From assembly GCF_024323335.1 (NCBI RefSeq), contig NC_066581.1, positions 343,730,399 to 343,794,398 on the forward strand: DNA of 64,000 nt, read 5' to 3'. The translations under genes were made by a program, and so were the position numbers. A model generated the notes under the pieces. That model was not told the origin of the DNA, made no database searches, and was given only the letters and a program-made list of their open reading frames with translations. Source of the DNA: Lathyrus oleraceus (Eukaryota > Streptophyta > Magnoliopsida > Fabales > Fabaceae). Positions 1 through 64,000 of this stretch are shown here, piece by piece. Numbering within the stretch: the stretch's first letter is position 1; every line of letters starts with the position of its first letter.

Positions 1-928
1 TGACTGCCGAGGAAACCCCGATCTCGAACCCGCTGGGGAGATAACAATCCCGACCCTGCTAGGGGAAATAAGGAATATCTGGTCCGGAACACCTGTCGAC
101 TCGTCGAACCCTGGTATTCACCATCTAACTCCAGTGTCAGCTTTCCACTTTCGAGAGCTCCCAGACTCGTCTGGACTTTTCTGATTCATCACCTTGTATT
201 CTCGACTTCTCCGTACTCTACGGAGATCGAACTCCTTGGATTCGTACAAACTTCCCAATTCTTCAGACTTTGAAGAGTCTTCTTGATTAATACTCCAGGA
301 TCATCGCATGTCTCTCGCTGTCTTTTCACCATTCTTCAATCCCTTGTCCCTGATTGGACTCCACGGGGATCTTTGTTCAAAAAGGCTTCACATCACAACC
401 TGCAAGTGAGTGAAAATATCTAACAGCACCTGCAAAAGAGATCGTTAGATAAAAACGTGCCCCAGGCGTGCCAAAATTTCAACACTTGGGTCACTCCACC
501 TTCCGAATAAGATTTCAAGTTTTCAATCCTATAAACATGCATTGGAAGGGACCCGTATGTCTCAAAATGCAAAGATTCTTTATCAAAATAAACGGATGTT
601 TTTGCAATCAAAGCGGTAATGAAAACAAAAACAAAATTATTTGACTGAATATGCATTTTATTGATTGAAAAAGGTGCGGCTCGAAACTGAGCAATACACA
701 GGAAGCAATTCCTGAAAAGAGGTAATTGCGCACAAAAGGAAAATATATCCTAATGGCAATGTGAACCCGTGATCTCATCGAGTTCCAACTCAGTTACACC
801 CCATATGTCCTCAAGACTCTCCGCACTTTCTGCCTTCTGAACAAAACGCTTCTGATCGATCCCTGTCGGGGATTATCCACGTGTCTTAACCAAAGTACCA
901 ACGATCATGCTAGACGCAGTTGTTCGTT

Positions 929-1094
929 TCATTCCCTCTTTTGCCTGGACCGCCCTTTCGGGTTTTCAGTCCACCAGGATACCCTTTTTTGCCCAAGTCG
1001 CCCTTTCAGGTTTTCGACTTGCCGGGTGTACAGTTTTTTCTTTTTATCCCTAATTTTTGCCCGAACCTTTTCCAGTTTTTTCTGGTTCGCCGGG
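929..1094 (-). repeat. Conserved post-pol module (GGCAAAAAT / ACCCGAAAGGGCG units) of element B
   Basis: On the minus strand this stretch holds several imperfect units of roughly 60 bp, each with a GGCAAAA core followed by a GAAAACCCGAAAGGGCG-like segment. The same module follows the integrase stop in element A (about 7360-7580) and in element C (about 40735-40950). It is a family-wide feature rather than a local accident. No coding function is apparent. Confidence 0.65.
1090..1094. repeat. Left target-site duplication CCGGG of element A
   Basis: CCGGG lies directly before the TG of the left LTR and is repeated exactly at 11760-11764 after the CA of the right LTR. A perfect 5-bp duplication is what a Ty3/gypsy integrase leaves. 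Confidence 0.93.
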
Positions 1095-1182
1095 TGTAAC
1101 ACCCCAAAATTTGCCCTCCTCATTCATGCATTCATTTAGCATTTCATATTGCATTTCATCATGTCAATCAGAATTAGATCCG

Positions 1183-1215
<33 letters not shown>

Positions 1216-2806
1216 TTACAAAAAAAAAATAATAATAATAAAAAATTTTAATTAATAAATTAATTAAATAATTAAATAAATAATAAATAATAAAAAAATT
1301 TGGACTTGGACCTTTCTCAAAAGCCCACTAAGCCACCAATATTAGCCTATAAATACTAGAGTTTCATTGAAACAAAAGCCACACAGAAGAGGAGAAGAAG
1401 GAAGAGAAGCAAAATACTCTGAAGTTTCCTTGGAACAAAACCCTGGAGGAAAAAGAAAGTGAGAGAAGAGTCAACAGAGTTCAGAGCAACCTCCGGACAC
1501 TGAAGGGAACTCATTGGCAAAGAACCAGTTCTACCTCATATAAACCCTGAGATTTTTCTGCAAACCCCGGTGCAATCCAATTTCAATCAAGCTCTCCAAT
1601 CAGGTTTGCCCTATATCCATCATCTCTATGCTTTCAATTTGAATTTTCTGAATGTGTGAGGTATTATGGGTGAATTTGATACCCTTTTGATGCATATGTT
1701 TAACAAGAGGTTTAGGCCTCCTACCCTTTTTTTTTTTTGTGAATTGAAAGGGCATGATTCATGTGGTTACATTTTGATTTGGGGGCAACTCTTGGTTACC
1801 CTATCTTGTTTCACTAACCCTTTTGTTGAGTTTTTGTGAGGGCTCACAGACTCTTGCAGAGATGGTTTGCGTGGTTTTCCCACTTTATTTGTGGGATACC
1901 CCCTGGAGGTTCATTCTGATTACATGTACTGACTCACCTTTCTTTGATGGCATCAGCTTGGGAGATCCATGGGTTTCTTACTCCTTTAATTGCTGTTACT
2001 TCGGATCTTTATCCGCGTGGTACTTTTACATTTTTCCCGCATTTTATTGCTTTCCTAGCTGGAAGACCTCGATAGGAGGCAACGTTTGAGCCCCTTGGTG
2101 GCATTTTACTTTGAGATACATGTTTTGTGTTTTGTATTCATATCCCTGCAGGTAGCGCGGTTCCTTCGTCAAGGACTGCCTTTTTTCCCTCGAGCATCCC
2201 AAACCCTAAAACCCAAAGCAACACGCTAACTCCTTCTACTACAGGCGAGTAAGTCTCCAAAGGTCGAGCATCCGGTAGATTGCGTAGTAACGTCGTTCGT
2301 CCAAAACCCAATCCATAACCCCGTAGTTAGCCGAACTACGTTTTGCTCTGATTCTCAGGCCAGATGAGATACGTAGGCATAAGACGCGATGTCTTAGCGA
2401 GCACACATCCCCCCAACCCATAGGTAGCCGAGCTACGAAGACTCTGATTCTCATATTCAGATGAGATACGTATGCAGTGGATGCGACATCCGCGCGAGTC
2501 ATTTTCATTTAACCCTTTTTTTTTGGCAAACAGTACAAGATAAACCCACACCCTTTAGACAAGAACTACAAAAGTGGATCCCGTAGAGTACTACGGATGC
2601 GTAGGGGTGCTAATACCTTCCCTTCGCATAACCGACTCCCGAACCCAAGATTTGGTTGCGAGACCCCGTCTTGTCCTTTCCTTTTTCAGGTTTACTTCGA
2701 GCGTTTCCTTTCCCTCCTTTGGGATGAATAACGCACGGTGGCGACTCTTCTGTCATTTTCTTTCGCCGGTTGTTTTTTTTCGCACTGTATTTTTCAGGTT
2801 GCGACA
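1095..2806 (+). repeat. 5' LTR of element A
   Basis: This LTR of about 1.7 kb begins TGTAACACCCC and ends GTTGCGACA. It contains a long A-run (about 1183-1211) followed by AT-rich sequence, a TATA box at 1348, and two sub-repeats near 2335-2500 of the form TCTGATTCTC..AGATGAGATACGTA. The same sub-repeats occur in reverse in B's LTR (18460-18620 and 22290-22340). Small reading frames inside (for example 1823-2089 and 2574-2840) are also found in the other LTR copy and show no protein-family features. Confidence 0.93.
1348..1355 (+). promoter_or_regulatory. TATA box of the 5' LTR of element A
   Basis: TATAAATA lies about 250 bp into the LTR and is followed by an A/G-rich stretch typical of plant leader RNA. 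The corresponding site in the 3' LTR (10299-10306) reads AATAAATA. Transcription would be expected to start about 30 bp downstream, near 1380. The start position is inferred. Confidence 0.6.
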
Positions 2807-2808
2807 GC

Positions 2809-2826
2809 TGGCGACTCTGCTGGGGA
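2809..2826 (+). other. Primer-binding site of element A (tRNA-Arg type)
   Basis: TGGCGACTCTGCTGGGGA begins two bases after the LTR. It starts with TGG, the complement of a tRNA CCA end, and is the primer site type known for Ogre elements (tRNA-Arg). The same 18-mer in reverse is found in element C (43424-43441), with one change in element B (18128-18145). Confidence 0.9.
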
Positions 2827-3955
2827 CTGAAAGAAGTTGACCTCTTGCTGGTCCATCTGCCCTAAGCGAGTCCCTCCTAGCTTTTGTAGTTTGTTTGTTT
2901 ATTGGGTGTTCATGCTTTTGTGCAGTTATTTATTTACCTGCTTTACCTTATTGCATTGTGTATATATCATTGCTGTTTCTGTTGGCTGGCTATGGCTGCT
3001 TGGTGATCTTTGTGAGATGAGTTCTATACCCGAACTCGAGTGCACTTAAGATAGGAGAATGGCATAGTCCTGTCAACTTGTGTGGAGTATTCCTTAGCGA
3101 GTTGACTTGCAAGCCCATTCACTTGGTGGAGGTCATGTTGAGATCAATAATGTCACATAAGTAAGTTGTGGTTAGACATTACTTGTTCCAATATAGACCT
3201 AAGAAGCCAAGGACCTTAGTTTACCAAACCCATCTTGGCCTATTCGTATGACATAGTGCGAAAGTCGTTCAAGTGTAAGATTTGATACGATTGTTACGCG
3301 ATACTACACTCATAAGAGTCTCTCTTGAGAAGATTGTTGGAATATGAGTAGTCGTTCCTCTGATAATATCCGAAAGATGGGATTATGACTATGGGAACTT
3401 TTTGTAGAACATGTTTGGCAGGTTTAAAACCTTAGTACACTCCTTTTGGGTGGTTCTTAACCTAAACTCCATGCTCGTGACTTGCAACAAACCCTTGATT
3501 CATGGTTAATCCGATCAGGTATCCTTAATATCAATGAAACTCGGGTGTTGATAAGGTGTAAACCATAATCCACCAAAATGGGTGGTTGATATTAAGGATA
3601 ACATAATCCATCCCATGATCTTTGTTTGGTGTGCTCTTAATTTCTCTCCAGACAGTGCAACCTGACAGATGTTCAAGCGGATCCATCAATTCTGATTGAC
3701 ATGCCTTTGCATTGCATAACATCATCTGCATATTTGCATCCAACATCTCATGCTTATTCATTTGCAGGGTATTCCCTTTCAAAACAGGGGTGCCTTAAAA
3801 CTGAACAAGCAGTGCATCGCATACCATGCATATTAACCCTTGTCTGTTTTGCAGGTGTCACCGCAGTGTCTAATGTTTGTTCCCTGAATCAGGCAGTTAT
3901 TGGTCCCAAGCGAGTCCACAGGTACCCGACAAAGGAAAATCGTCCACAACTAGCG
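2827..3955 (+). other. Untranslated leader of element A
   Basis: The leader lies between primer site and gag. It has no convincing reading frame. Large parts, including ATAGGAGAATGGCATAGTC, are conserved in reverse in element C (about 43020-43260). It contains a strong inverted repeat (3520-3600). A pyrimidine-rich CTGTTTTGCAG/GTGTC sequence at about 3844-3858 resembles a splice acceptor and is matched in element B just before its gag. Confidence 0.75.
3520..3600 (+). other. Leader stem-loop with a perfect 15-bp stem
   Basis: TATCCTTAATATCAA at 3520-3534 is the exact reverse complement of 3586-3600. A smaller CCACC/GGTGG hairpin sits in the loop. Element C carries two diverged copies of the same structure in its leader (42588-42662 and 42685-42754). 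Its position between primer site and gag suits a packaging or dimerisation signal, but that role is inference. Confidence 0.75.
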
Positions 3956-5548
3956 ATGGACCAAGTACAGAAAGAGCTGGCTGATATGCGTGAAAGGATG
4001 GATCAGTTCATGACATTGATGACTGGTATGGTAGCAGGTCAGGAAAAGATGAGGGAATTGGTTGAGCAACCGAGACACGATCCGGAGGTGGAGATACCAA
4101 ATGTTGAGGGAAACCCTGGTAACCCTGGGAACGCTGATAACCCTGTGAACACTGGTAACGCGGGTAACGCAAATGCTGATGGAAACCCGGGTAATGTTGG
4201 CAACACAAGGAATGTTGGAAATGATATTGGTGGAAGATACAATGTGAATCAAGGAATTCGGATTAACGGGCACCCCGTTACTGAAGATTATCAGTGTGAT
4301 CAATTTTCTTTGCACGACGAGGCCCTCGAGACCACTCGCCGTATGGATGAGCTTGCTGAGAAGCTCAAATCTTTGGAGTCTCAAAATTCCTTAGGTTTTG
4401 ATGTCACAAATCTTGGTCTGGTTCAGGGAGTAAGGATTCCTCACAAGTTCAAATCCCCTACTTTTGAGAAATACAACGGGGCTTCTTGCCCACGCACTCA
4501 TCTCCAATCTTATCTGGGAAGGTTGGGAGCTCACACGGAAGATGAAAAGTTGTGGATGTACTATTTTGAAGACAGTCTAACTGGAGCTTCTCGTGAATGG
4601 TATTCTCATTTGTCTCGTACTACCATCAAGAGCTGGAAAGACTTGGCAGAGGCTTTTGTCAAGCAATATCAATACAACTTGGACATGGCTCCAAATCGGA
4701 CCTTGTTGCAAGGTATGTCTCAGACTGCCAAGGAAACCTTTAGAGAGTATGCTCAGCGTTGGAGACAGATTGTTGCGTCCGTCCAACCCCCTATGTCTGA
4801 AAGGGAGATGGCGGACATGTTCATGAACACTCTTCAAGGCAATTATATTGAGAGATTGGCTGCTTGCCCGTCAATCAGCTTTGCAGAGATAGTAATTGCT
4901 GGAGAAAGAATCTAGAGTCTGTTGAAAATGGGCCGAATTCAAGACAATAGTGCTTCCAACCCATCAGGTCCCAAGAGACCGTTTGCTGGTAACGGTCAGC
5001 GAAGAAAAGAAGGTGAGGCAAGCGTTGTGTATGCCGGCAGAGGCAGGAGTAAAGGACGCCCTAATTATTATCAAGATCAAGTGGCCGCAGTCACTATTCC
5101 AACACCTGTTCCTCAACCGCAATATCATCTGCAACAACAACCCAGGTACAACAATCAACAACAAGGAGGTAATCCGGGTCAGCAGAGACACTATCAACAA
5201 CGTCCAAGGCAGACGGACCGGGTCATCGAGCCAATCCCAATGCCTTATTCAGTATTACTTCCCAAGCTAATTGACATGAATCTGGTTACATTGAGAACTC
5301 TGGCCCCACCAATCGATCCCAATAATTTGCCTAGAGGTTATGATGTCAACGCCAGATGTGCTTTTCACTCCAACGCACCTGGCCATACTACAGATAATTG
5401 CAAGGCTCTCCAGTTAAAGGTAAGAGATTTGAGAGATGCCCAGGCTATCAATTTTGCTCTGGTGCCTAATGTTATCCAGAACCCGATGCCGGCTCACGGC
5501 GGGCAGGGGATTAATGTTGTCGAAGTGGTTGAAGCTGGTAATGCCTAA
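3956..5548 (+). pseudogene. gag: Gag of element A, interrupted by one in-frame stop
   Basis: This encodes the capsid/nucleocapsid polyprotein that packages element RNA. The frame is open from 3701, but the start was placed at the ATG at 3956 (MDQVQKEL), which aligns with MDTSN in element B. An Asn/Gly-rich linker (about 4100-4230) follows an N-terminal coiled-coil-like part. The retrotransposon Gag core is at about 4410-4900, with landmarks such as KYNGASCPRTHLQSY, LWMYYFEDSL, REWYSHL and FREYAQRW. A TAG at 4913-4915 ends the frame, but the same frame stays open from 4916 to 5548. The Gln/Pro-rich C-terminal part holds a zinc-knuckle-like CAFHSNAPGHTTDNC. One nonsense change therefore separates core and nucleocapsid. 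Confidence 0.88.
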
Positions 5549-5802
5549 GGCTGAGGCAAATTTGTGGAGCCAGTCATGAAAGAAGACAAGTTTGGATTGG
5601 GGTATGCTCCGGGATCTCAGAAGAATGAAACCGGTACTTTCTCCAGCGGGGGTTTGGTTCCCCCCCACATCGTCAATGCTGCAGATGAAGACAAGGCTGA
5701 CAGCGACTGTGGCTTAGATAGCTGGATTCGCCCGTGTGTCTCGGGAGAAAAGCTCGATAATTGGTCGTCTGAAAAAACCGTTCGGGTTACTCTACTGAAA
5801 GA
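5549..5802 (+). pseudogene. C-terminal remnant of the protease reading frame, element A
   Basis: The segment starting FGLGYAPG and ending SEKTVRVTLLKE aligns with the end of element B's protease frame (FGVGYQPG ... AEKIITVTLREE). The retropepsin core with its Asp-Thr-Gly active site, present in B, is absent here. An internal deletion joins the end of gag directly to this tail near 5548-5564. The frame ends exactly at the splice donor of the Ogre intron. A short acidic motif, DSDCGLDSWIRPC, is conserved with B. Confidence 0.8.
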
Positions 5803-6081
5803 GTGATTTTTATTGTTTTCCTTTATTACATGCATAATAAAGTCTTACACTTTGCCCAAGGTGTAACGGCTCATTTGTAGGGCCATCCATTTAGTTACGT
5901 TTCGCAATTATTTTTATCATCAATAAAGGACGGCTTTTGCAAACAATTTTGTGTTCTCTTTCTTTCAGTTTTTTTTTACCTTTTACAAAAAAAAAATGGC
6001 AATGTTTCTTTTTTCGTTTTTCCTTTCTTTCAAAAAAAAAATCTCTCATTCTAAGGTAAAGCATGATCCTCCATCATGCAG
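5803..6081 (+). other. Candidate Ogre intron between protease and RT frames, element A
   Basis: The donor GA/GTGATT lies at the protease stop codon and the acceptor ATGCAG/A ends at 6081. Splicing would remove 279 bp and fuse codon GA+A, joining the protease and RT frames without a shift. Element B has an intron of the same length at 14164-14442 with the same phase. Splicing between these frames is known for Ogre elements. Here it is predicted from sequence only. Confidence 0.75.
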
Positions 6082-6330
6082 AGCCGACCACTCGGATCTC
6101 ACTGCTAACGACACTGCTATGGCCAAGTATGACTTCGACAATCCTATCTATCAAGCCGAAGAAGGGGCTGAGGAAGATTGTGAATTGCCTGAAGGGTTAG
6201 CCAGATTGTTGAAACAGGAGGACCGAGCTATTACACCTTATCAGGAGGTGGTTGAGACCATCAACGTTGGTACCGAAGACGACAAGAAAGAGATCAAGAT
6301 CGGGGCCAGTCTACAGGCCGAGAGGAAAGA
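6082..6330 (+). pseudogene. N-terminal part of the RT polyprotein, element A
   Basis: The stretch YDFDNPIYQAEEG..DCELPEGLARLLKQE and the following VETINVGTEDDKKEIKIGA align with the start of element B's RT frame. This non-catalytic region precedes RT in Ogre elements. After about 6322 the sequence jumps straight to RNase H, so the RT catalytic domain, including the YVDD motif seen in B, is deleted. The jump also shifts the reading frame. Confidence 0.8.
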
Positions 6331-7085
6331 CCGTTGATCATGTACTTGACTGTGTTAGAAAGGTCAATGGGTTGTGTGCTCGGTCAGCATGACGAGTCAG
6401 GTCGAAAAGAGCATGCAATATACTACCTTAGCAAAAGCTTACCGACTGTGAACAAAGATACTCATTGCTCGAGAAAACTTGCCGCGCTTTGGCATGGGCT
6501 GCTCGCCGACTAAGACAGTATATGTTGACTCACACGACTCTATTGATATCAAAAATGGATCCAGTCAAGTATATTTTTGAAAAGCCATCACTTACCGGAA
6601 AAGTTACTAGGTGACAAATGATACTGACAGAGTATGACATCCAATACACTTCACAAAAAGCCATCAAGGGAAGTGTCTTGTCAGACTATCTTGCAGAGCA
6701 ACCGATTGATGATTACCAACCTATGAGGTTTGACTTTCCTGATGAGGACATCATGTTTCTCAAATCGAAAGATTGAGAGGAACCACTCCCGGAGGAGGGG
6801 CCTGACCCTGAATCCAAATGGGTTATGATGTTTGATGGGGCGGTCCACGTCAATGGTCGCGGAGTTTGTATAGTGTTGATCACACCGGAAGGGGGTTCAT
6901 ATGCCATTGGTGCCAGAATAACTTTTCCCTGCACCAACAATGAAGCCGAATACGAAGCTTGTATCCTAAGACTTGAGGAAGCCGTCAAAATACAGATTAA
7001 ATCCCTGGATGTATACGGGGACTCAGCTTTGGTCATCAATCAAACCAACAGGGAAATGGTGCTATGCTGGAACTACGTACCCAGA
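6331..7085 (+). pseudogene. RNase H remnant, element A
   Basis: The segment beginning PLIMYLTVLERSMGCVLG matches the RT-RNase H connection of element B, and 6825-7060 encodes MFDGAVHVNGRGVCIVLITPEGG and GDSALVINQ, typical RNase H surroundings. The frame is broken by several stops. One shift near 6436, after YYLSKS, is shared with element B at about 12812-12816, so it predates both copies. The domain is cut short by a deletion leading into the integrase end. Confidence 0.8.
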
Positions 7086-7347
7086 ATTGACGTATCTCGG
7101 TCAGAGACGAATGAAGAAAGCATTTGGTCAGAAAGTGCGCTCTCGGGAGTATCGAGTCGGTGAATTGGTACTCAAAAGATTTCTTCCTCCCAACACAGAT
7201 CACAGGGGCAAATGGACACCGAACTATGAGGGTCCGTACGTGGTTAAAAGGATTTTCTATGGCGGAGCTTTGACGCTAACAACCATGGAGGGCGAAGGAT
7301 TCCCGTCCCCTGTCAACTCAGACGCGGTAAAAAAATACTTCGCATAA
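7086..7347 (+). pseudogene. Integrase C-terminal remnant, element A
   Basis: The frame ending at 7347 encodes RMKKAFGQKVRSREYRVGEL, then KWTPNYEGPYVVKR, and terminates DAVKKYFA. This is the DNA-binding C-terminal part of Tat-type integrases and aligns with elements B and C. The zinc-binding and catalytic DDE parts are missing. All three elements keep this same end, although their upstream deletions differ. Confidence 0.85.
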
Positions 7348-8148
7348 AATAGACCCGCTGGACAGTAAAAAGAATAGTTTAGGCAAAAAAGGGGCATCAA
7401 GACGAACCAAAAAAAAGAATAAAGAGGTTCGGGCAAAAATTAGGGATATATAAAAAAAAAGAGTACACCCGGTGAGCCGAAAACCCAAAAGGGCGGCTCA
7501 GGCAAAAATGGGTATCCCGGTGGATTGAAAACCCGAAAAGGGGGCGATCCAGGCAAAAGTTAGGGAATGAGCGAATGACTATGATCTGAGTTCATCAGTG
7601 TTATATCACCGTTTCATTCAATCCGGCAATCTTCGAAGGTTAAAGATCGACTAATCATCCACTTCAGAAAGCAAGATGAGCAGAGCGTCTTGAGGACATA
7701 CGAGTCATAGCAGAGTCGAAACTCAGTGGGACCCCATTTCCACATTGCCATTAGGATAGTTCTTTTTTTTTTATAGCGATCACCTCTTTTCAGGGATCAG
7801 CTTCCTGATACCCTCGCCTATTCCTGGCACAAATTTTCTCCCCATTAAGAGTCGAATAATTCAGTTAAAGAGCCTCTTTATTTTTCATTTATCAGTTTGT
7901 TTGCAAAAATGTCCGAATTTTTGATAAAACATATTGCATATGAACATAATGGTGGCTTTTGCAGATGATTTGCACAGGAAAACATTTAAAATTGCTTTGA
8001 ATGTGCTTAATCCCGGACGGTGAATTCAAACCGAGTAATTCCCCCGAGGCATACGTGTATTTTTGGTTGCAGGTCACAGGAACCGGATGCCAAGTCATGA
8101 ATCCTCATCCCCAAGCGGTTAACAAAGTCTCTCCTCAGCAGAGCATGT

Positions 8149-8350
8149 TCCCCAGTAGAGTTGACAGTATCCAGACTGTCTATCCCCAATAGAGTTGACA
8201 GTATCTAGACTGTCTATCCCCAACAGAGTTGACAGTATCCAGACTGTCTATCCCCAGTAGAGTTGACAGTATCCAGACTGTCTATCCCCAGTAGAGTTGA
8301 CAGTATCCAGACTATATATCCCCAGCGGAGTTGACAGTGTCAGACTGTAT
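8149..8350 (+). repeat. 34-bp tandem array, about six units, carrying a motif complementary to the primer site
   Basis: Each unit reads roughly TCCCCAGTAGAGTTGACA followed by GTATCCAGACTGTCTA. The first half matches the reverse complement of this element's primer-binding site at 15 of 18 positions. The second half forms a small GACAG..CTGTC hairpin around TATCCAGA. The units differ by a few substitutions, and the last ones are degraded. Confidence 0.85.
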
Positions 8351-8847
8351 CTTCCTAGCAACAGCGGAGTGGTTGCATACCCAACGGACAAGAGGGTGGT
8401 GTTCCCAGTGTTCATCTCATCCCCAACATTATTTCTAACAGATTTGTTCTAATCCCCAGCTTGAGGGCGATTAGCAAGTTCATATCCCCAGCAAAGGTCG
8501 TTTCCTACGACATTTCCCCAGGAAGTGTTTTCCCCACAGACTCTCCTCACAGAGCCTCGCCGAACAAAGTTTCCATAGTTGATACTCCCCCCGCAAGGTC
8601 AACTTTTCAAGCAGCCAATTTATTTTTGGTGGCTCATTGGTCCCGGCAGACGGATCATTCCCCACAGAGCATTCTAGGATTGATACAGCGATCTGTTCCC
8701 TACCGGAGTTTGCTTCCCCAAGCAGATTTCTTTTTATACCATGCATAACATTTGCATTTGCATGCATATCATATCAAGCATACACATAAGCTGATAAACA
8801 GGTCCTTCCAAGCAGACTGAAGAATTACTTTACAACCAAGGTCATGA

Positions 8848-9102
8848 GATCCAGCTAGAGGATCAAGCGTGAGTGATCCAGCCTGAGGGTCGTTTTGAAG
8901 ATTCAGCCTGAGAATCGTTTTCCAGTGATCCAGCCTGAGGGTCATTTTGAAGATTCAGCCTGAGAATCGTTTTCCCGTGATCCAGCATGAGGGTCACTTT
9001 TTGAAGATTCAGCCTGAGAATCGTTTTCCCGTGATCCAGCATGAGGGTCATTTTTGAAGATTCAGCCTGAGAATCGTTTTCCCAAGAGTCAGCCTGAGGC
9101 TC
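8848..9102 (+). repeat. Micro-hairpin array, block 1 (loop AGCCTGA)
   Basis: About ten short units alternate between GATCC-AGCCTGA-GGGTC and GATTC-AGCCTGA-GAATC. The block starts with GATCC-AGCTAGA-GGATC (8848-8864) and ends with GAGTC-AGCCTGA-GGCTC (9086-9102). Each unit has a 7-nt loop between complementary 5-nt arms, counting G-T pairs. A longer period of about 50 bp arises because two units alternate. Confidence 0.85.
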
Positions 9103-9337
9103 AATTTGAAGATTCCCCAGTGAAGTCGCCTACAAGCTTTATTTCCCCACCAAGTCTAATTGAGGAGTCGTTACAACATGTTCTAGCCCGAAGAATATGT
9201 ATGAAGCCCAAAAGTGGAATATTCTCGAAGCTGCATATCTAATATGAAGGTTGGGTTTAGATTTCAAAAGAAGGTCAACCAGCGCATGCCTCAGATGCGG
9301 GATCCTAATGATGGGAATTTATCATCAAAACAATCCA

Positions 9338-9875
9338 GATCTAGCCAGAAGATCGAAGTCAGGTCTAGCCCGAAGACCGGAAATAGATTCAGCCAGAGAA
9401 TCGAAGCAATTCAGATCTAGCCAGAAGATCGAAGTAGATTCAGCCAGAGAATCAAAGGAAATAGATTCAGCCAGAGAATCGAAACAAAGAAGATCTAGCC
9501 AGAAGATCAAAAATCGCAACAATTCAGATCTAGCCAGAAAATCGAAATAGATTCGGCCAGAGAATCGAAACAAAGAAGATCTAGCCAGAAGATCGAAGTC
9601 AGGTCTAGCCCGAAGACCGGAAATAGATTCAGCCAGAGAATCGAAACAATTCAAATCTAGCCAGAAGATCGAAGTAGATTCAGCCTGAGAATCAAAGGAA
9701 ATAGATTCAGCCAGAGAATCGAAACGGAGGAGATCTAGCCAGAAGATCGAAGAAGATCTAGCCAGAAGATCAAAATCGTATCCAGCCCGAGGATCAAAAT
9801 TAATATCCGACCAGAGGACTAAATTGAGTATAGGTTCAACCAGAGGATCGAAACTCCAGATCCAGCCAGAGGATC
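9338..9875 (+). repeat. Micro-hairpin array, block 2 (loop AGCCAGA/AGCCCGA)
   Basis: About twenty further units follow, mainly GATCT-AGCCAGA-AGATC and GATTC-AGCCAGA-GAATC, with GGTCT-AGCCCGA-AGACC (9362-9378 and again near 9601) and GATCC-AGCCAGA-GGATC (9859-9875). The arms vary but remain complementary in most units, while the loop stays nearly constant. A 211-residue open frame on the minus strand here (9325-9960) is a by-product of the repeats. Confidence 0.87.
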
Positions 9876-10026
9876 GGAAGAAAAATAAACAGCACGGTGT
9901 ATTTCCGCGTTTTTGTGGTGTTCTCGGAGCGCAAATTTTCGGTCTATCTTTGGTATTCAATCACAGCTCACCCCGTTTGTCTGATAAGCTATTCGCTTTC
10001 ATCCTACTCGGGTTAGCTGATGATTG

Positions 10027-10038
10027 AATAGGGGCAGC
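10027..10038 (+). other. Polypurine tract region of element A
   Basis: ATAGGGGCAGC directly precedes the 3' LTR. The same ATAGGGGCA core precedes the 3' LTR of element C on the minus strand (35730-35742). It probably primes plus-strand DNA synthesis. The tract is short, so the assignment rests on position and conservation. Confidence 0.65.
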
Positions 10039-11759
10039 TGTAACACCCCAAAATTTGCCCTCCTCATTCATGCATTCATTTAGCATTTCATATTGCATTT
10101 CATCATGTCAATCAGAATTAGATCCGAAAAAAAAACGAAAAAACGAAAAAAAAAAAAAAATCTTTTACAAAAAAAAATAATAATAATAATAAAAAAATTT
10201 AATTAATTAATTAATTAAATAATTAAATAAATAATAAATAATAAAAAATTTTGGACTTGGACCTTTCTCAAAAGCCCACTAAGCCACCAATATTAGCCAA
10301 TAAATACTAGAGTTTCATTGAAACAAAAGCCACACAGAAGAGGAGAAGAAGGAAGAGAAGCAAAATACTCTGAGGTTTCCTTGGAACAAAACCCTGGAGG
10401 AAAAAGAAAGTGAGAGAAGAGTCAACAGAGTTCAGAGCAACCTCCGGACACTGAAGGGAACTCATTGGCAAAGAACCAGTTCTACCTCATATAAACCCTG
10501 AGATTGTTCTGCAAACCCCGGTGCAATCCAATTTCAATCAAGCTCTCCAATCAGGTTTGCCCTATATCCATCATCTCTATGCTTTCAATTTGAATTTTCT
10601 GAATGTATGAGGTATTTTGGGTGAATTTGATACCCTTTTGATGCATATGTTTAACAAGAGGTTTAGGCCTCCTACCCTTTTTTTTTTTTTTGTGAATTGA
10701 AAGGGCATGATTCATGTGGTTACATTTTGATTTGGGGGCAACTCTTGGTTACCCTATCTTGTTTTACTAACCCTTTTGTTGAGTTTTTGTGAGGGCTCAC
10801 AGACTCTTGCAGAGATGGTTTGCGTGGTTTTCCCACTTTATTTGTGGGATACCCCCTGGAGGTTCATTCTGATTACATGTACTGACTCACCTTTCTTTGA
10901 TGGCATCAGCTTGGGAGATCCATGGGTTTCTTACTCCTTTAATTGTTGTTACTTCGGATCTTTATCCGCGTGGTACTTTTACATTTTTCCCGCATTTTAC
11001 TGCTTTCCTAGCTGGAAGACCTCGATAGGAGGCAACGTTTGAGCCCCTTGGTGGCATTTTACTTTGAGATACATGTTTTGTGTTTTGTATTCATATCCCT
11101 GCAGGTAGCGCGGTTCCTTCGTCAAGGACTGCCTTTTTTCCCTCGAGCATCCCAAACCCTAAAACCCAAAGCAACACGCTAACTCCTTCTACTACAGGCG
11201 AGTAAGTCTCCAAAGGTCGAGCATCCGGTAGATTGCGTAGTAACGTCGTTCGTCCAAAACCCAATCCATAACCCCGTAGTTAGCCGAACTATGTTTTGCT
11301 CTGATTCTCAGGCCAGATGAGATACGTAGGCATAAGACGCGATGTCTTAGCGAGCACACATCCCCCCAACCCATAGGTAGCCGAGCTACGAAGACTCTGA
11401 TTCTCATATTCAGATGAGATACGTATGCAGTGGATGCGACATCCGCGCGAGTCATTTTCATTTAACCCTTTTTTTTTGGCAAACAGTACAAGATAAACCC
11501 ACACCCTTTAGCCAAGAACTACAAAAGTGGATCCCGTAGAGTACTACGGATGCGTAGGGGTGCTAATACCTTCCCTTCGCATAACCGACTCCCGAACCCA
11601 AGATTTGGTTGCGAGACCCCGTCTTGTCCTTTCCTTTTTCAGGTTTACTTCGAGCGTTTCCTTTCCCTCCTTTGGGATGAATAACGCACGGTGGCGACTC
11701 TTCTGTCATTTTCTTTCGCCGGTTGTTTTTTTTCGCACTGTATTTTTCAGGTTGCGACA
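10039..11759 (+). repeat. 3' LTR of element A
   Basis: This copy is nearly identical to 1095-2806. I see about ten substitutions, plus differences in the A-rich run (10127-10160, here interrupted by CG). One substitution changes the TATA box to AATAAATA at 10299-10306. The low divergence indicates recent insertion. Confidence 0.94.
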
Positions 11760-11764
11760 CCGGG
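11760..11764. repeat. Right target-site duplication CCGGG of element A
   Basis: This is identical to 1090-1094 and directly follows the terminal CA of the right LTR. From here leftward, minus-strand sequence continues into 1089 once A is removed. Confidence 0.93.
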
Positions 11765-11813
11765 ATGCCCATTTTTGCCTGGACTATTTTATTCTTTTCA
11801 TCCAGCGGGTCTC

Positions 11814-12275
11814 TTATACAAAGTATTTTTTAACTGCGTCCGCATTCACAGGGGATGGAAAATCCTCGCCATCCATGGTCGTCAACAACAAGGCTCCGCC
11901 AGAGAAAACCTTCTTAACCACGAATGGACCTTCATAATTGGGTGTCCACTTGCCCCGACAATCATTCTGAGGAGGAAGGATCCTTTTCAATACCAAATCT
12001 CCCACATGGTACGCACGAGGTCGTACCTTTCGGTCAAAAGCACGCTTCATTCGCTGCTGGTACAACTGCCCATGACAAATGGCCGCCAGCCTCTTTTCCT
12101 CAATCAGGCTCAACTCTTCATACCGAGTCCTTATCCACTCAGCCTCTTTCAATTGCACATCCATCAGGACTCTCAACGAGGGAATCTGGACCTCGACTGG
12201 TAGCACGGCTTCCATCCCATACACAAGCGAGAAAGGCAGTGCCCCAGTAGATGTGCACACCGAGGTTCGATACCC
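11814..12275 (-). pseudogene. Integrase C-terminal remnant, element B
   Basis: The frame encodes YRTSVCTSTGALPFSLVYGM, the end of the catalytic core region, then KWTPNYEGPFVVKK, and ends DAVKKYFV. The DDE catalytic residues and zinc-binding domain are absent. Upstream the sequence joins an RNase H fragment near 12275, where both partners appear to share a GGGTAT-type stretch, suggesting deletion by illegitimate recombination. Confidence 0.83.
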
Positions 12276-12870
12276 AGGATACAAGTTTCGTACTTGCCAC
12301 CTTGTTGGTGCATTCAAACGTTAGCCGGGCAGCAAAAGGAATGTGGGATCCTTTCGGCGTAACCAAAACAGCACCAACCCCACTACCATTCACGTTAACG
12401 GCCCCATCAAACATCAGAATTCGTTCGGATTCAGGGTCAGGCCCCTCCTCCGGGATCGGTTCCTCACAATCTTTCGATTTGAGAACCATGATGTCCTCAT
12501 CAGGGAACTCAAACTTCATTGGTTGATAATCCTCAATGGGTTGTTGGGCGAGGTAATCAGACAATACACTCCCCTCTATTCCTTTCTGAGAGGTCTACTG
12601 AATATCGTATTCAGACAAAATCATTTGCCATCTCGCAACCCGTCCGGTCAATGCTGGCTTCTCAAAAATATACTTGATTGGATCCATCTTGGAAATCAAC
12701 AAATTGGTATAAACCAGCATATACTATCTCAGTCGGCGAGCAGCCTATGCCAAAGCACAACAAGTTTTCTCGAGCAGTGAATATCTTGTTTCACAGTCGG
12801 TAAACTTTTGCTAAGGTAGATTGCATGCTCTTTTCGACCAGACTCGTCATGATGCCCCAGTACACACCCC
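12276..12870 (-). pseudogene. RNase H remnant, element B
   Basis: RPLILYLTVLEGSMGCVLG starts the connection after RT, and MFDGAVNVNGSGVGAVLV with LTFECTN is the RNase H N-terminus. Stops occur after WHRLLAD, and a frameshift shared with element A lies just after the LSKS codons, at about 12812-12816. A further single-base loss follows ECTN. The domain breaks off before its last catalytic region. It would normally degrade RNA in RNA/DNA hybrids during reverse transcription. Confidence 0.8.
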
Positions 12871-13932
12871 ATAGACCCCTCGAGGACCGTCAAGTACAGA
12901 ATTAACGGTCGTCCCTCCACAGGAGGCATCAGAATCGGAGGCTCCTGCAAATACTCTTTTATCTTTTCAAATGCCGCTTGGCAATCATTATTCCACCTGA
13001 CCGTTTGATCTTTTCTCAACAACTTGAATATGGGTTCACACGTGGCTGTTAGATAAGATATGAACCGTGAAATGTAGTTCAATCTACCTAAGAAACCATA
13101 AACCTCTTTCTCTGTTCTCGGTTCAGGCATTTCTCGTATTGCTTTTACTTTAGCGGGATCAACCTCGATTCCTCTTTCGCTCACAATAAACCCCAGCAAC
13201 TTACCGGACCGCACTCCGAAAGTGCACTTATTCGAATTCAACCTCAGTCTGAATTGTCTCAATCGGTCAAACAACTTGGCCAGATTTGCCAGATGCCCCT
13301 CTTCTGTTTGGGACTTTGCTATCATGTCATCAACATAGCATTCGATTTCATGATGAATCATATCATGAAACAAAGTCACCATAGCCCTCTGATAAGTAGC
13401 ATCGGCGTTCTTGAGACCAAATGGCATCACCTTATAGCAGAAAGTGCCACACGGTGTGATGAACGTTGTTTTCTCCATATCATCTGGCGACATTTTGATT
13501 TGATTATAGCCAGAAAAGCCATCCATGAAGGAAAACACCGAGAGTTGAGCTGTATTGTCTACCAACACATCGATGTGAGGTAATGGAAAATCATCTTTCG
13601 GGCTAGCTCTATTCAAATCTCGGTAGCCCACACACATTATCACCTTCCCATCCTTCTTCGGGACCAGCACAATGTTCACGACCCAAGGCGGATAATTGGT
13701 GACAGCGAGGAAACCAGCATCCAACTGCTTTTGCACTTCCTCTTTGATTTTCATGGCCATCTCGGCGAGTTCTGCGCAACTTCTGCTTCACTGGAGGACA
13801 GTCTGCTCTCAATGGTAACTTGTGCACAACGATATCGGTATCCAACCCTGGCATATCTTGATAAGACCAGGCGAAGATATCAACATACTCTTTCAACAAG
13901 GCTACCATTCTGCTCTTGACATTTGCCTCCAA
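12871..13932 (-). pseudogene. Reverse transcriptase domain, element B (frameshifted)
   Basis: This is the best-preserved RT in the window. From the ATG at 13760 it encodes RDLNRASPKDDFPLP (about residues 47-61), FMDGFSGYNQIKM (78-90), TFCYKVMPFGLKNA (106-119) and the catalytic YVDDM (142-146), as expected of Ty3/gypsy RT. The N-terminal part, including DIFAWSYQDMPGLD and VKQKLRR, lies in a different frame (13609-13932), so at least one frameshift sits near 13760 and another near 13930. The enzyme copied element RNA into DNA in virus-like particles. This copy is inactive as written. Confidence 0.9.
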
Positions 13933-14163
13933 AGCGGCCCAACTTTCACTTCCTTTCTGACCTCCTCGGTACCCAGATTCACAACCTCGACCTGCTCCTC
14001 ATGCGGATGAATCACCTTCTCCTCTTGTTTCAACAACCTGGCTAATTCCTCCGGCAGTTCACAATCTTTTTCGCCTTCTTCTTCGGCATGATAGATCGGA
14101 TTGTCGAAGTCATATGAGGGTGTAACAGGATTATTATCAATGAGATCCGGAGAATGATCGCAT
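13933..14163 (-). pseudogene. N-terminal part of the RT polyprotein, element B
   Basis: This encodes YDFDNPIYHAEEEGEKDCEL and PEELARLLKQEEKV, then VEVVNLGTEEVRKEVKVG, matching 6082-6330 in element A and 41414-41602 in C. The exon begins directly after the predicted splice acceptor at 14164. A frameshift near 13930 separates it from RT. Confidence 0.83.
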
Positions 14164-14442
14164 CTGCATGAATGTTGATTCATGCATTGCTTTAGAACCG
14201 GAGCGAAGCAATTTAAAAGAAGGAAAATGAAAACAAACATTGCCATTTTTATTTTTGTTTTTATTAAACTGCAAAAATAAGTGAAAAACAGGGAACACCG
14301 CTTTTAATGAAAAACATCCATTTATTGATGATGCAAACATTGCAAAATGAAACACATAAGGTGGCCCTTACGATGAACCATTACGTTTCGGGCAAAACGT
14401 ATGGCTTTCATGCAAACAAAATTGGAAAACAAGAAATATTAC
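14164..14442 (-). other. Candidate Ogre intron, element B
   Basis: On the minus strand the donor GA/GTAATA overlaps the TAA stop of the protease frame and the acceptor is CATGCAG/A. The 279-bp length and the phase (codon GA+A) are identical to element A. Splicing would fuse protease and RT frames in phase. The AT-rich body also fits a plant intron. Confidence 0.77.
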
Positions 14443-15572
14443 TCTTCACGTAGAGTGACAGTGATGATCTTTTCGGCCTTCCAGTTCTGGATCTCCATCC
14501 CTGGTACGCACGGTTTTATCCACTGATCAAGCTCACAGTCACTGTCGATCTCCTCACCCACCGCACAGATGCGATCTGGATCCAGCATTCCAGCACTGGT
14601 GAACGTGAATGGCGGACGACGTCCTCTGCTATGTCCAGACGAGCCTCGGCCCGGCTGATAACCAACCCCAAACCTGTCTTCCTTGGCGGCGATGTCAATC
14701 ATCCTTCCCCAACCTGAGGCTTCTCTGCTCTTCACCACCTCAGTAGCCTGCCTGTAAGAAGAAATGGACGGCTTCTTCTTCTCCTTGGCAAAGATAGCAT
14801 TCTCCACCTTAACGGTTTCAAATGCTTGACTTGGTGTTTCAAATATCTCACCGTCCATTTCCACGTACTTGAACGATGACAAGTGGCTGACGAAGATGTC
14901 TTCCTCTCCGCAAACTGTTACGACCTGCCCGTCCCAGATATACTTCAATTTCTGGTGCAAAGTCGAAGTCACTGCCCCAGCAGCATGTATCCACGGGCGA
15001 CCCAACAGGCAAATGTATGCCGGCTGAATATCCATGACATAGAATACGGACTTAAACGCCTCAGGCCCGATCTTCACAGGGAGCTCCACTTCCCCAAACA
15101 CAGCCCGCTTCGAACCATCAAACACTCTCACCACCAAGTCAGTAGGCCTCAAGATCACCCCTTCACAATCCAGCTTTTCCAGGGCCTTCTTAGGCAACAC
15201 ATTAAGCGATGAGCCGGTATCCACCAACACGTGCGAAAGCACCGCTCCTTTACACTCCATCGCAATGTGTAATGCCCTATTATGATTACGCCCATCCACC
15301 GTAAGATCCAAATCAGTGAAACCCAGCCCATGGCTGGCATTAACATTAGACACCACTGTCTCCAGCTGATTGATCGTTATCTGCTGGGGAACATAGGCTC
15401 TCTTCAATATTTTCAATAAAGCCTCTTTATGCTCTTCGGAGCTTAACAACAATGACAGGATTGAGATCTTAGACGGAGTCTGCTGCAAGTGGTCAACAAG
15501 CTTATACTCTGACTTCTTGATGATCCTCAGAAATTCTTCAGCTTCATCATCGAGTTCTTTTTCCGACCCACC
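14443..15572 (-). pseudogene. Retropepsin-like protease region, element B
   Basis: The frame is open from 15488 to the stop at 14439 and continues upstream without ATG to about 15570 (ELDDEAEEFLRIIKKSEY). It contains the aspartic protease active site VLVDTGSSLNVLP (Asp at about residue 90 from the ATG) and the later LLGRPWIHAAGAV, both typical of Tat-element proteases that cut Gag-Pol. The C-terminal tail ends at the intron donor. The protease segment itself looks intact, but a deletion fuses its upstream part out of frame to truncated gag, so it would not be made as a normal polyprotein. Confidence 0.85.
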
Positions 15573-16374
15573 AGCTCTTAATATCTGAGGATCTCAACTT
15601 GGTATACCATTCCAAAGATCCATCAGACAAGTTGTCCTGGAAGAAGTACATCCAGAGCTTCTGGTCCATTGTATAAGCAGAAATCTTTCGGACGAAAGCC
15701 TGGAGATGAGTTTTCGGGCAAGAACTCCCATTGTACTTGTCAAACGCAGGCGCTTTAAACTTTTGCGGGATCACAATCCCCTCAACCAGCCCCATGTTTG
15801 TCATGTTGATAGCCCTAGGAGTAGCATGGCTTTCCAAAGCCCTTATCTTCTCGGCTAGCACCTGAATTTCTTTGTTTGGCGGTTGAACACCCCACTGACC
15901 AAATTGTTCATTCAGTATGGAGAACTGATCCGCTTCTTTATCTTCCAGGGCTTCAAAGAAAGGAGGAAACTGATTATCCTTCAGATTATTGCCCACAGGA
16001 CCTGGTCCACCACCTGCAGCGAAACCAAAACCTCCACCGTTATTGATCACCACATAAGCAGTAGTCTTCCTTCTGGGATCACCACCATCCCTAGAACCAC
16101 CGAGACCGTTGTTGGAAACACCCTCTAGATTATTGCCACTGTTGGCAGCTGAAGCCCGCTCAAGCTTCTCCACTTTCTCAAGTACCTTCTGCCCCAAGGC
16201 GAACCCTTGCATAACATTGATTAGCTCTCCCATCTTCTCTTTCAACTCGAGAATGTCTGCGTTGGATGTATCCATCAATTTGGATTTGTTGCGCCTGGTA
16301 GGGTATTTGTGTGGACGTGCTACGTGCAAGGGAATGATTCTACTTGCGCGAGCAATGATTCCTGGGTCAATCAA
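15573..16374 (-). pseudogene. gag: Truncated Gag, element B
   Basis: This starts MIDPGIIARAS (16374) or possibly at the internal MDTSN, which aligns with A's start. A Gly/Asn-rich linker is followed by the Gag core, with FDKYNGSSCPKTHLQAF, LWMYFFQDNLSDGS, LEWYTKL and IKSW. It then runs out of frame into VGKRTR and a stop, because the second half of the Gag core and the zinc-knuckle part are deleted. Sequence after the break belongs to the protease frame. A CTGTTTTGCAG/GTGTC acceptor-like sequence precedes the start, as in A. Confidence 0.87.
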
Positions 16375-17262
16375 ACAGGTTAGATACTGACACCTGCAAA
16401 ACAGAAGACAGGTTATTATGACTCAGTGACTCACGCATGAATGCAATGTCTATCCGTATGAGGAACATTCTGTCCTTCGATTCTTGCTTCATCTAGACGG
16501 ATAATAATTTGACAATAACATTCTGACATCAGGATGTCTCTCAACCAGAATCTCAATCGAGAATGTATCCTGAGTATGGATAGACATGAGTTAGATGCAA
16601 ATGAATGCAAAATGGGAATGATGCAGATGCATGAATGCAAGTCACAGTGCCATCCTCCAAGTCATCTGAACATCAACTGTACGGAAGCCCCGGTCTCTGA
16701 ACTGATCACAACCATCTGAGGTACTGAGTAACCCTAAATCCAACTCGGGTTCCGAAATAAACGGAACTTGAGGATATACCACCATCATCACTGGAAAACC
16801 ACTGAACTGATAGCAACAAAATCATCTGTACCAACCCAGGGAATCCTGAAATAAACGGATCCCCACTGATAAATACCACGGACAGCACTCCGGTATGCCG
16901 GAAATAAATATCCATAAATCCAACTCATAAATAGGACTCTGATCAAGAACTGATCCATTAGTCACCATCAAAGTCACCATCAGAATCTGCATCTGTAAGA
17001 ATCAAACCCTCCCCTCACAGGTGAATTCTAATAAGGTCATCCTAAGGCGGATAATGGTCTCGACAATCGGACAAGATACTCAACGGGTTTGCCCTTTCGG
17101 GTGTGCCGTTGCAGCTCTCATAAGATCATCTAAACCAAAGATCCGGGAAAGAACGGTCACCGAAGTCAACAGCTCAAAAGAGGTAACCCAACCAAAGTGG
17201 AATAACTCCACCCGAAAGGACTCTCTCAGATGAACCTCGTCCGGCTGTGGTATGTCACGTCG

Positions 17263-17270
17263 CCCAAAAC
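17263..17270. repeat. Left 8-bp target duplication of the hAT element
   Basis: CCCAAAAC directly precedes the left terminal inverted repeat and is repeated without change at 17824-17831. Confidence 0.9.
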
Positions 17271-17823
17271 TAGGCATGGCAATATAACCCGTACCCGCGG
17301 GTACCAACCCGAACCCGCCCCGAAGTTGACGGGGAAAATCCGCTTTGACTGGGTTTGGGTTTGGGTTTTCTCCGATTTTAAAATATGAGGACGGGTCGAG
17401 TAATGGGGACACTAGTACCCACCCCGAACCCGCCCCGTTTATTTTACTATGTGCATTATTATTTATTTTTGATAATTTAAAATATTAAATATGTGGTCAT
17501 TGTTTTGATATTTTAATTTGAATTTATTATTTAAAATATTTAAAATGTATGTATGGAATTTTTTTAGATTGTTTTATTTTATTATTTGTATTATAATTTT
17601 ATTTTGGAAAAATAAATATTTCTATTAAAAAATTAATTTTACTAAATGAATAGTGGCGGGGCGGGGATACCCGAACCCAACCCGAACCCGTTTGAGACGG
17701 GTTTGGGTTTTGATTCCCCATCCCCGTTTGGGTTTGGGGAGGGGAACGGGGATTGTTTGGGGATTCGGGTTTGGGTTTGGGAGAGGTAAAAACCATCCCC
17801 GACCCGCCCCGTTGCCATGTCTA
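17271..17823. mobile_element. Non-autonomous hAT-type DNA transposon, 553 bp
   Basis: The ends TAGGCATGGCAA (17271-17282) and TTGCCATGTCTA (17812-17823) are inverted repeats with one mismatch, of the TAG..TGGCAA kind found in plant hAT elements. The element is flanked by a perfect 8-bp duplication CCCAAAAC, the hallmark of hAT insertion. It encodes no transposase. Its subterminal regions are rich in GGGTTTGGG/CCCGAACCC runs and include the palindrome GTACCCGCGGGTAC (17291-17304). The middle is AT-rich. Confidence 0.9.
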
Positions 17824-17831
17824 CCCAAAAC
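17824..17831. repeat. Right 8-bp target duplication of the hAT element
   Basis: CCCAAAAC directly follows the right terminal inverted repeat and matches 17263-17270 exactly. Confidence 0.9.
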
Positions 17832-18127
17832 ATGTTGACCTAACATGAGAGGCAACATGAGACCACGCTAATCCTAGGTGTATACTCGGGCCTGGGTTTT
17901 AGCCCCACTCAGAACACCCACCCCAAATCAAAGGAACCAAACCTGTACAAAATCCAGCACAATGATAATATGATGCATGCAAACATATATGCAAATATAT
18001 ACAATCACAGTATAATAACCATAAATGCAATAAATAGAGCAGCAAAAGCAACCAAAACTATCCTAGGGAGCGCTAGGATTGACTCGCTTAGGGAAGATGG
18101 ACCAGCAAGAGGTCAACTTCTCTTAAT

Positions 18128-18145
18128 TCCCCGGCAGAGTCGCCA
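18128..18145 (-). other. Primer-binding site of element B
   Basis: On the minus strand this reads TGGCGACTCTGCCGGGGA, one base different from the sites of A and C. It follows the LTR after two bases (GC), as in A. It pairs with the 3' end of a tRNA-Arg type primer. Confidence 0.87.
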
Positions 18146-20466
18146 GCTGTCGCAACGCGAAAAACAACCGGCGGGAAAAGACAAAACAAACAGAGCCGCC
18201 ACCGTGCGTTATTTATCCCAAAGGAGGGAAAGGAAACGCTCGAAGTAAACCTGGAAAGAAATGGTCTTACGACCGGAGATTACAAGGTACGGGAGTCGGT
18301 TACGCAAGGGGAAGGTATTAGCACCCCTCACGTCCGTCGTACTCGACGGGATCCACGCTCAAGAGAATAGAATAAGGTTGCTGATAAACTGCTCCAAGAA
18401 TGCACACACACTGGAATAAAACACAGATGGAAGGAGACGGAGGAAGCGGACTCGGCAGGATGTCGCATCCTGGGCCTATGTAGTTTGTCAGAAACAAACA
18501 TCAGAGTCGACGTAGTTCGGGGGGAATGAGAAACATGCTCGCTAGGATATCGTATCCTATGCCTACATATCTTCTCTATCCAGAGAAGAATCAGAACACT
18601 CGTAGTTCGGCTAACGCACGCCGAAACAAAACACAACACAGAGACGCTGAGACGTCAAAAGAAACAAACTCAACCAGGAAACAGAATGCCAATGGCTGGG
18701 CTTACATCTGACTCCAAACAAAGCAAACAGGAAACAGAATGCCAATGGCTGGTCTTACATCCGACTCCAAACACACGCAAAAAGGTTAAACAAACAGGCT
18801 AATAGGGAGTCTGGAACCAAGGAGATAGATCATAAACCCATGTACTATCCTTCCTGTGATTTTGCACAGGGTCTTGAAGAAGAGATGCTTCAACATCTTT
18901 AAGAACATCAGTTATCTTGAGCTCCAAGGATAATCAATTACATACTTGTACTTGGCACAAGTTGACATTGATCTTAAATCCTTTCCCAATATTCCTTTCA
19001 GATACTTCCACCATAAGACTACTTTGAAAATACTCTTCTAGTGTTAACATCTTCTGCTTGCAAGCACTTCAACAGTGTTGAAAATCTTCTCAGATTAAAT
19101 TCACCCTTAGTAATGAGAGAGATGAACTCTTCCTTGCAAATGTGTCACACAACCACCAGAACCCATGTGACACAGGTCAACAGCCAACCATACCCTAGGT
19201 TGACCAAAGGTGAGGAGGTTAACCAAAACTCCCCCTCAAATTAACAATCATGGAACCTTCACACCAATATCCATGCATTGTACAGACATGTCTCAACATG
19301 ACATACACCATCCCTACCAGTGGCACCTAACTCTATGAGTTATACCTAGACATACTCCAATCACACCAATCCAACTTCAGCTGACCATAAGTACTAGTGA
19401 AAGACAACATCACCAGTCCATAGTAGATATGCATTGCCAGAGCATACTACCTCAACCAACCTCTGAATCTTCATATTCTCACTCCTTTAAAGAACTGCCA
19501 CTTCTGATTGTGGTGTTTGAATACCAAGATTCATGGTTCCAATCCTCTTAAATGATGTAGCAATCAGGTTACCCCAATATTGACTTCTAACATTCAGGGG
19601 ACTTATCTTCCACCACAACATAGTACTTCAGAGATCAACTATCCCACCCTGATCAATCTACAGGAGTAAGGCAACCAGCAGGAAATTGCACAATGTCACA
19701 CCTCAACCAGCTCCACTTCTAGAGATTAGACTTCTAAAAGTGACCTTCTTGAGCACACACACAGTTGACCCTACCCTTGTCAACTTAGCACACACAGATG
19801 TCTCCTCTTCCAGATCAGGAGTAGGTTTCAAACCAAGGTATCCCTTTGTTTGACACCTAAACACATCTGCTCTTCAACCAGTAGCTGCCTACTTGTTGAA
19901 CAGCATGTTCTAACATCACATAGAACATTAGTTTAACCTCGTTGAAGCAAACCCTCCTTGAAAATTTTCAAGGTCTTCATATGCACTACCCAGGAGAGTA
20001 CAAGAATCAGTGATCAGATGATTCTTACCAAGAAGAGTGGACTTGATGAGACTCAAGTATCTTTGACATATTCAGTAGAATATGATGAAATCTTGAATAC
20101 AGCAGCCTTTCATCCACATGGGGGAAACTACATCAGAGTTTGAGTTTTGCCAGGTATTATGCAGCGGAAATCATAATACAACTCAACCAATGAACACACA
20201 CTTCATCGGATCAGCATCCAAGAACATACCAAGTTTGAATATGATTCAATACTTGCACAGCTGTCCCACACAAAGGCCAATTGCCAATCTCCAGAGGCAG
20301 GTGCACACAGTTACTATCATGAATAGTCCATCCACCTACTTCAAGGGACCATTCAGGGAAACCGCAGAACCATCTTCAGGTTCCAACACCAGTACTAACA
20401 TAACTTCTTGCCAGACACCAGAAAGTATCAGCCATGGATCTCATCCAGAAACAGAACAGGATGCCT

Positions 20467-20478
20467 GCTCTGATACCA
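20467..20478 (-). other. Primer-binding site of element G (tRNA-Met type)
   Basis: The minus strand reads TGGTATCAGAGC, the standard initiator tRNA-Met primer site of plant Ty1/copia elements, two bases after the LTR. Confidence 0.85.
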
Positions 20479-20480
20479 TT

Positions 20481-22117
20481 TGAAATTCTGGTGTAGTCAG
20501 AATTCAGATGTTCTACTCCAAGTCATGACATCTGATCTAACATTGTAACTAATACAGCAAGACAGTTATTAACCACTGTACTAATATGCACACGTTTACA
20601 GATGTCACGACATCTCATTCTATGTCACCCTAGAATGGATGAACACCTGGTTCTGTGCATCAGGAAGAGAGACTCAACATAGATCAATCCTAGCACTCAC
20701 TTCTGTTGTTTTCTTACACAGTTATCAGCATGATGTCTTACAGTTGATTTTGGACATCATCTGTTACATTGTTCCAGTGTGTTTGTCTTTTACTTGTATT
20801 TCCTGAATTAAAGGTTGAACACGTTAATCTAATTTCCACTTATTAGATTGCTAACAACTAGGCTATTTGTTAGGTTCACTAATTGTAGGTTAGTAGTTGG
20901 TTTCCTGGATTTTAGCTCAGCTGTTGAATCCCTGAAGAATAGCCTGAGAAAAATACTGAAACAGAAAACCAATCATCCTACACTTTAGCACATGCTGTTG
21001 GGAATGAATGTCACAACATTCAGTTCGACAGCCAGAACATATGCTGATTCTGTTATGTTCCTGGAAACGGACTGTGCTAAGTTTGCAGTACTGTAACAGA
21101 CCAACTACTCTCTACTTCAGTATCAGCCTTCAGTATCAACTGTCAAAATATCCAGTTTGACAGTTTCACAATGATCCTTCGGCCAGGTCTGTTATCCTTG
21201 AAAAGAACAGGCTTAAACAAATACTAAACTGAAACTAACCTGCTTATTATTCAGTATACGCTGTCACTGATGAATGTTACAACATTCTGATTGACATTCA
21301 AACAGAAGGCTATATACCGGGTCTGTTATCATCTTGATAAATTGACTGGAATACCAGCTGAGTTATGACAGTAATAAAAACACATGCAGAAGGAAAACAA
21401 ACACAGGAAATTGTTAACCCAGTTCAGTCCAACATGACCTACATCTGGGGGCTACCAAGCCAGGAAGAAGATCCACTATCAGCAGTATTAATTCAGAGTT
21501 AAACTCCCCCGTTTACAACTCTTCACTTAATCCCTACCCAATGCAATCTATACCTAGGAACTCCTAGATAGAAACCTCCAGTTTCCATTCCTATCACTAC
21601 AAATACAATGTAATGTTAACACACCTTGAACTTGCTTCACAGCTTCATTCAAGAACAAAATCACTCTTACCACTGAGAAACACATGGTAACCTTCCCACA
21701 GATTGGGAGGTTTACCTCACACACACCCCTAAAAATTCATTCTAAGAGGCTTACCAAAACTAGGTTACAATAATCTATTTATAACCTAATCACCCAACTG
21801 GATTTGGGCCTTCAGAAATCGCAGCAAACTTGTTCTTTGCTGTTACAAATACAGCAGAAAATTTCTGCTACAAACAAGGTCTTCAATCCTAAAATCTCTC
21901 CATATATATCTCCTTATTTTGAGCCTATATATCTTCTGATTGAGTCTTTAAGACCTCCACATGGGAGTTAGGATATTCACCAAATATCCTTACTAATCCC
22001 AGAATATATACTGAATTAATTAATTCAGTTTTCTACACATGTGCGATGTCACAGACATGATGTTGTGACATCGTACATGACATGTTGGTCCAGATGTTGA
22101 ACTTCTTCAACCCAACA
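20481..22117 (-). repeat. LTR of copia-type element G
   Basis: On the minus strand the LTR starts TGTTGGGTTGAAGAAGTTC and ends ..AGAATTTCA, about 1.6 kb, two bases before the primer site. It has the TG..CA ends usual for copia LTRs. Small frames inside are not conserved coding sequence. Confidence 0.7.
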
Positions 22118-24977
22118 TATTAAAACAACAGAGATGATTACATTATTTGTTTTACAAAATTAATGCCAATCCTAAGGAATTAACAAACACACAAACTACT
22201 AGGGAGTCTGGAATTCGGACCTAATAGTTGCAAACAAAACACACGCAAAAAAGAAAAGGGCGCCCGGAGAGATCTCGCACGATCTCCTGCATACGTACCT
22301 CATCTGGTATGAGGATCAGGGCGACGTAGTTCCCCTAAACAGGGGAGAAATTTTCTCCTAACCAGAGACCGGGGAATAACAAACTAAAAGGGAGACTGAC
22401 TCGAGCCTAATAGTTGTCATGCAATCCACAATAGTCCTAGGTTAAGGTATCTAAACAGATCATAACTTGCACAGGAAGCAAGTTGAAACAGCAAATAAAT
22501 GGCAAGTAAACATCACAGGTGAACAGGTATCACACACTATATGCAAACAAGCAGCTCATACAAGGCTGGGCTTTAGTCAAGGGGTCACATCAACCTCGAC
22601 AAACAAGCCAACACTGGAAGGGGTGTCTGAGGCTCTTAACCACTGACATTGACCGTCAGGGTGAGCAGATGAAAGGTAATGAGGGTTAGACCTCATAGCT
22701 CTTAACCCTGGCCTGGGTGAGCTCAAGACAAAGAATGTGTGGGGGTCCAGAATGAGGGACCCTACTCCACATGACTGACTCTGGACAAGATCTTGGGTGT
22801 TCATTCAAAAGCATCAGCACGTAGTGCGAGCTTAATGAAAGACTCAACTGAATAGCAGGGGATTGATTGCAAATCCCTTCTATCTGCCAATCGCCTCTTC
22901 ACTTAGGAGGTCTTAACATGTAACCATGCCTCGACAAGGAGGTCTTTAGCATAAATATAAACAAACATAGTCATTGCCTCTTAAGGAGGACTTCAGCCAA
23001 ATGCCTGCCAAAAGAAACGACAGGGCTTCCAGACTACATGTAGTTAGAGGATGATTACATAGGTGGTATGCCAACCACAAGCAAAGCAGAGCTCAAGCAA
23101 TGAGCTAAAGCAACTAAAGTACCTGTAAGAAAGTCAAACAAGTCAATATTCACATTCAGACAAATCCAACAGACAGTCAACAGTGTTACAACCAATATGT
23201 TCACAATGCAAGTTAACAAGAAAACAACTCAAGTGAGTTCATCATCAAGGAACCTACAACACAACAAAGGTTAGTGGACAAAGCAAATTTGCATCTCAAG
23301 TCATAAGATTGCATCAACCACTAGAGCTAATAGCTTCAACCTGAAATACAAAGCTCAAAAGATGAGTACAAACCACTAGTACCAAGACTAGGGTCAAAGG
23401 CAAAGCAAAAAGTCAAAACAGAAGTTGATATTCAACATGAAGCACATTTATTCAAGTAAGAACATGTCCTAAAAAGGATCAAACTCAAATCCAAAGGCAA
23501 GGGCTTCAAGTAAGCAAGATAAAGCAAATGCACATAATGGTGATCACAATTAGATATCAAACATAAAAAATACACATTAAAACAGAAATGAGTCCAGTGA
23601 TCATGAAAAAAATTATGTACACCCCACATGCTAAACACAAGCATCATGCAAAAAAATTGGAATCAGAGAAGCTCAATTGACATGGATATGAAAATGAACA
23701 AGATCAACATCAAAATGTGTGACACACATTGTCACACCCTAAGTTCATGTGTCTAAAACAGAGATGGAAAATGATAAAAATGCACAACCAAGCCTCAAAA
23801 ATCAATTAACATGTTAGGAATAAGCATATCAAATTTCATGGCAATTGGACAATGTATGAGCATTTCACAAGTCAATTGGTACAACATGTCATATTTGCAC
23901 ACATGATCAAATAACAATTCACCATTCAAAATCCAGAAATGATAAAATCAAGAAAAACACACCACAAAATAATAGACATTCAAAGGATCATGTGAAAAAA
24001 AAATGGATTAAATTGGACTTGTCTTCTATTTGTTATGATTTTTGGAATTGGATGAAATCAAATTGAAATAACATGAATAATGCATGAGAAAATGGAGGTA
24101 AAGGGAATTGTTTAATTTAATTTGAAAATATGGAATCAATGGGAATCGAACCATGTAGCATGAAAATAGAAGGCGCTGGAGAAAGAAATAAACAAAATGT
24201 AGGGAGCTGGGAATCGAATGGTGTAGCGTTTTGTACAAAACGTTGCGCTTAAATAAATGATGTGGCGTCCCAGTCACAGTCAAAGTACACGCATCAGATG
24301 ACCGGAACAGTGTTTCCGGTCATCTTCTCCGACCAAAACACGGCAACAGCAATGATGAACACCAAAAAATATTTCCAGAAACATGCATAGCATACATCAA
24401 TCAAAAGCTTGCAACACGTAGAACATGGATCCAGCATTAACTAAGCCTAAATCATCATGAACAAGGCGAATCGAGTAGAAACATTTTTCATGTTCAAAAC
24501 TTAAAACTAACATATCTCAACCAAATCTCAACCAAATTCAATTCTATAACCATCAGAATTCTCAGCATGATGAGATCTACCTAAACATGGCAATGATTTG
24601 AAGAATTAAGAGATTCGAATTTTAACCAACCTGAACTTGCAGTGACCAAAATCTTGTAATTAAGCCTCCAAAACTTCCAAATCTCCTTCTCCACTCTTGA
24701 TATGAAGCTTTGAATATGAATTGATGCTGGAATTGGTCGGGATCTAGCTCAACTTGTAACTTCCATCTTCATGTTCATGTATGGAGTATGCACAAATCTT
24801 GGCCAAAATTCAATCCAGAGCTTGATCTCTACTAAATGCCACTCAAGGAACACGATTATGCAAGAAAATTCAGGTGTTGTGTGAAGAATTTTCAAGTTTC
24901 AATTGAGAGAAAATTTGGAGGGAAAGAAAATCTAGATCTAGAAATTGTGAAAATTGGGCAATTCTGTTAGAATTAAG

Positions 24978-24985
24978 CTTATATA
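24978..24985 (-). promoter_or_regulatory. Probable TATA box of element B's LTR
   Basis: The minus strand reads TATATAAG in AT-rich surroundings about 1.26 kb into the LTR. The downstream sequence is A/T-rich and leader-like. This is inferred from sequence only. Confidence 0.4.
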
Positions 24986-26245
24986 CTCCTCCTTAATCAT
25001 GTTGTAATTAAGTTTAAGCATGGCTAATGAAAAATTAATGAAATATGGGGTGTATGACCAAAAATGCAAAATGAGGGTGCATGGAGAAAATGGACGTGAA
25101 CAGTACCATGTGGAGGTGTATTTTCACTTAAAATCAACTCATGAACACAATTGGATTGGAGTTTAGCTCATGTGATGCACCAAATTTAAATTACCAATTT
25201 TCCCTCCAAAATGCACTTGTGTAAGCCAATGATCATATGATTTTATTTCATGTAATGCAATGATAGATTGGGAAAATATTAGTCATGACAATCATTTTGC
25301 AAAAAGAGTGACTCAATTTGGAGTTTTGAAACAAAAGTTATGGCATTTTGAAGTTCCATGCACCCTTGGCAATCATTTAATCATAACTCCTCAACCATTC
25401 ATCATATGCTCATAATCTTGGACTTTTTAGAAATGGGAGAGAAAGATCTTCAACTTTCATGTTGGACAAAATTTCATTTGAAGCTTCTTTGATGTTGGAA
25501 AGTCAAGTTGAATTTGAACCAAAATCTTTCCATTTTTGGAAACTTTCAATTACAGGTCACCTTCCATTTTTGGAAACTTTTGATCTGACTTCAAAATCTT
25601 CAAGGTAGATGTTTATAATGACAAATGAACCTCTTTTGAACATGAATGAAGTGTTGAAACTCATTTCCCCACCTCAAAGCCCTCAGCTCTGGCATAGTTA
25701 ATTGTATAGGTCCTCAGATGACCTTGACATGCTCTGATCAGCTTGAGCCTCAACCACTTGAGGAATTGGCTCAGAAATGAAACCCTAGCCCACATAAGCT
25801 CTTCCACATAACCATGTGATCTCCATCTCAACAAATACATCATATCCTTGGTAAACCCTGACTAGAAGAAAGACAATATTGATTAGGGTTGACCAGGAGT
25901 CAAAACCCTAATCCCAAGGAACTGGAGCAAGCACAATGAAACCCTGGATGATGACATAACCATGATTATGGTGACATATCCTTGCCAACAAGATAATACT
26001 CAACCTCTTTGAGGAATCAAGAAGCCCTGACTGAAGCACAAACCCTCAGATGGTTGACAATTAATCCATGAAACCCTCAGGCCTAAACCATGTACCTTCT
26101 CCATCTCTGAAAAGACTTTGGAGGATGACTTCATTATTTCCACATGATATTCAATATGCAAATTCCTAATGTCCTAAAACATGAAATGCAATATGCTAAA
26201 CTAGTCCCAAGAAGAGGAGGGTAAATTTTGAGGTGTTACAGTAAC

Positions 26246-27904
26246 CATTGAAAAGCACCTTTAGGAACAAAAAGTCTCCTAAACTTGCATTTTTAAATAG
26301 TGTAACATTTCTTGCAACAATAATGACAAGTTAAATTGTGAGGAGAATGGCCTTTGCTATTTTGATCCTTTTGCACAAATGTATACCTTCTATAAGGATT
26401 ATAAGAAGGAATTTTATATTTGGTAGTATCAATAACAAAGGTGACTTTTAGTTTAAGAGCCTTGTTTAATTTAGCCTTGAAAATATTTGCTATTTTTTGC
26501 CAAATATGACAAGTCTCATAACCGAACCAAGAGGGTTCTTCATCCTTATTTTTAACTTTTTGAATATCTACCATAGATTTCTTAAGAGAATCCATATTAT
26601 TTTTGGTTTCTAAAACTTTAGCTTCTAAATATGAAAAGATTCTTTTATTTGAAGCTAATCTTTTAAAAGCGTCTACGACTTCTCTATGTAGATTTTCAAG
26701 TGCTTTTTGTAATTGAGAATAAGATAATTCATTCAGAGATTCAAGCTTAGAATTACTTACATTCTTCTTCTTATTTTTGTTGGCCATGAAGCAAAGCTTG
26801 GTCGGTTTGACACTTGACCTTGAGATTTCATCACTTGAAGAATTGCTATCACTCTCCCAAGAAACATAGGTTCTTCTAGACTTGCTAGATTTCTTGTAAT
26901 GACCTTTCTCTTTGTCTTTCTTGATCAACGGATAATTCGGCCTATAATGACAAACTTTTCCATAATTGTAGCATGAACTTTTAAGTTTACCCTTCTTATT
27001 CTCATATTCCTTTGAGGAATTTGATCTCCTTATAAAGTTGATTAGGTTCTTTTAGGAGTACTTGACTCCATTTTTCTTTATGTACCTATTGTACCTTTTG
27101 ACAAACAACCCCATTTCTTCATCATCGGAATTCTCGTCATCACTTATTTCACAACCACTTTTCTCATTGGTTGAAGACTTTGAAGTTGAAGCCTTTAGAG
27201 TAATATAATTATTTTCTACCTTCTTATCTTTACCTCTCTCCTTCTTCATCTTCTTCTCATGCTTGTTTTCATGTTTTTCCAAGCAAGTGAATTCTTGCTC
27301 ATGTTCTTCTAGTTTTCCAAACAAAGTTATGAGATCAAGTATTTTAAGATCATTCACTTCTTTGATTGCCGTGACTTTAGGTTACCATTCCCTATTAAGA
27401 CACCTTAAAACTTTATTAGTAAAAATATCATTGGAAATAGGCTTACCTAGAGCTTTTAAACGATTTATGAGATATGTGAACCTCTTTTGCATGTCGGCAA
27501 TGGTCTCACCATGCTTCATGCGAAATAGTTCAAAATCTTTATTTGAGGTATTGATCCTAGCTTGTTTGACTTCATTAGTTCCCTCATGGGAAACTTCTAA
27601 TGCGCCCCACATAACTTTGGCAGTTTCACAATTGAAACACGATAATATTCATCAACATCAAGTGCGGATATGAGAATATTTTGTGTCTTCTAATCATGTG
27701 ACCATAATTTCTTATCATTATCACTCCATTGTGCTTCCTGTTTTTGTACGACAACACCTTCACCACTGGTCATTGTAATTTGACGTCCTAAACACCCTTA
27801 TCAACCGAGTTGATATGGATACGCATACAAGCTTTCCAATAGCCATAATTTTCACCGCTAAAAATGGATGCTCTATTGTACGCCCCTTTAGGTTTGGTAG
27901 CCAT
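26246..27904 (-). pseudogene. gag: Copia-type gag of element D, broken
   Basis: From an ATG at 27904 the minus strand encodes KPKGAYNRASIFSGENYGYW, the N-terminal motif of copia Gag. Fragments follow in different frames: ELFRMKHGETIADMQKRFTY (27382-27612, UBN2-like Gag core), an acidic/lysine-rich stretch (27052-27357), and SKSRRTYVSWESDSNSSSDE (26293-26928). The last ends in a damaged zinc knuckle, CHYCCKKCYTI with the His lost and a stop inside. At least three frame breaks are present. It lies next to its primer site, as expected. Confidence 0.82.
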
Positions 27905-27943
27905 TTTCTAATAAGCGAATACTGAAGCACGAAATTAACCAGA

Positions 27944-27955
27944 GCTCTTATACCA
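27944..27955 (-). other. Primer-binding site of element D
   Basis: The minus strand reads TGGTATAAGAGC, a one-base variant of the tRNA-Met primer site, two bases from the LTR end (..TATAACA). Confidence 0.75.
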
Positions 27956-28960
27956 CTTGTTATACAATAGGAAATGATCTAGAGGGGGGTGAATAGATCC
28001 CAAGTTAAAAGCTTGCAAAAATTATTTTAAAAATTTTAACGACTAATAGAAGTGACCCGGATCGAATCGTCTAAATCGAACCGCTATCGAAAAGCTCGGA
28101 TATGCGTATGTAGAATCAAAGTGATGATAATGAGAACAAATTAATCACAATACTTTTAATCACAATCACTTGAATTCTACTCTAATAGTAAAGACTATTC
28201 TAAATGATAAAATACACAAAAATGTAACACAGGAAAATTATCGAACACCTTGTGTGGAATCGACTTCGTTTAGAATTTTGTATGGTTTTATTTATATTAA
28301 AATCCAACCAAAATCTAATATATTGTGATCAACTCAACAAAACCTTCTTCAAATGGTTATCAAAAGGTTTAACCAAACGTATTAATCACACAATCGATGA
28401 ATTCAACAATTTACAAATGAAACATAAAAGATGTATAACAATTTCTCTTCCCTTGATCTGAGCTTGGTTAATTCACCCAACAATAACGATTGGATCCACC
28501 GTCTCACGCTACTCCTTTACAAGAACCTTATGTTCCTCAAAGCTTTCACTCGATTGAATCCAAATTTCAAATTTTTGTAACCCAAGATTTACCAATATGA
28601 TTCATCGTCTCATACTACCCCTTTGCATGAAACCCCCGTTCTTCAAAGCTTTCACTCGATCGGATCCAAATTGCATAATCTTGTCCAAAATCTTCAAATC
28701 CCTAATTGATCTTGAAGGGAAACCCTAACTTGGTTTTATTATTTGAAACCCTAAAAGATATCAACCCAATTTACAATTCAACAACCTAAATTGAACGTTA
28801 TCAACACTGATTCTAGATGGCACCCAAACAAAGAATGATTATATGTAGTTTGTTTGTGTGTATGCATAGAATGTAGGTTGAAGATCATGAGAACTCTTTG
28901 AAATCCCGATTTCATTTATGATTTTCTCAAAATCACTAAAATAAATTATGTGTTAATGAA

Positions 28961-29136
<176 letters not shown>

Positions 29137-29189
29137 AGGCAAAAGGAATGCAAAATATTTGAAAAAAATCATGATTATTTGGAAAAATA

Positions 29190-29410
29190 CGTTGCATGTG
29201 TCGACCTGTGTAAGTCATGTGTCGACACATTCATTGCATGCGTCGACCTGTATAGGTCATATGTCGACACATATAATCAGCACATCAAACATAAACTACA
29301 AGCTTTAGAAATGAGGTACATGTGTTGACCTGTAGCTCGTATGTGTCGACACATAGAAAAAAATGCTTCTATGTGTCGACCTATAGCACGTGTGTGTCGA
29401 CACATAGATT
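29190..29410. repeat. Four-fold repeat with TGTCGAC / TGTCGACACA palindromes
   Basis: Four units of about 43 bp each contain a TGTCGACCT motif (one reads TGTTGACCT), a short variable spacer and a TGTCGACACA palindrome. They lie near the outer end of element D's LTR. Element F's LTR has similarly placed pairs around CCAATCGATTGG (about 60625-60760). Confidence 0.75.
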
Positions 29411-29574
29411 AATTTTCACATAAAAACTTGTTTTTAATGCATGAAACATTTTCTAAATCATTTCAAAATATTTTTTATGCTTCCTAATGCTAAAATTCAC
29501 ATTAAGACTCAGATGATATCGTTCAATATACATAAATATTAAAGTATCCTAGTTTTGACATGATTCAAAATACA

Positions 29575-30088
29575 TCTAATGGAAAGATGCATTCACAAGT
29601 ATTTTCGCCATGGGTTCTATGGGAATAGTTCGGGAGGGGAACTATTATTGTTAGGTCAATGCATGTTTTGCTTATTTTCGGGAAAGGGCTTTAAACATTA
29701 TGTTGTTGTTGCATTTACGTGTTTTGACATGCATAATTATACCATTGTTGTTGATGAAATAGGCAAGTTGAAATCCAAGCATGGTGAATTGGTGACTTGT
29801 CCCGAATACGAGCAGGGTGGATTCGGGTTTGAGCAGGGTGAACCCTGTTCTTGAGTGAACCAATTGATGTTGATATGGTACCACATGCACATGAGTCTAG
29901 TTGAAGTTGTGAGTCTCATTTCATAATTTAATTGATAAATATGTGATTGCTTTGTGTATGATGATGAATTGGGTGTGAGAATGATGTTATGTGATTGATG
30001 TGGATTGTGTAGATATTTGAATTCTACCTTACAACTTATTCCGTTAAATTCTTGATGTGAATTCTCACCCCCTTTTCTTTGATGTTAT
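29575..30088 (-). mobile_element. Gypsy-like LTR remnant E, part left of element C
   Basis: This piece and 57761-58106 become continuous when element C and one GTTAT are removed. On the minus strand the combined sequence begins TGTAACATCCTAACCCCG at 58106, like a gypsy (possibly chromovirus) LTR. The left part abuts element D without a recognisable end, so E is truncated or a solo LTR. A 91-residue frame at 29579-29854 has no family signature. Confidence 0.5.
30084..30088. repeat. Left target-site duplication GTTAT of element C
   Basis: GTTAT precedes the outer end of LTR1 and is repeated at 57761-57765 beyond the outermost LTR. No such duplication flanks the inner LTR copies. Confidence 0.9.
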
Positions 30089-31084
30089 TGTAGCGGTGTA
30101 TTCGTCGCTATATGATTTATTGATTAAACCATAAGCAAAGCATACAATGAATTCGAGTCGCCACCGCACTTTTATTTATCCAAAGGACTGGCTAAAAAGC
30201 GAACAAAAGCCTAAGAAGTTTTACACGTAGAAAACTAATTAAAAGATCAGAGAGTCTGGGTAAGGGGTAAATTACGCAATGGGAAGGTGTTAGGCACCCA
30301 CTACGTCCTAGGTACTCCTAGGGAGCCCTTTTCACACTTGTTGTATAAAATTGTTATTGGTTATGACATAAATATTGTGCAAACATGATTGGGATGATGA
30401 GAAAAGAATATACAATTTTTATTGGGTTTGAACGGATGAACCCGTTGCCTACGTACCTCCCATCAAAGGTAAGGATCAAAACGTCGTAGTTCGGCTAAAA
30501 ACTTCCAAAAGTTAGTGAGTTCAGTTTTAAACAATAGCACTGAGGCTTTTCATTATCAATGGGAGAAAACTCGACCAAGACCAACATCCACCATGCTAGG
30601 ATAGCTTCGACGTACTAGAGGGGTTAACCCTGTTTTCAGTACGGAAGTCTTATAGTCGACTCACTAAGGATAGGGTGAGGTTTACATCAACCACAATGAT
30701 AATTGAAACCTATGGCTAATGCATGAAAAGATTAACAATGGACAAAGCCAAAACAATTGAATGGGTGAAGTTAATTGATTGTGATTGTGAAAGTAGGGTC
30801 AAAGTATGATTAAGATTGATTCAGAAGAAGTGTTATGAAATGGAGTTTGAAAAAAATCAAGGACTTGGGGTCCAGGTTTTTAATTTGAAAATATGAAGAT
30901 GTTTGCACAATATTTATCTCAAGTTTTGAAAGTAAGGTGTGAAAAGGTTTAGGACATAATGGGAATGAATGGATGAGGATGGATTGTAAAACTTCTTAGA
31001 AGATTCACCTCTTGAGATCATATAGAAGATGATTCAAGTGTGTCCTTTGGAATGGGAAATGAGCAATAATAATAAGCAAATAAA

Positions 31085-31600
31085 TGATACCGGATGCCAC
31101 TCAATGGTCTTACTCCAATCTCACAAACAAAAAAGCGGATACCGGATACCAATAGATGGATTTACACCAATCTCCTAAAACAGAAATGGATATCAGAGGC
31201 CATTCAATGGACTTACACTAATCTCCTCAACAAAGAAATGAAAGTGGATACCGGATGCCAATCACTGGGCTTATACCAATCTCCAACAAAGCAAACACTT
31301 GGATGTCAGATGCCAATCTATCTGGGCTTACTCTAACCTCCAACATATGATCATAGGAATACAAATGCCAAATTACACGGACTTACAATTGTATCCTCAT
31401 ATACAAACAAACAAAGCAACATATGATCACAGGAAAGCAAATGCCAACTTACAGGGACTTATAATTGCATCCTCACATAAAATCAAACAATGCAACACAT
31501 GGATGTCAGATGCCAATTTATCTGGGCTTACTCTAACCTCCACAGTATGGTCCTAGGAATACAAATGCCACATCACAGGGACTTATAATTGTATCCTCTC
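31085..31600. repeat. LTR sub-repeat array, units of about 50-60 bp
   Basis: Units share GATGCCAATC..TGGGCTTAC..CAATCTCC with variable linkers, roughly nine copies. The same array is in LTR2 (about 44444-44960) but is deleted from LTR3. Two related units occur in B's LTR (18680-18750). Confidence 0.8.
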
Positions 31601-34576
31601 ATACAACAAACAAATGCATCAAGCAAAGATAAGATGAGTGGCCAATGAAATGGTCTTACAACTCACTTCCATATCATAGAAACAATGGCCAAAGGAATGG
31701 TCTTACAATTGTTCTCAATGGGTAAACAACAATGATAATGTCACAAAGACAAATGAGATGATCATGCAATAATGAGCAACCAATGATGATAAATGCATAA
31801 AGCATACAAGCAAACAAGTGCATATGAAATAATCAATCAATGAAAGCATTCAGCACACACTATAACCAAACAATGAGGCTCATACAAAAGGGTTAGGCAT
31901 TGAAGCCAACTGGAATAGGGTCAATGGTGCTCTTAACCTTGACATTGAGGGGCTAAGGTGAAGCAGATGAAAGGATATGAGGGGTGTGCCTCATTGCTCT
32001 TATCCCTAGTCAGGGAGAGCATTGAATATCAGAAGGTGTGGGAGTTCAGAAAGTAGGAACTCTCTCCACAGATAAGACTCTATAGATCTTGGGCTTGGAT
32101 CTCAATGCTACAACCATGTAATGGGAGCAAGGAGAAGACTCACAAAATAGTAGGAGATAGGTTGCTTATCTCTTAGATTCTACCAATTGCCTTATTTGAA
32201 GGACTTTTCCTGCTTGGGACAAATGTAAACACACACAAGCATTGCCTCTTAAGGAGGACTTCAGACAGTTGCCTGGCCAAATAACAGGCCAGCTCTTCCA
32301 GACTACATGAAGAAAAGGGATTATACCTCAATGCAAATTGCTATATAGCAAAGCAAAGCAAGTTCAAAGAACTAAGCAACTAATGGTACCTGAAATAGTC
32401 AAACAGAATCAGTACACAATTCAAAAGTTAAAGCAAAAGGAGGTAGGAATCAACAGTCAAAACAAACAGACAAATGTGCAATGCACAAGTCTCAAGGCAT
32501 ATGAGCCAAGCAACCTACAAAACAAAGAGGTTAGCTCATGATAATCAAATAAACTCATTCAACTTGTATAAGTTTCTTTGAGGCAATTGCTTCTCAACCT
32601 GAAAACATGAACTCAAACATAAGCAATAAGACCACTAGGGCAAGCCTAGGGTCAAAAGAGAATGAGAAAGTCAAAACAGCAAGTGATATCCAATCAAAAT
32701 CAAATTCAAACATTTAAGAAGCAAGCTCAATTGGTTTCATGTTCATATCATGCATCATCATCATTTCATAAGCAAAAGAAGTCAAAGCATGGCAAATGAA
32801 AGCTAATAGAAGTCAACAGCAAGACTTAACTCAAAACCAATCATAAACAATTCCAAAAATCATCAAATAATTCATGATCAATCATAATCCATAACATGAC
32901 ATGCATATAAAATTTCAGCTCAATTGGATCATGGGAAGATAGTCAATGAAAATCAGAAAGGCAGGGCAACTTCAAACATGCTCAAAGAAGTCAACCAAAC
33001 ATGTATCAGCTTCAAAAATTCATAAATCAGTGATAACATATGAGAAATGAATGGGATCAAAACCATGGCAAAGCTTAAGATGTCTACTAATCACATGTCA
33101 AATTTCAAATTCATCCAATTAAGTATGAGAATTTCACAAATGATATGGCATGATGTGTCACAAAAAGTCAACATATGACCAAACAGGGGAGAAAAATCTC
33201 AAACAATTATGAAATGCCACAAATAATTCCAAGAAAAATCACATGTAAACTAGACATCCATAGGTTCATTCATGCAAAAATTCAGATCAATTTGAGTTCA
33301 AGAAGCATGGCATCAAAAATCATGAAATTGCACATCAATGGTGTGACACAAATTGTCACACCCTAATTCAAAAAATCATAACTCAACAACCAGAGATGAT
33401 AAATTCATAAACTCTACACCAAAATCACCATGAATGTGTCTAGTTTATGCACAAAAACTTTCAAGGCCATTGGATAATGCATCACCATTTCACAAATGTT
33501 TTGGCAAAAGGTACAAAATATGAGCACATGAACAAAACCCTAATACCAATTAAAATCCACTTATCAAAAAAATCAGGAAAAATCATGATAAATAAGTAGA
33601 GATCCAGATGAGCACAATGCAAAAAGTTTCATGAATTTTGGATCACAAATGAAGGAGCTATGAATTTTGGAAGATTGGAGATCAAAGTGAAATAATTATT
33701 GAAGAAAAAATGAAATAAACATGATTTAATTAAATAATTGGACACGGAGTGGCAGTCTGGTAAATATTGTGAAAACTTAATGAAACGGTGCGCATGGCTT
33801 TGGGACGTGGCAACAGGCGACTGGCTCATGGCAATGAAATAGTGACAAGTTCATGCAAAACAAAATATTACACAGCCAAACGATTTCTGGAAACAGGGTT
33901 TAGGGTTCATGCATCTACAGTACATCATCTTCAACACCAAGAAATCGTGACAAAAAAATGTGCCCAGAAATGGAAATTAATCATACCATTCAACTCATAT
34001 AATCATATACAAACACAATCCAACCCTAATTTCTATCAAATCGAGCCATCAAACAAGAACCAAGCAAAAACATATTTCATCATTAATCTTTAAATCAGCA
34101 TAACTTTCCAAATACACAACCATTTCATGTGATTTAAAGCTCATTGTAACCATGGCAAAGAGATCTATCATAATCATATCATGTTTTAGCAAATAGTGAG
34201 AGTCGAAACCTTAGCAAAAGTGAAGAGCAGCTGTGATATAGTTGTTGTTTGGTGGTTTTGGCTCGAAACAGATGAAGCTCCAAGCTCCAAAAGGTGAATG
34301 GATGAAGAGTTTTGGCTCAGCAACCCTTGAAACGGCTCAATTCGAAATCTGTCATTGATGAGTTTGGAAATAGCACAGTTGCAAGAATGCTTTACAGTTG
34401 GGAAACAAGGCTTGAAATGAGCTCAACAAGGATGGTATGATGAAGCAAACCACACAAGTTCGAAGCCTTGGCAATTTTCAGAAAAAAGTTCAGATGAAGA
34501 AAAATGATGTTTGAGAGAAATGAGCTTTTTCTGTTTTCAATTGTGGCTGCTAGGGTTCTGCTCAAAGAGAAAATGA

Positions 34577-34586
34577 GCTATTTATG
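34577..34586 (-). promoter_or_regulatory. TATA box of element C's LTR (LTR1 copy)
   Basis: The minus strand reads CATAAATAGC. It is preserved at 47935-47944 (LTR2) and 56608-56617 (LTR3). The downstream sequence is A-rich and leader-like, as after the TATA box of A. The assignment is by sequence only. Confidence 0.5.
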
Positions 34587-35729
34587 TGCTGTTTAAGGTT
34601 GGCTAAGTGTGTTTTGTTCTGTGGTAATTGGAATTTTGAGAAATGTCATGTTTTGCTAATTTGGCCAATTTCACTTAAGTGGTGAGGTGCAATGCTTACA
34701 GCTCGAAAATGGGCCTTTGGGCAAGTTCCAATTACATATTCTGGTCAATTTCAATTGGCCAAAATGATTAAAAATGGTTATTTCAAAAAGTCAAATTTCA
34801 CCCTCACTTGAAATTAATTCATGTAAGTTCAAAAAGGCCATTTTGATTTGTAATGTTTTGATGCATGATGGTTACATATTTGGAAAGAGGAGATCAAATG
34901 TGACTTGTTGCAAAAAACCCCACCCAATTTGGCCAAATGGTTTGAGAGATATGGCCTTTTGAAGTTCAAAAATTTTTGAGAATGATTTGATCATAACATG
35001 CCAACCATACATGGGAATTGAGTGTTCTTGGACTTTTTGGAAATGGGAGAACAAGATCTTCAACTTTCATGTTGGGCAAAAATTCATTTGAAGCTTGTAT
35101 GATGATGTAAGTTTAGGATCAAGAAGTTTCCATTTTTGGCAAATTCCAATTACAGGTCAAGTTTCTATTTTTGGAAATTTTCTGTTTGACTTCAAATTCT
35201 TCCATGATGGTGTTTGACATGATATATGAGGCTTATATGGACATGAATGAGATCTCTCAAACCAATTCCCACCATCAAATCACTGATTAAATGCACAGTT
35301 GACCAAGTTTGACTTTCTAGGGTTTTGGTTGACTGAACCATGTTCTGATGAATTCCAAACCCTAATTCCTTGAGATCTTGATTCCAAATGATATCACAAC
35401 ATATGTGAACTCTTGACTATTGATCATGGTGCCCAAATTCTTCAAGAATGGCCACCATCCACTGTTTAATGACTGATCTGACTGTTTGACTGATGATTGC
35501 TTCAGCTGCAAGTAACATGGTTAGATGACAATATTTTTGTACTTTTTGGTTAGTAAACATATGAAAAGCAAAGATATACAAATGCAAAGCATGCTTGGTG
35601 ATCAAGAACCACACTCACAAGGCAAACCACCCACTAGGAGGGAAGCTAGGGCATGCAATGATCCTTGAGGCCATGATATGATATGATGTGGGCCATGAGG
35701 GATCTTAGGGCCAAAATTGGGGTCTTACA

Positions 35730-35742
35730 GATGCCCCTATTT
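35730..35742 (-). other. Polypurine tract region of element C
   Basis: The minus strand reads AAATAGGGGCATC immediately before LTR1. The second copy lies at 49088-49100 before LTR2. The ATAGGGGCA core is the same as in element A. Confidence 0.65.
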
Positions 35743-36399
35743 AAGGTCATTCTAGCCGGAGAAGTGAAGTTTAGAAATCTTCATCTCGACGCGGTAGAAT
35801 GGGCTTAAATAACAGTAATGAGACAAATTTTGGTCCCTAAGAGACCTCATGATGCAAATGTATGCATGCAAAAGACACAGCAAATTCTGTGGGGAACATG
35901 ATTTACACAGAAGAAAAGACGATCCATCGGAGTAATATGCTCACCAGGAACAGAGACTCTAACAAGACTCTAGTTGGGGATAGTAAGAGAAAAAGAAATG
36001 CGTGAACAAAACACGACTTCAAATTGGGGAAAAACAAAAACTGACACCGCGTGAACGAGACACGACTCTGATTAGGGAATAACAGAAATCAAACTGGAGA
36101 CCTCACTGGGGAGTGAAAGACTCACACTGGGGAAAAGAACAAACCAAAGGAACAACATCCATTGGAGAGACACAAGCTGACTCCTGGGAAGAAGCAACAA
36201 GAAACTTCAATGAGGAAGTACCAAAGAAATGAGATGTTACCGGTATAAGGGTAACAAGCTCAGGAAGAATGAATATCTAAGACCGGTATAAGGGTGAGAG
36301 ATATCAATCAACCAATATCTGAGAAAGACCTGAAAAAGGTACATAAACTCAGGAAAATCTGACTCCACAAGGGACCGAGGTCATAATAGGGAGCAGAAA

Positions 36400-37980
36400 G
36401 GAAGGAACACCAGGGATACCGGGTTGTAGGTATGTAACAGGTGACCGACCACAGACGTGAATTGGTGTGTGTTCCAAAACACTCATCATCCTGAAGAGAG
36501 CGAAAGCAAACTTGTTTATAGGATGGATATTTTATTCTATAAAGAATGCAAATCTTACTCAATTGGGGAAACAAACAAAGTGTTCGACAAGAGAGTGCAT
36601 GAGATATATTATCTATAGCCGTCAAAACGTAGATAATGTACTCGCATGGAAAGTTATCCTGAACCGGGTTGTAGGTTGTTTATAGGATAAGATCCGAAAT
36701 TGTGAATTGGTTTGTGTTCCAAAACACTCATCATCCTGAAGAAAGCTAGAACAGCAGACTTGTTTATAGGACAGATATTCGATTCTATAAAGAATGCAAA
36801 TCTTACTCAGTTGGGGAAGATCAACAAAGGACTCCAACCAAAGAGCGCATGAGACATATTATTCATTACCGGCAAACCGTGAATAATATACTCGAAAGGA
36901 AGAGACACCAGAGATACCGAAGTATATAATAGGTGACTAACCAAAGCGTGAATTGGTATATATGCCAAAACACTCATCATCCGAAAGGAGGGCTTGAAAA
37001 AGCAAATCGACTTACAGGATGGACATTCGAATCCACAACGGGAAAACGAATCTTACTCAACTGGGGACACAAACCCAAAGAGTGCATGAGATACAATATC
37101 CATTACCGGCAGACCGTGGATAAGAATACTCGCATGAGATTTATTATCTATTACCGTCAGAACGTAGATAATAAACTCGCATGGTAAGAAACACCAGAGA
37201 TACCGAAGTATATAATAGGTGATCTACCGAAAACGTGAGTTGGTATGTATGCCAAAACACACATCATCCAAAACACAAACTGGTTAAAGGATGGATATTC
37301 GATTCTACAAAGAATACGAATCTTGCTCAGCTGGGGAAAACCAACAAAGGATTCCAACTAAAGAGCGCATGAGACATATTATTCATTAACGGCAGACCGT
37401 GAATAATATATTCGAAAGGAAAAGACACCAGAGATACCGAAGTATATAATAGGTGACTAACCAAAAAGAGAGACAATCGATACCAAGCATCCGGGTAAAC
37501 GAAAGACAACTCAAAGGGATAAATTGCAAGCATCCGGCAATTATCCGACAGCACAGAAATATTCGACTCCGCAAAGGGAAATAACGAATCTTACTCAACA
37601 AAGAAAACACAAAAGGCTTCGACTGAAGAGTGCATGAGATATATTATTCATTACCGGCAGACCGTGAATAGTATACTCGAAAGGAAAAGACACCAGAGAT
37701 ACCGAAGTATATAATAGGTGACTAACCAAAAAGAGAGACAATCGATACCAAGCATCCGGGTAAACGAAAGACAACTCAAAGGGATAAATTGCAAGCATCC
37801 GGCAATTATCCAACAAAACAAATATTCGACTCCGCAAAGGGAAATAACGAATCTTACTCAACAAAGAAAACACAAAAGGCTTCGACTGAAGAGTGCATGA
37901 GATATATTATTCATTACCGGCAGACCGTGAATAATATACTTGCATGGAAGATTATCCACAACCGGTTACTGGGTTAATAA
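36400..37980. repeat. Tandem array of about six 236-285-bp units, each with a covarying hairpin
   Basis: Units begin near 36408, 36653, 36905, 37191, 37427, 37691 and 37955 and share ACCAGAGATACCGAAGTATAT or close variants. Most contain a hairpin such as ATTATTCA..CGG-CAGA-CCG..TGAATAAT (36858-36887). The array recurs at about 49760-51338 in the second internal copy. The last two full units (from 37412 and 37677) are nearly identical, so they are recent duplicates. Confidence 0.85.
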
Positions 37981-38099
37981 AGGATAAATCAACCGAAAAG
38001 AAAGGCATCGGGATACCAAACTAGGTATATAATGATGACCAATCAAGAGGAGCAACAGACATTACCAACAAGAGGGTAAATGAAAGGCGATCTGCTGAG

Positions 38100-40260
38100 G
38101 ATTCACTGGTGAAAATCAATGATCCAGGGATGAATTGCATAAACAGCAATTATCCACAACACCAGGCTGGGGATATAATGACGACAATCAACTATCCGGG
38201 GAACGCAATCACTGACAAAAGGTGAAAGGACCCACTGGGGATAAAATTGCTAGCATACGGCAATTATCCACAAAAGATTTGCTGGGGATATAAGTGCTTA
38301 TCTGAGCAACTTATCCGAGCAAAGGAAACTCAACATCAAGAACTAGATGGAGAGAACCACAAATTTAGGGTTTACATCTACCGAATACGGGGTAGAAAAC
38401 CAACAACTCCGCGTGGGGATAGAACAAATCACAAATCCGCACGGGGAACCAAAATAGGGTTTATAACAAACCACAAACTGCTGGAGAGCAGGAAAGTAGG
38501 ATTTACAACTACCGACTATTAGGTAGAAAACCAACAAATCTGGCTGGGGAATAAAAGGTGTATAACCACAAATTCTGCTAAGAAGCCAGGAAAAATAGGA
38601 CTTATAACTACCGGTATGAGGGTAGAGGCCCGAAAAATTCCGCTGGGGAACGACCCACTGGGAAGCACAAGACTTTTGACAAATAGCCAATTCGGGAATA
38701 ATCCGAAAAGACAGACTGAGTCAAGGCATGTCCTAATGAGGATGTAACTCAAATAGGAAAGCCCATCCCAATACATGTGTTGGGAGGAAACGGAAGAAAC
38801 CGTCATCCACGAGGATATATCTCAGTGGGGAACTGCAGAAAGAAAGACAGACACATTTTCTGCTTATGGGGGCTGACTCTATATGGAGAGATTTTAAACA
38901 CCCGACATCTGCTTGGGGAGATTTGTAAAGAGATCTGTATCATCCGAAAGCAGGGAATAACCAACAAAGGATACATGGCAAGAAATGCAACATGAATATC
39001 TGAATGTTTATGAGTATGCATGAATATGCGTGATTTATGTTTGATGAATGCTGACAAAACAGACAATTCTAACACAAACAGGTCCAGGAACCAAACGCCC
39101 GGTATTATACTTCCAGAGGTAGAACCAACTGGAGAGCCAATCCGCGGAGATCTGCATGCTGTAAAGCAAAGACCTGCGAGTACTGCTGAAGAAGCAGAAG
39201 GTCAGAGATATCAGGAAACAACCCAATCAGGGTACAGAAAGTCACAACGGGCAAAAGTAGCCACCAAGACAAATCTGTAGGGGAACAAGATAAGTCCCAA
39301 AGTATCTGCAGGGGATCCCAGTGTCAACTGAGAAACAAAAGGTGCATTGCAAAAGCACGAACTGCTGTAGAAACGAATCCACAAAACTCCACTGGGGAAC
39401 AACCCACTGGGGGAGAATGATATCATCCAGATAGGATCTAACTGCATAAGCAACTCTACTGGGGAAAACTGTCGGCTACTCTCTTGGGGAACAAACCACT
39501 GAGGGAGGACAGATCAAATAAACAGATTCTGCAACAAACCAACTCTACTCGGGGAGAATACACATAGCAAACTGATCACGACGAGTAGATTCTGCAATAT
39601 AAGCCACTCTACTGGGGATCACAAAACAGTCAGGAAATCAATCCGTTCACTGGAGGCCAAAGCCAACATCCAACCATATTCGGGATTGAAGGAGTATTCA
39701 ACAGGCAAAACTGCCACAGCAAATATTCTGCAGACTAAGCTGAGGAAAAGATGGATGAACATACTGGGATGTCAACCCAATCAACCACTGAGTAGGAAAA
39801 TAAATCCTGCTCTGCTGAAGAGAAAAACTCTGATGGAGAGATAACAACAATTCCACAGACGACTTCGCCGGGGAAAAGGTAGAGTACCGGGTATCAAATC
39901 GCCGACTTACCGAGTCTTTAAAAAGAAAGCGATCGTGCTGAGGAAACCGACAATTCCGCTGGCAACTGCACTGGGAAGAGTGACAACAACTCTGCTCGCG
40001 ACTCCGATGAGGATATCAATAACAGCTCTACTCGTGACTGTGTTGAGGAGACAAATAAAGTTTGGGAATATCGTCCCACTGGAGAAAGTGACGGGGCACC
40101 AAGATGACAAACCATCAACCGCCGAAACCTCTATAAGAAAAGCACCCATGCTGGGGAAGATTGCTGCTGGAGAAAACGAAATCTTCAACAACACTCTGCT
40201 TGCGACTATACTGGGGAACAACCCCAACAACAAATCTGCTTGAGGAACAACCCCAACAAA
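38100..40260. repeat. Field of irregular CTCTRCTGGGGA motifs resembling the primer-binding site
   Basis: More than twenty plus-strand motifs such as ACTCTACTGGGGA (39453, 39605), TCCGCTGGGGA (38640) and TTTGCTGGGGA (38276) occur at irregular spacing. The best, at 40200-40217, matches the 18-nt primer site at 15 positions. Because C runs on the minus strand, its RNA carries the complementary form, able to pair with its own primer site. Confidence 0.75.
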
Positions 40261-40950
40261 GGTCTGAAGAAAGAAGATACAAACAAACCAGGAATATGAA
40301 CAAATGTCTTACCTGTTGGAGATCATGCCACCCTCGGGAGAGCACTGAGATATTCTTGAGTATCCTTTCAATATTGTGAATGTTCACTTTGTTTAAAACA
40401 ATGTTTTGAAAATTTTGATTTGTTTAAAACAATGATATTTTATCAATTTAAAACATGCAAAACATTTGTTGAATTGAAACAAATAAGAGTGCAAATAATT
40501 GGGTAAAAAGCTCAAATTGATTTGATGGAATGGTAGCCTGCAAATGGCAAGACTCCATAGATCTGTACAAATTTGAAATCAGTGATATATATTGGAAGAG
40601 GGCTACATTGAACATAATGATCCTTTCTCTACCAATTTGAATCTCGATGTATCCGAAGCTTCGGTTGACGACGAATCGAGAATCTTCTGACGAAATGACG
40701 ACTGGTGAACAGAAAGTCTTGTCAGGATGCAGTTACTTGCCCAAATCCCTGATTTTTGCCTAGATTGCCCCAGGGTGAGGTACTCAATCTAGCGGGATGC
40801 AAATATTCTTTTTTTTTCAAGTCTCTAATTTTTGCCTGAATTACCCTTGCGGGTTCTCCACCGAGACGCTCATTTTTGCCTAAGCCGCCCTTTCGAGTTT
40901 TCAACTTAGCGAGCTATTCTGTTTTTTTCATTTGCATATACTTTTTTTTT

Positions 40951-41289
40951 TTAGGCAAAGTATCTCCTGACTGCATCTGAATTCACAGGACGAGTGAAAT
41001 CCTCCCCATCCATTGTTGTAAGCATCAAAGCACCGCCTGAAAAGGCTCTCTTAACAACATATGGACCCTCGTAGTTTGGAGTCCACTTGCCCCTGGAATC
41101 AGGCGCGAAAGACAAAACTTTCTTGAGCACAAGGTCACCTTCTCGGAACACACGAGGCTTGACCTTCTTATCGAATGCTTTCTTCATTCTCTGCTGATAT
41201 AACTGACCATGGCACATGGCAGTCAATCGCTTTTCTTCAATCAAATTCAACTGGTCGTAACGACTCTGAATCCATTCAGCATCAGTCAA
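40951..41289 (-). pseudogene. Integrase C-terminal remnant, element C
   Basis: An uninterrupted 112-codon stretch encodes DAEWIQSRYDQLNLIEEKRL, KWTPNYEGPYVVKRAFSGGA and the end DAVRRYFA, aligned with A (7086-7347) and B (11814-12275). The catalytic core is gone. Upstream sequence stops being integrase-like directly before the ATG, so this is a fusion remnant. It is in frame and unbroken in a young element, yet has no catalytic residues. Confidence 0.85.
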
Positions 41290-41413
41290 CTAGGGACTTG
41301 AGGGTATAATTTTTCTTTTTTCTTTTGAAGAAATCTTGAAAAAGTTTTTTTGCTGATTTTTGATTTTTCATCTTTTTTTTTTTTTACCCTCGTTCTTTTT
41401 CTTTTTTTTTTTA

Positions 41414-41602
41414 TTACATTTTCCCCAGTTTGACTGTTTTGTTGATTCTCATGATACAGCTGAATGAGCTTCCTTTGTGCTCAAGAAGTCGGGTAATCTC
41501 GTCAGGAATCCCCTTCAACATCATCTTCCTCTGCCTCAAATACAAAGAATTCAAGATTGGGAGATGGCGTTGGATCATTATGTTCAATGGGTTTAGAAAT
41601 CC
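41414..41602 (-). pseudogene. N-terminal part of the RT polyprotein, element C
   Basis: The minus strand encodes NLEFFVFEAEED in one frame and GIPDEITRLLEHKG in another. This corresponds to the acidic RT-leader segment of Ogre elements (compare ELPEELARLLKQE in B). A frameshift lies between the two, and the remainder is lost. It starts at the predicted splice acceptor. Confidence 0.65.
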
Positions 41603-41864
41603 CTGCATAATGATTCTGGATAATGAAAGCTTTTTGAATTTAAACAAGCAAATCATTTATGCAGATGAAAAATGTTGTTTTTGTTTTTCAGGGTTTTTTG
41701 TGATCACTGATTTCATGCAAAAGCAAAAAGTGAAAACAAAGGAAAAACAAATGTTTAACAATGCATTAATTGAATGAAAACATCATTGTATTAAATGCTG
41801 CCAACAATGTCATCACTTCTCCTTTTGGCATGGGAGAAGGGTTTTAAACAAAGTGAACAATTAC
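41603..41864 (-). other. Candidate Ogre intron, element C
   Basis: The donor GA/GTAATT overlaps the stop of the protease tail and the acceptor is ATGCAG/G, 262 bp later. Position and motifs match the introns of A and B. In C the join does not keep the frame as written, which fits a copy with no coding duty. Confidence 0.62.
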
Positions 41865-42100
41865 TCTGATGTATGGATGACTGTAGGAACATCTACAGCG
41901 ACCCAATTGTGGCAGACACCACCAGGAATAACAAAATTGTTCATGTCTTCTGCATCCTCTTCTAAGATAGCAGCAGCCTCTTCTTCAGGTTGATCGTCAT
42001 TGATGAATCCTCCACTTGTGAACAGACCTTGCTCATTAAATGCCCCAGAACAGTAGCCAATGCCAGCCCGGGATTGGTTAACCAGGAATAAATCCATCAA
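41865..42100 (-). pseudogene. C-terminal remnant of the protease frame, element C
   Basis: The segment GIGYCSGAFNEQGLFTSGGFI, then an acidic stretch, then NFVIPGGVCHNWVAVDVPTV, corresponds to the tail of the protease reading frame in A (5549-5802) and B. No protease active site is present. A deletion joins it upstream to the leader, removing all of gag. Confidence 0.72.
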
Positions 42101-43423
42101 AAGTACTTAGTCTGGCAAATATCTCTCTGAGTTCACAGCTCTAGCTCAGGATGATCCATCAATCTGGCAGAGTTGGCTCTGGTATAGTACCGGCGAGGTG
42201 CGTCTCAAAATAAATGAAGATCGCAGGGTCAGACCACAGGACGGGAGACCGGAACAAAACACTCGCTTATGCAAATGATGCATGAAGTGTTTATGCATAT
42301 GCTTGTTTTTATATCAAAGGAACCCGAGGGTTTTATTTGCAAACTTTGAAATATTTAAGCATTTTGATCATATATGAGAATATCTCATCAGATATATCAG
42401 GTGAAAAAATTTTCCCGGTTTTTTCATGTTTGAAATTTTTTGCAAATAAACTCCTTTGAGTTCCTTGAAAATTTTCTTTTTATTTGATGACATGGATGCA
42501 GATGAATGCATGAATGCATGAATGCAACAATCACACTCAAGGATCAAGCAAAGCACACCAAACAAAGGTCGTGGGAAAGCTCAATGTATCCCTAATATCA
42601 ATCATCCATTTTGGTGGATTTAGGTTTTCACCTTATCGACACCCAAGTTCCATTGATATTAACGGTACATGAACCGGCTCAAACATCCTTAATATCAACC
42701 AGCCGCTTTGGTGGATTTTAGGTTTTACACCTGATCCGGGTTCCATTGATATTAACAATGTTTGAACGACTCAACCACGAATCACGGGTTTGTTGAGAGT
42801 CACGAGCATGGAGTCTCGGTTAAGAACCACCCAAAGGGAGTGTACTAGGGTTTAAACCTGCCAGACATGTTCTACCAGAGGTTCCCATAATCATCGTTCC
42901 ATCTTTCGAATATTATCGGAGGAACGAATACTCGTATTCCAAAAATATTCTCAAGAGAAACTCTCATGAGTGTAGTATCGCGTAACAATCGCATCAGAAC
43001 TTACATCTGAACGACCTCCGCACTACGTTCCTAAAAATAGGCCAAGATGGGTTTGGTAAACTAAGGTCCTTGGCTTCTGCGGCACATGATTGAAAGAATA
43101 ATGCCTAACCACAAATAACTTGTGTGACATTATTAGTTCAACATGACCTCCACCACGTGAATGGTCTTGCAAGTCAACTGGCTAAGGAATACTCCACACC
43201 AGTCAACAAGACTATGCCATTCTCCTATCCTAGAGTGCACTCGAGTTCGGGTATAGAACTCATCTCACAGATCACCAAAGCACACAGCAATTGTATATCA
43301 AGCAATTCAATCATTACAATCAATACAGTGATCCCAAATTGTACAAAAATATGTCAAATAACAAATAATAATATAGCACAACAAGGGTAAAAAGTAGGCA
43401 ATACCACCAAGGGTCGATTTGTG
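42101..43423 (-). other. Leader region of element C
   Basis: This non-coding region between the primer site and the protease tail is homologous to A's leader (2827-3700), for example around 43020-43260. It holds two tandem copies of the leader stem-loop at 42588-42662 and 42685-42754. No gag is found. Confidence 0.75.
42588..42754 (-). other. Duplicated leader stem-loop of element C
   Basis: Two copies of an AATATCAA..TTGATATT inverted repeat (arms at 42594/42653 and 42691/42745) enclose CCACCAAAATGG-like inner sequence. They are homologous to the single stem-loop at 3520-3600 in A. Sequence between the arms has diverged while the arms are kept. Confidence 0.7.
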
Positions 43424-43441
43424 TCCCCAGCAGAGTCGCCA
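43424..43441 (-). other. Primer-binding site of element C
   Basis: The minus strand reads TGGCGACTCTGCTGGGGA, identical to element A, six bases from the end of LTR2. This is the only primer site left in the composite; the other was lost in the deletion at 53637-53645. Confidence 0.9.
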
Positions 43442-43447
43442 CTTTTC

Positions 43448-46400
43448 TGTAGCGGTGTATTCGTCGCTATATGATTTATTGATTAAACCATAAGCAAAGC
43501 ATACAATGAATTCGAGTCGCCACCGCACTTTTATTTATCCAAAGGACTGGCTAAAAAGCGAACAAAAGCCTAAGAAGTTTTACACGTAGAAAACTAATTA
43601 AAAGATCAGAGAGTCTGGGTAAGGGGTAAATTACGCAATGGGAAGGTGTTAGGCACCCACTACGTCCTAGGTACTCCTAGGGAGCCCTTTTCACACTTGT
43701 TGTATAAAATTGTTATTGGTTATGACATAAATATTGTGCAAACATGATTGGGATGATGAGAAAAGAATATACAATTTTTATTGGGTTTGAACGGATGAAC
43801 CCGTTGCCTACGTACCTCCCATCAAAGGTAAGGATCAAAACGCCGTAGTTCGGCTAAAAACTTCCAAAAGTTAGTGAGTTCAATTTTAAACAATAGCACT
43901 GAGGCTTTTCATTATCAATGGGAGAAAACTCGACCAAGACCAACATCCACCATGCGAGGATAGCTTCGACGTACTAGAGGGGTTAACCCTGTTTTCAGTA
44001 CGGAAGTCTTATAGTCGACTCACTAAGGATAGGGTGAGGTTTACATCAACCACAATGATAATTGAAACCTATGGCTAATGCACGAAAAGATTAACAATGG
44101 ACAAAGCCAAAACAATTGAATGGGTGAAGTTAATTGATTGTGATTGTGAAAGTAGGGTCAAAGTATGATTAAGATTGATTCAGAAGAAGTGTTATGAAAT
44201 GGAGTTTGAAAAAAATCAAGGACTTGGGGTCCAGGTTTTTAATTTGAAAATATGAAGATGTTTGCACAACATTTATCTCAAGTTTTGAAAGTAAGGTGTG
44301 AAAAGGTTTAGGACATAATGGGAATGAATGGATGAGGATGGATTGTAAAACTTCTTAGAAGATTCACCTCTTGAGATCATATAGAAGATGATTCAAGTGT
44401 GTCCTTTGGAATGGGCAATGAGCAATAATAATAAGCAAATAAATGATACCGGATGCCACTCAATGGTCTTACTCCAATCTCACAAACAAAAAAGCGGATA
44501 CCGGATACCAATAGATGGATTTACACCAATCTCCTAAAACAGAAATGGATATCAGAGGCCATTCAATGGACTTACACTAATCTCCTCAACAAAGAAATGA
44601 AAGTGGATACCGGATGCCAATCACTGGGCTTATACCAATCTCCAACAAAGCAAACACTTGGATGTCAGATGCCAATCTATCTGGGCTTACTCTAACCTCC
44701 AACATATGATCATAGGAATACAAATGCCAAATTACACGGACTTACAATTGTATCCTCACATACAAACAAACAAAGCAACATATGATCACAGGAAAGCAAA
44801 TGCCAACTTACAGGGACTTATAATTGCATCCTCACATAAAATCAAACAATGCAACACATGGATGTCAGATGCCAATTTATCTGGGCTTACTCTAACCTCC
44901 ACAGTATGGTCCTAGGAATACAAATGCCACATCACAGGGACTTATAATTGTATCCTCTCATACAACAAACAAATGCATCAAGCAAAGATAAGATGAGTGG
45001 CCAATGAAATGGTCTTACAACTCACTTCCATATCATAGAAACAATGGCCAAAGGAATGGTCTTACAATTGTTCTCAATGGGTAAACAACAATGATAATGT
45101 CACAAAGACAAATGAGATGATCATGCAATAATGAGCAATCAATGATGATAAATGCATAAAGCATACAAGCAAACAAGTGCATATGAAATAATCAATCAAT
45201 GAAAGCATTCAGCACACACTATAACCAAACAATGAGGCTCATACAAAAGGGTTAGGCATTGAAGCCAACTGGAATAGGGTCAATGGTGCTCTTAACCTTG
45301 CCATTGAGGGGCTAAGGTGAAGCAGATGAAAGGATATGAGGGGTGTGCCTCATTGCTCTTATCCCTGGTCAGGGAGAGCATTGAATATCAAAAGGTGTGG
45401 GAGTTCAGAAAGTAGGAACTCTCTCCACAGATAAGACTCTATAGATCTTGGGCTTGGATCTCAATGCTACAACCATGTAATGGGAGCAAGGAGAAGACTC
45501 ACAAAATAGTAGGAGATAGGTTGCTTATCTCTTAGATTCTACCAATTGCCTTATTTGAAGGACTTTTCCTGCTTGGGACAAATGTAAACACACACAAGCA
45601 TTGCCTCTTAAGGAGGACTTCAGACAGTTGCCTGGCCAAATAACAGGCCAGCTCTTCCAGACTACATGAAGAAAAGGGATTATACCTCAATGCAAATTGC
45701 TATATAGCAAAGCAAAGCAAGTTCAAAGAACTAAGCAACTAATGGTACCTGAAATAGTCAAACAGAATCAGTACACAATTCAAAAGTTAAAGCAAAAGGA
45801 GGTAGGAATCAACAGTCAAAACAAACAGACAAATGTGCAATGCACAAGTCTCAAGGCATATGAGCCAAGCAACCTACAAAACAAAGAGGTTAGCTCATGA
45901 TAATCAAATAAACTCATTCAACTTGTATAAGTTTCTTTGAGGCAATTGCTTCTCAACCTGAAAACATGAACTCAAACATAAGCAATAAGACCACTAGGGC
46001 AAGCCTAGGGTCAAAAGAGAATGAGAAAGTCAAAACAGCAAGTGATATCCAATCAAAATCAAATTCAAACATTTAAGAAGCAAGCTCAATTGGTTTCATG
46101 TTCATATCATGCATCATCATCATTTCATAAGCAAAAGAAGTCAAAGCATGGCAAATGAAAGCTAATAGAAGTCAACAGCAAGACTTAACTCAAAACCAAT
46201 CATAAACAATTCCAAAAATCATCAAATAATTCATGATCAATCATAATCCATAACATGACATGCATATAAAATTTCAGCTCAATTGGATCATGGGAAGATA
46301 GTCAATGAAAATCAGAAAGGCAGGCAACTTCAAACATGCTCAAAGAAGTCAACCAAACATGTATCAGCTTCAAAAATTCATAAATCAGTGATAACATATG

Positions 46401-49087
46401 AGAAATGAATGGGATCAAAACCATGGCAAAGCTTAAGATGTCTACTAATCACATGTCAAATTTCAAATTCATCCAATTAAGTATGAGAATTTCACAAATG
46501 ATATGGCATGATGTGTCACAAAAAGTCAACATATGACCAAACAGGGGAGAAAAATCTCAAACAATTATGAAATGCCACAACTAATTCCAAGAAAAATCAC
46601 ATGTAAACTAGACATCCATAGGTTCATTCATGCAAAAACTCAGATCAATTTGAGTTCAAGAAGCATGGCATCAAAAATCATGAAATTGCACATCAATGGT
46701 GTGACACAAATTGTCACACCCTAATTCAAAAAATCATAACTCAACAACCAGAGATGATAAATTCATAAACTCTACACCAAAATCACCATGAATGTGTCTA
46801 GTTTATGCACAAAAACTTTCAAGGCCATTGGATAATGCATCACCATTTCACAAATGTTTTGGCAAAAGGTACAAAATATGAGCACATGAACAAAACCCTA
46901 ATACCAATTAAAATCCACTTATCAAAAAAATCAGGAAAAATCATGATAAATAAGTAGAGATCCAGATGAGCACAATGCAAAAAGTTTCATGAATTTTGGA
47001 TCACAAATGAAGGAGCTATGAATTTTGGAAGATTGGAGATCAAAGTGAAATAATTATTGAAGAAAAAATGAAATAAACATGATTTAATTAAATAATTGGA
47101 CACGGAGTGGCAGTCTGGTAAATATTGTGAAAACTTAATGAAACGGTGCGCATGGCTTTGGGACGTGGCAACAGGCGACTGGCTCATGGCAATGAAATAG
47201 TGACAAGTTCATGCAAAACAAAATATTACACAGCCAAACGATTTCTGGAAACAGGGTTTAGGGTTCATGCATCTACAGTACATCATCTTCAACACCAAGA
47301 AATCGTGACAAAAAAATGTGCCCAGAAATGGAAATTAATCATACCATTCAACTCATATAATCATATACAAACACAATCCAACCCTAATTTCTATCAAATC
47401 GAGCCATCAAACAAGAACCAAGCAAAAACATATTTCATCATTAATCTTTAAATCAGCATAACTTTCCAAATACACAACCATTTCATGTGATTTAAAGCTC
47501 ATTGTAACCATGGCAAAGAGATCTATCATAATCATATCATGTTTTAGCAAATAGTGAGAGTCGAAACCTTAGCAAAAGTGAAGAGCAGCTGTGATATAGT
47601 TGTTGTTTGGTGGTTTTGGCTCGAAACAGATGAAGCTCCAAGCTCCAAAAGGTGAATGGATGAAGAGTTTTGGCTCAGCAACCCTTGAAACGGCTCAATT
47701 CGAAATCTGTCATTGATGAGTTTGGAAATAGCACAGTTGCAAGAATGCTTTACGGTTGGGAAACAAGGCTTGAAATGAGCTCAACAAGGATGGTATGATG
47801 AAGCAAACCACACAAGTTCGAAGCCTTGGCAATTTTCAGAAAAAAGTTCAGATGAAGAAAAATGATGTTTGAGAGAAATGAGCTTTTTCTGTTTTCAATT
47901 GTGGCTGCTAGGGTTCTGCTCAAAGAGAAAATGAGCTATTTATGTGCTGTTTAAGGTTGGCTAAGTGTGTTTTGTTCTGTGGTAATTGGAATTTTGAGAA
48001 ATGTCATGTTTTGCTAATTTGGCCAATTTCACTTAAGTGGTGAGGTGCAATGCTTACAGCTCGAAAATGGGCCTTTGGGCAAGTTCCAATTACATATTCT
48101 GATCAATTTCAATTGGCCAAAATGATTAAAAATGGTTATTTCAAAAAGTCAAATTTCACCCTCACTTGAAATTAATTCATGTAAGTTCAAAAAGGCCATT
48201 TTGATTTGTAATGTTTTGATGCATGATGGTTACATATTTGGAAAGAGGAGATCAAATGTGACTTGTTGCAAAAAACCCCACCCAATTTGGCCAAATGGTT
48301 TGAGAGATATGGCCTTTTGAAGTTCAAAAATTTTTGAGAATGATTTGATCATAACATGCCAACCATACATGGGAATTGAGTGTTCTTGGACTTTTTGGAA
48401 ATGGGAGAACAAGATCTTCAACTTTCATGTTGGGCAAAAATTCATTTGAAGCTTGTATGATGATGTAAGTTTAGGATCAAGAAGTTTCCATTTTTGGCAA
48501 ATTCCAATTACAGGTCAAGTTTCTATTTTTGGAAATTTTTTGTTTGACTTCAAATTCTTCCATGATGGTGTTTGACAGGATATATGAGGCTTATATGGAC
48601 ATGAATGAGATCTCTCAAACCAATTCCCACCATCAAATCACTGATTAAATGCACAGTTGACCAAGTTTGACTTTCTAGGGTTTTGGTTGACTGAACCATG
48701 TTCTGATGAATTCCAAACCCTAATTCCTTGAGATCTTGATTCCAAATGATATCACAACATATGTGAACTCTTGACTATTGATCATGGTGCCCAAATTCTT
48801 CAAGAATGGCCACCATCCACTGTTTAATGACTGATCTGACTGTTTGACTGATGATTGCTTCAGCTGCAAGTAACATGGTTAGATGACAATATTTTTGTAC
48901 TTTTTGGTTAGTAAACATATGAAAAGCAAAGATATACAAATGCAAAGCATGCTTGGTGATCAAGAACCACACTCACAAGGCAAACCACCCACTAGGAGGG
49001 AAGCTAGGGCATGCAATGATCCTTGAGGCCATGATATGATATGATGTGGGCCATGAGGGATCTTAGGGCCAAAATTGGGGTCTTACA
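43448..49087 (-). repeat. LTR2 of element C (complete, internal)
   Basis: It spans 5640 bp against 5641 for LTR1. It has a few private changes (for example CTAATTCC at about 46580, AAACTCAG at about 46638, ACGGTTG at about 47752) and shares others with LTR3 against LTR1 (for example TTGCCATTG at about 45299). It is the 5' LTR for internal region 1. Confidence 0.94.
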
Positions 49088-52000
49088 GATGCCCCTATTT
49101 AAGGTCATTCTAGCCGGAGAAGTGAAGTTTAGAAATCTTCATCTCGACGCGGTAGAATGGGCTTAAATAACAGTAATGAGACAAATTTTGGTCCCTAAGA
49201 GACCTCATGATGCAAATGTATGCATGCAAAAGACACAGCAAATTCTGTGGGGAACATGATTTACACAGAAGAAAAGACGATCCATCGGAGTAATATGCTC
49301 ACCAGGAACAGAGACTCTAACAAGACTCTAGTTGGGGATAGTAAGAGAAAAAGAAATGCGTGAACAAAACACGACTTCAAATTGGGGAAAAACAAAAACT
49401 GACACCGCGTGAACGAGACACGACTCTGATTAGGGAATAACAGAAATCAAACTGGAGACCTCACTGGGGAGTGAAAGACTCACACTGGGGAAAAGAACAA
49501 ACCAAAGGAACAACATCCATTGGAGAGACACAAGCTGACTCCTGGGAAGAAGCAACAAGAAACTTCAATGAGGAAGTACCAAAGAAATGAGATGTTACCG
49601 GTATAAGGGTAACAAGCTCAGGAAGAATGAATATCTAAGACCGGTATAAGGGTGAGAGATATCAATCAACCAATATCTGAGAAAGACCTGAAAAAGGTAC
49701 ATAAACTCAGGAAAATCTGACTCCACAAGGGACCGAGGTCATAATAGGGAGCAGAAAGGAAGGAACACCAGGGATACCGGGTTGTAGGTATGTAACAGGT
49801 GACCGACCACAGACGTGAATTGGTGTGTGTTCCAAAACACTCATCATCCTGAAGAGAGCGAAAGCAAACTTGTTTATAGGATGGATATTTTATTCTATAA
49901 AGAATGCAAATCTTACTCAATTGGGGAAACAAACAAAGTGTTCGACAAGAGAGTGCATGAGATATATTATCTATAGCCGTCAAAACGTAGATAATGTACT
50001 CGCATGGAAAGTTATCCTGAACCGGGTTGTAGGTTGTTTATAGGATAAGATCCGAAATTGTGAATTGGTTTGTGTTCCAAAACACTCATCATCCTGAAGA
50101 AAGCTAGAACAGCAGACTTGTTTATAGGACAGATATTCGATTCTATAAAGAATGCAAATCTTACTCAGTTGGGGAAGATCAACAAAGGACTCCAACCAAA
50201 GAGCGCATGAGACATATTATTCATTACCGGCAAACCGTGAATAATATACTCGAAAGGAAGAGACACCAGAGATACCGAAGTATATAATAGGTGACTAACC
50301 AAAGCGTGAATTGGTATATATGCCAAAACACTCATCATCCGAAAGGAGGGCTTGAAAAAGCAAATCGACTTACAGGATGGACATTCGAATCCACAACGGG
50401 AAAACGAATCTTACTCAACTGGGGACACAAACCCAAAGAGTGCATGAGATACAATATCCATTACCGGCAGACCGTGGATAAGAATACTCGCATGAGATTT
50501 ATTATCTATTACCGTCAGAACGTAGATAATAAACTTGCATGGTAAGAAACACCAGAGATACCGAAGTATATAATAGGTGATCTACCGAAAACGTGAGTTG
50601 GTATGTATGCCAAAACACACATCATCCAAAACACAAACTGGTTAAAGGATGGATATTCGATTCTACAAAGAATACGAATCTTGCTCAGCTGGGGAAAACC
50701 AACAAAGGATTCCAACTAAAGAGCGCATGAGACATATTATTCATTAACGGCAGACCGTGAATAATATATTCGAAAGGAAAAGACACCAGAGATACCGAAG
50801 TATATAATAGGTGACTAACCAAAAAGAGAGACAATCGATACCAAGCATCCGGGTAAACGAAAGACAACTCAAAGGGATAAATTGCAAGCATCCGGCAATT
50901 ATCCGACAGCACAGAAATATTCGACTCCGCAAAGGGAAATAACGAATCTTACTCAACAAAGAAAACACAAAAGGCTTCGACTGAAGAGTGCATGAGATAT
51001 ATTATTCACTACCGGCAGACCGTGAATAGTATACTCGAAAGGAAAAGACACCAGAGATACCGAAGTATATAATAGGTGACTAACCAAAAAGAGAGACAAT
51101 CGATACCAAGCATCCGGGTAAACGAAAGACAACTCAAAGGGATAAATTGCAAGCATCCGGCAATTATCCAACAAAACAAATATTCGACTCCGCAAAGGGA
51201 AATAACGAATCTTACTCAACAAAGAAAACACAAAAGGCTTCGACTGAAGAGTGCATGAGATATATTGATCATTACCGGCAGACCGTGAATAATATACTTG
51301 CATGGAAGATTAGCCACAACCGGTTACTGGGTTAATAAAGGATAAATCAACCGAAAAGAAAGGCATCGGGATACCAAACTAGGTATATAATGATGACCAA
51401 TCAAGAGGAGCAACAGACATTACCAACAAGAGGGTAAATGAAAGGCGATCTGCTGAGGATTCACTGGTGAAAATCAATGATCCAGGGATGAATTGCATAA
51501 ACAGCAATTATCCACAACACCAGGCTGGGGATATAATGACGACAATCAACTATCCGGGGAACGCAATCACTGACAAAAGGTGAAAGGACCCACTGGGGAT
51601 AAAATTGCTAGCATACGGCAATTATCCACAAAAGATTTGCTGGGGATATAAGTGCTTATCTGAGCAACTTATCCGAGCAAAGGAAACTCAACATCAAGAA
51701 CTAGATGGAGAGAACCACAAATTTAGGGTTTACATCTACCGAATACGGGGTAGAAAACCAACAACTCCGCGTGGGGATAGAACAAATCACAAATCCGCAC
51801 GGGGAACCAAAATAGGGTTTATAACAAACCACAAACTGCTGGAGAGCAGGAAAGTAGGATTTACAACTACCGACTATTAGGTAGAAAACCAACAAATCTG
51901 GCTGGGGAATAAAAGGTGTATAACCACAAATTCTGCTAAGAAGCCAGGAAAAATAGGACTTATAACTACCGGTATGAGGGTAGAGGCCCGAAAAATTCCG

Positions 52001-53636
52001 CTGGGGAACGACCCACTGGGAAGCACAAGACTTTTGACAAATAGCCAATTCGGGAATAATCCGAAAAGACAGACTGAGTCAAGGCATGTCCTAATGAGGA
52101 TGTAACTCAAATAGGAAAGCCCATCCCAATACATGTGTTGGGAGGAAACGGAAGAAACCGTCATCCACGAGGATATATCTCAGTGGGGAACTGCAGAAAG
52201 AAAGACAGACACATTTTCTGCTTATGGGGGCTGACTCTATATGGAGAGATTTTAAACACCCGACATCTGCTTGGGGAGATTTGTAAAGAGATCTGTATCA
52301 TCCGAAAGCAGGGAATAACCAACAAAGGATACATGGCAAGAAATGCAACATGAATATCTGAATGTTTATGAGTATGCATGAATATGCGTGATTTATGTTT
52401 GATGAATGCTGACAAAACAGACAATTCTAACACAAACAGGTCCAGGAACCAAACGCCCGGTATTATACTTCCAGAGGTAGAACCAACTGGAGAGCCAATC
52501 TGCGGAGATCTGCATGCTGTAAAGCAAAGACCTGCGAGTACTGCTGAAGAAGCAGAAGGTCAGAGATATCAGGAAACAACCCAATCAGGGTACAGAAAGT
52601 CACAACGGGCAAAAGTAGCCACCAAGACAAATCTGTAGGGGAACAAGATAAGTCCCAAAGTATCTGCAGGGGATCCCAGTGTCAACTGAGAAACAAAAGG
52701 TGCATTGCAAAAGCACGAACTGCTGTAGAAACGAATCCACAAAACTCCACTGGGGAACAACCCACTGGGGGAGAATGATATCATCCAGATAGGATCTAAC
52801 TGCATAAGCAACTCTACTGGGGAAAACTGTCGGCTACTCTCTTGGGGAACAAACCACTGAGGGAGGACAGATCAAACAAACAGATTCTGCAACAAACCAA
52901 CTCTACTCGGGGAGAATACACATAGCAAACTGATCACGACGAGTAGATTCTGCAATATAAGCCACTCTACTGGGGATCACAAAACAGTCAGGAAATCAAT
53001 CCGTTCACTGGAGGCCAAAGCCAACATCCAACCATATTCGGGATTGAAGGAGTATTCAACAGGCAAAACTGCCACAGCAAATATTCTGCAGACTAAGCTG
53101 AGGAAAAGATGGATGAACATACTGGGATGTCAACCCAATCAACCACTGAGTAGGAAAATAAATCCTGCTCTGCTGAAGAGAAAAACTCTGATGGAGAGAT
53201 AACAACAATTCCACAGACGACTTCGCCGGGGAAAAGGTAGAGTACCGGGTATCAAATCGCCGACTTACCGAGTCTTTAAAAAGAAAGCGATCGTGCTGAG
53301 GAAACCGACAATTCCGCTGGCAACTGCACTGGGAAGAGTGACAACAACTCTGCTCGCGACTCCGATGAGGATATCAATAACAGCTCTACTCGTGACTGTG
53401 TTGAGTAGACAAATAAAGTCTGGGAATATCGTCCCACTGGAGAAAGTGACGGGGCACCAAGATGACAAACCATCAACCGCCGAAACCTCTATAAGAAAAG
53501 CACCCATGCTGGGGAAGATTGCTGCTGGAGAAAACGAAATCTTCAACAACACTCTGCTTGCGACTATACTGGGGAACAACCCCAACAACAAATCTGCTTG
53601 AGGAACAACCCCAACAAAGGTCTGAAGAAAGAAGAT
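49088..53636 (-). mobile_element. Truncated second internal region of element C
   Basis: This is a near-identical copy of 35730-40278 (post-pol region only). It ends in the middle of the post-pol region at the deletion junction. Visible differences from the first copy include TGAGTAGAC at 53402 (TGAGGAGAC in copy 1) and GATTAGCC at 51308 (GATTATCC in copy 1). Leader, primer site and coding remnants are missing. Confidence 0.93.
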
Positions 53637-56600
53637 ACAAACAAATGCATCAAGCAAAGATAAGATGAGTGGCCAATGAAATGGTCTTACAACTCACTTC
53701 CATATCATAGAAACAATGGCCAAAGGAATGGTCTTACAATTGTTCTCAATGGGTAAACAACAATGATAATGTCACAAAGACAAATGAGATGATCATGCAA
53801 TAATGAGCAATCAATGATGATAAATGCATAAAGCATACAAGCAAACAAGTGCATATGAAATAATCAATCAATGAAAGCATTCAGCACACACTATAACCAA
53901 ACAATGAGGCTCATACAAAAGGGTTAGGCATTGAAGCCAACTGGAATAGGGTCAATGGTGCTCTTAACCTTGCCATTGAGGGGCTAAGGTGAAGCAGATG
54001 AAAGGATATGAGGGGTGTGCCTCATTGCTCTTATCCCTGGTCAGGGAGAGCATTGAATATCAGAAGGTGTGGGAGTTCAGAAAGTAGGAACTCTCTCCAC
54101 AGATAAGACTCTATAGATCTTGGGCTTGGATCTCAATGCTACAACCATGTAATGGGAGCAAGGAGAAGACTCACAAAATAGTAGGAGATAGGTTGCTTAT
54201 CTCTTAGATTCTACCAATTGCCTTATTTGAAGGACTTTTCCTGCTTGGGACAAATGTAAACACACACAAGCATTGCCTCTTAAGGAGGACTTCAGACAGT
54301 TGCCTGGCCAAATAACAGGCCAGCTCTTCCAGACTACATGAAGAAAAGGGATTATACCTCAATGCAAATTGCTATATAGCAAAGCAAAGCAAGTTCAAAG
54401 AACTAAGCAACTAATGGTACCTGAAATAGTCAAACAGAATCAGTACACAATTCAAAAGTTAAAGCAAAAGGAGGTAGGAATCAACAGTCAAAACAAACAG
54501 ACAAATGTGCAATGCACAAGTCTCAAGGCATATGAGCCAAGCAACCTACAAAACAAAGAGGTTAGCTCATGATAATCAAATAAACTCATTCAACTTGTAT
54601 AAGTTTCTTTGAGGCAATTGCTTCTCAACCTGAAAACATGAACTCAAACATAAGCAATAAGACCACTAGGGCAAGCCTAGGGTCAAAAGAGAATGAGAAA
54701 GTCAAAACAGCAATTGATATCCAATCAAAATCAAATTCAAACATTTAAGAAGCAAGCTCAATTGGTTTCATGTTCATATCATGCATCATCATCATTTCAT
54801 AAGCAAAAGAAGTCAAAGCATGGCAAATGAAAGCTAATAGAAGTCAACAGCAAGACTTAACTCAAAACCAATCATAAACAATTCCAAAAATCATCAAATA
54901 ATTCATGATCAATCATAATCCATAACATGACATGCATATAAAATTTCAGCTCAATTGGATCATGGGAAGATAGTCAATGAAAATCAGAAAGGCAGGGCAA
55001 GTTCAAACATGCTCAAAGAAGTCAACCAAACATGTATCAGCTTCAAAAATTCATAAATCAGTGATAACATATGAGAAATGAATGGGATCAAAACCATGGC
55101 AAAGCTTAAGATGTCTACTAATCACATGTCAAATTTCAAATTCATCCAATTAAGTATGAGAATTTCACAAATGATATGGCATGATGTGTCACAAAAAGTC
55201 AACATATGACCAAACAGGGGAGAAAAATCTCAAACAATTATGAAATGCCACAAATAATTCCAAGAAAAATCACATGTAAACTAGACATCCATAGGTTCAT
55301 TCATGCAAAAATTCAGATCAATTTGAGTTCAAGAAGCATGGCATCAAAAATCATGAAATTGCACATCAATGGTGTGACACAAATTGTCACACCCTAATTC
55401 AAAAAATCATAACTCAACAACCAGAGATGATAAATTCATAAACTCTACACCAAAATCACCATGAATTTGTCTAGTTTATGCACAAAAAATTTCAAGGCCA
55501 TTGGATAATGCATCACCATTTCACAAATGTTTTGGCAAAAGGTACAAAATATGAGCACATGAACAAAACCCTAATACCAATTAAAATCCACTTATCAAAA
55601 AAATCAGGAAAAATCATGATAAATAAGTAGAGATCCAGATGAGCACAATGCAAAAAGTTTCATGAATTTTGGATCACAAATGAAGGAGCTATGAATTTTG
55701 GAAGATTGGAGATCAAAGTGAAATAATTATTGAAGAAAAAATGAAATAAACATGATTTAATTAAATAATTGGACACGGAGTGGCAGTCTGGTAAATATTG
55801 TGAAAACTTAATGAAACGGTGCGCATGGCTTTGGGACGTGGCAACAGGCGACTGGCTCATGGCAATGAAATAGTGACAAGTTCATGCAAAACAAAATATT
55901 ACACAGCCAAACGATTTCTGGAAACAGGGTTTAGGGTTCATGCATCTACAGTACATCATCTTCAACACCAAGAAATCGTGACAAAAAAATGTGCCCAGAA
56001 ATGGAAATTAATCATACCATTCAACTCATATAATCATATACAAACACAATCCAACCCTAATTTCTATCAAATCGAGCCATCAAACAAGAACCAAGCAAAA
56101 ACATATTTCATCATTAATCTTTAAATCAGCATAACTTTCCAAATACACAACCATTTCATGTGATTTAAAGCTCATTGTAACCATGGCAAAGAGATCTATC
56201 ATAATCATATCATGTTTTAGCAAATAGTGAGAGTCGAAACCTTAGCAAAAGTGAAGAGCAGTTGTGATATAGTTGTTGTTTGGTGGTTTTGGCTCGAAAC
56301 AGATGAAGCTCCAAGCTCCAAAAGGTGAATGGATGAAGAGTTTTGGCTCAGCAACCCTTGAAACGGCTCAATTCGAAATCTGTCATTGATGAGTTTGGAA
56401 ATAGCACAGTTGCAAGAATGCTTTACAGTTGGGAAACAAGGCTTGAAATGAGCTCAACAAGGATGGTATGATGAAGCAAACCACACAAGTTCGAAGCCTT
56501 GGCAATTTTCAGAAAAAAGTTCAGATGAAGAAAAATGATGTTTGAGAGAAATGAGCTTTTTCTGTTTTCAATTGTGGCTGCTAGGGTTCTGCTCAAAGAG

Positions 56601-57760
56601 AAAATGAGCTATTTATGTGCTGTTTAAGGTTGGCTAAGTGTGTTTTGTTCTGTGGTAATTGGAATTTTGAGAAATGTCATGTTTTGCTAATTTGGCCAAT
56701 TTCACTTAAGTGGTGAGGTGCAATGCTTACAGCTCGAAAATGGGCCTTTGGGCAAGTTCCAATTACATATTCTGATCAATTTCAATTGGCCAAAATGATT
56801 AAAAATGGTTATTTCAAAAAGTCAAATTTCACCCTCACTTGAAATTAATTCATGTAAGTTCAAAAAGGCCATTTTGATTTGTAATGTTTTGATGCATGAT
56901 GGTTACATATTTGGAAAGAGGAGATCAAATGTGACTTGTTGCAAAAAACCCCACCCAATTTGGCCAAATGGTTTGAGAGATATGGCCTTTTGAAGTTCAA
57001 AAATTTTTGAGAATGATTTGATCATAACATGCCAACCATACATGGGAATTGAGTGTTCTTGGACTTTTTGGAAATGGGAGAACAAGATCTTCAACTTTCA
57101 TGTTGGGCAAAAATTCATTTGAAGCTTGTATGATGATGTAAGTTTAGGATCAAGAAGTTTCCATTTTTGGCAAATTCCAATTACAGGTCAAGTTTCTATT
57201 TTTGGAAATTTTCTGTTTGACTTCAAATTCTTCCATGATGGTGTTTGACATGATATATGAGGCTTATATGGACATGAATGAGATCTCTCAAACCAATTCC
57301 CACCATCAAATCACTGATTAAATGCACAGTTGACCAAGTTTGACTTTCTAGGGTTTTGGTTGACTGAACCATGTTCTGATGAATTCCAAACCCTAATTCC
57401 TTGAGATCTTGATTCCAAATGATATCACAACATATGTGAACTCTTGACTATTGATCATGGTGCCCAAATTCTTCAAGAATGGCCACCATCCACTGTTTAA
57501 TGACTGATCTGACTGTTTGACTGATGATTGCTTCAGCTGCAAGTAACATGGTTAGATGACAATATTTTTGTACTTTTTGGTTAGTAAACATATGAAAAGC
57601 AAAGATATACAAATGCAAAGCATGCTTGGTGATCAAGAACCACACTCACAAGGCAAACCACCCACTAGGAGGGAAGTTAGGGCATGCAATGATCCTTGAG
57701 GCCATGATATGATATGATGTGGGCCATGAGGGATCTTAGGGCCAAAATTGGGGTCTTACA
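53637..57760 (-). repeat. LTR3 of element C, truncated
   Basis: This 4124-bp piece equals LTR1 positions 31606-35729. The 1.5 kb of LTR next to the primer site is missing. The junction with internal region 2 lies in ACAAACAAA (53637-53645), present in both parents (40279-40287 and 31606-31614). It is followed directly by the GTTAT duplication at 57761. Confidence 0.94.
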
Positions 57761-57765
57761 GTTAT
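57761..57765. repeat. Right target-site duplication GTTAT of element C
   Basis: This matches 30084-30088 exactly. It proves that all three LTRs belong to one insertion event. Confidence 0.9.
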
Positions 57766-58106
57766 CCACCATGGACATCTTGCAGATAATTAGGATTAGA
57801 AGTTGTTGATGTGGGTGGAAGGTAGCTTTTGAAGTTATTTCCATTTAGTTTCGATGTTTATTTAGTAGCTATGCTTTGATCAAGTGACATCGGGGTTGGG
57901 AGGCTAGTTTTACTTGTTGAATTTGAATTAATGTTTTAAGGAGTTTTCATGATGTTATTTTGAAATTGAGAACAAACATGATTTTGTCAAGTATTTTAAT
58001 TTGATTTTCCGCTGCTATTTGAATAAATTTGAGATGTTTTGAAGTTGTTAACACTTTAATCAGCATATAATAATTGTTATATAAGTTTCGGGGTTAGGAT
58101 GTTACA
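57761..58106 (-). mobile_element. Gypsy-like LTR remnant E, part right of element C
   Basis: On the minus strand this begins TGTAACATCCTAACCCCG at 58106, a plausible LTR start, and continues on the other side of C at 30088. It is inserted in the LINE starting at 58107. CATGT (58107-58111) would be its target duplication, but the partner copy is missing because the left part is truncated. Confidence 0.5.
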
Positions 58107-58553
58107 CATGTTACTGATGAAGTTTGCATGATACAAAGTTTGATTAACGATGTAGATTACAATGATGATCTTGGATTTCAGGGAAAATAATGCTTAACTT
58201 TTGTTAGATAAGAAATTGTATATGCAAGATCAGTTTTGGATGAACAATGTAAGGAATATATGGTTTAAGGATGGAGATAAGAATATAATTCTTTCATAAC
58301 ACATACAAAGTGATACATGCTAGTAATAAAAGTAATAGGCATAGGTATGGAAATATTTTTCAGATGAGGGCATCGAATGAGATAATAAGGTTATTAAATT
58401 ATACAAAAATTTGTTTAGCTCAAAAAGCAATTACATTTATATTGATCTCGTGGAAATAACTATCCCATAACTTATTACTCATGCAGATAATGAATATCTC
58501 ACTAGAATGCCTCAAATTAAAGAAATTAAGAAGATAATGCATAATATGGATGG
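58107..58553 (+). mobile_element. Plant L1-type LINE remnant, upstream part
   Basis: Plus-strand conceptual translation shows NVRNIWFKDGDKN, the segment before RT in plant L1 ORF2, then THADNEYLTRMPQIKEIKKI and MDGDG, which leads into the RT. Stops and shifts are frequent. It is cut off by copia element F and resumes at 61386. Confidence 0.72.
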
Positions 58554-58749
58554 TGATGGACATGTGACTCCACACACGAGATGAGGGGTGAATTATGGGG
58601 ATTTGAAAAACAAGGGTTTAAAATATATTTTTTTCATTTTTAGAGTTCAAAAACATTTTTAAGAAAAAATTAAATATAGTAGCAGAAAATTTATGGAAAG
58701 AAAATATACGGAAAATTTCTGGAGGTTTTATTCTCTATTATTTTCTCAA

Positions 58750-59549
58750 AGGTTCAAGTGGGTGAGATTTCTTTTTCATGTCCTCTAACAGATGAAGTTC
58801 CTTCATTTGATGTTGAATCCTTTGAAGATATTTCAACTATTGATATTGTTCTTTCGAAGGAAACCACATGATTGTTTTATAGGAGTTTGATGAATTTATT
58901 GACGATTCTTCAAACTTTGATCTTATACCTTCATCTTTAAGTAATTAAACTAATTCATTCAACTTTTCTATGATTTCTTTCTTCTTATATTTTTCCTGAA
59001 AGTCATAAACAGTCTCATCACTTAATTTAACGATTAGATCAGACTTATAATTCCAATTCTTAACTCTTAAATATTTATTAGTGATAAACATTTTAATACT
59101 ATTTCTAACATTTCAAAAATTAGAGAGGTACTTATGAATAAACAATTCATCTTCTTTGCCTCGTGTGTTCATTTTCTCTTGTTCGATACTTTGAGAGACT
59201 CACTATATCATCTCAATACTATGTCATATTCCTTTGCGGATTTGCAATTATGAACATAGAAAAACTAATTATTATCTAAAGACATAACTAAAACACTTTT
59301 AGTTTTGAAATTAATCTCAAATTTTCTCTTTCCTTCTACGATCCAAAAGAAATCAAGTTTATCTACTACTTCTCCATTTATGTGATAAATATATACAAAC
59401 GGACCGTTGATTATCGTTTCCCATAACCTATAATTAATACTTTGGATGCAAATTTTAAATTTAATTGTCAAAAGTTCAAACATATCACCATTAAACGATG
59501 GAGGTGTGTTTAGGAAAGATCTATTGTTATAAAAGGTGTTGGGAATCAT
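58750..59549 (-). pseudogene. gag: Copia gag remnant of element F
   Basis: Starting MIPNTFYNN at 59549, it contains PPSFNGDMFELLTIKFKICI and YRLWETIINGP, which match the N-terminal domain of copia Gag proteins (compare SGENYGYW in D). After 59265 stops and shifts accumulate. Nothing resembling protease, integrase or RT follows. Confidence 0.75.
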
Positions 59550-59584
59550 CCTCCTGAGATGATTAGTCTTTGAACAAGATTTAG

Positions 59585-59596
59585 GTTATAATACCA
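59585..59596 (-). other. Primer-binding site of element F, degraded
   Basis: The minus strand reads TGGTATTATAAC, two bases after the LTR end. It keeps the TGGTAT core of the tRNA-Met site. Confidence 0.55.
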
Positions 59597-59598
59597 CT

Positions 59599-61380
59599 TG
59601 TTAGACATGTGACTTCACACACAAAATATGGGTGAATTATGGGGTTTTAAAAAATGACCATTTGAAATAATTTTTTTTTTATTTTCAGAGTTCAAAAATA
59701 TTTTTAAGAAAACATTTGAATATAGCAATGACAAAATAATGGAAAGAAAATATGCGAAAAATTAAAAGACAATGGAAGAGAGATGACACCATAATTTATG
59801 GAGGTTCACTCTAAATGAAGTGACATAATCCTCTCCTCAAGACTTGATCTTGAGAGTATCCAGTAATGCTTATGAGTTTGTAGTAGGTTAAGCTCACGAA
59901 CCCCATTATACGAGAAAAATGAAGTTTCAAGTTGACTTCCAACCAAACAACGAGTAGTGGTCTGAAGCAATTAATCTTCCTTCCAAACAGGAATGAAGCT
60001 TCGAGAAGTTAGTCTCTAATCTTAAACCCTTTAAGATTTTATACAGGCTAATCTCAAACAAAAATGGAGTTTGAATTGGTTATCCTCTTAACCGAGTTGA
60101 GGTTTTACATAGTCTGACCATAAATCAAACCGAGATTCTACACCAGATCATTCTCGAACAAAATCAGGATTTTACACAGGCTGGACACAAACTAAGTTTA
60201 GGTTTTACACCAGGATAAATCTAACCAAATTGAGCTTTTACACGGACTGAGCTCACGGATTGAAACGACGACTTAATATTAATTCCCCAAACAAAATTTT
60301 TAACGGGTTTAGCTTTGAACCCAATCAAAAACTCCTTTAAGGATAAATATTCAACCAAGATAAAATAGATATTGGTTAATTTACAATATCACCCTTTCTA
60401 GAACAAAAACCCCACTTAACCACCAGAAATTTCTCTATGAGCTATGGCTAAATTATAGTGAAAGAAAATAGAAAAATATATTTAGAGAGAAAGAGTGAGG
60501 AGAGTGAGATAGCTCATGATTGTGGATGTGAAAAACTGAGAAGAATGGCCACCATTTATAGTCTAGAGGTTGACACAAAAAAGGATAATATTCATGGGCT
60601 AATTTAATGTCATGTCGATTGGGACCTTATGCCAATCGATTGGATGACTAAAGTAATTGATTACAAATGCTCATTTTTAAAGGTTTTGAAATATACTTGT
60701 TTCCCTTCATTAAGAAGTTGTCATAAATAATTATGGACATTGTTTTCACTAACCCAATCGATTGGGATATGCTCTAATTGATTTCACGGTTCAAAAAACT
60801 TATCCAAATGGTTCTGAAAGTTCCTAATTCATTTGACTAGGCTTCAAAGCATTTTTAGGTTGTTTTCTTTGAGAAATAATAGCTTTTTTTTTGTGTGTGT
60901 GTGTGTGTGTGTGATTTATCCATACTAATTTATGATATTTCCCTTATGTGTTTACAAAACATCGATTATTGAGACACAATTGAGGGAGCTTTCACACTTT
61001 CCCTCTTTCACACTTTGAAGCTTTGACTTTGTCGAATAAATTGATTATACAAGATATTTGCTTGAGTATTCTTGGAGATGAGGCTTGAGATATATTTATT
61101 TTGAATGACATCATCAAAGGATATAGGTCATAAAAATCCTAGTTTAACAGCTTAATTTAGAGGAAGAGCTTAGAACAAACTATTTTGTGCATCTTTAACC
61201 GCTTGATATACTTTCTTGGCTTTATGCTTTAGGGTTAGACCGAATCTTCATAAATGGTTGCATCTTCACAAGTTGTCATCAATAGAACCAAGTAGTCATA
61301 ATCAAAACCAACCCATGATAGGTATGGCTTGCTTAGCTTAAATCACTTCTTGGTTGAACTTGCAAACACATAGTTCTACA
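59599..61380 (-). repeat. 5' LTR of element F
   Basis: This LTR is about 1.78 kb. It contains a (GT)n tract (60893-60913), recurring CCAATCGATTGG/ATCGATTGGG palindromes (60615-60770), and several repeats of a GGTTTTACAC..-type segment at 60040-60250. Its primer-proximal end is repeated at 58554-58740. Confidence 0.75.
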
Positions 61381-61385
61381 AATGG

Positions 61386-62425
61386 TAATTCTACTCCGGA
61401 CCCTTATGAATTTGGGTGAGTTTTTTCCAAACCTATTGGGATATATTAGGGTTGTTATGATTAATTAAGTGAATCAATTTTTTAACAAGGTTGGATTCTT
61501 TCTAATCTCAATTCAGTCAATGTGACTTTGATACCTAAACAACATGAAGCATATTCTATTTAGAAATATATGTCTCTTTCCTTTTTAAATTTTCAATTCA
61601 AAATCATCACTAAGATTATTGCATACAAGTTAGCTATCTTAGATTCTAAAATTGTTTCAGAACACCAAAGAGGTTTTATTAGAGGTGGACATATTTATGA
61701 TGCATTGAGATTACTTCATCAGCCATTAATATGTTGGACAAGAAATCCTTTTGAGTTAGTATGGCTTTAAAGATATACATCAGAAAAGCACTTGGTGGTT
61801 TAGATTGACAATATCTTATTAAAGTTCTTATTCAATTTGGCTTTGATCAAAATTTATGTGATTGGATTCTTACCATTCTACACTCATCCAGACTATTAAT
61901 CATGATAAATGGGAAACCTTCATAATTTTTTTCTTGCTCTAGATGAGTGAGGCAAGGGGATCTTATGACACCCTTGCTCTTATGCATTGCTGAAGAGGAA
62001 CTTAATAGGCATCTATTTTTGTTGATGGATTAGAGTAAGTTGACATGTATATCACTTGGTAAGACAATCATTCTTAGCCACACTTTTTTTGCATATGACC
62101 TTATCATATTTTGAAAAACTATCAAGAAAAATACTCAAGTCGTTAACCATTTCCTTCAAGAACGTGGTTAGAATTATGGTTAACACATCAGTCCAACAAA
62201 ATATAAGTTTTATAGTGGAGGTAATTTTGGATCTAGGATGAGGCATATTGCACCTCCTTTAAATCGAATTGTCAGTAAATATTGCACCAACAAAATGAAA
62301 AGTTAATTGTCAGTATATATTCTTGGGAGCTATCTCATTTAAGATTGGAGTTTGCACCTCCTTTCAATCTGAATTGTATGGAATCATAGTTGCTATCGAG
62401 TATGAAATCACTTCCTATTTATTTT
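61386..62425 (+). mobile_element. Plant L1-type LINE remnant, downstream part (RT and RNase H)
   Basis: Translation continues the ORF2 reverse transcriptase: VNVTLIPK, FQFKIITKIIAYKLA, KIVSEHQRGFIRGGHIYDA (RT block), then HTFFAYDLIIF in place of the usual FADD catalytic motif, followed by SPTKYKFYSG. A final piece, GVCTSFQSELYGIIVAIE (62347-62400), resembles the RNase H domain. Many stops and a large deletion before RNase H show an old dead copy. It joins 58553 when F is removed. Confidence 0.8.
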
Positions 62426-62673
62426 TTAAAAAAAAATTTAGAGATAGGTTGGATATATCCAACTATCATTTTTATTATCTATTTGATTAGTTAGATTTTA
62501 CGGTCTCTCATCTTTTTTATTTTTCCTTTTTTATTTGAAAAAATCAATTTAAAATATATTAGAATATAATTAGGAGTTTACAAATAATTTTTAAAGTGTC
62601 ATTATTCACATTTAACAAAGTCTCAACAATTACCAAGAAGATAACCCAATTAAATTTAATTAATCATTAATTA
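62426..62673. other. AT-rich spacer without recognised features
   Basis: This lies between the LINE remnant and the tRNA gene. I see no gene or repeat beyond short A/T runs. Confidence 0.5.
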
Positions 62674-62756
62674 GCTGGTTTGCCCGAGAGGTTAAGGGGG
62701 AAGACTTAAGATCTTCTGCACATAAGTGCGCGTGGGTTCAAACCCCACAGCCAGCA
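62674..62756 (+). tRNA. tRNA-Leu (anticodon TAA), nuclear, no intron
   Basis: This 83-nt gene folds as a type II tRNA. The acceptor stem is GCTGGTT with AGCCAGC plus discriminator A, the D stem CCC/GGG, and the anticodon stem GAAGA/TCTTC with loop CTTAAGA (anticodon TAA at 62707-62709). The variable arm is GCAC/GTGC and the T stem GTGGG/CCCAC with TTCAAAC. It delivers leucine to UUA codons. The internal B box GGTTCAAACCC is canonical. The D-stem outer pair C-G appears swapped from the usual G-C of this tRNA, preserving pairing. The absence of an intron argues against a plastid origin. Confidence 0.93.
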
Positions 62757-62760
62757 TTTT
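62757..62760 (+). terminator. RNA polymerase III terminator
   Basis: Four T residues directly follow the tRNA discriminator base. This is the minimal Pol III termination signal. Confidence 0.7.
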
Positions 62761-62803
62761 TAATAAAAGTATAAACACAACATTTCTTTTTACACATATA
62801 ATG

Positions 62804-63163
62804 CATTTACCATTATAAGATTTTAATTTTTTTATAGTTAAATTGAACCTCATAAATTATTTATCAGATTAAATCGTGATTAAATAAAATCTTTATTTAT
62901 TTTTCCTTTATTAATTGTGATTAACATTATAAGAGTCTCCAAAATTTTAATACAGCTCTACTTCCAAGAGTAATCATTTGCCATTATAAGATTTTAATTT
63001 TTTTAGAGTTAAATTATAGTTAAATTGAACCTCATAAATTATTTATCAGATTAAATCGTGATTAAATAAAATCTTTATTTATTTTTCCTTTATTAATTGT
63101 GATTAACATTATAAGAGTCTCCAAAATTTTAATACAGCTCTACTTCCAAGAGTAATCATTTGC
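62804..63163. repeat. Tandem duplication of about 171-182 bp downstream of the tRNA gene
   Basis: Two adjacent, almost identical copies (about 62804-62979 and 62980-63163) share the run from CCATTATAAGATTTTAA to AAGAGTAATCATTTG. The second copy has 11 extra bases near 63005-63016. The sequence is AT-rich and has no coding potential. Confidence 0.9.
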
Positions 63164-63181
63164 AGCCTATATTAAAAAGAA

Positions 63182-63365
63182 GGGTAATGCTAACTTATGC
63201 CCTAAGGGTACATGTTAAGTCATTCATAAATAGAAAGTTTATATTGAAAAAAGTAATAAAAATATTAATTATAAAATTTTGATAATGACCATACACAAGT
63301 TCCAAGAAAATATTTCTACAATTAGTTCTTAACATGTGCCCCTAGGATACAAGATAGCATTACCC
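63182..63365. mobile_element. MITE, probably Mutator-like, 184 bp
   Basis: The 37-bp terminal inverted repeats GGGTAATGCTA..CATGTTAA (63182-63218 and 63329-63365) differ at about six positions. The flanks TAAAAAGAA (63173-63181) and TAAAAAAAA (63366-63374) match at eight of nine bases. A 9-bp duplication suggests Mutator-type insertion, though the A-rich flank weakens this. No coding capacity. Confidence 0.68.
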
Positions 63366-63374
63366 TAAAAAAAA

Positions 63375-64000
63375 TGTTAAATTCTTTATACTCATGAATT
63401 TAAATTGCATACTCATATCTTTAGTGTAATTTGTATTAAAAATTTAATTTAATTTTAAAATAAAATAAAACAAAAAATGATATAATATTGAATCATAGTA
63501 TTATTTGTTGAAGATACCAGTATCAAATAAAATTGAAGGGTACGGGAGTGTTAAAAAGAATTACACAACTAAATATGTTATATATATATAAAAGGTTAAG
63601 TTATTATATAAGAAGTCCTCCGTTAGAAACAGAGCGAGAGAAAAAAAAGTTTCATGATTGAGATTTTCATTGCTCTCATTCACGTGAAAATTCCCATAAT
63701 AGATTATTCAAGGTAATTAGAGTCTATTTGCACTGATTCATGAAAGCAAAGCCTTTATACTCTCCATTGCACGTATATTTATTTTATTGATTTCTTAATT
63801 AATGCTATTGAATAACTTGTTGACAAGAATCTCATTTAATTGAATGTGAGGCTTTAGAAAAAAGATGAAAGCATTTAAACAAAACTGACGACTTTATGCA
63901 TGTTTAATGATGAGTGGGATGCCTATGATAGGCATTGCTCACCTTTAAGAATTACCCTACTCTTTTAAATAGACTCAAAACAAAGTTAACATCATGTAAG
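63375..64000. other. AT-rich sequence with a weak promoter candidate
   Basis: A TATATATATATAAAAG stretch at 63579-63594 is followed by an A/G-rich segment with GAGCGAGAGAAAAAAAAG and a donor-like CAAG/GTAATT at 63713. This could be a promoter and first non-coding exon of a gene to the right. No open frame or second exon is visible, so it is only a possibility. Otherwise nothing is recognised. Confidence 0.25.

Follow-up and report, generated by a model that had tools for sequence, protein, structure and literature searches.

A tandem array of short hairpins with compensated stem changes in the 3' untranslated region of an Ogre/Tat-like retroelement

Introduction

Tandem repeats in the 3' untranslated regions (3'UTRs) of legume Ogre/Tat elements are reported by Macas (2009, as cited in PMC7004042). 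A second RNase H domain, besides that of reverse transcriptase, is a mark of the Tat group. In a legume, repeats from Ogre 3'UTRs act as seeds of satellite DNA (PMC7004042), and PMC3305785 and PMC11963269 both state that the function of such 3' repeats is unknown. Two described systems resemble the locus studied here in position: the minisatellites of the soybean element Gmr9/GmOgre, which lie between the coding region and the LTR and comprise five interleaved unit types (PMC3305785, in part), and the region between POL and the 3' LTR of Retand elements, which holds tandem arrays together with antisense frames (PMC11963269, in part).

Here we analyze a window of Lathyrus oleraceus DNA (the whole stretch under study, 64,000 nucleotides). 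A preliminary description of this DNA, made from its letters, had claimed an array of about thirty micro-hairpins with covarying stems and a constant loop in a retroelement of this type. Such arrays would have a testable reason for their existence if each unit is an RNA hairpin that has been maintained, and they would then offer a natural system, presumably with very many copies per genome, in which selection for RNA pairing could be separated from hairpin-templated mutation.

Results

The array lies in the 3'UTR of a defective Ogre/Tat-like element

The array is carried by element A, a retroelement on the plus strand at 1095-11759. Its 5' LTR (1095..2806, +) starts with TGTAACACC and ends with GCGACA, its 3' LTR (10039..11759, +) starts at 10039, and the two are 98.7% identical. 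Both LTRs have TG..CA ends, and CCGGG stands directly outside both ends of the element as a target duplication; by these features element A is an LTR retrotransposon. A gag reading frame (3641..4915, +) matches Pfam Retrotrans_gag with E 4.3e-14, and pol remnants survive as two separate RNase H-like stretches within 6256..7163 (+, by Pfam). The first, 6256-6513, matches RT_RNaseH (E 2.2e-05); the second, 6777-7163, matches RVT_3 (E 5.7e-08) and RNase_H (E 5.3e-05, with RNase_H under its cut-off). A Pfam scan of seven sense frames of the coding part matched neither reverse transcriptase nor integrase, and the room between 5548 and 7347 is only about 1.8 kb. With gag but without a complete pol, element A is a defective copy.

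We call element A Ogre/Tat-like, with pol deleted, on the basis of its layout, its two RNase H matches and the look of its LTRs; some of the features that define the group are absent. Tandem repeats between pol and the 3' LTR, as in Ogre elements, are present as two arrays (8149-8348 and 8848-9875). An RNase H besides that of the reverse transcriptase is present as RVT_3 at 6777-7163, in addition to RT_RNaseH at 6256-6513. The extra ORF1 upstream of gag was not found: between the LTR and the gag frame, frames of at least 70 aa amount to one 72-aa sense frame (2831-3049), and this copy may have lost ORF1. The sequence after 2806 is one that we take to resemble the Ogre tRNA-Arg primer site.

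The last pol-side frame (6970-7347) has no Pfam match and ends at 7347, leaving a 3'UTR of 2.7 kb (7348..10038, +) before the 3' LTR. It contains two kinds of tandem repeats. The first is a 34-nt array (8149..8348, +) of six copies, four of them with a 6-bp hairpin GACAGT/ACTGTC; a weaker second hairpin is possible around CCCCA, and no two-sided changes were seen in the hairpins of this array. The second kind is the hairpin array.

Other repeats occupy the surroundings. A minus-strand relative, element B, lies at 1-1094 and from 11760 to about 18600, seemingly split by the insertion of element A. It contains a reverse transcriptase frame at 12729-13760 (RVT_1, E 1.6e-26), and a frame resembling the last part of the pol side of element A stops at 11814, with its continuation, judged by eye, apparently in 1-1094. 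Farther along, a TA dinucleotide run of about 79 copies occupies 28962-29119, and a 10.2-kb stretch (30089-40287) recurs 13,359 bases on, at 43448-53645, with 99.7% identity; 53637-57761 is a third presence of a 4.1-kb part of that stretch, reflecting either recent tandem duplication or an assembly effect.

The array consists of 32 five-pair hairpin units

The array holds 32 units of 17 nt at 8848-9875, all on the plus strand, each made of a 5-nt arm, a 7-nt loop AGCCNGA or a near variant, and a second 5-nt arm. This bears out the preliminary count, and all six arm pairs quoted there occur in the array. The exact loop alone gives 26 sites in 8840-9880, where pairing holds in 127 of 130 arm cells. 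In the rest of the window, on both strands, 11 sites have this loop, and they pair at one to four of five positions. Allowing one loop mismatch gives 34 sites, with five of five pairs in 28, four in three, and two or three in the last three. These last three (8861, 9200 and 9328) look like chance loop matches and were dropped; the 32-unit set adds a poorer unit at 9804, which has two loop mismatches and three of five pairs. Five pairs form in 28 of the 32 units, all Watson-Crick in 21 of those, and pairs are broken in the units at 9527, 9654, 9779 and 9804. The covariance model, trained on 16 distinct units, returned 32 matches, all on the plus strand within 8848-9875, the worst at E 0.048; the next, among the 40 matches listed for the window, stood at E 3.5.

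The loop, previously described as constant, is nearly so: the exact form predominates, but eight forms occur in the array, among them AGCATGA, AGCTAGA, GGCCAGA, AACCAGA and GACCAGA. The stem has five pairs, and at most units the next flanking pair gives no extension. Hairpins of the 5+7+5 shape cover 57% of a 500-nt interval at the array against a median of 7% over the window; the density of generic hairpins with stems of at least 6 pairs does not set the array apart, because its stems have five. Rfam covariance models gave no match to E 1 in 8100-10038 and, over the whole window at gathering scores, one tRNA only.

The units fall into two groups and a single outlier. Sub-array A1 (8848..9102, +) has 10 units with arm pairs GATCC/GGATC, GATCC/GGGTC, GATTC/GAATC and GAGTC/GGCTC, in a 52-nt higher-order repeat. 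A lone unit at 9180, with loop AGCCCGA, has its stem lengthened to 9 bp (9176..9200, +). Sub-array A2 (9338..9875, +) has 21 units with arm pairs GATCT/AGATC, GATTC/GAATC, GGTCT/AGACC and GATCC/GGATC plus variants, in higher-order repeats of 78 and 240 nt; 9324-9508 and 9564-9748 are 94.6% alike. As had been claimed, compensated change is found at each of stem positions 2 to 5: position 2 occurs as A-U, G-C and U-A, position 3 as U-A and G-C, and positions 4 and 5 each as C-G and U-A.

Because the copies come in higher-order repeats, independent events are few. Counting by eye from the pair types, we arrive at about five two-sided changes that are independent of one another: two at position 2 and a single one at each of positions 3, 4 and 5. 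The strength of these repeats, together with the finding of only ten distinct arm pairs among the 26 exact-loop units, is what one would expect if a few founder hairpins, different by chance, had each been amplified once with no maintenance of pairing.

Pairing exceeds that expected from amplification and independent mutation

We simulated independent mutation along trees of the units, with 3000 simulations for each of five choices of tree and units, a starting unit of GATCC/GGATC and a 60% share of transitions (both assumed). Paired cells number 155 of 160 in the 32 units; the null averages 106, 125 and 119 on trees built from non-arm, all and arm columns, and no simulation of 3000 on any tree reached the observed value. 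In a reduced set of 20 units, from which later repeat copies were dropped, the count is 96 of 100 where the null averages 79 and 76, and 0 and 2 of 3000 simulations came up to it. On the non-arm, all-column and arm trees, 397, 10 and 1 of 3000 simulations equaled the observed number of pair types, as did 2 and 2 for the reduced set; the number of pairs with two-sided change was reached in 481, 28 and 28, and in 17 and 29 for the reduced set. Pairing is thus clearly above the null, whereas the two-sided measures are weak on the non-arm-column tree and moderate on the others.

Among the ten distinct arm pairs, 47 of 50 cells are paired, and the maximum in 20000 permutations was 46. The 16 distinct units are 93.8% paired, with a covariation score of 0.548 against a shuffled mean of 0.303 (reached in 0 of 500 shuffles, which ignore relatedness); when the arms were slid, the score was at most 0.182. 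Arm and loop columns are mostly less changeable than spacer columns, the latter being inflated by the ungapped spacer alignment.

The permutation result and the reduced set both argue against amplification of chance founders. Such founders would themselves have to share the loop and differ by compensated changes. The founder reading, which had been named in advance as a case that would undo the claim, is disfavored; it accounts for part of the array but not for the compensated differences between founders, and we give it a small chance of being right. Our data support the view that pairing in the array has been maintained or regenerated. The preliminary claim that the folded form was kept or generated holds to this extent, the tree null, the permutation, the slid arms and the related arrays described below all agreeing with it, whether the cause was selection or hairpin-templated mutation.

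Related arrays, read through predicted proteins, are consistent with the pairing

In public data (sources ena and jgi), we identified 14 predicted proteins, three of them from a third protein search, that are translations of similar arrays. Units were read in the frame D-x-A-R-y-S or its antisense counterpart, where x and y report stem positions 4 and 5 on both sides, and in the array translations L is partnered with R, S with E, and P with G. Of 77 units, 76 are consistent with sense-RNA pairing at positions 4 and 5 and one, in P0010, is broken, in a reading where ambiguous R, L and some S codons were assigned the codon of the window's array, the unit-picking expression restricts the allowed residues, and the proteins are close relatives rather than independent samples. 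Pairing is G-U-mediated in 10 of the 76 (two S-G and eight P-E). As far as predicted proteins of close relatives can report them, stems in related elements thus fit pairing at these two positions.

Imperfections are shared as well: the U.C at position 1 of the 9779 unit recurs in relatives, as does, by codon reading, the A.C at position 2 in the unit at 9804. For the relatives' last unit, a G-U change that had been inferred was dropped because the codons are ambiguous. One predicted protein, P0014, judged by eye, apparently reads sense through the element's 3' end and then antisense through the array, which points to a fold-back or a chimeric contig.

Searches of viral contigs found no match to one exact array unit and no relatives of gag. 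Matches to a degenerate unit came from 59 loci, one match each; among these loci only L005 has two fully paired exact-loop units, which was taken as chance. A 20-mer search of genome contigs gave no match.

Another reading places the constraint on an antisense protein. A frame of 211 aa (9325-9960, -) is open antisense through A2, portions of it appear among the predicted proteins of related copies, and antisense frames are usual in Retand elements according to the consulted part of PMC11963269. This frame has no Pfam match, however, and the spacing of the units is mostly not a multiple of three, so that the units fall in different frames of it; moreover, sense frames of such arrays are also predicted as proteins. 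We consider it scarcely credible that protein coding explains the pattern.

Predicted folding favors the sense strand

In a 1.4-kb context, the local hairpins have a mean pair probability of 0.35 in sense and 0.07 in antisense. Probabilities above 0.5 are found for 11 of 32 units in sense and 2 of 32 in antisense, with 21 of 32 at 0.5 or less on the sense strand; with pairs limited to 200 bases, the means are 0.37 and 0.10. Local hairpins are thus predicted to be favored on the sense strand. The stems of the main units are weak (-2.3 to -4.7 kcal/mol), and some variants are near zero.

Fold energy was set aside as weak evidence, and the shuffle measure does not single the array out. The energy of A1 is ordinary (z -0.94, sense) and that of A2 modestly low (z -2.55, sense); long pairings bring A2 lower still in antisense (z -5.55). 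Of 300 shuffles, 32 and 39 fold as well as the consensus 52- and 78-nt units, and among nine tandem consensus units of the window, on both strands, the lowest counts are 6/300 (36-nt unit at 39985, sense) and 13/300 (34-nt unit at 8149, sense).

One-sided transitions that leave a sense G-U recur in several units or copies in five of six cases, against one of five for those that leave A-C (Fisher 0.067); this is only suggestive, the 11 transitions having been picked by eye and post hoc from a list that is not exhaustive. A G-U intermediate between Watson-Crick states is present at positions 2 and 4; at position 5 the pairs seen are C-G and U-A, with no G-U between them.

The missing G-U stage at position 5 is expected if the compensation was templated by the hairpin itself, the nascent strand folding on itself during minus-strand cDNA synthesis or DNA replication so that one arm is recopied from the other, with no selected function. 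Single-stranded cDNA is a natural substrate for such mutation. The changes at positions 2, 4 and 5 (A-U to G-C and C-G to U-A) are those that the intrastrand form predicts if GATCC/GGATC is assumed as ancestor, and the consulted part of PMC8794818 describes the mechanism and its capacity to produce compensatory changes in one step. Repair of this kind would yield Watson-Crick pairs, yet G-U stems have been kept (GATCC/GGGTC in four copies, and the 9833 unit in relatives); the 5-nt arms are also short, and a table in PMC8794818, a source consulted in part, was filtered for 6 or more. As the main rival to selection, hairpin-templated repair would produce most of the pattern seen; we think it less likely than selection while taking it seriously.

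The nested repeats of 52, 78 and 240 nt would also fit a drive at the level of the unit, in which reverse transcriptase stalls at hairpins and strand transfer is promoted there. Paired units would then be the ones to duplicate, pairing being selected among units while the element gains nothing. In retroviruses, recombination can be concentrated at hairpins (PMC3187697, in part). Homology alone, however, predicts crossovers inside identical 17-mers, and the array's stems are weak for a stall site. We regard such a drive as unlikely.

The LTRs contain a structured motif with a unit-like hairpin

We identified a motif in the LTRs in which GAACTACG is followed by a spacer, by CTGAT or TTGAT and by a first hairpin, after which come TACGTAGGCA, or a sequence close to it, and a second hairpin. 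It is found in element A at 2322-2502 and 11275-11455 (+) and, on the minus strand, in the LTR of element B and three more places (18612-18451, 22336-22266, 30496-30426 and 43855-43785). Within it CTACG is able to pair with CGTAG, and the loop of the second hairpin is CGA in three copies, plus element A's first unit if G-U is counted. Arms differ widely between copies and are mostly still paired (87.5% of cells in eight aligned copies, among which two pairs are near-duplicates). Two-sided changes occur in 9 of 18 pairs, a count reached in 1 of 500 shuffles, and the covariation score is 0.452 against 0.240 for shuffled copies (0 of 500) and at most 0.175 with slid arms, for a structure that was drawn after seeing the sequences and whose second hairpin the 30 and 43 kb copies do not fit. 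Rfam gave no match to E 1 for element A's motif (2200-2830). A search with the LTR pattern returned 0 matches in viral contigs and three bacterial matches in genome contigs, where about eight were expected by chance.

One hairpin of this covarying LTR set, TCTCA-GGCCAGA-TGAGA (2353-2369), has the 5-bp/7-nt shape of an array unit and the loop of the 9550 unit. The array model scores it at 9.7 bits, with E 7.3 over the window and E 0.022 over 191 LTR bases. On this basis the array may copy or mimic, many times over, a structured RNA signal of the LTR, its hairpins then being candidate sites for binding by Gag or the reverse transcription machinery of the element itself. Against this, the likeness was noticed after the fact, the second unit of element A's LTR does not show it, and the 22.3 kb copy of the motif scores only 3.8 bits with the array model; we hold the idea to be decidedly unlikely.

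Discussion

The array is made up of hairpin units that carry two-sided changes, lie in higher-order repeats and have like units in related copies. The reading we favor, tentatively and at somewhat less than an even chance, is that it is a hairpin module of the sense RNA, whose pairing selection has preserved and whose copies template switching has multiplied. Units would be gained and lost as reverse transcriptase switches templates between repeats. Those able to pair in the sense RNA would persist, partly by way of G-U intermediates, since the hairpins would have a role in that RNA. They might serve there as a repeated recognition or folding module, in packaging or in cDNA synthesis. In retroviruses, template switching at hairpins and between direct repeats has been described (PMC3187697, in part). 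Against a selected module stand the small number of two-sided changes, the weakness of the stems, the sharing of imperfect units among relatives and the lack of a G-U form at position 5.

Tandem repeats in Ogre 3'UTRs are known, and in the open-licence literature, covered mostly at listing level and with subscription papers largely outside it, we found no report of covarying or otherwise compensated hairpin arrays in retroelement repeats, the same outcome as that given in the preliminary description.

The 3'UTR repeats of legume Ogre/Tat elements are like the array in their place between pol and the 3' LTR, in their short and variable tandem units and in their proposed origin by strand transfer; they differ in that the text of PMC7004042 has no mention of hairpin, palindrom, stem-loop or secondary structure. 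The units of Gmr9/GmOgre are 26-105 bp long and mostly unrelated to one another, and hairpins and secondary structure go unmentioned in PMC3305785. For Retand, PMC11963269 likewise contains no hairpin, stem-loop or secondary structure, and 'palindrom' appears only in a reference title. The template-switch mutation model of PMC8794818, as far as that source was consulted, would explain compensated arms with a kept loop, as in the array; it has been shown for rRNA and microRNA loci, whereas the array is a retroelement repeat.
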